Assembly: GCA_036874045.1 (NCBI GenBank)
Contig: CM072344.1
Span: forward strand, 6,296,501-6,360,500
Length of the DNA stretch: 64,000 nucleotides
Reading direction: 5' to 3'
Origin: Cymodocea nodosa
Lineage: Eukaryota; Streptophyta; Magnoliopsida; Alismatales; Cymodoceaceae
Below are positions 1 through 64,000 of the stretch, one piece after another. Positions within the stretch are counted from its first letter, which is position 1; every line of letters starts with the position of its first letter. The position numbers were made by a program, and so were the translations under genes. The notes beneath the pieces were generated by a model. The model did not search any database, was not told where the DNA came from, and saw only the letters and a program-made list of their open reading frames with translations.

Positions 1-609
1 GTCGGTGTTGTGATTGTTTTATGTTTGTTTTAGTTTTACAGTTTACTGAAATTGGTTCATTCAAAAGACTTAAAGATTTTAATAGTTACGGTTTGAATTA
101 TCTGAATGTTAGTATTGCTTAATGATAAATCCAATGTTAACTAACATCAAAGAGCTTAATTGATGTTATTTACAATCTGTGGAATCGCCCAATGGTTGGC
201 CGAATTCCTTTGTAAATAGCAGTATTAAAAAGAAAAAGACAAGCTCGTGAAGTTAACTTAAGTCCATGAGGTTAGTCCGTTGAGTTAGCCATAACTCAAC
301 GAACTTTGTTCATTGAGTTAACTGTAATTCAACGAAGAGCTTATTGAATATATAAATTTGATTGTTAACAAACGAACATCTCTCAAGTTCTTCAGCAATT
401 CCCTATGGGATCGACCTGTACTTGCACACTGATACAATAGACACTGTGCACTTGCAGTTAAAGTACAAATTGGAATTAATATCTAAATTGTATTAAAGGT
501 TGTTTGCTTACTTCTAAAAGAGAGAATAGGCATAAAGATAAATTAACTAAGTAAAAACAGAAGTAACAAATCCAAGTTTTTCTAGTGTAGTGTTGGGAAA
601 ACACAAACA
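1..609 (+). repeat. 3' part of an M-family gypsy LTR, plus orientation
   Basis: This stretch is the reverse complement of the U5-side of element M's LTR (about 6636-7285), including the block around 400-470 that reads 'ccctatgggatcgacctgta...gcacttgcagtta', typical of Athila-like LTR ends. The match stops at ...CACAAACA (609), the position where M's LTR ends in CCAAACA. What follows at 610 is not a primer-binding site. This is therefore best read as the 3' LTR (or a solo LTR) of a plus-strand element whose left part lies outside the window, inserted into the minus-strand ORF at 610-1321. It contains hairpin units such as CGTTGAGTTAGCCATAACTCAACG near 277-301, split here only by the line of the sequence. 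Confidence 0.75.
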
Positions 610-1321
610 TTGGTCTCGAAGGACCAGCTTCAGTTTCTTTTGCAGCAAATCTGACAGCAATTCTGGCAGTAGCTTCTTGATGCTGTTCCACTTTAATTTT
701 ATATTGGGATTGCAATTTCTCTGTAGCCCTCTTTTTGCATAGTGCATCAAACACCAGATGTGCTTTGGCTACTGCTAAATCTTCTGGTTCTCCTTGGTTT
801 CTTCCAACTTGAACCAGTCCTTGAAATTCTTTTAATTCTTCTTTAGTCAAAGGCCCCAACATTGCTGCTCGTGCCAACGACTTAAATGGTGGAACTAAAG
901 GTCCTGGCTATTGTTCCTCAAGAACAAGTCTTTCAGCAGTCGGCTCCTCCTGTTCTTCCTTTGCTTGTTGCTACCGCCTTATTGCACCCCTTACACAACC
1001 AGCAATGCACTTTTTGAACCATAATCTAGCTTTACGCTAGATTAGTTCTAGGGCTACTTCATTGTTCGGCCTTATTTTTCTTTCTTTACTTAAAGCAATT
1101 TCTATCGCTACTTTTATTTTTATTTCTACTATTTGGGATATTTGTATACCCAAATCAACCAAAAATTTCCTTAAGTTGAAGAGTTATGATTCTAGCTTTT
1201 GTAACTCTTTTTCTTTTATCGTGTTCTGAATCTTCTAGCGCGTGTGCCATTCCTCCGACTCTTTCAAAAACTGTGCTGTGTCCATTGCATCTTCCCAGAA
1301 CTCAAGTGTCATCTTCCTCAT
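610..1321 (-). pseudogene. Decayed ORF of unknown function, cut by an LTR at its 3' end
   Basis: Reading the minus strand from an ATG at 1321 gives one frame of about 237 codons with five in-frame stops, reaching the LTR boundary at 610. The longest open piece starts at a TTG near 877. The predicted protein is hydrophilic and helical: an N-terminal stretch beginning MRKMTLEFWEDAMD, a middle rich in Ile/Lys/Glu, a basic cysteine-containing segment (KKCIAGC), a glutamate/glutamine-rich stretch, then a segment with AMLGPLTKEELKEF. I see no zinc knuckle, protease, RT or integrase motif and do not recognise the family. It lies downstream of element M's integrase on the same strand, so it may be M's extra 3' ORF, or a captured host gene piece. 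The open frame seen past 610 runs into the LTR and is accidental. Confidence 0.45.
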
Positions 1322-1417
1322 CGTGGAGTTACACAATAGTATGGAATCGCTATGATCTCTACTGTTCTAAATTCTAAATGGCTTGCTGGATAATGCCCCC
1401 AAAACCCTAGGTTTTAG

Positions 1418-1425
1418 TTTAAATA
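1418..1425 (-). promoter_or_regulatory. Possible TATA box for the minus-strand ORF
   Basis: The minus strand reads TATTTAAA here, about 95 bases before the ATG at 1321, in an otherwise gene-free leader. Spacing is plausible for a plant promoter, but in AT-rich DNA this match is weak evidence. Confidence 0.25.
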
Positions 1426-1489
1426 AGCCCTAAGTTTAGGCAGGTAATCGGGTCATTTCCCGAACCAACTATTGCTCTCTCATCCGCGG

Positions 1490-1887
1490 TCTTAGCTACA
1501 ATACTCTGTTGAGTTACAGTTTACTCAACAGAATAAGCTCGTTGACTAACTCAAGACTCAATGGAGTAAGTTCGGTGAGTTAAGCATAAGTCAACGGACT
1601 TCCCGTACAAATAGATATAATAAATAAATAAATAAATAAAAACTTAAGATAATAGTTTTTCTGTTTTTTACCAGATTAACCGATATTATGTTTCGGTCAG
1701 ACCTAATTTTTTTACCGGTTGAACCAATACTATGTTTCGGTAAAACCAAAAATTTTTACTAAAAATTAATATAGATATTTTTATGTTCTGGTCATACCGA
1801 TGGATCCGGTCGGTTAAATCGCAAAGATTTTTATATTTTATAATTTTTTTTTTTATATGTAAACATAAAATAAAAACTGATTTCTTA
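1490..1887. repeat. AT-rich spacer with LTR-type hairpin motifs and a simple repeat
   Basis: No ORF of note. At 1500-1605 there are three GAGTTA...TAACTC-type inverted repeats of the kind found in the LTRs of this window, for example gttgagttacagtttactca. At 1620-1643 there is a short (AAAT)n microsatellite. At 1675-1746 two diverged direct copies of 'ttatgtttcggt' each sit beside an ACCGG-type motif. The block lies between M's integrase stop and the unknown ORF and is probably the 3' untranslated region of M or an old LTR scrap. Confidence 0.5.
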
Positions 1888-3135
1888 CTAAGTAAAGCTC
1901 AAGTAGTCCTCTACTCTGACTTCTTCTATAATTCCAAAAGAACTTTTTGGTATTTTCAGAATAAGTCTAAGTCTTTGTCTATTTACTTTAAATATATTCT
2001 GATTTTTAGGATTTTCAATCTCAATAGCTCCATAAGGATAAATATTTCGAACTATGTAAGGTCCTGCCCATCTAGATCTTAATTTTCCTAGATGGTTATG
2101 GAGTCTAGCCATATAAAGATATACTTCTTGTCCTATTTCAAAGCTTTTTGGTATAATTTTCCTATCATGCTAGAATTTCATTTTCTCTTTTTCTCTTACA
2201 GTCTTCGAATAAGCTTCATTTCTAAATTCTTCTAATTCAATTAATTGCATTTTCCTATTTTCAGAAGCTTGATTTAAATTAGTGTTCAGAGTTTTTAATG
2301 CCCAATAAGCTTTATGTTCTATTTCAACTGGTAAGTGACAACTTTTTCTATATACTAACCTAAAAGGTGACATACCTAAGCTTGTCTTATAAGCAGTTCT
2401 ATAAGCCTAAAGTCCATCTATCAATCTATTAGCCCAATCTATTCTAGTAGGATTTACTACTTTTTCTAAGATTAACTTAATTTGTTTGTTTGCACTTTCT
2501 ACTTGTCTACTTGTTTGCAGATGATATGATGTTGCAATTTTGTGGTTTACTCCATATTTCTTCATTAAGGCTTCAAAACTTCTATTACAGAAATGAGTTC
2601 CTCTATCACTAATAATAGCTTTAGGTATTCCAAATCTAGCAAATATATTGGTTCTTATAAATTGTATTACCACTTTGTTGTCATTAGTTTTTGTAGGAAT
2701 AGCTTCTATCCATTTAGATACATAATCCACCCCCAACAATATGTAATTAAATTGATTAGACATAGGAAATGGACCCATAAAATCTATTCCCCACACATCA
2801 AAGATTTCAACATCAACAATAGGATTAAGAGGCATTATATTCCTCTTTGATATTCTTCCTATTTGTTGACATCTTAAACAATTTAAGCAATATTTATGAG
2901 CATCTTTGAATAGTGTTGGCCAATAAAATCCACATTGCAGAATTTTTGAAGCAGTTTTCCTTGAACCAAAATGCCCTCCACAAGCTTGGTCATGACAAAA
3001 AGACAATATGCTCGAATATTCAGTTTCTGGAACACACCTCCTTAAAACCAGATTAGGACATTTCTTAAATAAGTATGGGTCTTCCCAATAGTAATATTTT
3101 ACTCTTAAGAAAAATAATTTCTTATCTTGTCTATT
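1888..3135 (-). pseudogene. Ty3/gypsy integrase domain of element M
   Basis: Integrase joins the element cDNA into chromosomal DNA. The minus-strand reading shows the HHCC zinc-binding region (HDQACGGHF, then CLNCLRCQQ, around 3000-2860), the DDE core with [21 protein letters not shown] and an acidic residue in QVESANKQ, and a C-terminal part with [14 protein letters not shown], a GPY-type module. It ends at a genuine stop at 1888. Three in-frame stops (near 3136, 2405 and 2168) break it; the one before AYRTA replaces the Trp expected from the copy at 33250-33290. No frameshift is needed. It is the same length as the copies in elements D and X. Confidence 0.9.
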
Positions 3136-4500
3136 TCAATCCTTAGGTGTTAAACTAGTAACTAAGTAATTAACTATGTCTGCATACCAAGGTATTGTGT
3201 TGATGGTCATTAATTGTTCATTAGGAAAATTATCCTTAATTTCAATATTTAATTTTTCTATTTGTAATCTTGATAAATGATCTACTACTACATTCTCACA
3301 ACCTTTTTTATCTTTAATTTCTAGATCAAATTCTTGTAATAATAATATCCATCGGATCAATCTAGGCTTAGTTTCTTTTTTTGCTATTAGATGTTTTAAA
3401 GCTGAATGATCTATGTATACTATTACTTTAGCTCCAATCAGATATGATCTAAACTTTTCTAAGGCAAACACAACAGCTAATAGTTCTTTTTCAGTAGTTG
3501 TGTAATTAACTTGAGCATCATTTAAGGTTTTGCTTGCATAATGAATCACTCTAGGAGATTTTTCTATCTTCTGTCCCAACATTGCTCCTATAGCAAAATC
3601 AGATGCATCACACATTAATTCAAATGGATAGCTCCAATCAGGTGCTTGAATTATAGGAGTTGAAATTAAGCTAGTCTTAAGTCTAAAAAATGCTTCCTTG
3701 CAATTTTTATCAAAGTTAAATGGGACATCTTTTAATATATTAGTTAAAGGTCTAGCTATTTTGCTAAAGTCTTTAATAAATCTTCTATAAAAACCAGCAT
3801 GTCCTAGAAATGATCTAATATCTTTTACTGATTTAGGTTCTGGTAGATTAGAAATTACTTCTATTTTAGCTTTATCTACTTCCAACCCTTTCTTAGAAAC
3901 AACATGCCCTAAGACTATTCCTTGTTTAACCATGAAGTGACATTTTTCCCAATTTAAAACCAGATTTTTTTCCACACAGTGTTTTAATATTAGGCCTAAA
4001 TTTTTTAAACGAACTTCATATGAGTTGCCATATATAGTAAAATCATCCATAAATATTTCTAAAAAATCTTTAGTCATTCCAGTAAATATGCCTTGCGTAC
4101 ACCTTTGAAAGGTGGCTAATGCATTGCATAATCCGAATGGCATTCTCTTAAAAGCATAAGTTCCATTAGGATAGGTGACAATTGTTTTTTATTGATCCTC
4201 TAATGCTACTGGCATTTGGTTATATCCTGAATACCCGTCTAGGAAACAAAAATATTCTTGCCCTGCTAATCTTTCCAGCATTTGATCTATAAAAGGTAAA
4301 GGAAAATGATCTTTCCTAGTCACAGCATTTAGTTTTCTATAGTCTATACATACTCTCCAGCCTGATTGAATTCTTGTAGGTATCAAGTCTTGACTTTCAT
4401 TCCTAATAACTGTTAATCCTGATTTCTTGGGAACTACATGGATTAGACTAACCTACGAGCTATCAAAAATCGGATAAATTATGTCATTATCAAACCATTT
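3136..4500 (-). pseudogene. Ty3/gypsy reverse transcriptase and RNase H of element M
   Basis: The RT shows [43 protein letters not shown] and the catalytic IFMDDF (complement near 4045-4062), followed by [12 protein letters not shown]. RNase H follows with [27 protein letters not shown] and [10 protein letters not shown], then the linker [11 protein letters not shown]. Together these copy the RNA genome to DNA. Stops at about 4455 and 4187 interrupt the N-terminal half; the C-terminal 335 codons are open. It is continuous in frame with the protease upstream and the integrase downstream, so it was part of one polyprotein. Confidence 0.93.
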
Positions 4501-5540
4501 CACTATTTCCTTCCTAACTACTTCTTTAAGATTTGGATATAATCTCCTCTTAGGAATTCTAACAGGTTTAGCATTCTCTTCTAAATATATGTGGTGACAG
4601 CATAAAGTTGAACTTAATCCTTTTATATCAGTCATAGTCCATCCTATTGCTTCTTTATAACTTTTCACTACATCTATTAATTTAGCTATTTGATCCTCTT
4701 TTAAATCTGAAGCAATAATGATTAGACAGGTTCGTTTCTCTTCTAGAAATATATAGGTTAATTCAGGAGGTAAAGGTTTTAATTCTAAATGTTGCCCATC
4801 AGAAGCTAGAGCTCCTAATTGAACATCATCATTTTCTAAATTAATTTCTTCCAGATCTCCTTCTATATTTATGCTTTCACTTTCCTCTAAAGTTTCAGAA
4901 TTGATTTGCCTATTTAATTCTTCTTGAATCACATCATCTAACATATCTCCTTCATCCTTTAAAAAGTCTATGGTATGTAAGGACATTTCTAACTCTTCAA
5001 ACCTTTCTGGTTTGAAAATATTTAATTGAGTATCCTCATTGCCATATGATAACTTCATTACTCCAGTTTTACAATTTATAACAACCCCTGATGTTGCTAA
5101 AAATGGCCTTCCCAAAATTAAAGATGTATCACTATTTTTATGCTTAATTTGTTGAGAATCCAAAATTACAATATCAATAGGATATATAAAGTTTTTGATT
5201 TTAATTAAAACATCCTCTATTTTTCCTCTAGGGTATCTTATACTTCTATCAGCTAATTGAATAACCTTACTAGTAGGAGTTAAGCCTTCTAATCCTAAGG
5301 ATGCAAATATATCACTTGGCATAACATTTATACCTGCACCTAAGTCTATTAAGGTTCTTTCTAGAATGGTATTTCCTATGGTGCATGATATAACAGGGAT
5401 TCCAAGATCAGATAACTTTTTAGGAATTTGTGGCAGAAATAGGGAACTACTTTGCTTAGTTAAAAAGACATTCCTAAGAACTTTTCGCTCTCTTTTCTTA
5501 GTACACCAATCCTTTAGAAATTTAGCATAATGTGGCATTT
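4501..5540 (-). pseudogene. Retroviral-type aspartic protease and linker of element M
   Basis: An open stretch of about 346 codons. Near its start is AKFLKDWCTKKR, the conserved gag-protease junction of Athila-like elements. The protease active site reads LIDLGAGINVMP (complement near 5340-5300) and the flap/C-terminal signature LILGRPFLATSG lies near 5130-5085. An acidic linker then leads into RT. The protease would cut the polyprotein. The DLGA form in place of DTGA/DSGA is normal for this lineage. The start is not a true initiator; translation would begin upstream at about 6558. Confidence 0.88.
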
Positions 5541-5655
5541 TCTATAATAGATCTAACAAAGGAATGTTAACTTGTACTTTTTCAAAAATTTCTCTGATTT
5601 TTTCTTATTTTTCAGGTATTGTTTGTTGTAGTCTTTCAGGATAGGGTGCTAAAGA

Positions 5656-6558
5656 TTATGATTTAAAAGATTCTTTTTCTTTCGTTTGATTTGTTTGATC
5701 ATTTTTAGCTTCATTAGCAGATTCAGATTGTTCTTCACTGATTTCTAGATTTTCAGCTATTACATTTTCATTATCATTTTGATTTTTACTCTTATCCACC
5801 TTCATATTATTTTCATTTTGAGTTCTTGGTGGTATATTAGTTCCAGATCTTAATGTTACACATATATCTTCCAGATTTTCGTTACTCTCATGATGTTTTT
5901 GTATATCATTTTCGTGATTATGATCTTCAATTGTTTTTAGTTTTAAAGTGCATTCTTTAAATTCTCTTGCATTAATATTTTCTTTTTGCTGTATATTTTG
6001 CAAATTATGCAAATCTATAACATTATAATTTTCATTGTCCTATTCCATAACTTGTATTTTCATTGTATATTCGTTCAATGCTTTTAGTTTTCTTTCCAGA
6101 TCATCTAATCTCAATGCATTCAATTTTTGATCAATTTTCATTATGGTTTTTTCAGTTTCGTAAATTATATCCATTTTAGGTTCTGAATATGCTTCCTTAT
6201 AGTTTAATTGGTTGACTTCTTGTTGCTGACACAAAAAGTATTCTAGTTTGTCCAAGTTTTGCTCTATACTACGCTCGAGTTTGTCATACCTATCCCAAAC
6301 TTTCATGTCTCTCAACATATTACACATTCTATACTGACCATCAGTTGGGTAAACTATAGGATTCTCATACTTGACTCTATTATATTGAGGATAATTCATT
6401 TGTTGTTCATGGGATCTAGCCATCTGCAAATGTCTCAACTTCAAATAGTCAGAAATGTCGTGACCTTGAGAATTGCAGAATTCACATATGCTAACTACAA
6501 GTTTCAGAAATCTTTGAGCATAAGCATATGCCATATTCTCAATTATAGAAGAAATCAC
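5656..6558 (-). pseudogene. First ORF of element M: zinc-knuckle/linker region without a capsid domain
   Basis: It begins 52 bases after the primer-binding site and contains CEFCNSQGHDISDY, which fits CX2CX4HX4C except that the last Cys is Tyr. A long hydrophilic, probably coiled-coil region follows, then TLRSGTNIPP, the TLRSG signature normally found near the end of Athila gag, then an acidic tail before protease. The capsid-type domain with the RFIPFAL.DDAK.W signature, expected in this position, is absent, and there is no room for it between primer site and ORF. One stop at about 6041 splits the reading frame; further stops near 5653, 5610 and 5541 separate it from protease. Confidence 0.7.
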
Positions 6559-6610
6559 ACAACACTCTAGCTATTAAAACGAAACAGCTCTAATAGTTGC
6601 TTATATTAAT

Positions 6611-6628
6611 TCCCCGACAATGGCGCCA
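6611..6628 (-). promoter_or_regulatory. Primer-binding site of element M (tRNA-Asp-like)
   Basis: The minus strand reads TGGCGCCATTGTCGGGGA, one of the standard Athila-type primer sites differing at two positions from the usual GCCGTTGCCGGGG form. It starts 7 bases after the LTR end (6636), as expected for minus-strand cDNA priming. Confidence 0.88.
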
Positions 6629-6635
6629 TAAAACT

Positions 6636-8865
6636 TGTTTGGTTACCCAGCACGACACTAGAAAACTTGTTTGGATCTCCAACAACGCACTAGAAAAACT
6701 TGGATTTGTTAACTTCTGTTTTTACTTAGATAATTTATCTTTATGCCTATTCCCTTTTTTTTTTAGAAGTAAACAAACAACCATTCACACAAATTAGATT
6801 TTAATTCCAATTTGTATTTTAACTGTAAGTGCACAGTGTCTACTGTATTAGTGTGCAAGTACAGGTCGATCCCATAGGGAATTGCTTAAGAATTGAGAAT
6901 TGTTCCGTTTTGAACAATCAAATTTATATATTCAATAAGCTCTCCGTTGAATTACAGTTAACTCAACGGACAAAGTTCGTTGAGTTATGGCTAACTCAAC
7001 GGACTAACCTCGTGGACTTAAGTTAACTCCACAAGCCTGTCTTTCCAATTTAATATTGCTATTTTCAGAGGAATTTGGCCAACCATTGGGCGATTCCATA
7101 GATTGTAAATAACATCAATTAAGCTCTTTAATGTTAGTAAACACTGAATTTATCATTAAGCATACTAACATTCAGATAATTCAAATAGTAACCATTAAAA
7201 TCTTTAAGTCTTTTGAATGAACCAATTTCAGTAAACTATAAAACTAAAACAAACATAAAATAATCACAACACTGACAAAGATAACATTAATTACGATACA
7301 ACACAAACAACACAACACTCAAATACAAAATACAAACACAGATAAATTGTTTTTGGTATTTTTGTTTTAATATGAACATGGAAATGGGCGAAAGGTGAAA
7401 TGTAAAGTAATCTCAATCGACAGTAAATACTTCCGTCACTACATGCGACACGATTACACCACTGAAAATTAAACCACTTACAATTCTGTCTCCTCTCCCT
7501 ATAGAATCGCGAGTCCAGAATTGCAAAATGATCTCCTCTTCAACATATAGGGGTCAACCCGAAACCAAGGCTAGAAGCTTTACGATCTTCTGAGATATGA
7601 GTCGGCACTTGGTGAAAATGGCTTCCCTTCCCGCGACGTGATCACTCCTCACAATGGTTGTCAGGCACTATGTTTGGCTTGAAATCGACCTGACATCAAG
7701 AAAGTATTCTTACAGACCTCCGATGGTTAGTGATTATGGTGGTGGTGATGATGGTTGGTGTGGTACTTCAGAGAATTGTCGACGCTGATCCTTCTCTACA
7801 CACGCTGGCCACACCCATCGATCACACACTTTACTTCTTTTTCTTCTTTTCTTTTATATTTCCTCAGTGGTAACTACTTCTGCTTGAATGGTCAGTTGGA
7901 TTTCCTTCATTCATATCAATGACGATGATTTCTTCTCTCTACGCAATACGTGCGATCGTGGTTTGTCCTTCCAACTGTCTTGTTTCTACAACCGCTACAG
8001 TGGCATATTAGAAAATAAATAGTCCGTGGAGTTACAAATAACTCAACGGACTTGCTTCGTTGATTTAACTATAAAACAGGTGCATAAATTTAACTATCAG
8101 ATGCTCAGGTGCATTTCGGATACTTACAAACTTAACTATCTGATGCCTAGATGCATTTCGGATAGTGACAAACTTAACTATCTGATGCCCAGATGCATTT
8201 CAGATAGTTACACATAACTCACCGATATATAACTTAAGTAAATCTACCAGATCTCGACACGTGTCAGCAGTAGTTTAATAATAAAAGAAACATTTCGGAG
8301 AGTTATAGGTCTAACCATCTGATGCTCAGATGCATTTCGGATAGTTAGAGATAACTCACCGAAAATCCACTTAAGTCACTTTCCCAAAACATGACATGTG
8401 TTCACAGCTATTTTATAAATAAAAGGAGATTTCGGAGAGTTACACATATAACTATCCGATGCCTAGCTGCAATTTCGAATAGTTATAGATAAATCACTGA
8501 AAGTTCACTTAAGTCATGCATTATGGTTTCGACACGTGTACTTCAGGAAATAATAAAATATTCTTTTAAAACATAATTATTTGGTAATTTAAACATAACT
8601 ATTCGATACATGTTCGTTATGTTAAACATAACTGTCTGAAATATTAGAAAATTCGGATACTTAAGGATTTCACAGCCTGCAACTTACCGAAAGTTCAGAA
8701 ATGTACTAAATTAACATTAATTCCCCAAAATTAAGTAGATTCTTTAATTAAAGCTTATAATAGTGTAATTATAACATAATTATTTAATTCTCATATTATA
8801 AGCTAAATATTATGCAATTAACCATCATTTAACCGTTAATATTATGCACTATTTCATTCTAAACA
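6636..8865 (-). repeat. 5' LTR of element M, about 2.23 kb
   Basis: The left edge is set by ...CCAAACA just before the primer site. The right edge is TGTTTAGAATG (complement 8855-8865), at which the integrase of element B begins in mid-codon. The termini form a short inverted repeat TGTTT/AAACA. The start of this LTR recurs in plus orientation at 61415 and 62018, and its U5 side recurs inverted at 1-609. The piece 7664-8020 recurs in the same orientation at 27390-27730. The U3 side (8020-8560) is packed with hairpin/G-box units. ORFs read through it are not convincing. Confidence 0.85.
8020..8560. repeat. Degenerate tandem hairpin/G-box units in the M LTR
   Basis: Units of about 137 bases (tcggagag at 8295 and again at 8432) each carry CGGAGAGTTA, then AACTATCCGATGC or a close variant, then TTCGGATAGTTA, TAACTCACCGAAA, CACTTAAGTCA and ACACGTGT or ACATGTGT. 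A shorter set of repeats around 8090-8215 (ctatc.gatgc.cag.tgcatttcgga, three times) precedes them. The halves are self-complementary, so each unit could fold into hairpins. Similar units occur in the copia-type solo LTR at 57090-57920. Confidence 0.75.
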
Positions 8866-8866
8866 G

Positions 8867-9352
8867 TCTCCATATAGAGTAGTGTTTGGAAAGGCATGTC
8901 ATTTACCAGTAGAGCTTGAGCATAAGGCAAGATGGGCTATTCAAAGGCTCAACTTAGATTTAAAGGCTGCTAGTAAGAAAAGAAATTTTCAATTGACTGA
9001 GTTTGAAGAAATACGGAGAGAGGCATATGAGAATTCACAGATAGCCAAAGAAAAGAGTCAAGTATTTCATGATAGCAAGCTCTTTCGTAAGAATTTTGAA
9101 GTAGGGCAGCAAATATTGTTGTATAATTCTAGACTACATCTATTTCTTGGTAAGTTAAGATCACGGTGGATAGGACCTTTTGTGGTAAAAAGTATGTTCC
9201 CTCATGGAGCAGTGGAGATTGAAAACCGTAAAAGTGGGGAAGTTTCTAAGGTCAATGGACACTGTTTAAATCCTTTCTTGCAGCAAAAATTATTTGGCCA
9301 TGGAGAGAATATTGTTTTAATCGATGTTGTCTATGCTAAATCTGATAATTAG
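8867..9352 (+). pseudogene. Integrase C-terminal fragment of element B
   Basis: About 161 codons, open to a natural stop. It starts mid-domain with [20 protein letters not shown], which matches the corresponding part of the D and X integrases, and continues through the GPY-type module ([15 protein letters not shown], then [10 protein letters not shown]). The catalytic DDE core is missing because element M interrupts it at 8865/8866. Its downstream neighbour, 149 bases on, is gag, not an env-like gene or the 3' LTR. Confidence 0.88.
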
Positions 9353-9501
9353 TGCTCTTTTGTTTTTCTTTTTATTAGTTTTAGATGTAATTATGTACTT
9401 ACCTATCTGACATGCAAGTGTTGGGATCAGAGACTATTCCACTGTAAGTGTCATTTGTACTTTTTTCTATCAAAATATTTCTTTTGTGATATTGTTAGTG
9501 T

Positions 9502-10890
9502 ATGCAATCTTCTAAGTGGATGAGAGATAGTGCATCTAGATTAATTAGACAAACCCCTTTAGAAGAAGAAGTTAGTGTGTTAGAAGAGCCTGCAAGGATG
9601 GGAGACCAAGGTAGAAACCAGCAATTACCTTCTCTTGAGGACATCTGCTATCCTCAAATGCATGGCCATCCCTCTTGTCTTGTATTACCTTAGGTAGATG
9701 GACATAAATTTCAATTGCATATGAATTATGTCAATCAGTTGCCTAGATTTCATGGACTAGATAAGGAAGATGCATATGCATTTCTAAATGACTTTAATGA
9801 TGTTTGCAACATGATTAATCTACCTGAAGTGCCTGTTGATGCAACAAAGTTGAGATTTATTCCTTTTGCCCTTCGAGATGATGCAAAGCTATGGTTGAAC
9901 ACCCTTCCTATTAATTCCATTTGTACTTGGACTGATTTTTGTGCTGTCTTTATTAAGAAATTTCATCCTTTGCAAAAGACCATTCAAGCTAAGAATGCTA
10001 TTCTAAACATCTGCCAACAAACCAATGAACCTTTTTGGAAATATTTTGAACGTTTCAATAGACTAGTGGTAAGATGTCCTAATCATGGTCTACCTAAATC
10101 AAGACAATGTTAAGTAATCTATGAAGGATTGGATTATCAGACCAAGTTGATGCTAGAATCTATGTCCTGGACGATTCATGAGATTAGATGAAGTCAATGC
10201 ATGGGATAGACTTGTGGACCTTGCTTAGAAAACAATGGAAATGGAAAGTTCATCAGATAGAACATTTGATAGAACTTTGGCAAGGGGAATACACACAGTA
10301 GACCCCATGGTAGGCATGGAAGCTAGGATGTCGTCCATGGTTAAAAAAGTAGAAGATTTGATTCTAAGTCAACAAAAAGGAAAAGATAAAGTGGTTGAAG
10401 TAAAGTGTATAGCATGTGGAATTCCTGGGCATATCATGGAAGAATGCCCTACAATGCAAGGACAACAGTTTGAGGAAGTCAATGCCATTGGTATGGGACA
10501 AAGGCCCTACATCACACTATACCTCGGGATGGAGAAACCATCCCAATTTTTCATGGCAACAACCGGAAGCACTTGGAAATCGTATTGAGCATCATGGACC
10601 CACTTAGCCAAATTTAAGTGATAGAATGTCTGCTTTGGAGAAAAGATTTACTGAAATGGAGAAAGGGATTCAATCCCTAATTCAAGTTAGCGGACAAGTA
10701 AATCCCATTTTAGCTAGCCATGACCAAATCATTAAGGGATTAGAAGCAAAGTTTGATAGGTTGTCTACTTCATCTAGAGGTAGAGCACGGGGAGAATTAC
10801 CAAGTAACACTGTACCAAATCCCCGCATGGCAGGTGTGCATTTGGCACAAGGAGAGACTTTAGGAACCAACCCTTCACCATCTACATGAG
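9502..10890 (+). pseudogene. Gag-type ORF of element B, located after integrase
   Basis: Gag forms the particle and packages element RNA. The retrotransposon gag core is plain: KFQLHMNYVNQLPRF, then KLRFIPFALRDDAKLWLNTL and FIKKFHPLQKTIQAKN. A complete zinc knuckle CIACGIPGHIMEEC (10408-10449) follows, then GWRNHPNFSW in another frame (hallmark of Athila gag), then a helical region resembling D residues at 20690-20830. Stops at 9691 and 10112 and two frameshifts (between 10115 and 10235, and near 10500-10600) break it. The ATG at 9502 follows a tract ending TTGTTAG that could act as a splice acceptor. Finding gag here, 3' of pol, is abnormal for a gypsy element. Confidence 0.85.
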
Positions 10891-12091
10891 TGATGTTAAA
10901 AAAAACCAAAACAAAACAAAACAAAAAATTTCTTTTTGTTAGTATTTTTATTCTTAATCGCATGCTATAGTTCTTTTTATATAAATTTCTTTTCTGTTTT
11001 GATATGTTTGTTAGTTTTGTAGTTATTATTTTTCTTCATCAAGCAAGGTACACACTCTTAACCTTATTTCTGTATGATGCATTTGAATGATACATGTATT
11101 GAACATTATTTCTTCAGCATACTACTCAATCTCCATTGTATGTTTTAGGAATAATACAATTTAAATTTACACAAGTGCATATGGATTGCATAGGTATGGG
11201 GTGTAATCTTTCCTTGCTTGTCATAGTTTGTTTCTTTTGTTTTTTTCGTCTTCATGCTTTTTATCTTATTGATTAAATACTTTCTTTTACATTGGAGACA
11301 ATGCAAAATTTAGGTATGGGGGGGAGGCATTTGATGACAATTTTTTTTCAATTTTATGTTTTTTCTTGTTTATTATGTTTTTATATGCTCATAGGCCCTA
11401 ATGGATAAAGTTCTTTTAGGTATAATTGAGACCTAAAAATGAATCCTTTAGGAAAGAAACCTTGAACCTTAAGGGGAGGAGAAGAATAAAATTCAAAACC
11501 ATCCATATTTTTGAGCTTATATGTAGTATTGCGCTTACATGAAGCCTTGACTAAGAAGGAACCACTCCTCTTGAAGGGAAACTTAGGCAAAAACTTAGGA
11601 ATATACCTTGGGGTTGTCCTATGAGAAGGGTAGAATAAAAGGGCTAAGGTAAAATTTCCCGTTCCCAAAATTTCCTGTTCCCACACAATGATGTGGGAGG
11701 CACTCTTAAGGGTAGAGGGCTAGGGAGAGAGAGAAAAAAAAAGAAAAACAAGAAAAAATGATGAAAAAAAATAAAATAAAATAAAAAGAAGAAGAGAGAT
11801 TGATTACTTGTTCTTACAAAAGCTACTGAGTAACCGATCAACTTTCCCCTAAGTAAGTGATTGTGGTCGTGTAAAAAGGTGCTGGAGTAGGAGGTAATCT
11901 TAAAAAAGAGAGAGAAAAAAGAAGAAGAAAAGAGTCAAAATAAAAGGACAATGGACTCAAGGATAAACATTTGGGATTACTTAGGTAACTTGGAGGGAGT
12001 TGAGTAGGTTGTTTCTTAGTCTTGGCCATTTTCACATACACTTATTTATATAGTACTTTACTTTCTTAGGATGGAAATTAAATGATTATTT
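10891..12091 (+). other. 3' untranslated region of element B, first part
   Basis: No coding sequence. At 11290-11340 it carries the block 'ggagacaatgc...taggtatggggggg' shared with D (about 21285-21325), X (about 34690-34725) and 60085-60120. A purine-rich tract (GA/AAAG runs, 11720-11800) follows at a position comparable to tracts in D and X. Short ORFs on either strand have composition typical of purine tracts and no known domain. Confidence 0.7.
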
Positions 12092-12096
12092 GAATC
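12092..12096 (+). repeat. Left target-site duplication of element D (GAATC)
   Basis: GAATC immediately precedes the 5' LTR and recurs immediately after the 3' LTR at 24824-24828. A 5-bp duplication is standard for LTR retrotransposon integration. Confidence 0.92.
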
Positions 12097-14191
12097 TATA
12101 GAGTCATAATTTATGCATATTTTATATAGTTAAGTGATGCATTTTATGTGCGTAAAGCCATATACTCATAAGTGTTTAATGAAGATTTAAGTTATAATGC
12201 ATTTTGGGCAAATAATGTAGTTATGGGCTTAAATGAAGAAAGTAATGCATAAATGAGACTCTATTTGTTATTTAGCATTTTATTAAAACACATTTACATC
12301 TTGGTGGCAACACAATTGCATTTTATTAAGTAGATTAAATTTACTTTAGCACTTAGGATTAATTATTTAAATAAGTGCATGGGTATTTTTGGAATTCAAT
12401 GAAAAATGTGATTTTTGGCCCTTTTGAAGTATCCATGTTTAGGAATATATCTTATCTTATTTCTTGAGTGTTTTAATGTATTTGTTTGAGTTTTATAGGT
12501 TGAAGAATAAGAAAAATAAAGCAAATCAATATAGGAGGAATTTTGGCCCTTAGATTGAAGATCAAAGGTGGAGATCAAGTTCCACCACTTGGAGCCTCTA
12601 TAAAAGGAGAGGCAAGGCCAACAAATCCCTCCTCTTGGACGAGCTTACACCCATTCCAGCCCTTAAAAGTCATCAGCCCCTCTTCCCCCCTCAAGAACTC
12701 GTGGAAGGTGGTGTTCTCCCCCCTCTCATGGAGCTCCAAGGTAGAAGACAAGGTTCGGCCAACCTCTTCTCTTCTCCTCTTGGTGGTTGCTAGTAGGAGG
12801 ACAGCTAGGGCATCTTTTCCAGACCTTGTGGGTGCTGTTTGGAGCACATCTGAAGCCGTGCAACTGTCTCCCCTCTTCCGTGGATCAGTCCTAGTAGAAG
12901 AAAGGCAAGGGTTGTGGACTTTAGGTGGATGACTACTTGTTTCTTGGCGTTTGGTGGTGTTTGAAGACCTCCTGCTTCCAGAAGAGAACTCGTGTGGTGA
13001 CAGCCACGAAATTCTTGGCTAGGAGGACGGCTAGGAGCACATCTCATGTACCATTCTTCTCCAAAACAAGTTTGCACTTCAAGGTAAAAAGGGTTGTATT
13101 GGTTTAGCTCTTTAGGTTTTCATTTTCTTGTTTAAAGTTGAGTTATTTGTAATTTCAGTAGGGTAATTGTAGTTTTAGGTTTAGTTGTAATGTTACATTG
13201 TAGTTTAATCATAGAACTTTCATTTCAGTAGTTTATTATGTTTATTTTGAATGAATGGAAATGAATTTGGTTTGAATCTTGTGCATATGTGAATATTTGT
13301 ATGCTAACAAAGCTAATTTGTGGATGTTTATCGTCGGTTTAGAATCTTGTAAATTTGATGTTTTTGTTTAGGTCATAACTTACTGATATAGTGATGTTTT
13401 GCTTTAGTTTTTGATTCTATTTTGTAGAGCTTCGAGTGTACTTTATTCCTGTATAGTATTTAGAATTTTTCCAATCTATTTGTATAGGTTTTCCAATTTA
13501 TTTTGTTGATGTCGCATCTGGCGCATCCTGGAGTTTTACCCTCAATTTTTGCTTCAGTGCCGAATTCGATATCTTTTTATCTGCAGCACAAAATCGACCT
13601 CTGTAAATTTTCTCTGTTAGATGAATGAGTTAAGTTTCGAAGCACACTATTTTGCAGACTTTCGTGAAGATTTGAAAATCTTATTCCATTTTTAGTAACT
13701 GTGCACAATTCAGAGATGTTAGTTGCCAGTCTGCACGTTTGAAGAAAAAGCATTGCCGACGCTTGACCATTTCAGATCTTTTAACAAAATCAGTGGGATT
13801 GTAAAGTTAATCCAATGAGTACTCAGTATGATATTTTTTATGTATTTTACCATTGAGATACTGAGAAGAGAATATGTGTGAACTTGACTGAATTTCGAGA
13901 TTTTGTGCTGTAGTGAGTTAGTGTTTTATGAATGGAAATGAGGAATTTATACTCTATTGAGTGAATTTTTGATAAGTTTTGAATCACTTGTAATTATTAT
14001 TGTTTTTGCACCTTAGAAATATTTTGTAAAAGCCAAATCCTTGTGGATTCGACCCATACTCACCGGAGTATATTACAATTGCACCGTGCGCTTGCAGTTA
14101 TTTTAAAATGAGTTTTGAGTTTAATGTTTTATCATTTTGGTCCCTTTGTGAGTTTTAAGATCTTATTTTGGGGACAACAAAAACCTCAACA
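12097..14191 (+). repeat. 5' LTR of element D
   Basis: Matches 22732-24823 from the first base to ...CTCAACA. The 3' copy begins TGTAGAG; this one begins TATAGAG, so the canonical second base G has mutated to A. The U5 end carries the usual 'gattcgacc...gcgcttgcagtta' block. A GC-richer stretch (about 12560-13080) downstream of the TATA box holds a 129-codon ORF (12543-12932) that is also open in the 3' LTR; its sequence resembles no protein I recognise and it is better viewed as transcribed leader. Confidence 0.95.
12599..12605 (+). promoter_or_regulatory. TATA box of the D 5' LTR
   Basis: TATAAAA in the context cctctataaaaggagagg, near base 500 of the LTR, followed by a GC-richer leader. 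It is conserved in the 3' LTR and is the likely promoter for the element RNA, which would start at about 12630. Confidence 0.75.
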
Positions 14192-14197
14192 AGTTTT

Positions 14198-14216
14198 TGG
14201 CACCGTTGCTAGAGAT
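14198..14216 (+). promoter_or_regulatory. Primer-binding site of element D (tRNA-Asp-like, decayed)
   Basis: TGGCACCGTTGCTAGAGAT lies 6 bases after the LTR end. It resembles the TGGCGCCGTTGCCGGGGAT type with about four changes, most of them G-to-A or C-to-T. Confidence 0.85.
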
Positions 14217-14972
14217 TTGGTTATGTTTTTACCGAATTTCTTTGGTGTTTTTAATGGATTTTTGAAAAGTAATGATTGTTTGTTGTGTATATTCTTTTGT
14301 GTTATGTGTATTTACTTGTTTTAATGTGTAGTTCAATTTGTTTTGTTTGTAATGTATATTCTTGATATACTATATTACTACTTCATATTCAGATAGATTT
14401 TGTCAATAATAAGTGATAATTTAAAATCAGTAGTCAATAGGACATACCTCTTATAGGAAAGTTTAAGTGTATAGTATTTGTAATTATTTTGAAATGCAAA
14501 CTTGTAACCGGAAAATTTAATTTTGCTATTTGCAAGACTTGCTACGAATTTTTTCTATATTTTTCCTGTAAAGTTCAGTTTTAGATGTTTCTGTAGAGTA
14601 TTTGTATGCTTAATTCGGAGTTGTATGCAAAAAGTTATGATTTTTCGAAGGCAGACTCACATGCAGTTTCAATTTGAAAATAGATTCATTAGTTAATCTA
14701 GAATGAATTGGGAAATTGTTGTATAGGTAATCTTGTATTTATATTGCATTATTCTTTAATTTTTCTTCATTTAATTATTAATTATTCTTCCATTGTGTAG
14801 TCAGTCTTTTATTAAAATGGATTAAAGTTACTCACTTGGTTGCTACTTTATGCAGATCTAACTAATAGTGAATCACTTGAAGAGTGAGAAAAATTAAAAA
14901 CAAAGGCTAGTAAAGATTAACTTAGTCGTTGAATCTTTATTCTCTTTGTATCTGAATTAGAGCGTATTTGCC
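14217..14972 (+). other. Untranslated leader of element D
   Basis: AT-rich, no ORF with recognisable content. In ordinary Athila elements this is where gag would begin; here nothing resembling a capsid domain is seen in any frame. Confidence 0.7.
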
Positions 14973-16772
14973 ATGGATGATTGGTCAAGCCAGGTTGATG
15001 AATATTATGGCTATGATGAAAATGACTTTATGCCATCATGCTTTTCTTGTTTTGCAAGTGATCATGTTACTAGTGAATGCCCAAATGATATGCTTCATGA
15101 ACAAAATTCTAGCATGCCATGTAATGTATTAGAATATGAAAGTAATCATCTTCCATGCATGAAATATGATTCATATATTCACCATGATTTACCTAATCAT
15201 GCATATGCATTTACTAGTAAATCTGAAAATTCTTATCATGCATGTAGTATAGATCTAAGCGAAGATATAGATAAATTTAATGCAATTATGGACAGCATTG
15301 CTAAAGAGAAATCTGTTAGTAGTGATAGTAAGAATGTTTTTCATGCTGATCCAATTGATGTGGATGCAACATGTGATGACCTTGGAAAACAAATGGATGC
15401 ATTTGTTACTTTAAGGTCAGGTAAGGAAGTGAGTAGGACTAGTGGTGAAATTCCTCTATTCGTGAGTCCTCTAGAGCCTTGTTGCAATCCATCTAGAGTA
15501 GAAATTTTTGAAGATCCTATAGTTATCTCTAGAAGTGATAAGGGTAAGCAAGTAGTCGATGTCCCAATTGACTCATCTACTAGTGCTCCTTACCCTACTA
15601 GACTTAGAGTCGAATCAGGAGGAGACAAATTAGATAAGATTAGAGAAACCTTTGAGCAAGTGAGAGTGAATATACCTTTATTGGAATTAATTCAACAAGT
15701 TCCCTCACATGCTAAGTTCTTAAAAGAGCTATGTACTAAGAAGAGAGATAGGAAGATACCTAAGAGTGTAAACTTAGTGGAAGCAAGTAGTTCTTATTTT
15801 TATAATTATATTCCTAGAAAGTATAATGATCTTGGGACTCCTACTATTTCATGTATTATAGGAAAAACTACTTTTGATGGAGCCTTATTAGACCTAGGAG
15901 TAGTGAATGTTATGCCTTCTAGCATTTATGAAGAACTAGGGTTAAGATGCTTGCAACCAACAAGAATAGTAATTCGCCTAGCTGATAGATCTTTTAGGAC
16001 ACCTCTTGGAATAGTGGAAGACCTCCTAATTAAAGTCCAGGATTTTATATACCCTATAGACTTCATAGTTATAGAAAACCGTCACGTTATAGACCTTAAG
16101 AATAGTGCCTCATTAATTTTAGGTCGTCCCTTTTTAGCAACAATTGATGCTTATATTGGTTGCAGAGAAGGTTTTATGCAGATCACATGTGGAGATCAGA
16201 AGTCGCAACTAAATGTTTTTAATGTGGAAAGTGGCATGCGAGATCAATTAGAGGAAGAATTTGAAGTTAACCTAGTTGATGTGTTTGAAGAAGTTAAAGA
16301 TTCTTTTGAAGAGGACGAAGCCAGCCTTAAGGTTGACATTGATGAAGACTACTTTTATGTATCAAGTGATTTCGAAGATGACACTTTCATTGAGATCAAC
16401 AAAGCTAACCAAGTGGTAGTGGCTGAATCAAATAAAGTTGAGCTGGCAGAGCAAGCTCAACTAGAATTGAAACCACTACCTGTAGATCTCAAGTACGTAT
16501 TTTTGGGAGAATGTGAGAAGTGGCCTATTATTATTTCTGCCCATCTGACTAGGGATCAAGAAGCTCAATTAGTTGAAGTGCTTAAGGAAAATAGAAGAGC
16601 TATTGGATGGACTATGGAGGATATTAAAGGAATAAGCCCTTCTATTTGTACTCATAGAATTCATTTGGATCCTAGTTATGCTCCATCTAGGCAACCTCAG
16701 AGAAGACTAAATGTAAATATTAAGGAGGTAGTAAGAAAAGAAATTTTAAAATGGTTAGATCATGATATCATC
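14973..16772 (+). pseudogene. First ORF of element D: zinc knuckle, TLRSG linker and protease
   Basis: The ATG at 14973 sits in a good context (gccATGga). Residues 23-36 form a perfect CX2CX4HX4C knuckle (CFSCFASDHVTSEC). TLRSGKEV lies near residue 146 and AKFLKELCTKKR near 249, followed by the protease active site LLDLGVVNVMP near 304 and LILGRPFLAT near 382. The active-site loop is one residue shorter than in M (DLGAGINVMP), probably inactivating. The RT N-terminus follows, but one base is missing between 16772 and 16773 (atcatc|accc where related copies have atctaccc), throwing the frame off. No capsid domain precedes the knuckle; gag is at 19613 instead. Confidence 0.85.
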
Positions 16773-18060
16773 ACCCTATTTCTGATAGTCCTTGGGTCAG
16801 CCCTATTCAGGTTGTTCCCAAGAAATCTGGTATTACAGTGGTTAGAAATGCTAATGATGAATTGGTTCCCACCAGAATGCAGACCAGGTGGAGAGTATGC
16901 ATTGATTATAGGAAATTGAACAATGCCACCTATAAGGATCATTTTCCATTGCCCTTTATGGATCAAATGTTGGAAAAATTAGCAGGGCAAGAATTTTATT
17001 GCTTTCTAGATGGTTATTTTGGTTACAACCAAATTCATGTTGCTTTAGAGGACTAAGAAAAGACAACATTTACTTGTCCTTTCAGAACTTTTGCATTCCG
17101 GCGCATGCTTTTTGGATTGTGCAATGCGCCTGCAACATTTCAACGCTGTATGATGGGTATTTTCTCAGATATGATTGAGAGATTCTTGAAAGTATTCATG
17201 GATGATTTCTCAATATTGGGATCTTCCTTTGAATCATGCTTGGAAAATTTGAGAATGGTTTTGGAGAGATGTATAGAGAAAGATTTAGTGCTAAACTAGG
17301 AAAAGTGCCACTTTATGGTAAAACGAGGAATTGTTTTAGGGCACATAATTTCTGGGAAAGGATTAGAGGTGGATAAGGAAAAAGTAGATTTAATAGCAAA
17401 CTTGCCTCCACCTAAGAATGCTAAAGATGTAAGAGCATTTCTTGGCCATGCTAGATTTTACCGAAGATTTATTAAGGATTTCAACAAGATTGCTCAACCA
17501 TTAAGTAGATTGTTAGCAAAGGATACCAAGTTTGATTTTTCTATAGATTGTGAAACAGCATTTGTTAAGTTGAAAGAGGCTCTATCCTCAGCTCCTGTTG
17601 TTCATGCACCTGATTGGTCCCATCCTTTTGAGCTGATGTGTGATGCCTCTGATTATGCTATAGGCGCAATTCTTGGGCAAAAGATTGATAAGCTTCCCAG
17701 AGTTATCTATTATGTAAGTAGAACATTGAATGATGCCTAGAAAAATTATACGGTAACAGAAAAGGAATTTTTAGCAATAGTGTTTGCCTTGGAGAAATTT
17801 AGACCCTATTTGGTTGGCTCACACACTATTGTCTATACTAATCATAGTGCCTTGAAGTATTTGTTGGCAAAACAAGATGCAAAACCCCGACTTATGAGAT
17901 GGATCTTATTGTTACAAGAATTTGATTTGGTAATTAAGGACAAAAGGGGTTGTGAAAATGTAGTTGTCGACCATCTATCAAGGCTATCTATTGGAAATTC
18001 TTCTGAGATACCCATTAGTGATGTTTTTCGAGATGAGCAGGTATTATCTATTAGTGCTGA
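16773..18060 (+). pseudogene. Reverse transcriptase and RNase H of element D
   Basis: Motifs in order: VCIDYRKLNNATYKDHFPLP, FLDGYFGYNQ, FGLCNAPATFQR, catalytic VFMDDF (17193-17210), LGHARFYRRFI, then RNase H with [40 protein letters not shown] and [11 protein letters not shown]. After the 1-base deletion at 16772 the frame is constant through the integrase. The in-frame stops at 17056 (TAA for an expected Gln), 17297 (TAG for Trp) and 17738 (TAG for Gln) are all explained by C-to-T or G-to-A changes. The catalytic residues survive. Confidence 0.93.
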
Positions 18061-19360
18061 ACCTTGGTATGCTGATATAACAAATTATTTGGTTACAAAG
18101 AGAATACCACCCCATTGGTCTTCTGTTGATAGGAAGAGATTTTTATTGAAATGTAAAGATTATTATTGGGATGACCCGTACGTTTTTAAAGCATGTTCGG
18201 ATTTAATTGTGAGAAAGTGCATCCCAGATTCTGAAGTGCTTAGTGTTCTCTCTTTCTATCATGATCAATCTGGGGGAGGGCATTTTGGTCCTGCAAAGAC
18301 AGCTGCCAAGGTATTGTAGTGTGGTTTCTTTTGGCCAACTCTGCATAAGGATGCTTTTAAGTATTGTAAGCATTGCACAGCATGTCAAAAAGCCAGAAAA
18401 ATGGGGAGAAGAGATATGATGCCTTTGAACCCCGTGATTGCGATTGATGCTTTTGATTTATGGGGTATCGATTTTATGGGTCTATTTCCCAACTTAAGAG
18501 GCTATTTATATATTCTAGTAGCAGTGGATTACGTGGCCAAATGAATAGAGGCAATCCCCACAAGATGTAACAGCAACAAGGAAGTCTGTGCCTTTGTAAA
18601 ATCAAATATATTTTCAAGATTTGGAGTGCCTAAAGCTATAGTCAGTGATAATGGCACACACTTTTGCAATAGAAGTTTTGAGAACCTATTGAGAAAGAAT
18701 GGAGTGACTCATAAACTTGCCACACCTTATCATCCTCAAACTAATGGGCAAGTTGAAAATGCAAATAGGTTAATTAAGTAGATTCTAGAGAAACTGGTAA
18801 GTGCTATAAGAAAAGATTGGGTTGATAAAGTGGATGATGTTCTGTGGGCATACCGTACTGCATTTAAGACTAGTTTGGGTATGTCTTCTTATAGAGCTGT
18901 ATATGGAAAGGCTTGCCATTTACCAGTAGAGTTGGAACATAGGGCCATGTGGGTCATTAAGAAGTTAAATTTAGATTTTAAGGTAGTTGGAGATAAAAGG
19001 AAATTTGAATTGAATGAGCTAGAAGAGTTAAGGAATGAAGCATATGAAAATGCTAAAATTTCTAAGGAAAGAGCAAAAATTTTTCATGATAAAAGAATTT
19101 TAAGAAAAGAGTTTCAACAGGGCCAGCAAGTTTTGTTATATTACTCTAGACTCCACCTTTTTCCAAGAAAGTTAAAATCTAGGTGGAATGGCCCATTTGT
19201 TGTAAAGAGAGTCTATCCTTATGGAGCAGTGGATATTGAACATCTTAAAGATGGGCGAGTGATGAAGGTTAATGGCCAACGTCTCAAATTGTTTTTAAAT
19301 AAGGCAGATTTACGGGAAGCAAGTAGTGTAGATTTATATGAAGTAGAATATAGTAATTAA
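18061..19360 (+). pseudogene. Integrase of element D
   Basis: The zinc-binding region has [10 protein letters not shown] then CKHCTACQK. The core has LWGIDFMG, VSDNGTHFCNR and QVENANR, supplying the D, D and E positions. [13 protein letters not shown] and a GPY-type module ([18 protein letters not shown]) follow, to a natural stop at 19358. Stops at 18317 (Q), 18542 (W to TGA) and 18779 (Q) interrupt it without frameshift. It ends about 250 bases before the gag ATG. Confidence 0.92.
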
Positions 19361-19612
19361 TCATTCTTTTCTTCTTTGTAAGTATTTATATTTTGTAATG
19401 TTTATTTACTCTCTCTCCCTTTTCACCAGTTATTCTTTTATGCATGTTTGTTTATAGTTGTCACAATGTTATTGTTTATAATTATTCTTCTTGTAATTTA
19501 TCTTGTAACTATTTGGTATTTCAGGGTGGTACGACTGATAGCAACTACGAGAACCTGGTAAAATCTAAACTGAGCTATTTTACTTGCTGTTCTTACTTGT
19601 AGTAGTTTTGCA

Positions 19613-20929
19613 TTGTGCATGCATCGAGGAGTGTGGAGAAGAACTGAAGCAAATAGGTTAGAGCATTGTGAACCTCTTCTAGAACCTATTAACCTTCCAC
19701 CATTACATCAAATGGAAGACCAAGGAAGAGTGCTAGCTGATGTGTGGTATCCTCCACAGTTTGATCAACCCTCTTGTTTTGTGCTTCCAAATGTGGAAGG
19801 ACAAAAGTTTGAGTTACACTCAAACTATATCCATCAATTGCCAAAATTTTTAGGGTTGGAAAGAGAAGATGCCTACCTATTTCTACATGAATTTAATGAG
19901 ATGTGTAGGCTAATTCATTTGCCTGATGTACTTGTAGATGCAATAAAGCTAAGATTTATTCCCTTTGCACTTAAGGAGGATGCTAAGAGGTGGATGTATA
20001 GTTTACCTCCTAACTCCATCTATTCTTGGGAAGAATTCTACAAGGTCTTTCTGAAGAAGTATCATCCTCTATATCGCACCATCTAGCTTAAGAACGCTAT
20101 TTTAAGTATTCAACAGAAGTCGGATGAGTCTTTCTAGCAATATATGGAGCACTTTATGAATTTGTTAGCTAGATGCCCAAACCATGGAGTTGACAGGGCA
20201 AGGCAAACCCAAGCTATCTATGAAGGTTTGAACATGCAATCAAGAACCATGATAGAGTCCATGACTCCTGGTGGTTTTTGTCAATTAAGAGAGAATGCTG
20301 CTTGGGAATTTCTACAAGAGCTTGCTGACTGCACAATGCAATGGGAGACATCCTCAGATAAGACTTTTGATAGGTCTACACCTGCTTGAGGACTTCATGC
20401 GGTCGACAACATTACTAGCATGGAAGCAAGATTACAAGCTGCTTTGAAAAGAATTGAAGATTTACAACCATATGAGGATGTACAAGCTATGGGGTCGAGA
20501 ATGAGAAACAATCAATATTACAACCCTGGATGGAGAAACCATCCTAACTTTAGTTGGAGGAACCAAGATTATATGAGAGAAAATGCGTCGGAGCAACATC
20601 ATTTCGGAGCTAGTTTGAGCTGGCAGCCCCAACCGCAAGTTCCTACCCTTCCTGCACCAAACATGCAGTCAAACATCAATGCTGATATGGAACGCAGAAT
20701 GGCTAAAATGGAGGAAGGAATTCAAACTTTATTGACTAAGATGGGACCAATGCTAGCGGAGCACTCTCAAGCAATCAAAGGAATTGAAGCTCAACTGGAA
20801 CATTTATTTGTTGGAAACCGGGAGCGTGGATCTTTGCCGAGTCAACCGGCACCGAACCCACGAAATGCTAGTGGTAGTAACCAGTTTGGAGGACACACGA
20901 ACGCAAGCTCGAGTGCCCCTCCATCTTGA
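19613..20929 (+). pseudogene. Gag (capsid) ORF of element D, located after integrase
   Basis: One frame of 438 codons with three stops (20084, 20135, 20387), each explicable as C-to-T or G-to-A. It has the retrotransposon gag core (KFELHSNYIHQLPKF, KLRFIPFALKEDAKRWMYSL, VFLKKYHPLYRTI), then RCPNHG...QAIYEGL, then YNPGWRNHPNFSW, a hallmark of Athila gag, and a helical tail (MEEGIQTLLTKMGPML). The CCHC knuckle present in B between the helical linker and the PGWRNHPNFSW motif is missing here; the only knuckle in D is in the 5' ORF. A pyrimidine-rich tract ending TTACTTGTAG sits just upstream, so expression from a spliced RNA is conceivable. All of this lies 3' of pol, opposite to the usual order. 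Confidence 0.9.
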
Positions 20930-22713
20930 TTGTATCTATATCTATATTTTATTTCTGTACATAATTATCTTCTATATGCTTTTATTTGTTAAATTCTTGT
21001 TTGATATGTGTGTTAGTTTTGTAGTGTTTGTTTTTTCTACTACAAGCCAGGTACGCATTCCTTATCCTTATCCTTTCCAATGCACTTATATTTTTTATGT
21101 TACAATCTTGTATATTTGCATGTTTATCATTTTGTGTATGCTAGAGCAAATGTCTTAAGTAATTTTGAAAGTGCATGTAGACTTCATGTTAGGCATGGGG
21201 GGGGGGCGACATCTTGACTTGTAAAGTGTGTTTATGTTTATCTTTATCGTCTGCATGCTTTCAACTTAGCTTAGTTATCACTTTACATTGAGGACAATGC
21301 ATGAACTAGGCATGGGGGGAGGCATTTGACGATAATTTGTGATAGTCCTTTTATTTTGTTATTATTTTCACGTTATTAGTATGTGTTTTGTTGTTTTTAT
21401 GTGGTGTTTAAAATTTTTTTTGTAATTTTCTGTTTTTGATTGGAACTCAAGTAGCTGAGGTTGAAAACTCAAGAGTTGCTATTAGGATTAATGGGATTAT
21501 CCCCCATTTACTTTTGAGTGGTATCTCCAAAGCCATATGTGTGGACCTATGATGAGTTCTTTAAAGGAAGATGAGTTTCATGCTGATGTGTTTTCAGTTG
21601 AGTCTTCCTAGCTACTTGGATTAATGCCTTGTTCTTTTGCACCCATTTTTGAGTGATCCTAAGCCGAGTGCCACCATAATAAAGGGTTATTCTATGACCT
21701 TAAGGTGAGATAATTTGGATCAACTCGAACTTTCATGAGAATTTGAAGGTTGTGTTTAGGACAGCTTTCAAGGTTATCACACTTGGTATGTTAAGAATGG
21801 TGTTGAAGTAAGTAGTTGGAGAAATAAGGTGTATACCATTATGAAATTAGTTAGTTCAATAAAAAAAGAAAGAAAGTGTGATTTGAAAAGAAAAGAGAAA
21901 AGAAAAGAGAGAAAAATATGAAAAAAAAAGAAGAAGAAGGAAAGAAAGCAATAAAGTAAATAGGTGGGTTTGTAGTCAAAAGGGGAGTGAATAAAGTTTT
22001 CCTTTTGTTATCAATTTTTCCTTTCTTGAGTGTTGGGGGTTTGGCATATCAAGTGTGGTACCTTGTCGACTTAGACTAGACATTTTCCAACAATTCTCAT
22101 AGGAAGGAAGGAATCACTACCTACCATTTTGTGGTTATTGCATATTTTCATTATCGTGTGCTTTATATTCTTTTATGTGTAGTGAGGGTGAGAATCTTCT
22201 TGATGCAAGGCAGATGGTCCTTATAGACAGGTGACTCCTTGAGCATATTAGTGTTGACTTGTTGGAATTTAAAGGACTTGTGAGTTATTTTTCTTTTTGA
22301 GCCACCACTAATACCCAAAGACCCTAATAGCAGTGATTGAGCCTAGCAACCTTGCACTTGAGCTTTAATCTCTCTCTTGTTTTATGTTTGTGTATTCTCT
22401 TTTTAGTGTTTTAATGTGTTATGTATTGATTTTATATTGTTTTATTATGATTTTATTTTGTTTTGTTTTCATTGGTTTTGATTTAGACTTTGTGGGTATG
22501 TCTTCTGCAAACCCTTTGGAGACAACACTCTACCGCTAGGGTGACCTAGAGGTTAAACGGCTTGTTGCATAAGCTAAATGGAATTGCGATTCCTGTGAAA
22601 GTGAGTTAGGATTTCTATTTTTAGTAGTTAGTTTTGTTTTTAAATAAGTATGCCACCTTGTCAATTGTGTTTATCTTTTAGACTTCTAGCTAGTTATGCT
22701 AGGGACTAGCATA
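20930..22713 (+). other. 3' untranslated region of element D
   Basis: No convincing coding sequence. It has two G-run blocks: 21180-21210 (ttaggcatggggggggg) and 21285-21325 (ttgaggacaatgc...aggcatgggggg). A purine tract lies at 21860-21960. The block 22480-22620 (ccctttggagacaacactct..., gggtgacctagaggtt) is shared with B at 24985-25110. The ORF starting at 20784 merely overlaps gag out of frame. Confidence 0.75.
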
Positions 22714-22731
22714 ATTTAGGCTTGGGGTTTT
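22714..22731 (+). promoter_or_regulatory. Polypurine-type tract before the D 3' LTR
   Basis: The stretch ending aggcttggggtttt abuts the LTR. The preceding 'gggactagca' is shared with the equivalent sites at about 25209 and 61385. It is the likely plus-strand primer region, although T-rich next to the LTR, so the exact RNase H cleavage point is uncertain. Confidence 0.6.
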
Positions 22732-24823
22732 TGTAGAGTCATAATTTATGCATATTTTATATAGTTAAGTGATGCATTTTATGTGCTTAAAGCCATATAC
22801 TCATAAGTGTTTAATGAAGATTTAAGTTATAATGCATTTTGGGCAAATAATGTAGTTATGGGCTTAAATGAAGAAAGTAATGCATAAATGACTCTATTTG
22901 TTATTTAGCATTTCATTAAAACACATTTACATCTTAGTGGCAACACAATTGCATTTTATTAAGTAGATTAAATTTACTTTAGCACTTAGGATTAATTATT
23001 TAAATAAGTACATGGGTATTTTTGGAATTCAATGGAAAATGTGATTTTTGGCCCTTTTGAAGTATCCATGTTTAGGAATATATCTTATCTTATTTCTTGA
23101 GTGTTTTAATGTATTTGTTTGAGTTTTATAGGTTGAAGAATAAGAAAAATAAAGCAAATCAAGATAGGAGGAATTTTGGCCCTTGGATTGAAGATCAAAG
23201 GTGGAGATCAAGTTCCACCACTTGGAGCCTCTATAAAAGGAGAGGCAAGGCCAACAAATCCCTCCTCTTGGACGAGCTTACACCCATTCCAGCCCTTGAA
23301 AGTCTTCAGCCCCTCTCCCCCCCTCAAGAACTCGTGGAAGGTGGTGTTCTCCCCCCTCTCGTGGAGCTCCAAGGTAGAAGACAAGGTTCGGCCAACCTCT
23401 TCTCTTCTCCTCTTGGTGGTTGCTAGTAGGAGGACAGCTAGGGCATCTTTTCCAGACCTTGTGGGTGCTGTTTGGAGCACATCTAAAGCCATGCAACTGT
23501 CTCCCCTCTTCCATGGATTAGTCCTAGTAGAAGAAAGGCAAGGGTTGTGGACTTTAGGTGGATGACTACTTGTTTCTTGGTGTTTGGTGGTGTTTGAAGA
23601 CCTCTCGCTTCCGGAAGAGAACTTGTGTGGTGACAGCCACGAAATTCTTGGCTAGGAGGATGGCTAGGAGCACATCTCATGCACCATTCTTCTCCAAAAC
23701 AAGTTTGCACTTCAAGGTAAAAAGGGTTGTATTGGTTTAGCTCTTTAGGTTTTCATTTTCTTGTTTAAAGTTGAGTTATTTGTAATTTCAGTTGGGTAAT
23801 TGTAGTTTTAGGTTTAGTTGTAATGTTACATTGTAGTTTAATCATAGAAATTTCATTTCAGTAGTTTATTATGTTTATTTTGAATGAATGGAAATGAATT
23901 TGGTTTGAATCTTGTGCATATGTGAATATTTGTATGCTAACAAAGCTAATTTGTGGATGTTTATCGTCAGTTTAGAATCCTATAAATTTGATGATTTTGT
24001 TTAGGTCGTAACTTACTGATCCAGCGATGTTTTGCTTTAGTTTTTGATTCTATTTTGTATAGCTTCGATGTACTTTACTCCTGTATAGGTTTTAGAATTT
24101 TTCCAATCGATTTGTATAGGTTTTCCAATTTATTTTTTTGATGCCGCATCTGACGCATCCTGGCTGTTTTCCCTCAATTTTTGCTTCAGTGCCGAATTCG
24201 ATATCTTTTTATCTACAGCACAAAATTGACCTCTGTAAATTTTCTCTGTTAGATGAATGAGTTAAGTTTCAAAGTACACCATTTTGCAGACTTTCGTGAA
24301 GATTTGAAAATCTTATGCCATTTTTAGTAATTGTGCACAATTTAGGGATGTTAGTTGCTAGTCTGCACGTTTGTAGGAAAAGCATTGCTGATGCTTGACC
24401 ATTTCAGATCTTTTAACGAAATCAGTGGGGTTGTAAAGTTAATCCAATGAGTACTCAGTATGATATTTTTTATGTATTTTACCGTTGAGATACTGAGAGA
24501 AGGATATGTGTGAACTTGACTGAATTTCGAGATTCTATGCTGTAGTGAGTTAGTGTTTTATGAATGGAAATGAGGAATTTATACTCTATTGAGTGAATTT
24601 TTGATAAGTTTTGAATCACTTGTAATTATTATTGTTTTTGCACATTAGAAATATTTTGTAAAAGCCAAATTCTTGTGGATTCGACCTGTACTCGCCGGAG
24701 TATATTACAATTGCACCGTGCGCTTGCGGTTATTTTAAAATGAGTTTTGAGTTTAATGTTTTATCATTTTGGTCCCTTTGTAAGTTTTAAGATCTTATTT
24801 TGGGGACAACAAAAATCTCATCA
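22732..24823 (+). repeat. 3' LTR of element D
   Basis: Begins TGTAGAG and ends CTCATCA, next to the GAATC duplication. It is highly similar to 12097-14191; sampled differences are scattered substitutions and a 2-base indel. It keeps the same TATA box and the same 129-codon leader ORF (23176-23565). Confidence 0.95.
23232..23238 (+). promoter_or_regulatory. TATA box of the D 3' LTR
   Basis: TATAAAA in the same context as at 12599. From here transcription would read out through 24823 into element B's 3' remains. Confidence 0.65.
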
Positions 24824-24828
24824 GAATC
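24824..24828 (+). repeat. Right target-site duplication of element D (GAATC)
   Basis: Direct repeat of 12092-12096, placed exactly at the LTR end. Confidence 0.92.
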
Positions 24829-25237
24829 CAATCTAGAATGGTGAGAGGTGATTAAATAAAGGTGAAGCTAATAGGTCAAGATTACTTAAGAGCAACTTTA
24901 TCCATGTTTAGGAAACCAAGAGCATATTTTCGTTGTTTTTGTCTTTTAATTGTGTTGTTTTATGTTTTGTTTTAGATTTTGTGGGTATATCCACTGAAAA
25001 CCCTCTGGAGACACAACTCCACTACTAGGGTGACCTAGGGGTTTAAAGGCTTGCTGCACATGCTAAGTGTAGTCGTGATCCCTACGAAAGTGGCCTAGGT
25101 TAGTTTTATTTTTGTTATTTATTTATTAGTTTGTTTGTTTTTGTTTTTAATGAATGTACTTTCATATGGGCTTTGTGTTATCATTATTTAGCTTTAGTCC
25201 TTTGCTAAGGGACTAGCAAAGACTAGGTATGGGGGTG
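24829..25237 (+). other. 3' untranslated region of element B, second part
   Basis: Continues the B region interrupted at 12096. It matches the end of D's 3' region (gtgggtatatccactgaaaaccctctggagac against gtgggtatgtcttctgcaaaccctttggagac) and ends in ctaagggactagca followed by taggtatgggggtg, a clear polypurine tract abutting the LTR. Confidence 0.8.
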
Positions 25238-27382
25238 TGTAAAGTATCAATTTGTGCATTTTATATATGTTAATTCATGCATATTAAGGATCATAAGTCA
25301 TCATTATATATGTTCTTATAAAGGATTACATGAAAATCATATTTTTAGACATATGCATGAATTAGGGATTAAATAGTTGATAATGTACAAATTTATCCTT
25401 TATCAATTAAACACCTAGTCAATAGCCCTTGTTTTAGACATGATTCTTATAATTCTTCAATATATGACTTTATATACATTGTATTATTGCCAAATCACCT
25501 AAATATGATGTTAAACTAAAGAACTTTAAGTAATTCATGTATGCACATGTGAAAAAGTTGTGGACCAAAACCTTCCTAATTTGGCAACTTTCCATATATG
25601 GCAGCTCATGCATGTATGTACACTATATTTACACCATATGATTTATATTTAATGTATATGTGCATCCAACTTGGTTTTGAGTTTTATAGGTCAATAAATC
25701 ATGAAATCAAGATGGATTAAAGAGGAAAAAAACGTGGGCCATTAGATGTAACTTATTAGAGATCAAGCAACAATAGCCTAGAGTAGTTAAAGTGTTTGAC
25801 CACTCAATCGTAGGCTATCTCCTCCTCTTCCAACACATTGAAGCCGATGGTTCCAGCCATTCCAGCATCTTCATCCGGAAAGTCTCATCTTCCCCTTGAT
25901 CTTGAACAAGCTCCCTTCAAGAATGGTGAGCTTTGGCATCTTCCACTCCTCCTAGAAGACACCTTCTCTTCAATTCAGACGGCCATACATTAGGATCTCC
26001 TTGGGCGTTCATCTTGGTGGATTGGGAGGCTCGTGTGACTGATTTGGAGTGGAGCAAAAGGTTAGGATCTTCAGGGTTAAGTCATTAGAAACACCATTCT
26101 TAGATGTGGAAGCCAAAGTTGTGGGTCTTAGAGGCAAGATCTTGAGGACGTGCACCATTCTTCTTCAAGACAACCCTAGAAGTTTCACTTGGACGTGCTA
26201 CAGGTGTTGACAGCCCTATGGAGCATCGATTTCAAGGACTTTGGGGAGTCATTGCTTAAAGAAACGTGGAAGATTAAAAGGTATGATGGAAAGGAGAGAT
26301 CCTCATACTAGTTTTCATGTTTTATAATTCTATATGTATGAGTATAGTTTGAGTATGTTGAAGAACGAAATTCTATGCATAAATCTTTGTTTCAAATGTT
26401 CTAAATTAAAGATCATATATGGTTTTGATGTTAATTGATATAAGAATTGAGTTCATATCATATGTTTAGTGTGAATGAATGTGATGATGTAAATTGTGAA
26501 GGCAGTTTTTCGTTTCTTAGATGGCCAAATTGTTAGTAGTTTTTCTTTGAATTGTATCCACTTGTTTGACATCTCTAAATTCATTTTTTTGTTTCATTTT
26601 GTAAGTATAATGAGTGTAGAACAAGTTCACAAAATTTTAGAATTTTTTAGAATGTTTACCGAAGATTTTAGATTTTATTTTGTAAAGGTATTAGCGGTTT
26701 TGAGTCTCTGTCGAGTGCTAGTTTTGAGCTCAACGCCTGTGCTGTGCTTGCGTCGTGTATTTTGTGGAATTCAGTTCTGTAAATTTTCCTTGTTAGTGTA
26801 ACAGATCTACTTTCATTGCACGCTTATTTCGTACCATTTCATGAAGATTTGACGGAGATTTGATTTTTGCATCGAATGTGCATTTTTGGAAAGTTTCTAT
26901 AACCGTCTACACCCCTTTCTTAAATAAGATATTGCCAACGTTTTAATTTGTGTTAATCCACGAAATCACTACCATTTGAAAGATATTCCAAGGATCTTTC
27001 TAACTGTTATTTATTCTGGATTTTTAAACGTTCAAGTTGGAAGTTATTAGAGTTAAAAGTCAAGCATAAATTCTATGATTTTTGGATTAATACTCATTGC
27101 TTTCTTAAATATCTTATCATAATTAATTGGATTTTGGGGTAATCTTATAAACCTTAATTGTGCTACGAAATTTGTATATTAATATTAAGTAATTAGAGTT
27201 TAATTATGAATTAGTTTAATGTGGATATTTAATCGGATAATCATTTTAATAAAAATTATTTAAGACAAACTCCTTGTGGATTCGAGTCGTACTTGCACAT
27301 GCTTATTACAATGGGCGCTTGCAGTTATAAATGTAAAATTTGTGCTTTTGCCATTAATTTAACAACACATAAAAGCGTTACA
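25238..27382 (+). repeat. 3' LTR of element B, about 2.1 kb
   Basis: The start TGTAAAGTATCAATTTG follows the polypurine tract and is matched by an inverted copy starting at 48760. The U5 side has ccttgtggattcgag...gggcgcttgcagttata at about 27270-27330. The end at CGTTACA (27382) pairs with the TGTAA start but is less certain than the left edge; the following sequence switches to an unrelated, inverted LTR fragment. No second B LTR is in the window. Confidence 0.75.
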
Positions 27383-28120
27383 TCAGTCACCGTGTTTGGC
27401 TCGGAATCGACCCGACATCAAGAAAGTATCCTCACAGACCTCTGATGGTTGGTGATTTTGGTGGTGGTGTGGAGCTTCAGGGAACTACCTGTAGTCAGCG
27501 TGGTCCTCCACCTCTACACACACCTTTCTTCGTCTTTCTCCTCTTCTTTTATATTTCTTTCAGTAGTAACTACTTCTGCTTAGATAATCGGTTGAATTTC
27601 CTTCATTCATATCAACGATGGTGATTTCTTCTTCCTTCCACGAGTGAATTCTTGTGTGATACGTGCAATCGTGGTTTTCCTTCGAATGTCCTATTTCTAC
27701 AACTGCTACAGTGGCATATTAGTCTTTGTTTTAGTCGAACACTTATCCTTTAAGTCCTGTAAAAATTTGAACACTTATTAGTAACTCTTCGAGTTTTTGC
27801 ACCGATAACACACGTGACTAAACATAGAAAACTTATCTGTTCGTTAGTCATTTTATAAAACTCGAACAGTTATCTAATAAAAACTTAAACAGTTATCTAT
27901 CCAAAAGTAAACTTTTCCTATTTCTACATAACACTAACACAATGCATTAGCTTAGTGTATATTCAAGTAACTCAACGCGTATTGTTATGCTAACTTAACG
28001 AGTTAAACATGTGCAACTCACGTGTCATAATAAAGCATTTAAATTCAACATGTGCATAAGTCTAACTTAACGAGTTCAGATATTTTAGATACTTACAAAC
28101 CTAACTATGAAATTTGAAAT
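27383..28120 (-). repeat. Truncated LTR fragment, M-related, minus orientation
   Basis: 27390-27730 matches 7664-8020 of M's LTR in the same orientation. 27930-28110 is the reverse complement of about 62400-62575. It lacks both LTR ends and stops where element X's pol begins. The part at 27930-28090 has GTTAAGTTA-type hairpin motifs and also resembles a piece of the copia LTR near 47000-47140. Confidence 0.7.
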
Positions 28121-28124
28121 ATGA

Positions 28125-29748
28125 TTTTTAGGAGAACATGAAACCTTTCTAGTGATTATTGCAAATGACTTGTCTAGAGAACAAGAGCTAAGTTTGTTAG
28201 ATTTGCTGAGGGAATTTAAAGAAGTCATTGGTTGGACTATAGCAAATATCAAGGGTATTAGTCCTACTATCTGTCAACATAGAATTTATTTGGAGGATAA
28301 TGTTGTGCCCTCTCGTGAATTTTGAAGGAGATTAAACCCCAACATACGAGAGGTAGTTAAAAAGGAAATAATTAAACTTTTGGATAATGATATCATCTAC
28401 CCAATCTCTGATAGTACTTGGGTCAGTCCTATTCAGGTTGTCCCTAAGAAATCTAAAGTGATGGTAGAAGCAAATGATAAGAATGAGCTCATCCTTGTGA
28501 GGAAGCAAACTGGTTGGTGTGTGTATATTGATTATCAGAAGCTCAATGCCGCCACTAGGAAGGATCATTTTCCATTGCCCTTTATTGATCAAATGTTAGA
28601 AAGATTAGTAGGGCAAGAATATTATTGCTTTCTTGATGCATACTTGGGTTATAATCAGATTGTTGTGGCACCTGAAGACCAAGAGAAGACAACCTTCACA
28701 TGCCCTTTTGGAACGTTTGCATATAGGCGAATGCCTTTTGGACTTTGTAATGCGCCAACAACTTTCCAAAGGTGCATGATGGGCATTTTTAATGAGATGA
28801 CTGAAAGTTGTCTTGAGATTTTCATGGATGATTTTTCCATTTTTGGATCTTCATATGATGTATGTTTGAAGAATTTAAGATCAATACTAGAAAGATGCAA
28901 ATTGAAGAAGCTGGTCTTAAATTGGGAAAAGTGCCATTTCATGGTCCAAAGTGGAATTGTGTTGGGACACATGGTCTCTAAGAAAAGATTGGAAGTGGAT
29001 AAGGCAAAAGTGGAATTAATTGCCAATCTACCTAAGCCTAAAACAGTTAAAGATATAAGATCCTTTCTAGGCCATGCTGGATTTTATAGGAGGTTCATTA
29101 AGGATTTTAGCAAGATAGCTAGACCCTTAACGAACTTGTTAAAAGATGTCCCATTTTTGTTCAACCAAGAGTGCAAGGAAGCATTTTATAAGATTAAGAA
29201 TCAACTTGTATCATCCCCTATTATCCAATCTCTTAATTAGGCATATCCTTTTGAGGTTATGTGTGATGCTTCTGATTTTGCAGTAGGGGCAGTATTGGGA
29301 CAAAAGATTGATAAGCTTCCATATGTAATTTGTTATGCTAGCAAAACCCTCAATGATGCTCAACTCAATTATGCAATCACTGAGAAAGAACTTTTGGCTA
29401 TTGTGTTTGCTTTGCAGAAATTTAGGTCATATCTGATTGGACCCAAAGTAATTGTTTATATAGATCATGCAACTTTAAAGTATTTGTTGGCAAAGAAGGA
29501 TGCCAAGTCACATTTGATGATATGGATTTTATTGCTACATGAATTTGACATTGAAATCAAAGACAAGAAAGGATGTGAAAATGTTGTAGCTGATCACTTA
29601 TCTAGACTGCAGTTAGCACCCTCAAATTTAGAAGTTGGAAAGTCATTTCCTGATGAGCAAGTTTTAATGGTTAATGTCGTCCCATGGTTTGCAGTTATTG
29701 TTAATTATTTAGTCATGGGATCGATGCCACATGATTGGACAAGGCAGG
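28125..29748 (+). pseudogene. Reverse transcriptase and RNase H of element X
   Basis: It begins in the protease-RT linker (FLGEHETFLVIIAN). RT motifs: [43 protein letters not shown], catalytic IFMDDF (28818-28835), [11 protein letters not shown]. RNase [54 protein letters not shown] single frame is kept throughout, with stops at 28322 and 29238 only. It ends at ...DWTRQ where the LTR starts at 29749. The protease is missing; the upstream neighbour is an inverted LTR scrap. Confidence 0.93.
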
Positions 29749-32372
29749 TGTAAGGAGTAAAATTGTGCATTTTTATGTGATATTATTTGTGCTTCTTATG
29801 GCTTAAATGTTAAATAATGCATGATTATAATTGAAATATCATCACATAGGCATTTACATGAGTATGCATGATTATGGGATTTAATGACTTAAATTTGCAC
29901 AACTTAGCCCTTTTGTTGATTATTGACTTAATGATCATGGGAATGAATAGTGATTATTTACTTAGATGTCTTAGATGTTTTCTTCTTGTTATATTTTAAT
30001 TTGTTTGCGTAAGTTTTAAAGGTTATCTAAAGGAAATAAGATGGATGAATCTCAACCGTTGGATCTACCAAGGAAGAGATCAACTACCAAGTCTATTTAA
30101 AGGGAAGGACAACCCAAAACTAGGTCTTGTCTTCTCCTCTCCAAGCAAAAATGTGGCTCCTTCTTCTCTTTGGATTACCGGCAGCCAAAGCTCCTTGGAA
30201 GCAAGTCACTTCCTCTCTAGTGTTGTTGATTTCAGTGGTGCGTGGAGAGAGCAAGTTGGACCCAAGGGAGGCATGTTCGTGGAAGCTCCAAGAAAGGACG
30301 TGGGTGCATAGAAGGTGATTTTGTTGGGTGCAACTCCCTTCTTCTTCGGTGTACAACTTTCTTGCGTGGAGGACAGTAGGAACCTCTTGTGAAGAGGTCT
30401 CTTCATCCGGTTTGGAGGTGATATGTGTGGAGAAAGCAAGGAAGGAGCCAACTAGGGCATGGTTGGTGGACGCCCATGAGAAGGAAGCTTGTTGCCTTCA
30501 TCCTTTGGTAAAATCTTGAAACCCCTTAGTATTTCAAGAGGAAAACATGGTGTGACAAGCCATGTTGGAGTGTTGAGGACATGAGGGAGGCCAACTTCAA
30601 GAGCTTACTTCAAAGTGTTGGAGATTTAAAGGTATAACTTGGAGTGGGTTGACCAAAAACTAACATTATGTTTGCATATGTTGTGTCTTATCATTGTGTT
30701 TGATGTTGTTTGTGTATTGCATATGTCTTTGCATGTTTAGGTTTATTTTTAGTAGTATAATCTTCATTTTTATGTTGTAAAAATCTTAGTTCATTTAATG
30801 AAACTTGCCTTTGAAAATGAATGATTTTCGTGTAGATATGTGAATACATGTAGTCAAGGTGTTCATTTACTATAAAGACAGAACTTTCCTTGTGTTATTT
30901 TCTTTGTAAATTGAGTTTTTCTCAATGTTTTTCATCAATTCTTAATACTTTTTTGTAGAGAAATAAAAGATGATTCTTTTTGTATACTTTGTTTAATTTT
31001 TCGAGCATGTTTGGTTTGATTTTTTCATTTTATACGAAGAGTATATTCTCAGTCTGAAATCATATTTTCGATTAGTAGTTTTGCGGAAATGTCTGATGCA
31101 ATTTCTCCCTCTGTGCAGTATATTTTTAAGATCTGTAAATTGGGTTTATTAGATTGATAAGTATACTTTCGTTCAGCAGTGATTTCATAGATTTTAATGA
31201 AGAATTGATAAAGTTCTCGAGTTTTTACTATGAGTGCACGTTTTGCATTATTTCAAGATCGTTTTGCGCATCTTACTAGGGCTTAATGTTATTTTCAATT
31301 GAAGATGATTTAGACTGTAAAATCACTATTTCCTTTTATATAACTTGAAACCCTTTCCATTTCATATTTTTACATGATTTCTCAATTCCTATGTTGGGAG
31401 AAATCGTTATTATAAGTAGAGATATTATCTGTGATTTCAGAGAAGAAGTTAGGAAGGGAGCGGATTTTTGTAGTTCCGGATTCTAGCCAAACAGAATCCT
31501 GCCCTACATTACTCCTTTCATAAAAGACACTTTTGGTAAAGTTTTTTAGTGTTTCTTGATTCTATTTTGTAATAAATTTCTTGTAGATTACATTCACGTA
31601 AATGTTGTATTTTTTAGAATGTATTTCGTTGGTTTTTGATTTTTTCTATCAGAGGTCGCAGTAGTTTTGCATTCCTATTCGGATGCCAGTTTTAGTGCTC
31701 GACGCCTGAGTGTTGCCTGCGCTAAAAACTTTATGGAAAGCTATTCTATCAATCTTCCATATTAGTAGTATGAGTCATCATTCAAAGCCCTTTGATTTCA
31801 CAGGATTTCATGGAGTTTTGACCAAGTTATGATTTTTTCACCAAAGGTGCGTTTTTGGAAAGTTTACATAACGGTTCTACTCCCTGTCAATAAATCCAAC
31901 ACTTCTAGATTTTTTTAATGATTTAGTCTATGAAATTACTGCCATTTCGAAGATAACTCGAGGATCTTTCCAACCAATATTTTCTCTGGATTTTTCAATG
32001 TCCAGGTTGGATGTAAGGAGAGTTAGAAGTTGGGCTTAATTTCTGTAATTTCAGAGATGAAACTCATTAATTTTCTTGAGTTTCCTAAGGTTTAACCTTA
32101 GGAGCTTATTGGATTTATGACAATACTTGAACTCTTTATCGTATTTATGTAATTATTACCTATTAATATGTAATTAAAGTTTTTATCATGGTTTTAGTGA
32201 TGTGAATATTTTGCTAAGAATTTATTTCCTTGAATTTGTTTAAGACAAGCTTCCTGTGGATCGACCCGCTCTTGCATATGCTTAATACAATAGGTACCAT
32301 GCGCTTGCAGTTTATAAATGTAAAATTTGGGATTTTCGTGTTTTAATTCTAAATACATCAAATTTCCTTACA
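29749..32372 (+). repeat. LTR of a further gypsy family, 2.6 kb, embedded in element X
   Basis: It has perfect 8-base terminal inverted repeats (TGTAAGGA at the start, TCCTTACA at the end) and a U5 block cctgtggatcgacccgc...atgcgcttgcagttt at 32250-32312. A primer-binding site follows directly, so this is a 5' LTR, not a solo LTR. It differs from the D, B and X LTRs in sequence but shares their plan: TATA near base 345, then a GC-richer leader. No partner 3' LTR is found. The small ORFs within it (30045-30519) have no recognised domain. Confidence 0.88.
30094..30101 (+). promoter_or_regulatory. TATA-like box of the LTR at 29749
   Basis: TATTTAAA in gtctatttaaagggaag, followed by a CT-rich leader, as in the D and X LTRs. 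Confidence 0.55.
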
Positions 32373-32380
32373 AGTTTTTG

Positions 32381-32398
32381 TGGCACGCCTGGTGGGTC
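32381..32398 (+). promoter_or_regulatory. Primer-binding site after the LTR at 29749
   Basis: TGGCACGCCTGGTGGGTC, 8 bases after the LTR end, resembles the TGGCACGCCCAGTGGGAC type of primer site found in Tat-type plant elements, unlike the GGCGCCGTTG type of M and D. Confidence 0.65.
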
Positions 32399-32404
32399 AT
32401 TTAA

Positions 32405-33796
32405 ATACATCATTTATCCAGACTACAGTTAGCACCCTCAAATTCAGAAGTTGGAGAGTCATTTCCTGATGAGCAAGTTTTAATGGTTAATGTCGTCCCA
32501 TGGTTTGCAGATATTGTTAATTATTTAGTCATGGGATCGATGCCACATGATTGGACAAGGCAGGATAGGAAGATCTTCTCTCGAGTCAAGTATTTTTATT
32601 AGGATGATCCTTATTTGTTTAAGCAATGCCTAGACTTGATCTTGAGATGTTGCATCCCTAACAATGAAGTTAGGAGTGTTCTTTCTTTTTGCCATGACCA
32701 AGCATGTGGGGGACATTTCGGCTCTGGGAAGACTGCTGCCAAGGTGCTACAGTGTGGATTTTACTGGCCAACTTTATTCTAGGATGCACATCAGTATTGT
32801 ATAAGTTGTGCTAGATGTCAACAATTAGGAAAAATTTCAAAGAGGAACATGATGCCTCTCAACCCCATTATTGAAGTTGAAGTATTTGATGTTTGGGGGA
32901 TTGACTTCATGGGCCCATTTCCCATTTCAGTAGGATATCTTTATGTGTTATTGGTAGTTGATTATGTTTCCAAGTGGATTGAAGTTATCCCTACTAGAAC
33001 TAATGATAACAAGGTAGTTGTGAAATTTGTAAGAAATAATATTATATCAAGGTTTGGTATGCCTAGAGCTATTATAAGTGATAGGGGCACGTATTTCTGC
33101 AATAGAAGTTTTGAAGTTTTAATGAGAAAATATGGAATTTTGCATAAAATTGCTACCCCTTATCATCCTCAAACATGTGGTCAAGTTGAGAGTGCTAATA
33201 AACAAGTTAAGACAATTTTGGAAAAGATAGTTAACCACACAAGACGTGATTGGGCAAATAAGCTAGTGGATGCACTATGGGCATACCGAACTGCTTACAA
33301 GACTACCCTTGGAATGACCCCCTATAGAATGGTATATGGGAAAGCTTGTCACTTGTTGGTAGAAGTGGAACATAAATTTTTTTAGGCTATAAAGAAACTC
33401 AATTTGGATTTAGAAGTAGTTGGCCCACTTAGGAAGTTTCAATTGGCAAAATTAGAGGAGATGAGGGATGAAGCATATGCAAGAACTATCTCAGGGAAAG
33501 AGAAAATGAAAGTTGTTCATGATAAAAAGATAAGTAAGAAATCATTTATCCCTAGATAGGATGTTTGGTTGTATATGTCTAGGCTTCATACTCATCCTAG
33601 TAAGTTAAGATCTCATTGGGTTGGGCCTTTTGTAGTGCATAAGGTATATCCCTATGGTTCCGTAGATATTAAGAATCCTAAAGACCACATCATTTTCAAA
33701 GTTAATGGACAAAGGCTCAAGCCTGTCTTGAAGACACCTGCTGGTATTGATTTTAGAGCTAGAGAGGAGAATTTGCAAGAACCTCAATATGAATAA
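32405..33796 (+). pseudogene. Integrase of element X
   Basis: It starts with a second copy of the RNase H-integrase linker (duplicate of 29598-29748) and continues with HDQACGGHFG and CISCARCQQ (zinc-binding), [22 protein letters not shown] and QVESANKQ (DDE core), [13 protein letters not shown], and a GPY-type module ending at a stop at 33794. Stops at about 32600, 32779, 33383 and 33557 interrupt it; at 32600 and 32779 the related copies have Trp and a lysine. It is about as long as the copies in M and D. Confidence 0.9.
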
Positions 33797-34127
33797 ATGG
33801 AATAGTAGATTTTGTTTTTCTTTTCCTTTTATCTTTGTTTTGTGTGTTTTCTTTTAGTTTGTTTCACTATCTTAGTTTAGTTTAGTAGTTAGGAGTTTTA
33901 TTTTATTTTACTCTTTTGTTATCTATTTTTTCTTATCGTTGGTATTGTGGGAGTGTGTTCTTATTTTATTGTATAGAGATTATCTAATGTGCATTATTGT
34001 TATAATTGTTGTTTCATTATTGAAATTCATGTTTATTATTTCATGTGCTGAAATACTTATTATTGTTTTTCATAACTGTTGCTTATCCACATATAGCTCT
34101 TGTAGAAGTTTTTCACAGGTTTAACAC

Positions 34128-34435
34128 ATGGAGACTACAAAAGCTAGGAAGAACCGTCAATCAAAAGGGAAAATAAAGCAACAAGCACAACCAGTAAAAA
34201 CAACATGGGTAGAAAAAGGAAAAGCTCTTGTCACGTAGCACAACCATCTACAAGTGCAAGAAGTTTCAATGCTATAATAGAAAAGTCTGTGCTCACCTCT
34301 GAGAAGCGCTATGAAGATGATTACATCTATTACTTTGATAGGACAAACAAAGACGAAGAGCCAAAGATGACGAATGCGAAACCACGAAAGAAGATGGATG
34401 TGGAAATTCAATGCTTTATTGATCAAATTGACTAG
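34128..34435 (+). pseudogene. Small basic ORF after integrase in element X, unknown
   Basis: An ATG at 34128 follows a pyrimidine-rich tract ending TTTCACAG, a possible splice acceptor. It gives 36 lysine-rich codons (METTKARKNRQSKGK...) to a stop at 34236. An overlapping frame from 34205 is open for 76 codons (MGRKRKSSC...). One frameshift would join them into about 100 residues. It occupies the position where D and B have gag but shows no gag motif. It could be a degraded env-like or other 3' ORF start; I do not recognise it. Confidence 0.4.
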
Positions 34436-35844
34436 GGTTTTTCTTTCTTTAATTAGCATATAATTTAATGATGCATGAATAAGACAACATGTAGTAGGTT
34501 GAAATAGTTATTTCATTATAGATTATGTTATATTATCTTCAACTTATAACCTTTAGTACATACCTTATATGTAATTTTCAAGATATTTTTCTAACAAGAA
34601 TTCCACGCAGGCATCACAGGTATGGAATAAGGTTTGACTTTAAGTGACTTTAGTCTGGTATGATATCTATATCCCCTCTTTTATATTGCATTGAGGACAA
34701 TGTCAAATTTAAGCATGGGGGGAAGGTGAATTTCATTTCATTACAATTGCTTTGATAGGCTCATATTTTAAAATTTTAGATACATATCTAGATGCATGAT
34801 TTTATTGTATTTTTACTTGAAAAACACATTTGATGAGATTGTCTATTTAGTTGTCACTATTAGATTTTATGGGACAACCCCATTTCCTTTTGAGTGGTGA
34901 GACTCCAGAACCAAAAAGCACAAGACCTAATAGTGATGTTCTCCAAAGAAGATGAGTTTAAGCTATTTGTGTTTTGAGTTGAGTCTTCTTGGTCACTTGA
35001 ACTTATGCCTTGTTATTTTATACACCTTTTCTGAGTGATCCCTAAGCCAAGAACCACCATAATTAGGTTATTCATTACATGACCTTTGGTGAGATATTTA
35101 GGACCCTCCCAAACTTTTACAAGATTTTGAAGGATATGTTTAGGAAAATAACTAAGTTTTCACATCAAGCATGCTAAGGAGTTTCTTGGGGTAGGTTAGG
35201 CTTAATGGTGAAATAAGGTATTTGATAGCATTAGAGAATTTGTTGAAAAAAAAAAAAAAAAAAAAGAGAGAGGCCAAAGCAACCCAAAAGAGAAAAAGAA
35301 AAGAAAAGAATTTGAAAAAAAAAATGATGAATGAAAAAAAAAGAGCTTTCAATGTAAAAAGGGGGCTTGGAGATATATGGGATGTGAGGAAGTAGTGGGC
35401 TTTCTCAAGTGTCTAGCTTCTTTTATTTTCTTGAGAGTGGGTTGATTAGCACGCTATGATATTGATACTTTGGTTGTTCATTCTAAGCATTTTCTGACTT
35501 ATCTCATTTAAAGGGAGGGAGTTAGTCACTACCACATATTTCTTTCATTTGATTGATTGTCATATTGTTATACAATGAAATTTTTCTTAAGTAGTGAGGG
35601 TGTGAATCCCTTTTGTTCAAGGCAAAATAGTTCTTACGGATAGGTGACTTCTCATTCCAATAGTGTAAACTTGTTGAAACTAGAGGACATTGTGAGAGAT
35701 TGTGATATTAGTTTGAGCCACCACCATGCCCAATGAGTTCAATAGTGATAAGTGAACTGAATAATTTTTCATGTGATTTCAAGTTCTTGATTTTTAGTTG
35801 TTTTTATTACTCGGGACGAGTAAAAGTTTAAGCATAGGAGAGTT
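34436..35844 (+). other. 3' untranslated region of element X
   Basis: No gene. At about 34685-34730 it has the shared ttgaggacaatgtc...agcatgggggg block. From 34855 to 35130 it aligns block by block with D's 21480-21770 (ccttttgagtgg, aagatgagttt, gagtcttc...cttg, gagtgatc.ctaagcc). The purine tract at 35243-35345 includes an A20 run. It ends agcataggagagtt, a weak polypurine tract. Confidence 0.7.
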
Positions 35845-36790
35845 TGTTTGGATTAAAATGTTGCATATTTTTATAGGATCTTATTGGTTAAATAGATTTA
35901 CATGAGATTTATTAAAGTCATATTATACATTTATTTCATTATTTAACCAATAAGAACCAATCCCCATTTTATACAATTAAAAGTAGAAAATTATTTCAAA
36001 CATGCATCATTTATGAATTTTATGGATGACTTGATACTTTGATGTATTTATTGTTATGAAAAGTTTATAATTCAATAGAAGATCATAGAAATTAAAGATT
36101 GGACAAAGAAAATCAAGTGGGATTTAATCCCAATCGTTGAATCAAAGATGGATCTCCAAACTTGGAAACTCTCTATATAAAAGAGAGTGATGCACGTCTA
36201 GGTCTTCTCTCTTGGGGCTCTTTTGTTTTCCACCTCCAACACCACCAGCCGTCACCCTCTCTTGGAGCTCTACATCTTGAAGCAAGGAAGGAGAACACTG
36301 ATCATTCCACCACCTCTCTTCAACTCGGATTTCATCATCTTCATTCCACAAGTCATCTCCAATGTGAAAACCTTCATTCCACATCTTCGAGGAGGGACGT
36401 CTTCCTTCATAAGAGTTCTCTTCTTCATTTGTGAGATTCCACAAATCGTTTCTCCACTTTGCCCTCTTCTTTGGCTTCATATGTATCACATTTTATCATG
36501 TTTCACGTAGGTAGTTATTTATGTTCTTAGTTTTCATTGTAATAGGGTAAAAGTAGAAAATAGATTCGTTGTTGTCTGTTTGTTCCTTTTTGAATCTGTG
36601 AATCTTTGTTCTTTTCATCTGAAAATCGTAAAAACAGGTGTTGTTATTGATATATATTCATATATTATTGTCTATTGATGTTGAAATCCGGATATTACAT
36701 TCTCTTATGCATGAAACAACATAGAATTCATTGAAGGTTGTGCATGTTGTTTGCAGATTTGCAGTTTTGCTGATCTATTTTTATTCCGAG
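35845..36790 (+). repeat. 3' LTR of element X, truncated
   Basis: Begins TGTTTGGATTAAAATG after the purine tract and runs about 0.95 kb until copia RT sequence takes over at about 36790. It contains a TATA box and a GC-richer leader but not the U5 end. It is not the same family as the LTR at 29749. Confidence 0.7.
36174..36182 (+). promoter_or_regulatory. TATA box of the X 3' LTR
   Basis: TATATAAAA in ctctatataaaagagag, followed by a CT-rich transcribed-type leader. If active it would drive transcription into the copia fragment at 36790. Confidence 0.6.
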
Positions 36791-37808
36791 ACGAAACTGG
36801 TCAAATTATAAGGAATAAAGCTAGATTAGTTGCACAAGGGTATACATAGGAAGAAAGATTAGATTATGATGAAACATTTGCTCCTGTGGCTAGGTTAGAA
36901 AGTATTAGAATATTATTGGCATATGTTTGTTATATGGATTTTAAATTATATCAAATGGATGTAAAGAGTGCATTTCTAAATGGTTTAATTAATGAAGAAG
37001 TCTATGTAAAACAACTACCTAGATTTGAAGATATTAAAAATTCTGACTTTGTGTATAAATTGAAGAAAACCTTATATGGTTTGAAGCGAGCTCCTAGATC
37101 ATGGTATGAAAGATTGTCTACTTTTTTAATAGAAAAATGCTATATCATGGGAAAAGTGGATAATATTCTATTTATTAAGAGAGATGGTAAAGATCAGATT
37201 GTTGTTCAAATATACATGGATGATATAATCTTTGGAGCAACCTTTGATAAGTTGATAGAAATATTCTCTAAAGAGATGACTAATCAGTTTGAAATGAGTA
37301 TGATAGGAGAACTTTCATATTTTCTAGGACTTCAAATTAAGCAAATGGATAAAGGAATATTTTTAAATCAGGAAAAATTTGTAGATGAAATGCTTAAGAA
37401 ATTTAATTTTAATGACACAAAGATTCGAGGAACTCCTATGAGTACTACTTTAAAGTTAGATATTGATGACATAGGAAAATCTATAGATTAAAGAAAATAT
37501 AGAAGTATGATTGGTTCTTTACTTTATTTGACTGCTAGTAGACCTGATATTATGTTTGCTGTGTGTGTTTGTGCTAGATTTCAATCTAATCCTAAATAAT
37601 CACACTTAATTGCAGTTAAAAGAATATTTAGATATATACAAGGAACTAAAAATTTTGGACTGTATTTTTCTAAGGATAGTTCAATAGATCTTATAGGATA
37701 TACTGATGCTGATTATGTAGGATCTAAATCTGATAGAAAGAGTACCAGTGGCACATGTCAATTATTGGGAAATAATTTGGTGTCATGGTTTAGTAAAAAG
37801 CAAAACTG
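36790..37808 (+). pseudogene. Copia reverse transcriptase/RNase H fragment
   Basis: Nearly identical to 40873-41896 of the copia element 4.1 kb downstream. It starts inside RT (ETGQIIRNKARLVAQGYT), has YMDDIIFG at 37213 where the full copy has YVDDIIFG, and ends in RNase H (...LVSWFSK) without the DIFTKPL end. Stops at 36848, 37489 and 37598 interrupt it. The left junction replaces gypsy LTR; the right junction is a template-switch type join into copia gag. Confidence 0.92.
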
Positions 37809-37829
37809 GAAAATAAGAATATTAGAAAA
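37803..37829 (+). other. Filler sequence at a copia-copia junction
   Basis: 27 bases identical to 38072-38098 lie between the RNase H fragment and the gag linker. The left edge shares aaactg with both sides; the right edge shares agaaaa. This is the expected mark of two successive template switches. Confidence 0.85.
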
Positions 37830-37834
37830 AGTTT

Positions 37835-39130
37835 TACAAGAAAAAGGCTTTAAAGGTCACTTGGGATGACACGTCTGAAGAGTCTGAATCTGAGGAATCA
37901 GCATCAAAATCTTCACATTCAGAAGGAGAACAAGAGTTAGAAGACGTTGCTCATGTGTGCTTCATGGCAGATGAGTCTGAGGTAATATCTGATCCTGAAA
38001 GTCATTCAGATTTCAACTTTGATGAATTATTATGTGCTTATCATGCATTATTACAAAAACTTAAAGTATGTAAACTGGAAAATAAGAATATTAGAAAATC
38101 TTCATCCATTATAGAAGAAGAAAATTGTTTCATGTCTACTACTTTAGAAAAGTTTAAATGTGATAATGAAAATCATGCTAGAGATTTGCAAAAATTTAGA
38201 TTTAATGAATGTATCTTGCATGAACAAATACAGAATATAAATGCTGAAAACTTAAAGATAGAATCTGAAAATGAAATGTTGAGAAACAATATAAATGAAC
38301 TTGAATTAGAGATAGAAAAATTAAAACTGAGAGAGCAAGATTTAAATTCTACCATTGAGAAATGGAATTTAAGTCAAACTAAGTTAGACAAACTAACTAG
38401 TACCCCTGCGGTGTCTTATAAATTTGGCTTAGGATTTGATTATCCTGAATATCCTGAATCTCAAGCCAATAAAGGATGTATTAGTTGTAGTTCAAGTAAA
38501 TCTAAGACTAAAATTCCTTTCATTATGAAACAAGGTAATAAATATGTAGAAGTAGGTACTTCAAGGGATGAATCATGCAGTAATAATATAAATCAATGTG
38601 ATTTGTCAAATTGTACTTCTAACATGACTATAAATGATTCTAAAAATCTTGTTTCTTGTTCTAGAAATTCAGTTTCTAATGTTTCTAAAATTTCAAACAA
38701 TTGTAGTAAACTGAAAATTCAGAAACCTGAGCATGTAATTCAATACACTAGTATTAGACCAATTACTCATTCTACATGTGATAAAACAAAAAATTCTTGT
38801 GCAAAAAAAGATTTTGTATGTACGGAAAGTGTTAATACAAGTACAAAATCTTGGTATGAACTTACAGAAATGTATAAGCATAACCAAAATAAATTAGCAT
38901 CTGATAAAAATATGTTTGGTCTTGATTATACTACATCTGAAAACAAAAAGAATGATTGCAAAGGCAATAATGCTATATGTGAGTATGAAGCTAATGATAA
39001 ATCAATAGTACTTACAACTAATAAAAATATAAATGATAATGTTAAACTATTTTTAAACAAAAAGAAGAAATATGCGTTTAATGAACTTGGTCCTCAACAA
39101 CATTGGGTACCAAGAAAAAGTTTTTCTTAA
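37835..39130 (+). pseudogene. Gag C-terminal region of the copia element
   Basis: It opens with YKKKALKVTWDDTSEESESE, which in the minus-strand copy follows the gag zinc knuckle. An acidic region, then a long coiled coil (ENCFMSTTLEKF through EIEKLKLREQDL, about residues 80-175) and a Ser/Asn/Lys-rich linker ending PQQHWVPRKS lead to the protease. These long tails are typical of SIRE-type gag. The open stretch has no stop before 39128. Capsid and knuckle are missing because the 5' portion was replaced at the junction at 37829. Confidence 0.82.
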
Positions 39131-39360
39131 TTTGTGTTGTAGGAGGAAACAACATCAAAATAGATCTTGGACAGTGGAGTGTCAAGTCACATGACCAGAC
39201 AAAAAAGTCTATTACAAAATTTTACAAATACCATGAAAGGAAGTGTAACATTTGGAAACAAAAGCAAAGATAAAATCATAGGTATGGGCAATGTTCAAAT
39301 AACTCCTACTTGAGTTATTTCGAATGTACTATATGTAGAAAACCTAGGATTTAATTTGCT
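39131..39360 (+). pseudogene. Copia protease
   Basis: The active site reads LDSGVSSHMTRQ with the DSG triad at 39170-39178, preceded by a stop at 39161 that replaces the Trp of the minus-strand copy (tgg to tag). VTFGNKSK and VLYVENLGFNLLSV follow, typical of copia protease. Further stops at 39140 and 39313. In frame with gag and integrase. Confidence 0.85.
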
Positions 39361-40640
39361 GAGTGTCATAAAACTAACTGAAAATGGATATTATGTAGTA
39401 TTTGAAGATAATGTATGCAAAATAATTGATAAAAATACAAATGAAATTAAGTTTATTGCTAAAAGAAAAGGTTCTGTATGTATTTTATCTTTACCTTCTA
39501 GTGCAGTTGATTTAAATTCATGTTTGCCAGCTGAAACTAGTGATGCATATCTATGGCATAGAAGGATTGGGCATATAAATATGAGACTGTTACATAAACT
39601 ATTTAGAAAACATTTAGTGTGAGGTTTACCAAAGATTAAATACTCAAAAAACTTTATGTGTGATGCATGTGAGTTAGGTAAACTTCACAAAAACTCTTTT
39701 AAATCCAAAATTGATATTTCAAGCAAGAGAGTCTTAGAACTTATACATATGGATCTATTTGGACCAACAAGAATCATGAGTCTTGGTGGTAAACGGTATG
39801 TATTTGTTTTAGTAGATAACTTCTCTAGATACACTTGGGTATATTTTCTAGCATCTAAGATAGAAGTTTTTGAAAAATTTAAAATGTTTTGCAATTTTGT
39901 TCAAAATGAGCAAAGTGTCTCTATTCAAAAACTTAGGAGTGATCATGGAACTGAATTTGATAATGATCAAATGGATAACTATAGTAATGAGCATGGCATT
40001 GATCACAGATTTTCTTTTCCAAGAGCACCGTGTCAAAATGGTGTTGTTGAGAGAAAGAATAGATCACTTCAAGAAATGGCCAGAACTATGTTGAATGAAC
40101 ATAAGTTACCTCAAAATCTTTGGGCTGAAGTAGTAAATACAGCTTGTTATGTTATTAACAGAAGTCATTTAAGACCTCATGTTAATAAAACTCCTTTTGA
40201 AATTATGTTTAATAGGGTTCCAAAAATTTCCTATATGAAACCATTTGGGTGCAAGTGTTTTATTCTTAATACTAAGGATAAAAGGGATAAATTTCAAGCC
40301 AAATCGGATGAAGGAATTTTTGTAGGTTACTCTACTAGAAGTAAAGCCTATAGAGTATATAACAAGACTTCTAGGACTATTGAAGAAACCCTCCATGTAA
40401 GCTTCAATGAAAATTCTCTTAGAGAATCTCAATCTAAAGTTCATAATGATGATATGATCAATTTTCCAAATGAGTTAGAGATCAATAGAGAGATTGATGA
40501 TTTATCTGAGAAAATCAAAAATATGAACTTAGATGATCAAACTAATGATGAAAGTGATGGACTTTCAGATGTTGATGAGAATATTGAGGAAAATCAGAGA
40601 AATTGGCGTTATTCTTCATCACATCCCATTACTTAAGTCA
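39361..40640 (+). pseudogene. Copia pre-integrase region and integrase
   Basis: The GAG-pre-integrase motif YLWHRRIGHINMRLL (about 39549-39593) supplies the His-His pair, and CDACELGK (39659) the Cys pair. The core has ELIHMDLFGPT, LRSDHGTEFDN and GVVERKNRSLQEM, supplying D, D and E; FGCKCFILN and GIFVGYSTRSKAYRVYN complete the C-terminal part. A stop at 39620 separates the two halves and one at 40634 ends the open stretch; both fit C-to-T changes. The catalytic residues are present. Confidence 0.92.
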
Positions 40641-41515
40641 TTGCTAATATTAATGAGGGAGTTAAAACTAGAGCTTTAGTAAATTTAAATAGTATGTGTA
40701 TGTTTGTTTCTATGGTGGAACCAAGGAATATACAAGAAGCATTATCTGATGAAAATTGGATAGTGGCAATGCAAGAAGAACTAAATCAATTCATCAAAAA
40801 TGATATATGGGAATTAGTTTCTCCACCAGAAAATCAGTCCATAATTGGTAAAAAGTGGACCTTTAGAAACAAAACTAACGAAACTGGTCAAATTATAAGG
40901 AATAAAGCTAGATTAGTTGCACAAGGGTATACATAGGAAGAAGGATTAGATTATGATGAAACATTTGCTCTTGTGGCTAGGTTAGAAAGTATTAGAATAT
41001 TATTGGCCTATGCTTGTTATATGGATTTTAAATTATATCAAATGGATGTAAAGGGTGCATTTCTAAATGGTTTAATTAATGAAGAAGTCTATGTCAAACA
41101 ACCACTTGGATTTGAAGATATTAAAAATCCTGACATTGTGTATAAATTGAAGAAAGCCTTATATGGTTTGAAGCAAGCACCTAGATCATGGTATGAAAGA
41201 TTGTCTACTTTTTTAATAGAAAAATGCTATATCATGGGAAAAGTGGATCATACTCTATTTATTAAGAGAGATGGTAAAGATCAGATTGTTGTTCAAATAT
41301 ACGTGGATGATATAATCTTTGGAGCAACCTCTGATAAGTTGATAGAAATATTCTCTGAAGAGATGACTAATCAGTTTGAAATGAGTATGATAGGAGAACT
41401 TTCATATTTTCTAGGACTTCAAATTAAGCAAATGGATAAAGGTATATTTTTAGATCAGGAAAAATATGCAGTTGAAATGCTTAAGAAATTTAATTTTAAT
41501 GATACAAGGATTTGA
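40641..41515 (+). pseudogene. Copia reverse transcriptase
   Basis: RT_2-type domain: EPRNIQEALSDENWIVAMQEEL, KWTFRNKTNETGQIIRNKARLVAQGYT, YQMDVKGAFLNG, KKALYGLKQAPRSWYERL and the catalytic YVDDIIFGAT at 41300-41329. Stops at 40934 (Gln codon to TAG) and 41513 (Arg codon to TGA). It continues in frame into RNase H. Confidence 0.95.
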
Positions 41516-42250
41516 GGAACTCCTATGAGTACTACTTTAAAGTTAGATATTGATGACATAGGAAAATCTATAGATCAAAGAAAATACAGAAGTATGATTG
41601 GTTCTTTACTTTATTTGACTGCTAGTAGACCTGATATTATGTTTGCTGTGTGTGTTTGTGCTAGATTTCAATCTAATCCTAAAGAATCACACTTAATTGC
41701 AGTTAAAAGAATATTTAGATATATACAAGGAACTAAAAATTTTGGACTGTATTATTCTAAGGATAGTTCAATAGATCTTATAGGATATACTGATGCTGAT
41801 TATGTAGGATCTAAATCTGATAGAAAGAGTACTAGTGGCACATGTCAATTATTGGGAAATAATTTGGTGTCATGGTTTAGTAAAAATCAAAACTGTGTAG
41901 TACTTTCTACTACAGAAGCTGAATATGTTGTTGCTGCACTGTGTTGCACTCAGATTCTATGGATAAGGCAAACTTTAGAAGATTTTGGATTATCTTATGA
42001 TACAACTGAGATTTATTGTGACAGTAGTTCTGCAATAAATCTTTCCAAAAATCCTGTATTACATTCAAGAGCAAAGCATATAGAGGTTAGACATCATTTT
42101 CTAAGAGATAACGTAATTAAAGGAAAAATTAAATTAGAATTTGTGTCTAGTAAAAATCAATTAGCTGATATATTTACAAAACCTCTAGACGAAAATACAT
42201 TCTGCAACATTAGATTAAATTTAGGTATTTGTAGGCTATGTGATGTGTAA
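41516..42250 (+). pseudogene. Copia RNase H
   Basis: An open stretch after the stop at 41513. It begins GTPMSTTLKL and contains YRSMIGSLLYLTASRPDIMFAV, GYTDADYVGSKSDRKSTSG, STTEAEYVVAALC, IYCDSSSAINLSKNPVLHSR and ADIFTKPL, the standard end of plant copia pol. Natural stop at 42248. Confidence 0.95.
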
Positions 42251-43839
42251 AATGCTTAAACTCCACATAAAAAGATAAATATTATTGATGATGTTGTTCA
42301 CCTCATAGATATTATATACTTATTATAAATATCTAAAGTAATATCTAAACTGTTGCTTAAGATACTATGTATTTATTGTAAAATCATAGTAGTATCTTAT
42401 TGATTTTAAGTAGTTTATCAATTTTAATGGTTTTTATGATTTTAAGTGGAAATGTAAATGAAAAACATTAAATACTTCTGACATTCTGAAATTTTGATTA
42501 AATGTTTTCTTTGAATCAAGGAAAATGCATATGATCATGCATAAATTTGACTTAATTGATTAAACTTGTAGAATAAGTTATATGTCACTCATCTTAAACT
42601 GTTAATCAAAAGTATAAGCTTATTGAAACTGATTCATATTCTCAGTACAATCATAGAAGTAAAAATTGTATGAGATTTGTGTTTTTATTACATCTGTATT
42701 AATGGAATACATATATACTGTGCTTAAAATGAAAAGTGCTTACAAAGTGAAAATCTTTGAGAGTTTATTGATCAGTTTGATCACGAGCCTTTTGTACTTG
42801 AGTAGATAGGTATGTAAGGATTGTTGTCCTGAAAAAGGATTATTTAAATCTGGCAACCTAAGGTCCTGATCAGATTTGCGATTGTTGACTGAAAGCTCAT
42901 TACACAGGTACATTAGAAAGCTCTTGCATGATTCAAGCTTTTCAAACTAACTTTTAAAGAAAATTATCAATATTTACTATTTTGAAAAGAAAAAGTTGTT
43001 TCATTAATTACAGATATCTTTGAATCACATATAGTTTCTACCAATATGACTACTGATTTATTGAATCAACATTAGTACTTTTGAAAACGTTTATTTGAGA
43101 TACATTCTTTTATTCTCCTTGAATTAATCACATTGAGTTCAAAGTTTTTTTTTTATTCATATACAGTAGGAATTGATTCTGGAAATCATTTTTGATGATC
43201 TCAGGATAACAGAAGTTTCTGAAAAGAAAATTTAAAAGTATAGTTATACTTAACATCTATTGTCACTACAAGTATATTTTGTATGTTGATTGAATATATT
43301 TGAAGTATATTTGTAGGGGGAGCATTAACAATGTCGAAAATAAATTAATATAATTTAGAATACAAATCTTAGTTAATCTGAATTAATGTCCTCTTAAAAT
43401 CTTGATGAACTAATTTAAAAAGACAAATAAACTATTTTAGATTCAAAAGACAAAATGTTCAAATAGTTTACAATGTTCTCAAGATAATGTTAAGTTTAGC
43501 ATGTGTGTTGTTTTCGAAACGTTTCAGTTGGAAGCATCCGAAAATTGTTTAAGTGTACTAACTAGACGTTATGTTAGATAAGGTAACGTGTAAAAATGCC
43601 TCTAGACAGCATTTTACTCGTTAGGTTAGTTAACTCAGTGAGTTATACTTGAATATTTCGGGTACTTTGATTGAATAAGCTTTATTCAATATTTATTTTA
43701 TTTCTAAACCCGACTTCTCTTCACGTTGAGTTATATGCCTAAAAACTCTATTTAAACACTTATTACACGGGCACTTAGGTTATTTGTAAACTTTGTCAAG
43801 AAAATCTTTCTCGCTTGTTGCTGTTACAACCTACGACGA
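42251..43839 (+). other. Spacer between copia pol and its 3' ORF
   Basis: AT-rich, no ORF. It is mirrored, inverted, at 48761-50310 in the minus-strand sister copy. The section 42400-43310 is homologous to 60340-61240 near the right end of the window. Around 43320 it has a G-run (gtagggggagc), possibly an internal purine primer. From 43560 to 43730 it carries GTTAGTTAACTCAGTGAGTTA-like hairpins. Confidence 0.75.
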
Positions 43840-46090
43840 TGGTCTCCAAGTTCTACAAAGGTCGTGGCAGAGGAAAAGGCAAAAGCAGAAGAGATGCAAA
43901 AGGAAAAGAAATAGAGAATGATGAAGTTCCACGTACCTGGTTCAAGAAAATACTTCAAGTGGATAGAAGGTTAGCTGAAATTTATAAAGATTACTTCTTT
44001 CTTGAAGGTATACTAAATGAAGTTAGACAAGAACTTCAACATACAGATGCAAATATTACATACATGGGTATTCGTAGTAAATTTGATAGAGAATACAGAA
44101 TGAAATGTGTTGAAATTGCATTTTTGGAATAGTATGCAAAATATTTGGAAAAAGGTGTAGGTTCATCAAATAGAACTCCTCAAACTCCTATAAACGGTAC
44201 AAGACTACATGCATTTGAGGAAGAGCATGAATCAGCTATCTCTACTCCTTTATATTCAAAACAAGTAGAATCAGATATTGCTGTAGACAAAACAAAAGTT
44301 GACAGTCTTCGAAAGGTCGTTGCAATAGAAAGTGTCTTAGAAGAATTAAAGCAGAAAACTTTTATGGAGCAATTTAAAAAGAAAACAGCAATACTTGAAA
44401 AGGAGAAACGGAAATGTTATAGAAGAAGGAAAGTCAGAAAAATTATGTCTAAGGAAACAAAGTCTATTGAAAAAGGAAAATCAGATGAAAATTTATTTCC
44501 AAAGGACAATGTATGTCTAGACATGTACCTTATTGTGCATCTGATAAACTCATCAGTTCTGAGCATACTGAAACTAATGAAGATAATGAGACTTTATTTT
44601 TCCTTGCTAGAAAGCTTGAGAAGAAACACAAGTCAAATATGAGCTCATGTTTTTCTATTGGTACAAGTCCTGATGATGCAGATATTGATAAATCAGAGCA
44701 TCATGCACCTGACATTGAACAAGTTATTGCAGATATAATTGACAATGTTGAAGCATTGACTAGTTCACAGGCTGAATTGTCTGGAGTAGCAGATATTGAA
44801 AATTTTAAGACTCTAGAAGAGCTAAAAGATAACTAGCCTTCTATAGAATCTATAGAAGCAGAGTCTAAGAATTCACAACATGAATCAATGGAATTATCTG
44901 TTGAACAAAATGAACAATTATAGACAGATACACCGGTTGTAGAATTTGTGGAAAAATTGAACTCTGAACATTCTATAGAGATTGAAAAGATGAATGTTGA
45001 GAATATTGACAATGTTCCTAACACTGTTGAAGCTGAAGAATCAAGCTTACCTGAGCAGCTTCAAGATAATATTTTAGAAGAGGAACAACATGACATTCAT
45101 TTTGAAGAAGAGGTTCCTGAAGATGAATTAAACTCTGAATCACGGCTTCAGGTATCACCTTCTTTGTGTACAATATTACAAATTCAAGGTAATGCAATTC
45201 ATTTTAGATCTGAAGAAGCATTGCAGAAATACAATAATCTGATTACATGTCAGATTCTACATGCTCGTCCAATTAAATTAAGAAATTTGATGGAAATAAG
45301 AGATCTGTTTGAGTTTCAAGGCCTCATTAAATTCTTACCAATAGGAACAAAATGGAAGCAATACACAAAGCTTATTGCAGCTTTTTATAGCAATCTGGTC
45401 AAGAATGGAAATTTTCTAAAAACTCAAATAAATGAACAGGAGTTTCTATTGTCTCCTGAGTTAATTTTTGAAGTTTTAGGATTAAAGAATGAAGGTGTTG
45501 TTGTTACCAACAGATTTGACTTGATAAGACAACTGGAATGGAACATTCAGTCTTTATCAAAAATTCCAGATGTATATTCTGAAATGAGATTAATGGAAAA
45601 TCTGAATGTAGATGCAAAGTTTATTGCAAATTTATTTCAGAGAGTTGGACACAATTTGGAAGTCAGCAAAAGCTGTTTATATGCAACTTATGGCCTGCTG
45701 AATAGAATTCAAATAAATTGGTTTGATGTATTTATGTCTCAACTACAGCATATGAGTTCAAAGTTATTTTATGGTGATGATGTATGTAGAATCCTTGCAA
45801 GCCAATTGACTTTATCTGACTGGCCCTCTGAAACTAAAGGCATGAGAGCATTTAGTGTCAAAGATTTGCAAAAATTACAGGCCATGCATAGACCTCAACG
45901 ACAACAACAACAACAACTTGATACAGACTATATACAACAACAACAACAAAGTTATTCAATTCAAGCAGAACAGCAAACCTAGCTACCTCCTAACTTAGAT
46001 GCAGTGCTTAACGACATCAGAAATGATATTAGGCATCTAGGAGATAAAATATGTAATGCTATAAGTGATATACTTAGGAGGGGTCGATAA
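43840..46090 (+). pseudogene. Large post-pol ORF of the copia element (env-like position)
   Basis: About 745 codons from ATG 43840 to a stop at 46088, broken by stops at 44130, 44834, 44921 and 45980 and a frameshift near 44510. The N-terminus is basic (YKGRGRGKGKSRR). A long acidic Glu/Ser-rich middle follows. The C-terminal third is globular (FRSEEALQKYNNLI, LIAAFYSNLV, EFLLSPELIFEVLGL), then a polyglutamine stretch and a short helical end. The FYSNL...LSPE....LGL pattern recalls the 'putative plant transposon protein' family, from memory only. I see no signal peptide or clear membrane segment, so a true envelope role is unsupported. SIRE-type elements usually carry such an ORF here. Confidence 0.65.
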
Positions 46091-46573
46091 CTGTTTTTGT
46101 TTGTTTCTGAATACAAAATGTAATGTTTGTATTACTTGTTTGATTCATTGAACAATACATTTTTCTGTAAATGTGTTCAATTATTATTCTCGTTTAGAGA
46201 AATTGTTGTTGTAATTCTCTTATATATGTATATATATTCTCTATAATTATCTTTTTGATTAATGACAAAAAGGGGGAGAAATATTATAAAAAGATGATTA
46301 TGATCTTAATTGCATATATATATTATAAAAGGAGATGCTATTGAATGGTTATTGTAATCTGACAGATGATAATTAGAAAGCTGATACTTATATAATTATT
46401 GACATCTGAGAGTTTTAGTTCTGAGAGGTAAAATTTACACAAACAATAGAAATAAGCTTAAGTGAACTTAAGTCAACAAACAAGTTTGTTGAATTAAAAG
46501 TTAACCCAACGAAGGTGCTTTGTTGAGTTAAACATATTTCATAATTAATTTAATATGGTTTTGTCATCATCAA
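46091..46573 (+). other. 3' untranslated region of the copia element
   Basis: No gene. It contains a G-run at 46268-46280 (aaaaagggggagaa), nearly the same as the polypurine tract at the LTR, and GTTGAGTTAAA-type motifs at 46490-46530. Confidence 0.65.
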
Positions 46574-46585
46574 AAAGGGGGAGAT
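46574..46585 (+). promoter_or_regulatory. Polypurine tract of the copia element
   Basis: The sequence aaaagggggagat lies immediately before the LTR start TGTTGAG and is the plus-strand primer site. Confidence 0.85.
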
Positions 46586-48176
46586 TGTTGAGTATTTTTG
46601 TTTTGATGATGTGTGCTGAATGAAAATAATCATATTTGCTCAATTACTATTGCTTGTGAAAAGAAATTAAAATCATCAATTAATACAGAAAAAGCTTACT
46701 GATATAAATACTTATCTATATTGGATTTGAAGTTAATAACTAGTCATTTCGTTGCATTAATTTCTCAATTAGCTAAATGTTAAGTTAACGTGTGGTTTTA
46801 TTGAAAAGCATGATATGCTTTAAAGTTATATCTTCTGTATCATGAACAGTGCACGTTTAGACAACTCGTTAAGTTAGAGTTTTGTTTGTATAGAGGTCAC
46901 GTGAGAACTCATTAAGTTAGAGGCTTAAAGGTTAAAATAGGTCACGTGATAACTTGTTAAGTTAGTGAGTAAAAGAAGAGACGAACTCGTTAAGTTAGTG
47001 TTATACACGTGGTGAAATTATAAGTTACAAATGTTGTATTGTATCACGTGAGGTGCACATGTTTAACTCGTTAAGTTAACATAACTAAACGCGTTGAGTT
47101 GCTATATTGAACACTAAGGCAACGCGTTAGGTTAGCGTTATAAACTTTAGTTGTTATTTTTGCACGTGGTAAAATTCTTATTATAAAAACATTTGTTTAT
47201 TACTAAATCGGTGAGTTATCCTTTAACCTTTCGAAAGAAAGGTTAAGCAGGTTCGTTGAGATAGCATAACACCACAAACTTAGTTCGTTGAGTTAGTTAC
47301 AGTACTTGTCACGTGAAATGGCACATGGTGAACTCGTTAAGTTAGAAACGTTAAGTTATATATATATACTTGTGTTACTCATTTAGTTAACATTAAAGTA
47401 ACAACTTCTTATTACACTGATAAAATACTTTTGGACGAGAAAGTTTATTTTGCAGGAAATTTTTCAGAGATCCAAGACTAATGATTAAAGGAAATTCGAA
47501 ATATAAACGTGGGTTGGAACGTTTGTGTTTCAATGAAAGAAAAAGAAAAGACGTAGAGAAGTGGAAAACTGGTAGTGATTAAACGTAGAGGATATGTATG
47601 AAATGAAGATACAGTATGAAAGGCATAGAGTTCTCGTTGATCAAACCATCCTTGCACATAAAAAGAAAAATCTTTTCAAGGATCAAATCATCCCTGCACA
47701 CCAAAAGAAAAATCTTTTTCAGGGATCAAAAACACATTCTCGGGGAAAATTTCTCAAGTGGAAGAAAATTCAGTGAAGCAGAAAAGGTCAGATTTATGTC
47801 ATTGAAGAGTTGAAGTATCAAAAGAAAGCAAATTCGGTGAAGCAGAGAAAGACAAGATTCGTCACTGAAGAATTGCTGAAGAAGAAAGAAGAAGAAGAAA
47901 GATCTCAAATAAGGAGAAATGTTTTAAATTCCGCAAATTAGTTTTCTCTGCTTGTAGTTATGAAATTGTTTAGATGATACATGGTATCGAGATATAATTG
48001 CATCTACAATTTCTGAGGAGAATTGAATTGTATACTGTAATTGAAACCTTGAATAAAAATGATTTTATGAAAACACTGTCTCGACTTGTTTTTGAGATTT
48101 AAAGTTTCAATTATATTTCAGAAAATATTAAAAATACACAATTCACCCCCCTCTTGTGTAGCCATACGATCCTACA
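46586..48176 (+). repeat. 3' LTR of the copia element, 1,591 bp
   Basis: TGTTGAGTATTTTTG at the start and GATCCTACA at the end, preceded by ttcacccccctcttgtgtagcc, the C-rich end typical of SIRE LTRs. It matches 53601-55181 (inverted) and the partial LTR at 62579-64000. Many ACTCGTTAAGTTA hairpin half-sites and CACGTG G-boxes occur at 46780-47340. The promoter TATA found in sister copies is decayed here (agtatgaaagg at about 47611). Confidence 0.92.
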
Positions 48177-48760
48177 CCTTGGTTGGCCATACACTTTTCT
48201 CTTCCCTTGTCACTCATCTATGGAAAGAATTCAAACTCCTTCCAATTTGTGACCTCCTAAATTAAGCAAGTCTTGATGGTTGATTGAGTGATATCTTCAA
48301 GAATTGGAAGTGTGTGATGGACGACCATGGACTGTTGATTTCCCCTGATTTAATCCAAGGGTTCATGTCCTTCCTTTATCAACAACTCAAAAGATAACAT
48401 TAAATGCATATGCACATTACACATAAATTCCTACTAGATTATAAAGCAAAAATGAAATGTGCATAATATATTGCTTGCTCAATTGAGGATTATTTGATTT
48501 CATATCTTAATGATAATTCTTTCAAGATATGCATGAAATCAATATATAAATTACTTATATCTACACATGAGCTAATTAACTAGGTGTTAATTTAATAAAG
48601 GATAAATTTGTGCATTATTGACAATTTAATCCCTAATTCATGCATATGTCTAAAAATATGATTTGCATGTAATTCCACATTAGAACATATATATTTGCAC
48701 TTTATAATCCTTAACATGCATGAATTAACATATATAAAATGCACAAATTGATACTTTACA
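48177..48760 (-). repeat. 5' start of a B-family gypsy LTR, minus orientation
   Basis: The minus strand from 48760 reads TGTAAAGTATCAATTTG and follows the B LTR (25238 on) with moderate divergence. It stops at 48176, where the copia LTR ends. On its other side it abuts the spacer of the minus-strand copia. It is thus an LTR that interrupted that copia and was later truncated. Confidence 0.8.
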
Positions 48761-50310
48761 TTTACGAATAACTTAAATTCGCATGTAATAAGTGTTTAAA
48801 TAAGGTTTTAGGTGACTAACTCAACTAGTATAAAACTCAAGTTTAGATTTTAAATGAATATTGAATACAGTTTATTCAATCAAGGTACCCAAAATATTTA
48901 AGCATAACTCGTTGAGTTAACTAACCTAACAAGTAAAACGCTGTCTAGAGGTAGTTTTACACGTTACCTTACATAACATAACATTTAGTTAGTACACTTT
49001 ACCAAACACAAGTTTTGGATGCTTTCAATTGAAACCTTGCGAAGACAACACACAAGCTATAGTTGACATATATAAAACATCATCTTGAGAGCATTGTAAA
49101 CTATTCCAATATTCTTTTTATGAATCTAAAAATAGTTTGTTTGTCTTTTAAATTGTTTCATCAAGATCTTTAGAGGACTAAAATCAGATTAACCAAGAGT
49201 TATATTCTGAATTATATTAATCTATTTTGGAAATTGTTATTCCTCCCCCTACAAATATACTTCAAATATATTCAATAACATATAAAATATACTTGTATAA
49301 AAATAGATGTTAATTATAACTATACTTTTAAATTTTCTTTTCAGAAGATTTCTATCATCCTGAATTCATCAAAAATGATTTCAAGAATCAACTCCAACAG
49401 TATATGAATCAAAACATAACTTTAAACTTAATATGATTAACTCAAGGAGAATAAAAGAATGTATCTCAAATAAACATTTTCAACAGTACTAATGTTGATT
49501 CAATAAATCAACAATCATATTGGTAGAAACTATATTCAATTCAAAAATATCTATAGTTAATGAAACAAATTTTATCTTTTCAAAACAGTAAATATTGATA
49601 ATTTTCTTTAAAAGTTAGTTTAAAAATCTTGAATCATACAAGAGCTTTCTAATGTACCAGTGTAATGAGCTTTCAGCCAACAATCCCAAGTCTGATCAGG
49701 ACCTTAGGTTGCCAGATTTAAAGAATCCTTTTTCAAGACAACAATCCTTATATACTTATCTGCTCAAGTACAAAAGGCTCATGATCAAACTGATCAATAA
49801 ATACTCAAAGATTTTCACTTTGTAAGTACTTTTCTTTTTAAGCATAGTATATATGTATTTCATTAATACAGATGCAATAAAACACAAATCTCATACAATT
49901 TTTACGTCTATGATTTTACTAAAAATATGAATCAGTTTCAATAAGCTCATACTTTTGATTAGTAGTTTAAGATGATTTACTTATAAATTATTCTACAAGT
50001 TTAATTAATCAAGTCAAATTCATGCATGATCATATGCACTTTCATTGATCCAACGAAAACATTTAATCAAAATTTCAGGATTTCAGAGGTATTTAATGTT
50101 TTTCATTTACACTTCCACTTAAAATTTTGAAAACCATTAAACTTGACAAAATACTTAAAATCAATAAGATACTACTATAACTTTTACAATAAATACATAG
50201 TATCTTATGTAGTACTTTAGATATTACTTAGATATTTTTGATAAGTATATAATATCTATGAGGTAAACAACATCAACAATAATATTTATCTTTTGTGGAG
50301 TCTAAGCATT
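48761..50310 (-). other. Post-pol spacer of copia 1
   Basis: Gene-free. It is the reverse complement of 42251-43800 with scattered differences, including the G-run region (cctccccctaca at about 49240-49255). Together the two copies form the arms of a long imperfect inverted repeat. Confidence 0.85.
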
Positions 50311-50913
50311 TTACACATCACATAGCCTACAAATACCTAAATTTAATCTTATGTTGTAGAATTTATTTTCATCTAGAGGTTTTGTAAATATATCAACTAA
50401 TTGATTTTTACTAGACACAAATCCTAATTTAATTTCTCCTTTAATTACGTTATCTCTTAGAAAATGATGTCTAACCTCTATATGCTTTGCTCTAGAATGC
50501 AATACAGGATTTTTGGAAAGATTTATTACAGAACTACTGTCACAATAAATCTCAGTTGTATCATAAGATAATCCAAAATCTTCTAAAGTTTGCCTTATCC
50601 ATAGAATTTGAGTGCAACACAATGCAATAGCAACATATTCAGCTTTAATGGTTGAAACTGCTACACAGTTTTGCTTTTTACTAAATCATGACACCAAATT
50701 ATTTTCCAATAATTGACATGTGCCACTGGTACTTTTTCTATCAGATTTAGATCATACATAATTAGCATCAGTATATCCTATAAGATCTATTGAACTATCC
50801 TTAAAATAATACAATCTGAAATTTTTAGTTTCTTGTATATATCTAAATATTCTTTTAATAGTAATTGAGTGTGATTCTTTAGGATTAGATTGAAATCTAG
50901 CATAAGCACACAT
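50311..50913 (-). pseudogene. RNase H of copia 1
   Basis: The C-terminal 103 codons (50622-50311) are open and match CTQILWIRQTLEDFGLSYDTTEIYCDSSS through DIFTKPLDEN. Upstream, up to the deletion joint, the same frame is broken by several stops (for example the Trp before FSK). No RT catalytic region remains. Confidence 0.88.
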
Positions 50914-50919
50914 AGCAAA
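50914..50919 (-). other. Deletion joint in copia 1
   Basis: The six bases TTTGCT (minus strand) belong equally to protease (as at 39355-39360) and RT (as at 41642-41647). About 2.29 kb present in the sister copy, covering integrase and the RT catalytic core, is absent. Confidence 0.85.
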
Positions 50920-52422
50920 TTAAATCCTAGGTTTTCTACATATAGTACATTCGAAATAACACAAGTAGGAGTTATTTGAACATCGCCCATACCTATGATT
51001 TTATCTTTGCTTTTGTTTCCAAATGTAACATTTCCTTTCTTGGTATTTGTAAAATTTTTCAGTAGACTTTTCTATCTAGTCATGTGACTTGATGCTCCAC
51101 TATCCAAGATCCATTTTGATGTTGTTTCCTCTTGCAAAACAAATTAAGAAGAATTGTTCCTTGGTACCCAATGTTGTTGAGGACCAACTTTATTAAATGC
51201 ATATTTCTTCTTTTTGTTTAAAAATAGTTTAACATTATCATTAGAATTCTTATTAGTTGTAAGTACTATTGATTTTTCGTTAGCTTTATACTCACATATA
51301 GCATTATTGCTCTTATAATCATTCTTTTTGTTTTTAGATGTAGTATAACCAAGACCAAACTGATTTTTATCAGATGTTAATTTATTTTGGTCATGCTCAT
51401 ACATTTCAATAAGTTCATACCAAGATTTTGTACTTGTATTGAAATTTTCAGTACATACAAAATCTTTTTCTACACATGAATTTTCAGATAAAGAACATGT
51501 AGAACCAGTAATTGGTCTAATACTAGTGTTTTGAATTTCATGCTCAGATTTCTGAATTTTCAGTTTACTACAATTGTTTGACATTTTTGAAACATTAGTG
51601 ACTGAATTTCTAAAACAAGAAACAAGATTTTTAGAAACATTAATAGTCATGTTAGAAGTACATTTAGATAAATCACATTGATTTATATTATTGCTGCATG
51701 ATTCATCCCTTGAACTACCTACTTCTACATATTTATTACCTTGTTTCATGATAAAAGGAATTTTAGTCTTAGATTTACTTGAACTACAACTAATAAACCC
51801 TTTGTTGGCTTGAGATTCAGGATATTCAGGATAATCAAATCCTAAGCCAAATTTATATGACACCGCAGGGGTACTAGTTATTTTGTCTAACTTAGTTTGA
51901 CTTAAATTTCATTTCTTAATGGTGGATTTAAATCTAGCTCTTCATTTTTAATCTGTCAATTTCTAACTCAAGATCATTTATGTTGTTTCTCTACATTTCA
52001 TTTTTAGATTCTATTTTTAATTTTTCAGCATTTGTATTTTGTATTTGTTCATGCAAGACACATTCATTAAATCTAAATTTATGCAAATCTCTAGCATAAT
52101 TTTCATTATCACATTTAAACTTTTCTAAAGTAATAGACAGGAAACAATTTTCTTCTTCCAAAATGGACAAAAAGTTTCTAATATTCTTATTTTCCAATTT
52201 ACAAACTTTAAGTTTTTGTAATAATGCATGATAAGCACATAATAATTCATCAAAGTTAAAATCTGAATGACTTTCAAGATCAAATATTACCTCAAACTCA
52301 TCTAGTATGAAGCACACATGAGCAACGTCTTCTAACTCTTGTTCTTCTTCTGAATGTGAAGATTTTGATGATAATTCCTCAAATTTAGACTCTTCTAACG
52401 TGTCATCCCAAGTGACCTTCAA
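50920..52422 (-). pseudogene. Gag tail and protease start of copia 1
   Basis: Minus strand: VTWDDTLEESKFEEL, an acidic coiled coil (52422-51991), a short broken stretch around 51900-51990, the Ser/Asn-rich linker YKFGLGFDYPEYPESQ to GPQQHWVPRN (51863-51144), then protease, whose active-site region lies near 51105-51090 (tggatcttggatagtgg), to the deletion joint. The protein matches 37835-39360. Confidence 0.82.
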
Positions 52423-52485
52423 AGCCTTTTTCTTGTAAAACTTTTTCTGAGTTTTCTAAGTCGTCTTCTTCTGATTTGTCCTACT

Positions 52486-53400
52486 CTACTTTTTATTTTT
52501 CCTTATAGGACAATCTGGAGAAAGATGTCTAAGTTTCTTGTAGTTGTAACATACATACCTTCTAGATAAAGAATTCCTATCATTTAGTGATTTTGACGTT
52601 GAGGGTTTATCATTTCTGTTCCATTGTTGTTTCCTAGCTTTCCATGCTTTCTTGAATTTCTTAATCAGCAAAATCAAATCCTCGTTAGAATCAGTAGATA
52701 TTTTAGAATCTGAATTAATTTTGAAGGCTATTTCTTTCTTCAGTTTTAATTTGTTGTGACTCAGTGAATCATTTAATTGTACTTCATAAGCAATTAAATT
52801 TCCTATAAGTTCATTTATAGTATAAACATTTAAATCTCGTGATTCCTCAATAGATGTTACTTTTTGAGACCACTTGGAACTTAGGGATCTAAGAATTTTT
52901 CTCACCAAATCCTTCTATTCAAAGTTCTTTCCTAAGCATTTTAAAGAGTTTATTATATCTAGGAATCTGGAAAATATCTCAGAAATACTTTCGTCTTCAT
53001 GCATCTTAAAGAGTTCATACTTATGAATTAACATATTTATCTTAGTCTCTTTAACTTGAGAAGTACCCTCATGCGAAACTTCTAATGCATGTCACACCTC
53101 ATAAGCATATTTATATGCCGACACTTTACTAAACTATTCATAACTCAATGCACAAAATAAGATATTTAAGCCCTTAGCATTCAGAGTTTCATTTTCTTTT
53201 TCATTAGTTGTCCAAGTATTATAAGGAGTAGTTAATGGAGTATATGGTTTAGAAATCAGGAACCACAACTTATGATCTATACTTCAAAGAAAAACTGTCA
53301 TCTTATATTTCCAATATTCAAAATGTATTCCATCAAATAAAGGAGGATGATTAAGATTTTGGCCTTCATACAAAGAAAAATTACCATTTCTAGTAGTCAT
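52486..53400 (-). pseudogene. Gag N-terminal part of copia 1
   Basis: The ATG (complement 53398-53400) opens MTTRNGNFSLYEGQNLNHPP, then FEYWKYKM, and continues through the gag helix bundle (ALEVSHEGTSQVKETKINML, YELFKMHEDESISEIF). The knuckle reads CYNYKKLRHLSPDC (52550-52510), where the second Cys of CX2CX4HX4C is Tyr. Stops at about 53288, 53141, 53096 and 52915. It begins about 185 bases after the primer site. Confidence 0.85.
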
Positions 53401-53586
53401 CTTACCTTAGATTTTTCAACCTATTTGATTTTAAATAGTTTAAAAACTTTAAAACAACTTGAGCCTTAAATCAAGAAAGTTAAGAGTATACTCAAATATT
53501 AATTTCTGTTTAAAAACAAGGAAGGCAAAATAAGCAATGATATTAAATAAGTTGGTATTGATTTTATATCAAAGACTATTAACAAA

Positions 53587-53598
53587 GCTCTGATACCA
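53587..53598 (-). promoter_or_regulatory. Primer-binding site of copia 1 (tRNA-iMet type)
   Basis: Minus strand TGGTATCAGAGC, 2 bases after the LTR end. This is the standard primer site of plant copia elements. Confidence 0.93.
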
Positions 53599-53600
53599 CT

Positions 53601-55181
53601 TGTAGGATCGTATGGCTACATAAGAGGGGGGTGAATTGTGTTTTTCAACCTTTTCGATTATAATTGAAACTTCAAAATTAAAAACAAGTTGAGACATTGT
53701 TTTCAAAAAATCATTTTTATTCAAAGTTTCAATTACAATATACAATTCAATTCTCCTTAGAAATTGTAGATGCAATTATATATTGATACCATGTTTCATC
53801 TATACAATTTCATGACTACAAACAAAGAAAACTAATTTACAAAATTTAAAACATTTCTCCCTGTTTGAGACCTTTCTTCTTCTTCTTCTTCTTCTTTTTC
53901 TTCTTCAACAATTCTTCAATGACGAATATCTGACTTTCTCTGCTTCACCGAATTTGCTTTCTCCTAATACTTCAGATCTTTAGTGACATAAATCTTACCT
54001 ATTTCTGCTTCATTGAATTTTCATTCATCTGAGAGCTTTTCCTCGACAGGTGTTTTTGTTCCCTGAAAAGATATTTCATTTGGTGTGCAGGGATAATTGA
54101 TCAACGAGAATTCTGTGTCTTTTATACTATATCTTCATTTCATGCATATCCACCGTGTTTAATCACTACCAGTTTTCCACTTCTTCATGTCTTCTCTTTT
54201 TCCTTCATCGAAATACACACGTTCTGACCCACATTTACATTTCGAATTTTCTTTAATCATCAATCCTAGATCTCTGAAAAATTTCTTGCAAAATAAACTT
54301 TCTCGTCCAAAATCTTTCATCAAGTGTAATAATAAGTTGTTACTTTAATGTTAACTAAACGAGTAACACAAGTAGATATATAACTTAACATTTCTAACTT
54401 AACGAGTTCCTCATGTGCCAACTCACGTGACAAGTACTATAGCTAACTCAACGAACTAAGTCCATGGTGTTACGTTAACTCAATGAACAAACTTCATGGT
54501 ATTACGATAACTCAATGAACCAACTCCGTTGTGTTACAGATAACTCAACAAACCAGTAATAAACAAATGTTTTTATAATAAGAATTTTACCACATGTAAT
54601 AATAACAACTTAAGTTTATAACGCTAACCTAACGCGTTGCCTTAGTGTTCAATATAGCAATTCAATGCGTGTAGTTATGTTAACTAAATGAGTTAAACAT
54701 GTGCAACTCACATGATACAATATAACATTCATAACCTTTAATTTCACTACATGTACAACACTAACTTAACGAGTTCGTCTCTTCTTTTACTCACTAACTT
54801 AACGAATTCTCACATGACCTATTTTAACCTTTAAGCCTCTAACTTAACGAGTTCTCATGCGACCTCTATACAAATAACACTCTAACTTAACGAGTTGTCT
54901 AAACGTGCACTGTTCATGATATAGAAAATATAACATTAAAACATATCATGCTTTTCAATAAAAACACATTAACTTAACGTTTAGTTAAATGAGAAATTAA
55001 TGCAATGAAACGACTAGTTATTTAACTTAGTATAATTTTAGATCCAATACAGACAAGTATTTATATCAATAAACTTTTTCTGTATTAATTGATGTTCTTA
55101 ATTTCTTTTCACAAGCAATAGTAATTGAGCAAATATGATTACTTTCATTCAGCACACATCATCAAAACAAAATACTCAACA
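53601..55181 (-). repeat. 5' LTR of copia 1, 1,581 bp
   Basis: The ends TGTTGAG (complement at 55175-55181) and CCTACA (complement at 53601-53606) bound it. It matches 46586-48176 inverted. The region 54360-54960 has many TAACTTAACGAGTT half-sites and G-box or near-G-box sites. It includes a (CTT)n run at 53875-53905. Confidence 0.92.
54120..54126 (-). promoter_or_regulatory. TATA box of the copia 1 LTR
   Basis: The minus strand reads TATAAAA in atagtataaaagacac; the same position has tataaaaggc in the LTR at 62579. It would drive the element RNA leftwards. Confidence 0.65.
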
Positions 55182-56063
55182 CTCTATATGCCTTACTTCT
55201 AATGGAATAACCAACAAAAATACCCTCATCTGATTTGGCTCTAAATTTGTCTCTATGTTCCTTAGTGTTTAAAATAAAACACTTGCAGCCAAAGGATTTT
55301 AAATAACTTATTTGGGAACCCTATTATACCATATCTCATAAGGAGTTTTATTCAAAATTGGTCTTAGATGTACTCTATTTATAACATAACATACTGTATG
55401 AACTACTTCTACCTAGAGAGATAGGGGTAACTTATTTTCATTTAACATGGTTTTGCACATTTCTTGAAGTGATCTGTTTTTACGTTCTACTATCTCATTT
55501 TGTGAAGGAGCTCTTGGAAATGAGTACTTATGATCTATGCCTAATTATTCACAAAAGGTGTCCATTTGATCATTATCAAATTCTATACCATGATCACTTC
55601 TAAGTTTTTGAATTTTAACATTTTTCTCATTCTGAACATTATCAAATTCTAAGTTTGAGTGCCCTAGCCTTCTATGCCATAAAATAACTTCATCTAATTT
55701 TGCAATGAAGCAAGCAATGTCTTTAATAATATCAAAAGGCAAATTCAGAATACAAACGGATCCTTTCTTATATGTAGTGAATAAAATTTTGTTTGTAGAC
55801 ATGTCCATAATTTTACAGGAATCTTTTTCAAAAATTATTCTATAAAACTTTATTAAATCAAGAACACTCAATAAATTAAAACCTAAGTTTTCCACTAATA
55901 AGACATCATTTATAAAACATTTTTCAGTTACCTGAACCTTGCCAAACCTAAGGATATTTGTTTTGCTTTTATTTCCAAAGATAACTTGTCCATTCTTGGT
56001 CTTTGTTACTTTTGTAAGTAATCGTATATCTCGAGTCATGTGGCTGGATACTCCATTGCCCAT
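55182..56063 (-). pseudogene. Protease and integrase remnant of copia 2
   Basis: The protease opens MGNGVSSHMTRDIRL (the expected Asp-Ser before the Gly is changed), then VIFGNKSK and VENLGFNLLSV. The pre-integrase motif VILWHRRLGHSNL is joined directly to NVQNEKNVKIQKLRSDHG, so the Cys pair and the first catalytic Asp are deleted. ERKNRSLQEM and NKTPYEIWYNRVPK follow in the part 55540-55182, broken by stops. It stops at the copia 1 LTR. Confidence 0.85.
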
Positions 56064-56858
56064 TATCCATTTTGATTTGTGTACCTACAAAATAGTTAAG
56101 AAGAGATTTTATCTCTTGGAACCCATTTTTGAGTGGGTCCAAGTATTTTATAAAGAGTCATATCAAAATAATCAATATTTTTAAACTTCAACTTATCTAT
56201 TTTTTGATAATTTTTCTTGTGTTTATTTCTCTTAGTATTATAATTATCAGAACATTTATCTCTATATAAACCAGAGTTGAAATTTTCATTTCTAACATTA
56301 TTTGATTGCTGATCCCAACATCCAATATTTTCTAAATATGGAAAAATTGATCAAAAATATTAAAATTCTCAAATGACTTAGCTTGATTTTTCTGAAAATT
56401 TCTTTTGAAATTCTTGCATTATGTGCTATTATTTATATGATGCATTTTAAAAATATTAAAATTTCAAATTTCTTAGCTAAAGATTTTAATGAATTTACAA
56501 TCTCAAGAAAATGGGAAAACAAATTAGAGATACATTCATTTTTGTGCATTTTAAAAAGCTCATATTTATGTACTAACATATTAATCTTAGATTCCTTCAC
56601 CTGGTTAGTACATTCATTGGCAACTTCTAATGCATGTCATATCTCATATGTAGTTTAATATGCAGAAACTTTGTTAAATTGGTCATGAGATAAAGCACAA
56701 AACAAGATGTTTAAACCTTTAGCATTCATTGTCATTCGCTCCTTTTCATCAAAAGTCCAAGTATCATATGGAGTTGTAACTAACACTATAGGATTGCTAA
56801 TTATATGCTGTAGTTTAAAATCAATTGACTGAAAGAATACTTTCATCCTATATTTCTA
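56064..56858 (-). pseudogene. Gag remnant of copia 2, left of the solo LTR
   Basis: It resumes from the gag start at 58715 after the 5-bp duplication: YRMKVFFQSIDFKLQHII, DTWTFDEKERMTMNAKGLNILFCALSHDQFNKVSAY, then ALEVANECTNQVKESKINMLVHKYELFKMHKNE and the region to about 56383. Frames and stops break it. From 56380 to 56064 there is a poorly conserved stretch (tail and linker) with no clear knuckle. Confidence 0.75.
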
Positions 56859-56863
56859 GTAAC
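56859..56863 (+). repeat. Left target-site duplication of the solo LTR (GTAAC)
   Basis: GTAAC precedes TGTTAGAA and recurs at 58632-58636 after CCTAACA. Confidence 0.92.
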
Positions 56864-58631
56864 TGTTAGAACCCAAGTATTTTGATAATGCAAAACCTAT
56901 GTGAGGTAACATATTGTATTTCATAGTTAAGTCTGTACTGCATTAGATCAGAAGGCTATTAGAACAATTTCCAAGCAGATGAACAAATCAAGAAGGTTCC
57001 AGATGAACAGATCAAGAAGATACAGCAAAATCAAACAATTACAGGTCTAAGTATCCGAAGAGCAAGTTTAAAGCAGTAGTATTACTATCGGACAGTTAGA
57101 AGAATAACTATTCGTTTTACAAAGCCTTCGGAGAGTTATTTAATCAGATAGTTAAGGGGATTGAATGATCAAATAGTTAAGGAGTTAACTATCCGGAAGC
57201 TTAAAGGACTTTTCGGAGAGTTACAGGTATAACTATCCAAGAGTTAAGTCATTCAATAAACCACGTGTAGAAATACAGAACAGAAGCTTAAAGGACTTGT
57301 TAGAGAGTTAGATAACTATCCGAGTTTTCTTTTCGGAGAGTTAGATAACTATTCGAGTTTTTCAGTAAGTTACAGGCATAACTTTTCGAAACTTAAGTCA
57401 TTTTATTACGCACGTGCAAAATGGAGAAGCCGGCAGTTGAAAGCTTAAAAGGGAAAATTGGAGAGTTAGAAAGATAACTATCCGAAATTTCAAGAGAGTT
57501 TCGGTGAGTTACAGTTTAACCATCCGAAACTTAAGTTAGTGAATTTCTCACGTGTAGAAATCCAGATAGATGCTCAAATGTGTTTTTCGGAGAGTTAGAA
57601 AGATAACTATCCGAAATTTCAAAAGAGTTTTGGTGAGTTACAGTTTAACCATCCGAAACTTAAGTCATTGAATTTCCCACGTGCAGAATTCTCAAGAGTG
57701 GCTCAAATAAGTTTTCGGAGAGTTAGAAAAATAACTATCCGAAATCCTGAAGCATTTCGATGAGTTACAAGGATAAAACTTCTGAAACTTAAGTCAGCCC
57801 TTTATGCCCGTGCTAAATTAAAGCAATCGGAAGGTTGACAAAGTCAAACTATCCGACAAGTATTTAACTGTTCGGTGAGTTACAGTTACTCTTCGGAGAG
57901 TTGCATAGCTAACCATCTGACAGAATAGGAAAATTGGTAAGATATCTTGAAATGATATTTTGAACGGTTGCTTGCCGTATTGGGACTTGATCCTAATTAA
58001 GTACAGTAGAATACATCTATTGGAGGAAAATATGATCGTTGTACATATCAGGTATATATACAAGATACAGACAACGGATTTAGATAGCTTTTTGCTAATA
58101 TACATACAGAGATACATTATACATTGCAGATCAATTACTAATATAGAAGAAAGCTCAAATTCAGTTCAACAAAGAATCGATTGAAATCTGGATTTACAAG
58201 AAGATTCTTAAAGCTCTCCATGTGCTGAAAGTCTGATCCAAGAAGGATCATTTGGTTCGTGTCTTCAACCTAAAAGCTACATTCAGTTGTTGGTTTGAGT
58301 TTTGACCTGAAAACTCAAGAGGTTGGTTTTCTAGAGTTTATACCTGAAAACTTCTGTGTGGTTGGTTCTTGCTTCGACCTGAAAGCAAGTGTATAAGTGT
58401 TGAGACACTTAGTGAAGCCCAAATGACCCTTGGGGGTGGACTAGCCGAGTTGGTGAACCACCTAAAATTCTCTTGTGTTTCTTACCTTTATTTTTGTTGT
58501 GCATGATATTTTTATCTGATTATTACTTGTGCAAACTGATTAATCAAATTAGTTAGTAAAGTAAAAAATAGGCATAAATTCACACTGTTCTCCATTCACC
58601 CCCCCTCTGGTGAAGCCACTTGTTCCTAACA
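56864..58631 (+). repeat. Solo LTR, copia SIRE-like, 1,768 bp
   Basis: Starts TGTTAGAACC, ends CTTGTTCCTAACA, with a C-run then CTCTGGTGAAGCC just before the end, as in the other SIRE-type LTRs. Exact GTAAC duplications on both sides and no internal region show an LTR left after intra-element recombination. It lies inside the gag gene of copia 2. It contains a tandem array at 57090-57920. Confidence 0.9.
57090..57920 (+). repeat. Tandem array of about 128-bp units in the solo LTR
   Basis: 'ggagagtt' recurs at 57337, 57460, 57589 and 57717, giving spacings of 123, 129 and 128 bases, with more diverged units on both sides. A unit contains CGGAGAGTTA, ATAACTATCCGAA, TTTCGGTGAGTTACAG, AACCATCCGAAACTTAAG and CACGTG or a one-base variant. 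The central pair 57460-57716 is the best conserved. Confidence 0.85.
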
Positions 58632-58636
58632 GTAAC
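58632..58636 (+). repeat. Right target-site duplication of the solo LTR (GTAAC)
   Basis: Direct repeat of 56859-56863. Confidence 0.92.
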
Positions 58637-58802
58637 CATAATTGCTACCTTCGAACATAGGAGGATGATTAGTGGTCTATCCTTCAGTCATAACTAAGAT
58701 TTCAGTATTATCCATTTTAAACAGATGATCCTAAGTAAATGACAGGAAAAACTAATTCCTAAAAAGAGAAATGAAAGCTCTTAATTATGCTCTAATACTA
58801 GT
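58637..58802 (-). pseudogene. Gag start and primer-site region of copia 2
   Basis: The ATG (complement 58713-58715) opens MDNTEILVMTEG, then a stop, then TNHPPMFEGSNYGY, which joins across the solo LTR to YRMKVFF. The primer site at 58787-58798 reads TAGTATTAGAGC, the TGGTATCAGAGC type with two changes, both compatible with deamination. Confidence 0.8.
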
Positions 58803-60059
58803 TGTAGGATCGTCGTATCACAAGTGGGGGGGGTGAATTGTGTCTTTAGTAATTAAAATTACTAGCAGATAAAACAAGAGCACAAAACACTTATAAATAA
58901 AATTCTATTCTTTATAAATTTTAAAGAAAGAATTTACAATATCTTTTTAGCTCAATTCCCTTCTTGTCAATTTTGATATAGTAATGTCCGATATACAATT
59001 CAAATAGAAAATGAAGTCTTTATTCAAAACTAATTTCAAATTATATAAAACCTGATCTTTATGCACGTAGCTCATTTCCTTGTTTTTGCTTAGCTTCTAT
59101 ATCTCTTCTTCTCTAGTTGTCGAATTTCTAGACTTCTTGCGTTTGCAGCTCCTTTTCTGAAATTGCTTGGAATTTCGAACTTCTTTTGATGTTGGAGAAT
59201 TTTTCTAGATATGAATATTCAGACTTGATTTTTCAATTTGTGATGGGGATTCAGATTGAATATTCAGACTTGGTTTTTGAGATTGGGATCCTGATTGTAA
59301 TGTAGCTCGTACTCTCTATTAGTAGTCAAACTCTAACTTCACATTTAGCAAGTTCATCTACTTAATTCATAATCCATAATCCACATACTAATTTCAAATT
59401 CAAATTATCCACGATTTCCACTATCTTTTTGAATTTCCACTATGACCAATATCATTTTGAAATTTCCACTTTCTCTACTATCATTTTGAATTTCCACGAT
59501 TTCCACTCGTAGATTCACTGAATCTTTATATTCTTGGAGATTTGTAGAATATCTTCTAAGTCACCACTTTAGTTGAACACTTATCCTTTAAGTTTTGTAA
59601 AAACTCGAACACTTATCTATAACTCTTTGGGTTTTTGCACCTACAAAACACGTGACTAAATAAGGAAAACTTATCTATTCGTTAGTCGTTTTATAAAACT
59701 CGAACAGTTATCTATCTATGTGTATAAAAACTCGAACAATTATCTAACTCTTCAATTTTCATTACTGAACGCACATGGAAAATACGTGATAACTTAAAAC
59801 ATTAAAAACACATGTGTAGATAACTTAACTATATGAGTTTTTAACATAACTCTTCAACTAAATCGAAACGTTAACTATCCGAAAGTTTAACTATCCAAAA
59901 ATCTAACTATCCGAAAACTTTAACTATTTGAAATTTTAAATGAAACTTTTCGATAACTTGTCAACATTTAATTACATGACTATTATACTTAGAAAATATT
60001 ATTTAGACTTATTTATAAACTTTAATAAAGCATTTATCATCAAAACAAAATTCCTAACA
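58803..60059 (-). repeat. 5' LTR of copia 2, 1,257 bp
   Basis: Minus strand: TGTTAGGAATTTTG start (complement at 60046-60059) and GATCCTACA end. The region 59560-59960 has CGAACAGTTATCTA and AACTATCCGAAA half-sites like those of the solo LTR, plus CACGTG-type sites. On the right it abuts gypsy 3'-type sequence. Confidence 0.85.
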
Positions 60060-61414
60060 TAATGTATTTATTGTAAAATCTTTTACATTGAGGACAATGC
60101 AAAATGTGGGTATGGGGGGGTATTAAAATCTAAGTAATTTTGTTAATTATAGGAATTAGGATTATGCTATAAATTTCTATGAAATTGAAAATTTCCTATA
60201 ACCATTTGATAATTGAAATTGTAAATTTTTTTTAAGAACTATAACTACTTGAATGTTATATTTAGAATCTTATATAAGATGCTACACAATTTTACTATTA
60301 ATACAAATTTGGATATAGTATCTTATGTTTTTACTAAATCTTATGTGTTTAACAGTTTTATGATTTTAAAAAGAAATCAGAATGCTTAACTGTAACTCAG
60401 AAAATGATCTAAAATCCTAAAAGAGTTGAAATGTTGATTTTTGAATTAAATGAGATGCATATGATCTAGGATACATTAAATTTGATTGATTAAACTTGTA
60501 GAATGATTTACGTGTAAATCTTATTAAACTATAGAAAAAGTATGAGCTTATTGATATGGATTCATGTTTTCAGTAAATTATAGAAGCATGATTATATGAG
60601 ATTTGTGTTTTATCACATTTGTATTAATGAAATATGTATATATACTATGTTGAAAAGGAAAAAGAGGAAAAAAGAGAGAAAAACTTTGAGAGTTTATTGA
60701 TTTGTTTGATCACGAGCCTTTTTTACTTGAGCAAATAAGTATGTAAGGATTGTTGACCTGGAAAAGGACTCTTTAAATCTGGCAACCTAAGATCCTAATC
60801 AGATTTGGGATTGTTGACTAAAAGCTTAATACATGAGTATACTAGAAAGCTCTTGTATGATTCAAGCTTTTTAAATTAACTTTTAAAGTAAAAATATGCA
60901 TATACTGTTCTAAAAAGATAAAAATATTTTGTCAAATACAGATATCTTTTGAATCGAGTATATTCTCTATTATCTATGATTACTCAAGTATGAATCTAGA
61001 TTAGACTTTTGAAGTTGTTTATTTGAGATATAATTTATTATTCTTCTTGTTTTAATCATATTGAATTGAATTGTGTTTTGATTCGTATGTAGTTGAAATT
61101 TATTTTGGAAATTATATTGGAAAATTCAAGATAACAGATGTTCAAAAAGAAAAATTTGATAATATAATTACCACCTATGTGATGCTAATATATTTTGTAT
61201 GTAAATTACATATGTTTTAAATATATTTGCAGGTTGGAGAGGAGAAAACAATGTTAAATTAGATTACTGAAAAATACAGAATATCATTATGTTAATCTAA
61301 TCTATGTATTCTGAAGATACAAAATGAAGAATTAGTTCTAACACTTTAAAAAGACCAACTAATTAGATCTTAGTAGTTTGCTAAGGGACTAGCAAAAGTT
61401 AAGAATGGGGGAAG
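60060..61414 (+). other. Gypsy 3' untranslated region with copia-spacer-like interior
   Basis: Bounded on the left by the gypsy block acattgaggacaatgc...tatggggggg (60085-60120) and on the right by ctaagggactagcaaa followed by aagaatgggggaag, the gypsy polypurine tract. Between them 60340-61240 is homologous to 42400-43310 of the copia spacer (for example tttgatcacgagcctttt and ctggcaacctaag). No ORF. Confidence 0.75.
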
Positions 61415-62017
61415 TGTTTAGAATGAAAAAGTGCATAATATTAAGGGTTAAATGATGGTTAATTGCATAATATTTAGCTTATCATATGAGAATTAAGCTA
61501 TTATGTTATAATTGCACTATTATATGCCTTAATGAAAGAATCTGCATAATTTCAAGGAATTAGCATTAATTAAGAACATTTCTACATTATTGGTAAGTTA
61601 CAGGCTTTTTAATTCCTAAGTATCTAAATTGTCTATTATTTCAAAGAGTTATATTTCATGTACCGGACAATTATATTTTAAACACTAAAAGAATATTTTA
61701 TTATTTCTTAGAGTACACGTGTTGAAACCTTAATGCATTACTTAAATAGATTTTCGGTAAGTTATTTGGTAACCATCTGAAATGTGTTTGAGCATCAAAT
61801 AATTAGGTTTGCAAGTATCCAAAATATCTTTTATCATAAAACTTACTAAGGACACGTGTCGTGATCTAAAAGCCTAATTTAAGTATGATTTTATAGTATT
61901 AAGCATGATCTATTTTATTTGCACATATTTTTATCATGTACAAGTACATAGTAACAACTCATTGAGTTAGTGTTCTTTTTGTTAAAAGATCACGTGCCAA
62001 CTCGTTAAGTTATAGGT
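61415..62017 (+). repeat. M-family LTR start, plus orientation, first copy
   Basis: TGTTTAGAATGAAAAAGTGC follows the polypurine tract. 61415-61860 follows M's LTR start; after that it moves to ACTCGTTAAGTTA-type sequence. It is replaced at 62018 by a second LTR start. Confidence 0.8.
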
Positions 62018-62578
62018 TGTTTAGAATGAAAAAGTGCATAATATTAACGATTAAATGATGGTTAATGGCATAATATTTAGCTTATCATATGAGAATTAAG
62101 CCATTATGTTATAATTGCACTATTATATGCTTTAATGAAAGAATCTGCATAATTTCAGGGAATTAGTGTTAATTAAGTACATTTCTGAACTATCGATAAG
62201 TTATAGACTTTTTAATTTTTAAGTATCTGAATTGTTTGTTATTTAGGAGAGTTATATTGCATGTATCGAATAGTTATGTTTTAAATGCTTAAAGAATATT
62301 TTATTATTTCCTAGAGTACACATGTTGAAACCTTAATACATGACTTAAGTGGATTTTTGGTAAGTTATCTGTTAACTATCTGAAATGCATCTAAGCATTG
62401 TATAGTTAGGTTTGTAAGTATCCGAAATATCTAAACTTGTTAAGTTAGAATTATGCACGTGTTGAATTTAAATGTTTTATTACGTCACATGAGCTACACA
62501 AGTATAACTTGTTAAGTTAACATAACTATACACGTGGAGTTACTTGAATATACACTAAGGTAACATGTTGTGTTTGTG
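62018..62578 (+). repeat. M-family LTR start, plus orientation, second copy
   Basis: A second TGTTTAGAATGAAAAAGTGC, 603 bases after the first and very similar over about 400 bases. From 62446 it passes into a segment resembling the copia LTR at about 47000-47140; the same joint occurs inverted at about 28085. It is cut at 62579 by a copia LTR. Confidence 0.78.
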
Positions 62579-64000
62579 TGTTGAGTATTTTGTTTTGATG
62601 ATATGTGATAAACAGATATAATCATATTTACTCAATTACTATTGTTTGTGAACATAATTTAAGAACATCAGTTAATACAAAAAAAGTTTATTGATATAAA
62701 TACTTGTCTGTAGTGGATTTGAAATTATACTAAGTTAAATAACTAGTCGTTAAGTTATACTAACTTTTCATTTAACTAAACGTTAAGTTAACGTGTGTTT
62801 TTATCGCAAAGCATGATATGTTTTGAAGTTATATTTTCTGTATCATGAATAGTGCATGTTTAGACAGTTCGTTGAGTTAGTGTGTTATTTGTATAAAAGT
62901 CACGTGAGAACTCGTTGAGTTATAGGCTTAAAGGTTAAAATAGGTCATGTGAGAACTCGTTAAGTTAGTGAGTAAAAGAGCAGACAAACTCGTTAAGTTA
63001 GTATTGTACACGTGGTGAAATTAAAGTTTACGAATGTTATAGTGTATCACGTGAGTTGCACATGTTTAACTCGTTAAGTTAACATAACTACACGCATTGA
63101 GTTGTTATATTGAATACTAAGGCAATGTGTTAGGTTAGTGTTATAAACTTAAAGTTATTATTATTGTATGTGGTAAATACCTTATTATAAAAACATTTGT
63201 TTATTACTAGTTCATTAAGTTATCTGTAACACAACGAAGTTGGTTCATTGAGTTAAGCGTAACACTATGAAGCTGTTTCGTTGAGTTAGCATAACACCAC
63301 AGACTTAATTCGTTGAGTTAGCTACAGTACTTGTCATGTGATTTAGCATATGACGAACTCGTTCAGTTAGATACGTTAAGTTATAAATCTACTTGTATTA
63401 CTTATTTAGTTAACATTAACACAACGACTTATTATTAGATTTGATGAAAAATTTTAGATGAGGAAGTTTATTTTGCAGGAAATTTTTCAAAGATCCAGGA
63501 TTGATGATTAAAGAAAATTTGAAAAGAAAACGTGGGTCAGAACGTGTGTATTTCGATGAAGGAAAATTAGAATACGTGAAGAGTGGAAAATTGATAGTGA
63601 TTAAACGTGGAGGATATTAATGAAGTGAATATACAATATAAAAGGCAAAGAATTCTCGTTGATTAGTTATCCCTACACACCAAAAGAAATATATTTTCAA
63701 GGATCAAAAACACCTCTTTGGGGAAAAGCTCTCAGATGGAAGAAAATTCAATGAAGCTGAAAAAGTCAGATTTATGTCACTAAAGATCTGAAGTATCAGA
63801 AGAAAGCAAATTCAGTGAAGCAAAGAAAGTCAAATATTTGTCACTGAAGAATTACAGAAGAAGAAAAAGAAAAAGAAAAATCTCGAACAGAGAGAAATGT
63901 TTTAAATTTTACAAATTAGTTTTCTTTGTTTGTAGTTATGAAATTGATTAGATGAAACATGGTATCGTTACATAATTGCATCTACAATTTTAGAGGAGAA
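62579..64000 (+). repeat. Copia LTR (copia 1 family), continues past the window
   Basis: Starts TGTTGAGTATTTTG and follows 46586 onward to about base 1,430 of the LTR at the window edge. Rich in ACTCGTTAAGTTA and CACGTG-type motifs at 62750-63380. Whether it is a 5', 3' or solo LTR cannot be seen. Confidence 0.9.
63637..63643 (+). promoter_or_regulatory. TATA box of the copia LTR at the right edge
   Basis: TATAAAA in caatataaaaggcaaag, at the position matching the TATA at 54120-54126 in copia 1. Confidence 0.65.

What the first reader, a model, noticed from the sequence alone, without database searches (positions are those of the whole stretch)
19613..20929. Gag lies downstream of integrase in a complete Athila-like element
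In element D the retrotransposon gag core (RFIPFALKEDAKRW) and the Athila hallmark PGWRNHPNFSW lie after integrase, while the usual gag position after the primer site has a 0.75-kb non-coding leader and then a knuckle/protease ORF. The element is bounded by matched LTRs and an exact 5-bp duplication, so this is not two fragments lying side by side by chance. Known Ty3/gypsy elements have gag before pol; Athila elements carry an env-like ORF in this position.
Basis: partly seen in the sequence, partly recalled or inferred. Interest (0 to 1): 0.92.

Follow-up and report, generated by a model that had tools for sequence, protein, structure and literature searches.

The report
Plant retrotransposons with gag after pol
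A group of plant jumping genes related to Athila keeps its shell-protein gene (gag) behind the enzyme genes instead of in front of them, and carries a small RNA-binding finger at the start of the enzyme protein, which suggests that it makes and packs its proteins differently from its relatives.

Summary
Confirmed, and larger than reported. Element D (12097-24823; LTRs 96.4% identical, GAATC on both sides) reads LTR, tRNA-Asp-type primer site, 0.78-kb leader, zinc knuckle-protease-RT-RNase H-integrase, then gag (19619-20929), 3' region, LTR. A gag-first database polyprotein aligns to D in two swapped blocks. D is not a freak: it lies in a second, 5'-truncated element (C) with integrase-gag order, and in the source genome 49 of 51 gag copies examined (of 150 scored) have integrase upstream on the same strand; 0 of 51 have protease downstream. 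Three families (D, G, C; gag 50-68% identical) share the order. Their gags form one clade, and so do their proteases, against 15 gag-first proteins. The downstream gag evolves under constraint and has a predicted capsid fold.

In the copies read of all three families, Pol starts with MD and carries its own CX2CX4HX4C knuckle; family D has lost the knuckle from Gag. Acceptor-like sites lie before pol and before gag. I infer that Pol and Gag are made from separate spliced RNAs, as foamy viruses separate them, and that Pol is packaged through its knuckle. Splicing is not shown. The order is shown: a new variant of the Athila-like kind.

The parts
12097..14191 (+). 5' LTR of element D, with a TATA-like box at about 12600 and an AAG|GTA donor-like site at 13084
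   Evidence: 96.4% identical to the 3' LTR
12092..12096 (.). target-site duplication GAATC, left copy
14198..14210 (+). primer-binding site of tRNA-Asp type (2 mismatches in 13)
   Evidence: tRNA-Asp end recalled; tRNA-Asp is named for this group in PMC1142308 (passages)
14211..14972 (+). non-coding leader of D; TTTATGCAG|AT acceptor-like site at 14855
   Evidence: no gag profile hit
14973..16772 (+). Pol frame of D: start MDDWSS, linker, TLRSG, protease, start of RT; open frame 14961-16919, frameshift against relatives near 16772
15039..15080 (+). zinc knuckle CX2CX4HX4C at the N-terminus of Pol; the same at this place in copies of families D, G and C
16736..18319 (+). RT and RNase H of D, broken by stops
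18383..19360 (+). integrase of D, broken by stops
19361..19618 (+). integrase-gag spacer; acceptor-like TTTCAG|G, last intron base 19524 (AG kept in 27 of 38 family-D copies)
19619..20929 (+). gag of D (capsid part, PGWRNHPNFSW, C-terminal part with LPSQPAPNPRN); no zinc knuckle; in-frame stops
   Evidence: start ATG in 38 of 38 copies aligned
20930..22731 (+). 3' non-coding region of D with repeated G-rich tracts; polypurine-type tract next to the LTR
22732..24823 (+). 3' LTR of D
24824..24828 (.). target-site duplication GAATC, right copy
8866..9352 (+). element C: integrase C-terminal part (5' truncated at 8866)
9502..10860 (+). element C: gag downstream of integrase, through knuckle and GWRNHPNFSW; stops and frameshifts
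   Evidence: Pfam Retrotrans_gag 9.7e-18 for 9694-10110
10406..10447 (+). zinc knuckle inside gag of C
25236..27385 (+). 3' LTR of C, downstream of the D insertion (ends inferred from TG..CA and the tract before it; no partner LTR in the window)
1957..6628 (-). element B: primer site 6628-6616, then Pol frame from ATG 6534 with a knuckle-like segment that lacks its last Cys, protease, RT, integrase; no gag profile hit between primer site and protease

Best explanation
SHOWN: this is a lineage of Athila-like LTR retrotransposons in which gag lies behind integrase, in the slot where some Athila elements carry an env-like frame, and Pol has its own start codon with an N-terminal zinc knuckle. INFERRED: the unspliced RNA is the genome. 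One RNA, perhaps with a leader intron removed at the TGCAG before pol, is translated into free Pol (knuckle-protease-RT-RNase H-integrase). A second RNA, spliced to the CAG between integrase and gag, is translated into free Gag. Without a Gag-Pol fusion, Pol enters the particle by binding the genomic RNA through its own knuckle. Family D has gone furthest: its Gag has lost the knuckle and Pol keeps one. The likely origin is a gag-pol-gag recombinant that lost the front capsid part but kept the knuckle and the LRSG-protease part.
Against: No RNA data. The splice scores use a recalled consensus. The donor is weak: AAG|GTA in the LTR lies about 1.1 kb before the LTR end in D and C, but was not established for G. 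The pre-gag AG is missing in 11 of 38 family-D copies and in 2 of 7 G copies, and the TGCAG of the C class is TGCAA in element C of the window. In the C class it is only second best in its spacer, and in G the pre-pol TGCAG ranks fourth or lower. The pre-pol site is lost in L055. In G, gag could start at a later in-frame ATG (residue 30, in 6 of 7). The Pol N-terminus evolves fast (dN about 0.7), and nothing here tests packaging. D and C are decayed.
Confidence: 0.7

Rival explanations
1. D is a single rearranged copy, or two fragments that happen to lie side by side.
For: D is decayed and lies in a nest of elements.
Against: Same order in C of the window and in 49 of 51 gag copies read in the genome, 45 of them at a near-constant distance from integrase, across families 50-68% identical in gag.
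Confidence: 0.01
2. The order is real, but Gag is made without splicing: by an internal promoter, an internal ribosome entry or reinitiation after the Pol stop.
For: Donor sites are weak and not shown in all families; acceptor-like sites are lost in a part of the copies. In D the gag ATG 19619 is in 38 of 38 copies aligned, and gag follows the Pol stop by about 260 bases.
Against: Acceptor-like sites before gag in D, G and C, best or second best of their spacers. In 7 of 7 G copies the conserved N-terminal gag frame starts after a stop with no ATG at its head. Related Bagy-2 is reported to splice its third frame (PMC7264820, passages).
Confidence: 0.26
3. The downstream gag is an accessory or transduced second gag, and the capsid is supplied by gag-first helper elements.
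For: Element E keeps D-like 3' sequence but shows no gag. I could not search the genome for gag-first Athila copies (search machine busy).
Against: No front gag in 7 of 7 elements with a readable primer site and Pol start (D, B, L051-L055). The downstream gag is about as constrained as integrase and includes the capsid part plus, in G and C, the knuckle.
Confidence: 0.08
4. The knuckle at the start of Pol is a chance motif or a remnant without function.
For: Its match to the gag-first profile is weak (E 0.82); B lacks the last Cys.
Against: CX2CX4HX4C occurs only twice in six frames of the window and stands at the same place in D, G and C while most of the linker diverged.
Confidence: 0.1

Closest known systems
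Athila-lineage Ty3/gypsy elements (Athila, Calypso, Cyclops, Bagy-2, Diaspora)
   Same: Gag of the type found in gag-first plant polyproteins, with PGWRNHPNFSW (called an Athila hallmark from recall), LRSG-protease join, RT, RNase H and integrase similarity, long LTRs, tRNA-Asp-type primer site a few bases after the LTR, long leader.
   Different: Gag stands after integrase instead of before protease; Pol starts on its own with a knuckle; no env-like frame was found in that slot in D or C (not searched in G).
Diaspora (soybean), PMC1142308 (passages)
   Same: Athila relative with an 873-bp leader and predicted donors inside the LTR and acceptors near the start codon.
   Different: Gag-first single frame; no coding sequence between pol and the 3' LTR.
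Bagy-2 and other env-class elements (PMC7264820, passages; original paper not read)
   Same: A third frame between pol and the 3' LTR, reported for Bagy-2 to be expressed by splicing.
   Different: That frame is env-like; gag stays in front.
Foamy viruses (PMC3705302, passages)
   Same: Gag and Pol made as separate proteins by splicing; Pol packaged with the help of genomic RNA.
   Different: Gag is in front and Pol is the spliced product; no close kinship. An analogy of working, not membership.
Gmr1-like elements (recalled; only a search listing seen)
   Same: A Ty3/gypsy group with a changed domain order (recalled).
   Different: There integrase moved before RT and gag stays first (recalled).

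Membership tests
Ty3/gypsy, Athila lineage | Polyprotein order GAG-PROT-RT-RH-INT (as used in PMC6317226) | tested here: not met
   order PROT-RT-RH-INT-gag
Ty3/gypsy, Athila lineage | PROT-RT-RH-INT order inside pol | tested here: met
Ty3/gypsy, Athila lineage | Gag core and GWRNHPNFSW motif (hallmark recalled; motif seen in gag-first database proteins) | tested here: met
Ty3/gypsy, Athila lineage | Protease/RT kinship with Athila elements | tested here: inconclusive
   nearest relatives are plant proteins with that gag; the lineage is a separate clade beside the 15 used; no protein named Athila was in the trees
Ty3/gypsy, Athila lineage | tRNA-Asp primer site, 5-bp duplication, paired LTRs | tested here: met
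   D; primer site also in L051-L055
Ty3/gypsy, Athila lineage | env-like frame after integrase (a part of the lineage only) | tested here: not met
   gag occupies the slot in D and C; Pfam scans of D and C pieces gave no Athila ORF hit; family G was not scanned
Tat lineage (Ogre, Retand) | additional RNase H domain | not tested
   only the one RNase H was mapped
Foamy viruses (spumaretroviruses), by working only | Pol made from its own message without Gag | tested here: inconclusive
   separate Pol start and acceptor-like sites; no RNA data
Foamy viruses (spumaretroviruses), by working only | Gag in front of Pol, Pol on spliced RNA | tested here: not met
   order is reversed

The most novel reading that the evidence does not exclude
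A many-copy lineage of retroelements has given up the Gag-Pol fusion altogether and turned the retroviral gene order round. Pol is translated first, as a free protein with its own nucleocapsid-type knuckle that carries it onto the genomic RNA, and Gag is made from a separately spliced message out of the old env slot. In family D the RNA-binding knuckle has passed completely from Gag to Pol. The lineage is not confined to this genome: one database protein from a JGI contig (P0002) falls in the same protease clade and has a non-gag N-terminus.
Probability: 0.53. Interest if true: 0.9.

Novelty: new variant of a known kind. Interest (0 to 1): 0.83.

Why it matters
Gag before pol is treated as a fixed trait of LTR retroelements, because frameshift, readthrough or cleavage of one polyprotein sets the Gag:Pol ratio and brings Pol into the particle. 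A many-copy lineage with pol first shows that the order can be turned round and lets one ask how Pol is then dosed and packaged. It also matters for annotation: the plant survey PMC6317226 says that elements with unexpected domain order were in every case removed as likely wrong predictions (passages), so such lineages could have been filtered out.

Tried and rejected
Single-copy or nested-fragment reading: rejected by C in the window and by 49 of 51 genome copies. Hidden gag in the leader: no profile hit beyond the weak knuckle match in D, B or L051-L055. Env-like frame in the slot: no Pfam hit in D or C pieces; G not scanned. Element E has a 95-aa frame (34148-34435) there with no significant Pfam match and no gag; left unexplained. 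Next to the two gag places, the best profile hit in the window is a Ty1/copia stretch at 53046-52444 (E 0.0088).

Searches that led nowhere: D gag piece and Pol residues 1-160 against 5.8 billion proteins (no hit at E 0.001; could only see proteins of 94-298 aa, shorter than a whole gag); viral contigs (none). Paper searches for gag downstream of pol found nothing on this order; one search gave general Athila papers. The library lacks most subscription journals, so this does not show that the order is unpublished. Whether gag-first Athila elements live in the same genome could not be tested. Splice scores come from a recalled consensus and are weak for the donor. L056 has a B-type primer site about 2 kb before a D-type Pol frame and was left out of the count of 5' ends; in L057 no primer site was found.

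Rows dropped before counts: of 150 scored gag matches 99 or more were not read; gag-profile hits above E 0.01; in the trees, database proteins with short or missing gag core (15 of 120 used), 38 of the 43 family-D loci were aligned, those with an integrase neighbour and a spacer stretch of 300-420 bases. Pol-clade placement of P0002 rests on a long branch; it held with D, and with D and B, left out.

Changed on checking: confidence 0.72 to 0.70 and novel case 0.55 to 0.53, because one search showed further losses of the acceptor-like sites.

Full report
WHAT IS THERE. Element D runs from 12097 to 24823 with LTRs of about 2.1 kb that agree at 2016 of 2092 aligned positions, flanked by GAATC on both sides, with a tRNA-Asp-like primer site six bases after the 5' LTR. 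The Pol start lies 0.78 kb after the LTR. An open frame 14961-16919 begins (at its first ATG) MDDWSS and holds a CX2CX4HX4C zinc knuckle at 15039, then TLRSG, protease and the start of RT. RT, RNase H and integrase follow to 19360 with stops and a frameshift near 16772. Gag comes last: 19619-20929 in a single phase, interrupted by in-frame stops, with Pfam Retrotrans_gag (2.1e-7) and PGWRNHPNFSW.

CONTROL WITH GAG-FIRST PROTEINS. A protein search with the D protease frame gave 2959 hits among 8000 scored candidates, of which 120 were listed; many are plant proteins, and several carry gag and protease in one protein. In those the order is gag core, knuckle, PGWRNHP-type motif, LRSG, protease. 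One of them, P0022, aligns to D in swapped blocks. A gag profile built from 12 of them hits two places in the window strongly: D (19712-20881) and 9520-10850; the next best is a Ty1/copia stretch (E 0.0088). In D the profile positions 294-336, the knuckle, are missing from gag, and a weak hit (E 0.82) to positions 309-379 lies at the start of the Pol frame.

SECOND ELEMENT IN THE WINDOW. The second gag follows an integrase C-terminus (8866-9352) and belongs to element C, whose 3' part resumes after the D insertion and ends in an LTR at about 25236-27385. C gag runs through knuckle (10406) and GWRNHPNFSW, with stops and frameshifts. D was inserted into C, so the two are separate elements. Element B, on the minus strand, has a primer site at 6628 and a Pol frame from 6534 that begins with a knuckle-like segment; no gag was found between, and none after its integrase. 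Element E keeps D-like 3' sequence but no gag was found; its 5' end is lost.

GENOME TEST. The source genome (374.6 Mb, 28 contigs) answered one search: the D gag piece has 150 scored matches out of 5154 candidates, all below E 1e-46. I read the surroundings of 51 of these 150: 30 with 1.5-kb flanks (L001-L030), 20 with 4 kb on each side (L031-L050) and one C-class copy (L058). Integrase lies upstream on the same strand within 3 kb in 49 of 51, in 45 of these at 215-240 bases; the misses are L019 and L036. RT/RNase H lies upstream in 42 of 51 and protease in 15 of 51, as far as the stretches reach. Protease downstream: 0 of 51, though only the 20 long stretches test this well. By identity to D gag, 43 are family D, 7 family G (62-64%) and 1 class C. 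Seven of seven G copies read protease-RT-RNase H-integrase-gag. L001 is D of the window itself.

5' ENDS. L051-L053 (G) and L054-L055 (D) have a tRNA-Asp-type primer site, a leader of about 0.8-1.2 kb, and a Pol frame with an N-terminal knuckle; the gag profile finds no gag there beyond weak knuckle hits. L057, probably the same C-class element as L058 (the piece between was not read), also has the Pol knuckle. The Pol N-termini of D, G and C are homologous (D-C 34%, E 8e-33; D-G 27%, E 2e-18) and share MD at the start, CX2CX4HX4CP and ML. Gag keeps its own knuckle in C and, by pattern, in 6 of 7 G copies (one with a stop inside it; L047 fails). In family D it is gone: 0 of 43 loci show the pattern, and 36 of 40 with that region align without a gap across the place (the other 4 align with gaps or in pieces).

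HOW IT MAY WORK. Between integrase and gag, D has TTTCAG|G at 19524, the best acceptor-like site of the spacer, and the next ATG is that of gag. G has TTCTTAGCAG|G (score 6.5, best) and C-class L058 has ACATGCAG|G (second best). The AG is present in 27 of 38 D copies and 5 of 7 G copies, and changed in element C of the window. The gag ATG is in 38 of 38 D copies. Short segments bounded by AG and GT follow in the sequences printed. In 7 of 7 G copies the conserved gag N-terminus begins after a stop without an ATG at its head, which fits an exon joined from upstream, although an ATG 30 residues in (6 of 7) could also serve. Before pol, TGCAG|A stands in D (14855) and in 6 of 7 further 5' copies, lost in L055; in G it scores low. 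AAG|GTA lies about 1.1 kb before the LTR end in D and C; for G this was not established. Diaspora, an Athila relative, also has predicted LTR donors and acceptors near its start codon (PMC1142308, passages), and Bagy-2 is reported to splice its env-like frame (PMC7264820, passages). I therefore think that Pol and Gag come from two messages, and that the Pol knuckle replaces the Gag-Pol fusion for packaging. Foamy viruses make Pol from its own message and package it with genomic RNA (PMC3705302, passages); here the positions are reversed. None of these RNA steps is shown.

WHAT IS KNOWN. The plant survey PMC6317226 uses GAG-PROT-RT-RH-INT for Ty3/gypsy and says that elements with unexpected domain order were in every case removed as likely wrong predictions (passages). 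My paper searches found no report of gag after pol, within a library that lacks most subscription journals. By gag type, primer site and protease-RT similarity this is Athila-like; by domain order it fails the definition. I file it as a new variant of a known kind.

Noticed in passing
28092-35737 (+): Element E (RT-RNase H-integrase, 78% identical to B in an RT piece) keeps 3' sequence collinear with D but has a 95-aa frame of no known family (34148-34435) where D has gag; possibly a gag-less derivative.
   Followed up: partly
29593-29748 and 32409-32564: A 156-base stretch of E is repeated (96%) on both sides of about 2.7 kb, far longer than a target-site duplication.
   Followed up: no
1-609 and 6668-7276: Inverted copies (90%) that look like LTR ends of the B family in opposite orientation, so a second B-family element or solo LTR may begin before the window.
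   Followed up: partly
8866 and about 28109: Both C and E are cut off at their 5' side next to the same kind of repeat (7664-8865 and 27386-28108, 79% where alignable).
   Followed up: no
19525-19602 and equivalents in L043-L050, L058: A short segment bounded by AG and GT, followed by a T-rich stretch, lies between the acceptor-like site and gag; it could be a micro-exon.
   Followed up: partly
family-D loci, position equal to window 19523: The AG of the pre-gag acceptor is lost in 11 of 38 copies, although the stretch is 94% conserved on average; possibly methylation-driven decay.
   Followed up: no
P0002: A 759-aa Pol protein on a 2871-base JGI contig groups with this lineage and has no gag-like N-terminus, a hint that the lineage occurs elsewhere.
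   Followed up: partly
L056: A B-type primer site stands about 2 kb before a D-type Pol frame; nested or recombinant copy.
   Followed up: no
36791-56774: Nested Ty1/copia-type frames in both orientations (label from recall of the motifs), and a 352-aa frame (44924-45982) without a Pfam match.
   Followed up: no

What the first reader, a model, noticed from the sequence alone, without database searches (positions are those of the whole stretch)
19613..20929. Gag lies downstream of integrase in a complete Athila-like element
In element D the retrotransposon gag core (RFIPFALKEDAKRW) and the Athila hallmark PGWRNHPNFSW lie after integrase, while the usual gag position after the primer site has a 0.75-kb non-coding leader and then a knuckle/protease ORF. 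The element is bounded by matched LTRs and an exact 5-bp duplication, so this is not two fragments lying side by side by chance. Known Ty3/gypsy elements have gag before pol; Athila elements carry an env-like ORF in this position.
Basis: partly seen in the sequence, partly recalled or inferred. Interest (0 to 1): 0.92.

Follow-up and report, generated by a model that had tools for sequence, protein, structure and literature searches.

The report
Plant retrotransposons with capsid gene last
A group of jumping genes in what is likely a plant genome carries its capsid gene after its enzyme genes instead of before them, and two genomic copies that lack exactly the enzyme block, cut at intron-type borders, suggest that the capsid is likely made from a spliced RNA.

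Summary
Element D (12097-24823, LTRs 96.3% alike, GAATC duplications) has integrase, then gag. The window lies in a 374.6-Mb genome. For 38 further D-family gag copies I read the 0.9 kb upstream: 35 of 38 have integrase directly before gag; 2 of 38 have LTR-leader joined straight to gag at one exact GT-AG junction that removes all of pol (window 14910-19524, 4615 nt); 1 is unclassified. One of the two is a complete LTR-leader-gag-LTR insertion with ATTAA duplications. So a spliced leader-gag RNA very likely existed and was reverse-transcribed. Three more families have gag after integrase: C (pol-gag), E (pol-gag-env-like, one copy) and A (pol-env-like-gag). RT pieces of A, D and E form one clade. 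The capsid part of gag evolved under purifying selection. Proposed: Gag from spliced RNA; Pol, with its own N-terminal zinc knuckle(s), from unspliced RNA. RNA, other species and canonical-order Athila in this genome are untested. Seven literature searches aimed at this order listed no report of it.

The parts
12092..12096 (.). target-site duplication GAATC, left copy
   Evidence: read
12097..14191 (+). 5' LTR of element D
   Evidence: 96.3% to 22732-24823
14192..14909 (+). leader exon; PBS-like stretch from 14198; no gag homology
   Evidence: joined to gag in L044 and L067; leader test
14910..19524 (+). inferred 4615-nt intron holding all of pol (donor G|GTAAAG, acceptor TTTCAG|G; the window copy has A for G at 14909)
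   Evidence: absent from L044 and L067 at this exact junction; donor G|GTAAAG in L002, L020, L022
14973..16919 (+). pol ORF start: CCHC knuckle at 15039, TLRSGK, protease region (label recalled), RT start
   Evidence: Pfam finds no family here
16920..19360 (+). RT, RNase H, integrase (broken by stops)
19525..19618 (+). 5' untranslated part of the gag exon; the first ATG of exon 2 is at 19619
19619..20929 (+). gag: capsid part, PGWRNHPNFSW, tail LPSQPAPNPR; broken by in-frame stops; no CCHC knuckle
20930..22731 (+). 3' untranslated region of D; 21479-22321 is 67% alike to the region downstream of the env-like ORF of element E
22732..24823 (+). 3' LTR of element D
24824..24828 (.). target-site duplication GAATC, right copy
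   Evidence: read
8840..9349 (+). element C: integrase C-terminal part (element truncated on its 5' side)
   Evidence: 56% to the D integrase C-terminus
9499..10886 (+). element C: gag with CCHC knuckle (10406) and SGWRNHPNFSW, after integrase; interrupted downstream by D
   Evidence: (PF03732 9.7e-18)
28125..36791 (+). element E copy (interrupted): pol, then env-like ORF 34148-34432; gag missing here but present between integrase and env-like ORF in L009
1891..6570 (-). element A copy: knuckle ORF (its knuckle decayed here), protease, RT, RNase H, integrase; no gag found in this copy or in the 5 kb beyond the window edge
   Evidence: (L030); family order

Best explanation
Element D belongs to a group of Athila-type LTR retrotransposons in which gag lies downstream of integrase, and Gag is likely translated from a spliced RNA that joins the 5' leader to gag, while Pol would be translated from the unspliced RNA. 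Shown: the order in D, in 35 of 38 other family copies and in families C, E and A; two genomic copies with pol removed at one exact GT-AG junction 63 nt upstream of the pol start codon; purifying selection on the capsid part of gag; and CCHC knuckles at the start of pol (D, A, E). Inferred: that these copies are cDNA of a regular spliced mRNA, that splicing sets the Gag/Pol ratio, that gag-last arose once in the ancestor of the four families, and that Pol, no longer fused to Gag, reaches the particle through its own zinc knuckle(s) binding the genomic RNA.
For: Order and boundaries. Upstream of gag in 38 copies: 35 integrase, 2 leader, 1 neither. Junction: leader ...AAAGGCTG joined to GGTGGTACG in L044 (L067 has one base changed, GAGTGG); unspliced copies L002, L020, L022 read AAAGGCTG|GTAAAG at the donor. 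The L044 insertion has 3' UTR and LTR and ATTAA on both sides. In three leader quartets the grouping of L044 with L067 is never the best (9 v 5, 6 v 2, 5 v 1 sites), which fits two separate events. Family E copy on C11: LTRs 93.9%, CACAT duplications, order 2 knuckles-TLRSG-protease region-RT-RNase H-integrase-gag-env-like. Family A: gag after the env-like ORF on C2 (L017/L031), C13 (L011/L032) and C11 (L016/L033, env-like and gag only); LTR copies on both sides of the C13 element. Gag and integrase trees both give (A,E)|(C,D). RT pieces of D, E and window A plus P0004 form a clade, support 0.939, among 95 sequences. Capsid-piece pN/pS: D-L022 0.25 (bootstrap 0.09-0.55), between families 0.38-0.51.
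Against: No RNA was examined. Two spliced-type copies among 38 could come from rare aberrant splicing. L044 and L067 share 1 to 5 leader sites against the best grouping in each quartet, so one spliced founder that later recombined is not excluded. The acceptor AG is at its exact place in 21 of 34 readable copies; 11 of the other 13 read A for the G there. The leader exon holds 15 upstream ATGs, so translation of either RNA needs re-initiation or shunting. The three D gags read here (window, L022, L034) are broken by stops or cut short. The middle gag piece is under looser constraint: pN/pS D-E 0.69 (0.50-0.98), L022-E 0.58, C-E 0.53, D-L022 0.63 with an uninformative range (0.09-9.0); the integrase C-terminus has 0.33-0.38 between families. 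The E order with gag rests on one copy; the window's E copy lacks gag. Gag lies before the env-like ORF in E and after it in A, so at least one further move is needed. Pfam does not name the env-like ORFs (none above chance; PF20167 at 4.7e-4, far below its cut-off, in L017).
Confidence: 0.8

Rival explanations
1. D is one rearranged or chimeric copy, or two nested fragments read as one element.
For: The window is full of nested insertions, and a reference survey removed elements with unexpected order as likely mispredicted (Neumann 2019, passages).
Against: 35 of 38 other copies have the same order; duplications bound D, E(C11) and L044; four families share gag after integrase.
Confidence: 0.02
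2. The downstream gag is an additional capsid-like ORF or a trans-acting helper; true Gag comes from canonical gag-pol Athila elements elsewhere in the genome.
For: Co-operation between Athila families is proposed (Marco and Marin 2008, passages). I could not search the whole genome for canonical-order elements, because the tool answered only twice.
Against: No other capsid gene was found in the elements read; the gag has capsid, PGWRNHPNFSW-type motif and tail, and its capsid part is under purifying selection; its tree agrees with that of integrase.
Confidence: 0.12
3. Gag is made without splicing, from an internal promoter or by re-initiation after Pol, and the two pol-less copies are rare splicing accidents.
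For: Only 2 of 38 copies are of the spliced type; there is no RNA evidence; integrase and gag are separated by a T-rich spacer that might also hold a promoter.
Against: Donor and acceptor fit GT-AG with a pyrimidine-rich tract, recur in other copies and lie exactly between leader and pol start and just before the first ATG of gag.
Confidence: 0.12
4. LTR-leader-gag elements are ancestral and pol was later inserted between leader and gag.
For: L044 and L067 have the gag-only form, and gag-only Athila elements are described in Arabidopsis (passages).
Against: The junction is an exact GT-AG boundary; the two gag-only copies group with different pol-bearing copies; families C, E and A also carry pol before gag.
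Confidence: 0.05

Closest known systems
Athila / Diaspora / Calypso lineage of Ty3/gypsy
   Same: RT neighbours, TLRSGK-protease-RT-RNase H-integrase order, gag capsid motif, long LTRs, PBS a few bases inside the LTR; env-like ORF in families E and A
   Different: Diaspora has gag-pol as one 1892-codon ORF (abstract and passages); here gag is downstream of integrase in four families
Ty1/copia EVD (EVADE) short GAG
   Same: Gag surplus from a spliced subgenomic RNA while the unspliced RNA serves Pol (abstract and passages)
   Different: In EVD gag is first and full-length RNA makes a Gag-Pol polyprotein; here splicing would skip pol to reach a downstream gag, and Pol would not be fused to Gag
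Bagy-2 and other env-class plant elements
   Same: splicing reported for an element with an ORF downstream of pol (passages)
   Different: the downstream ORF there is env-like, here it is gag
Foamy viruses (recalled, not tested)
   Same: Gag and Pol made from separate RNAs, Pol recruited without a Gag-Pol fusion
   Different: there Pol comes from the spliced RNA and gag is first; here the reverse
Gmr1-type fungal Ty3 elements (recalled, not tested)
   Same: a changed domain order in a Ty3/gypsy lineage
   Different: integrase moved within pol, gag stayed first

Membership tests
Athila lineage (Ty3/gypsy) | RT groups with Athila RTs | tested here: inconclusive
   120 of 7983 hits listed, 59-74% identity, the named ones mostly plants; A, D, E inside a tree of 95 sequences. 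The Athila name of these hits is recalled; no listed hit bears it and no reference Athila was included
Athila lineage (Ty3/gypsy) | protease-RT-RNase H-integrase order of pol | tested here: met
   (protease label itself weak)
Athila lineage (Ty3/gypsy) | gag first: GAG-PROT-RT-RH-INT (Neumann 2019) | tested here: not met
   gag after integrase in D, C, E, A
Athila lineage (Ty3/gypsy) | env-like ORF after integrase (in part of the lineage) | tested here: not met
   none in D. ORFs in E and A that I call env-like from position and recall have no Pfam match above cut-off
Athila lineage (Ty3/gypsy) | PBS complementary to tRNA-Asp | tested here: inconclusive
   TGGCACCGTTGC at 14198 resembles the recalled PBS; no tRNA comparison was run
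Retrotransposon Gag | capsid domain PF03732 | tested here: met
   D 1.8e-7, C 9.7e-18; A 6e-6 (L016) and 8e-4 (L032, below cut-off), E second piece 6.8e-6, E first piece none
Retrotransposon Gag | CA fold of Ty3/Arc type | tested here: inconclusive
Retrotransposon Gag | CCHC knuckle in Gag | tested here: not met
   none in the D gag (window, L022) or the A gag (L031, L032, L033); one each in C and E gag; in D and A the knuckle is at the start of pol
Spliced subgenomic Gag strategy | spliced RNA detected | not testable with these tools
   only genomic copies of the spliced form

The most novel reading that the evidence does not exclude
A whole clade of plant Ty3/gypsy retroelements has turned the Gag/Pol logic round: pol is nested in the intron of the gag transcript, Gag is the spliced product, Pol is made unfused and packages itself through zinc knuckles moved to its own N-terminus, and gag has changed place again relative to env (pol-gag, pol-gag-env, pol-env-gag).
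Probability: 0.5. Interest if true: 0.93.

Novelty: new variant of a known kind. Interest (0 to 1): 0.87.

Why it matters
Gag before pol is treated as a fixed rule of LTR retroelements, and a reference survey removed every element with unexpected order as likely mispredicted (Neumann 2019, passages). A multi-copy group with gag last and genomic traces of splicing shows that the rule can be broken. It asks how Pol is packaged without a Gag-Pol fusion, and pipelines that demand gag first may hide more such elements.

Tried and rejected
Single-copy rearrangement: rejected by 35 of 38 copies. Gag vestige in the leader: none. Gag relatives in viral contigs: none. Protein search with residues 1-200 of the pol ORF: 139 candidates, none significant. 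Gag piece search: 8 proteins of 21 candidates, all unnamed, contigs not readable. My first reading of E as an ordinary pol-env Athila and of A as gag-first was wrong: L009 has gag between integrase and the env-like ORF, and A has gag after the env-like ORF. A possible second small intron (GTAA...TAG) just before the gag ATG is not removed in L044 or L067. The gag fold search was weak; unrelated helical proteins score almost as high. In one search the A_L017 row was misread (8 X) and fell outside the A group; I leave that row out of the clade statement. L067 entered the leader comparison with its first 534 bases only.

Dropped rows: of the 41 rows, the upstream set leaves out the window copy, the L022 copy already held and a 52-base fragment, which leaves 38.

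Full report
What is there. Element D spans 12097-24823. Its LTRs (12097-14191 and 22732-24823) are 96.3% identical (K2P 0.037), and GAATC flanks both sides. From left to right it has a 781-base leader; an ORF from 14973 that opens with a CCHC knuckle (15039) and continues through TLRSGK, the protease region and the start of RT; RT (PF00078, 2.1e-10), RNase H (PF17919, 3.8e-18) and integrase (rve, 3.5e-13) to 19360; a 252-base T-rich spacer; and gag (capsid 19619-20389, tail 20420-20929 with PGWRNHPNFSW; PF03732 1.8e-7). Pfam names no family in the 648-aa ORF; the protease label is recalled and supported only by the likeness to element A, whose match to Asp_protease_2 is below the cut-off. Gag and pol are broken by in-frame stops. 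No gag trace lies in the leader, and no match to my env-like pieces lies in the 3' region.

A second example in the window. Element C (8840-10886, truncated at its 5' side and interrupted by D) also has integrase followed by gag (PF03732 9.7e-18). C and D differ by about 30% in DNA where they align, so this is not a recent duplicate.

Copies in the genome. The window is part of a 374.6-Mb assembly of 28 contigs, unnamed; that it is a plant is inferred from the named relatives of its RT. Four of the 20 held D-family internal sequence. L020, L022 and D3 (L002 plus L009) go from leader to knuckle ORF to protease without gag between; L021 is a deletion form. L022 has the full order up to gag, and D3 has gag after integrase. 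A gag-led search returned 41 rows, 40 candidates scored out of 726, so this is a sample of the best matches. I fetched 0.9 kb upstream of 38 of them: 35 of 38 have the integrase C-terminus and spacer, 2 of 38 have the leader (with the LTR end in L044), and 1 (L073) has neither.

The splice traces. In L044 and L067 the leader runs to window position 14908/14909 and then continues at 19525. The unspliced copies L002, L020 and L022 read AAAGGCTG|GTAAAG at the donor, the window having A for the last exon base; the acceptor reads TATTTCAG|GGTGG. The sequence AAAGGCTGGGTGG in L044 is what GT-AG splicing of these copies gives; L067 differs from it by one base. The intron is 4615 nt, starts 63 nt upstream of the pol start codon and ends upstream of the first ATG of the gag exon. 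L044 is followed by 3' UTR and the start of an LTR (L075) and bounded by ATTAA on both sides (L076, L077), so it is a complete integrated gag-only element. L067 has a piece of another repeat inside the end of gag and a downstream LTR (L079, L080). The two differ by 8.5% over 531 leader bases, and in three quartets they are never best grouped together (9 v 5, 6 v 2, 5 v 1 sites), which favours two events. The acceptor AG is at the exact place in 21 of 34 readable copies; 11 of the other 13 show A in place of G there.

Other families. Family E, on C11 (L029 and L009, read as separate pieces), has LTRs 93.9% alike, CACAT on both sides and the order two knuckles-TLRSG-protease region-RT-RNase H-integrase-gag-env-like ORF. 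This is one copy; the window's own E copy lacks gag. Family A has a knuckle ORF soon after the LTR, pol, an env-like ORF and then gag, read across adjoining stretches on C2 (L017, L031) and C13 (L011, L032); on C11 (L016, L033) only env-like and gag were in the stretch. The C13 copy has LTR copies on both sides, 84% alike. The window's own A copy shows no gag, nor do the 5 kb to the left of the window (L030). 'Env-like' is my label from position and recall; Pfam gives at best PF20167 at 4.7e-4, below its cut-off. After gag, L032 has an F-box ORF (PF00646, 4e-10), and L031 a like one by eye.

Descent and selection. Gag and integrase trees both separate (A,E) from (C,D). RT pieces of D, E and window A, with one unnamed protein P0004, form a clade with support 0.939 among 95 sequences; the misread row A_L017 is left out. 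Capsid-piece pN/pS is 0.25 for D against L022 (0.09-0.55) and 0.38-0.51 between families D/L022, C and E; the middle gag piece is looser (0.53-0.69 in the pairs with 75 or more codons between families; D-L022 0.63, range 0.09-9.0); the integrase C-terminus has 0.23 for D-L022 and 0.33-0.38 between families. The capsid part thus kept coding while downstream of pol, if the order is ancestral to these families.

Mechanism. Because pol sits between the donor and the acceptor, the unspliced RNA offers Pol and the spliced RNA offers Gag. In Ty1/copia EVD a spliced RNA also supplies surplus Gag, but gag is first and the full RNA makes a Gag-Pol polyprotein (abstract and passages). Here Pol would be made unfused. 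Knuckles lie at the start of pol in D, A and E (intact in 3 of the 5 A copies searched), whereas D and A gag have none; I infer that they bind the genomic RNA and bring Pol into the particle. This last step is untested.

Literature. Seven searches aimed at this order gave no report of it in the listings that I saw (40 of 97 papers, 12 of 18); an eighth was for spliced Gag. Subscription journals are mostly missing and preprints are not held. Neumann 2019 (passages) removed elements with unexpected order. I saw passages only, with the abstract where the tool showed it, of Diaspora, Vicient and Casacuberta, Retand, Marco and Marin, a 2025 review and the EVD paper.

Limits. Source species unknown; no RNA; other plants could not be searched for order; canonical-order Athila elements in this genome were not excluded, because the genome search answered only twice.

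Noticed in passing
L032:908-1648 (minus strand); L031: The family A element on C13 carries an F-box ORF (PF00646) between gag and the 3' LTR, and the C2 copy a like ORF after gag: probably a captured host gene.
   Followed up: partly
window 33865-33909: The window's E copy lacks gag; the aligned ends overlap by 45 bases with the two sides of gag in L009, as after a deletion.
   Followed up: partly
L021 (C6:9525414-9535413): A D-family derivative with the LTR, 59 bases of leader and then 3' UTR: nearly all of the inside is gone, unlike the spliced-type copies.
   Followed up: no
window 14192-14908: The leader exon holds 15 ATGs, as in pararetroviruses whose leaders are bypassed by shunting (recalled).
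   Followed up: no
window 1-596 and 6679-7276: Inverted copies, 90.7% alike, at both ends of the A element region; not explained.
   Followed up: no
window 8411-8865, 61415-61841, 62018-62431: A repeated stretch adjoins the sharp 5' truncation of element C at 8866 and recurs near the right end of the window.
   Followed up: no
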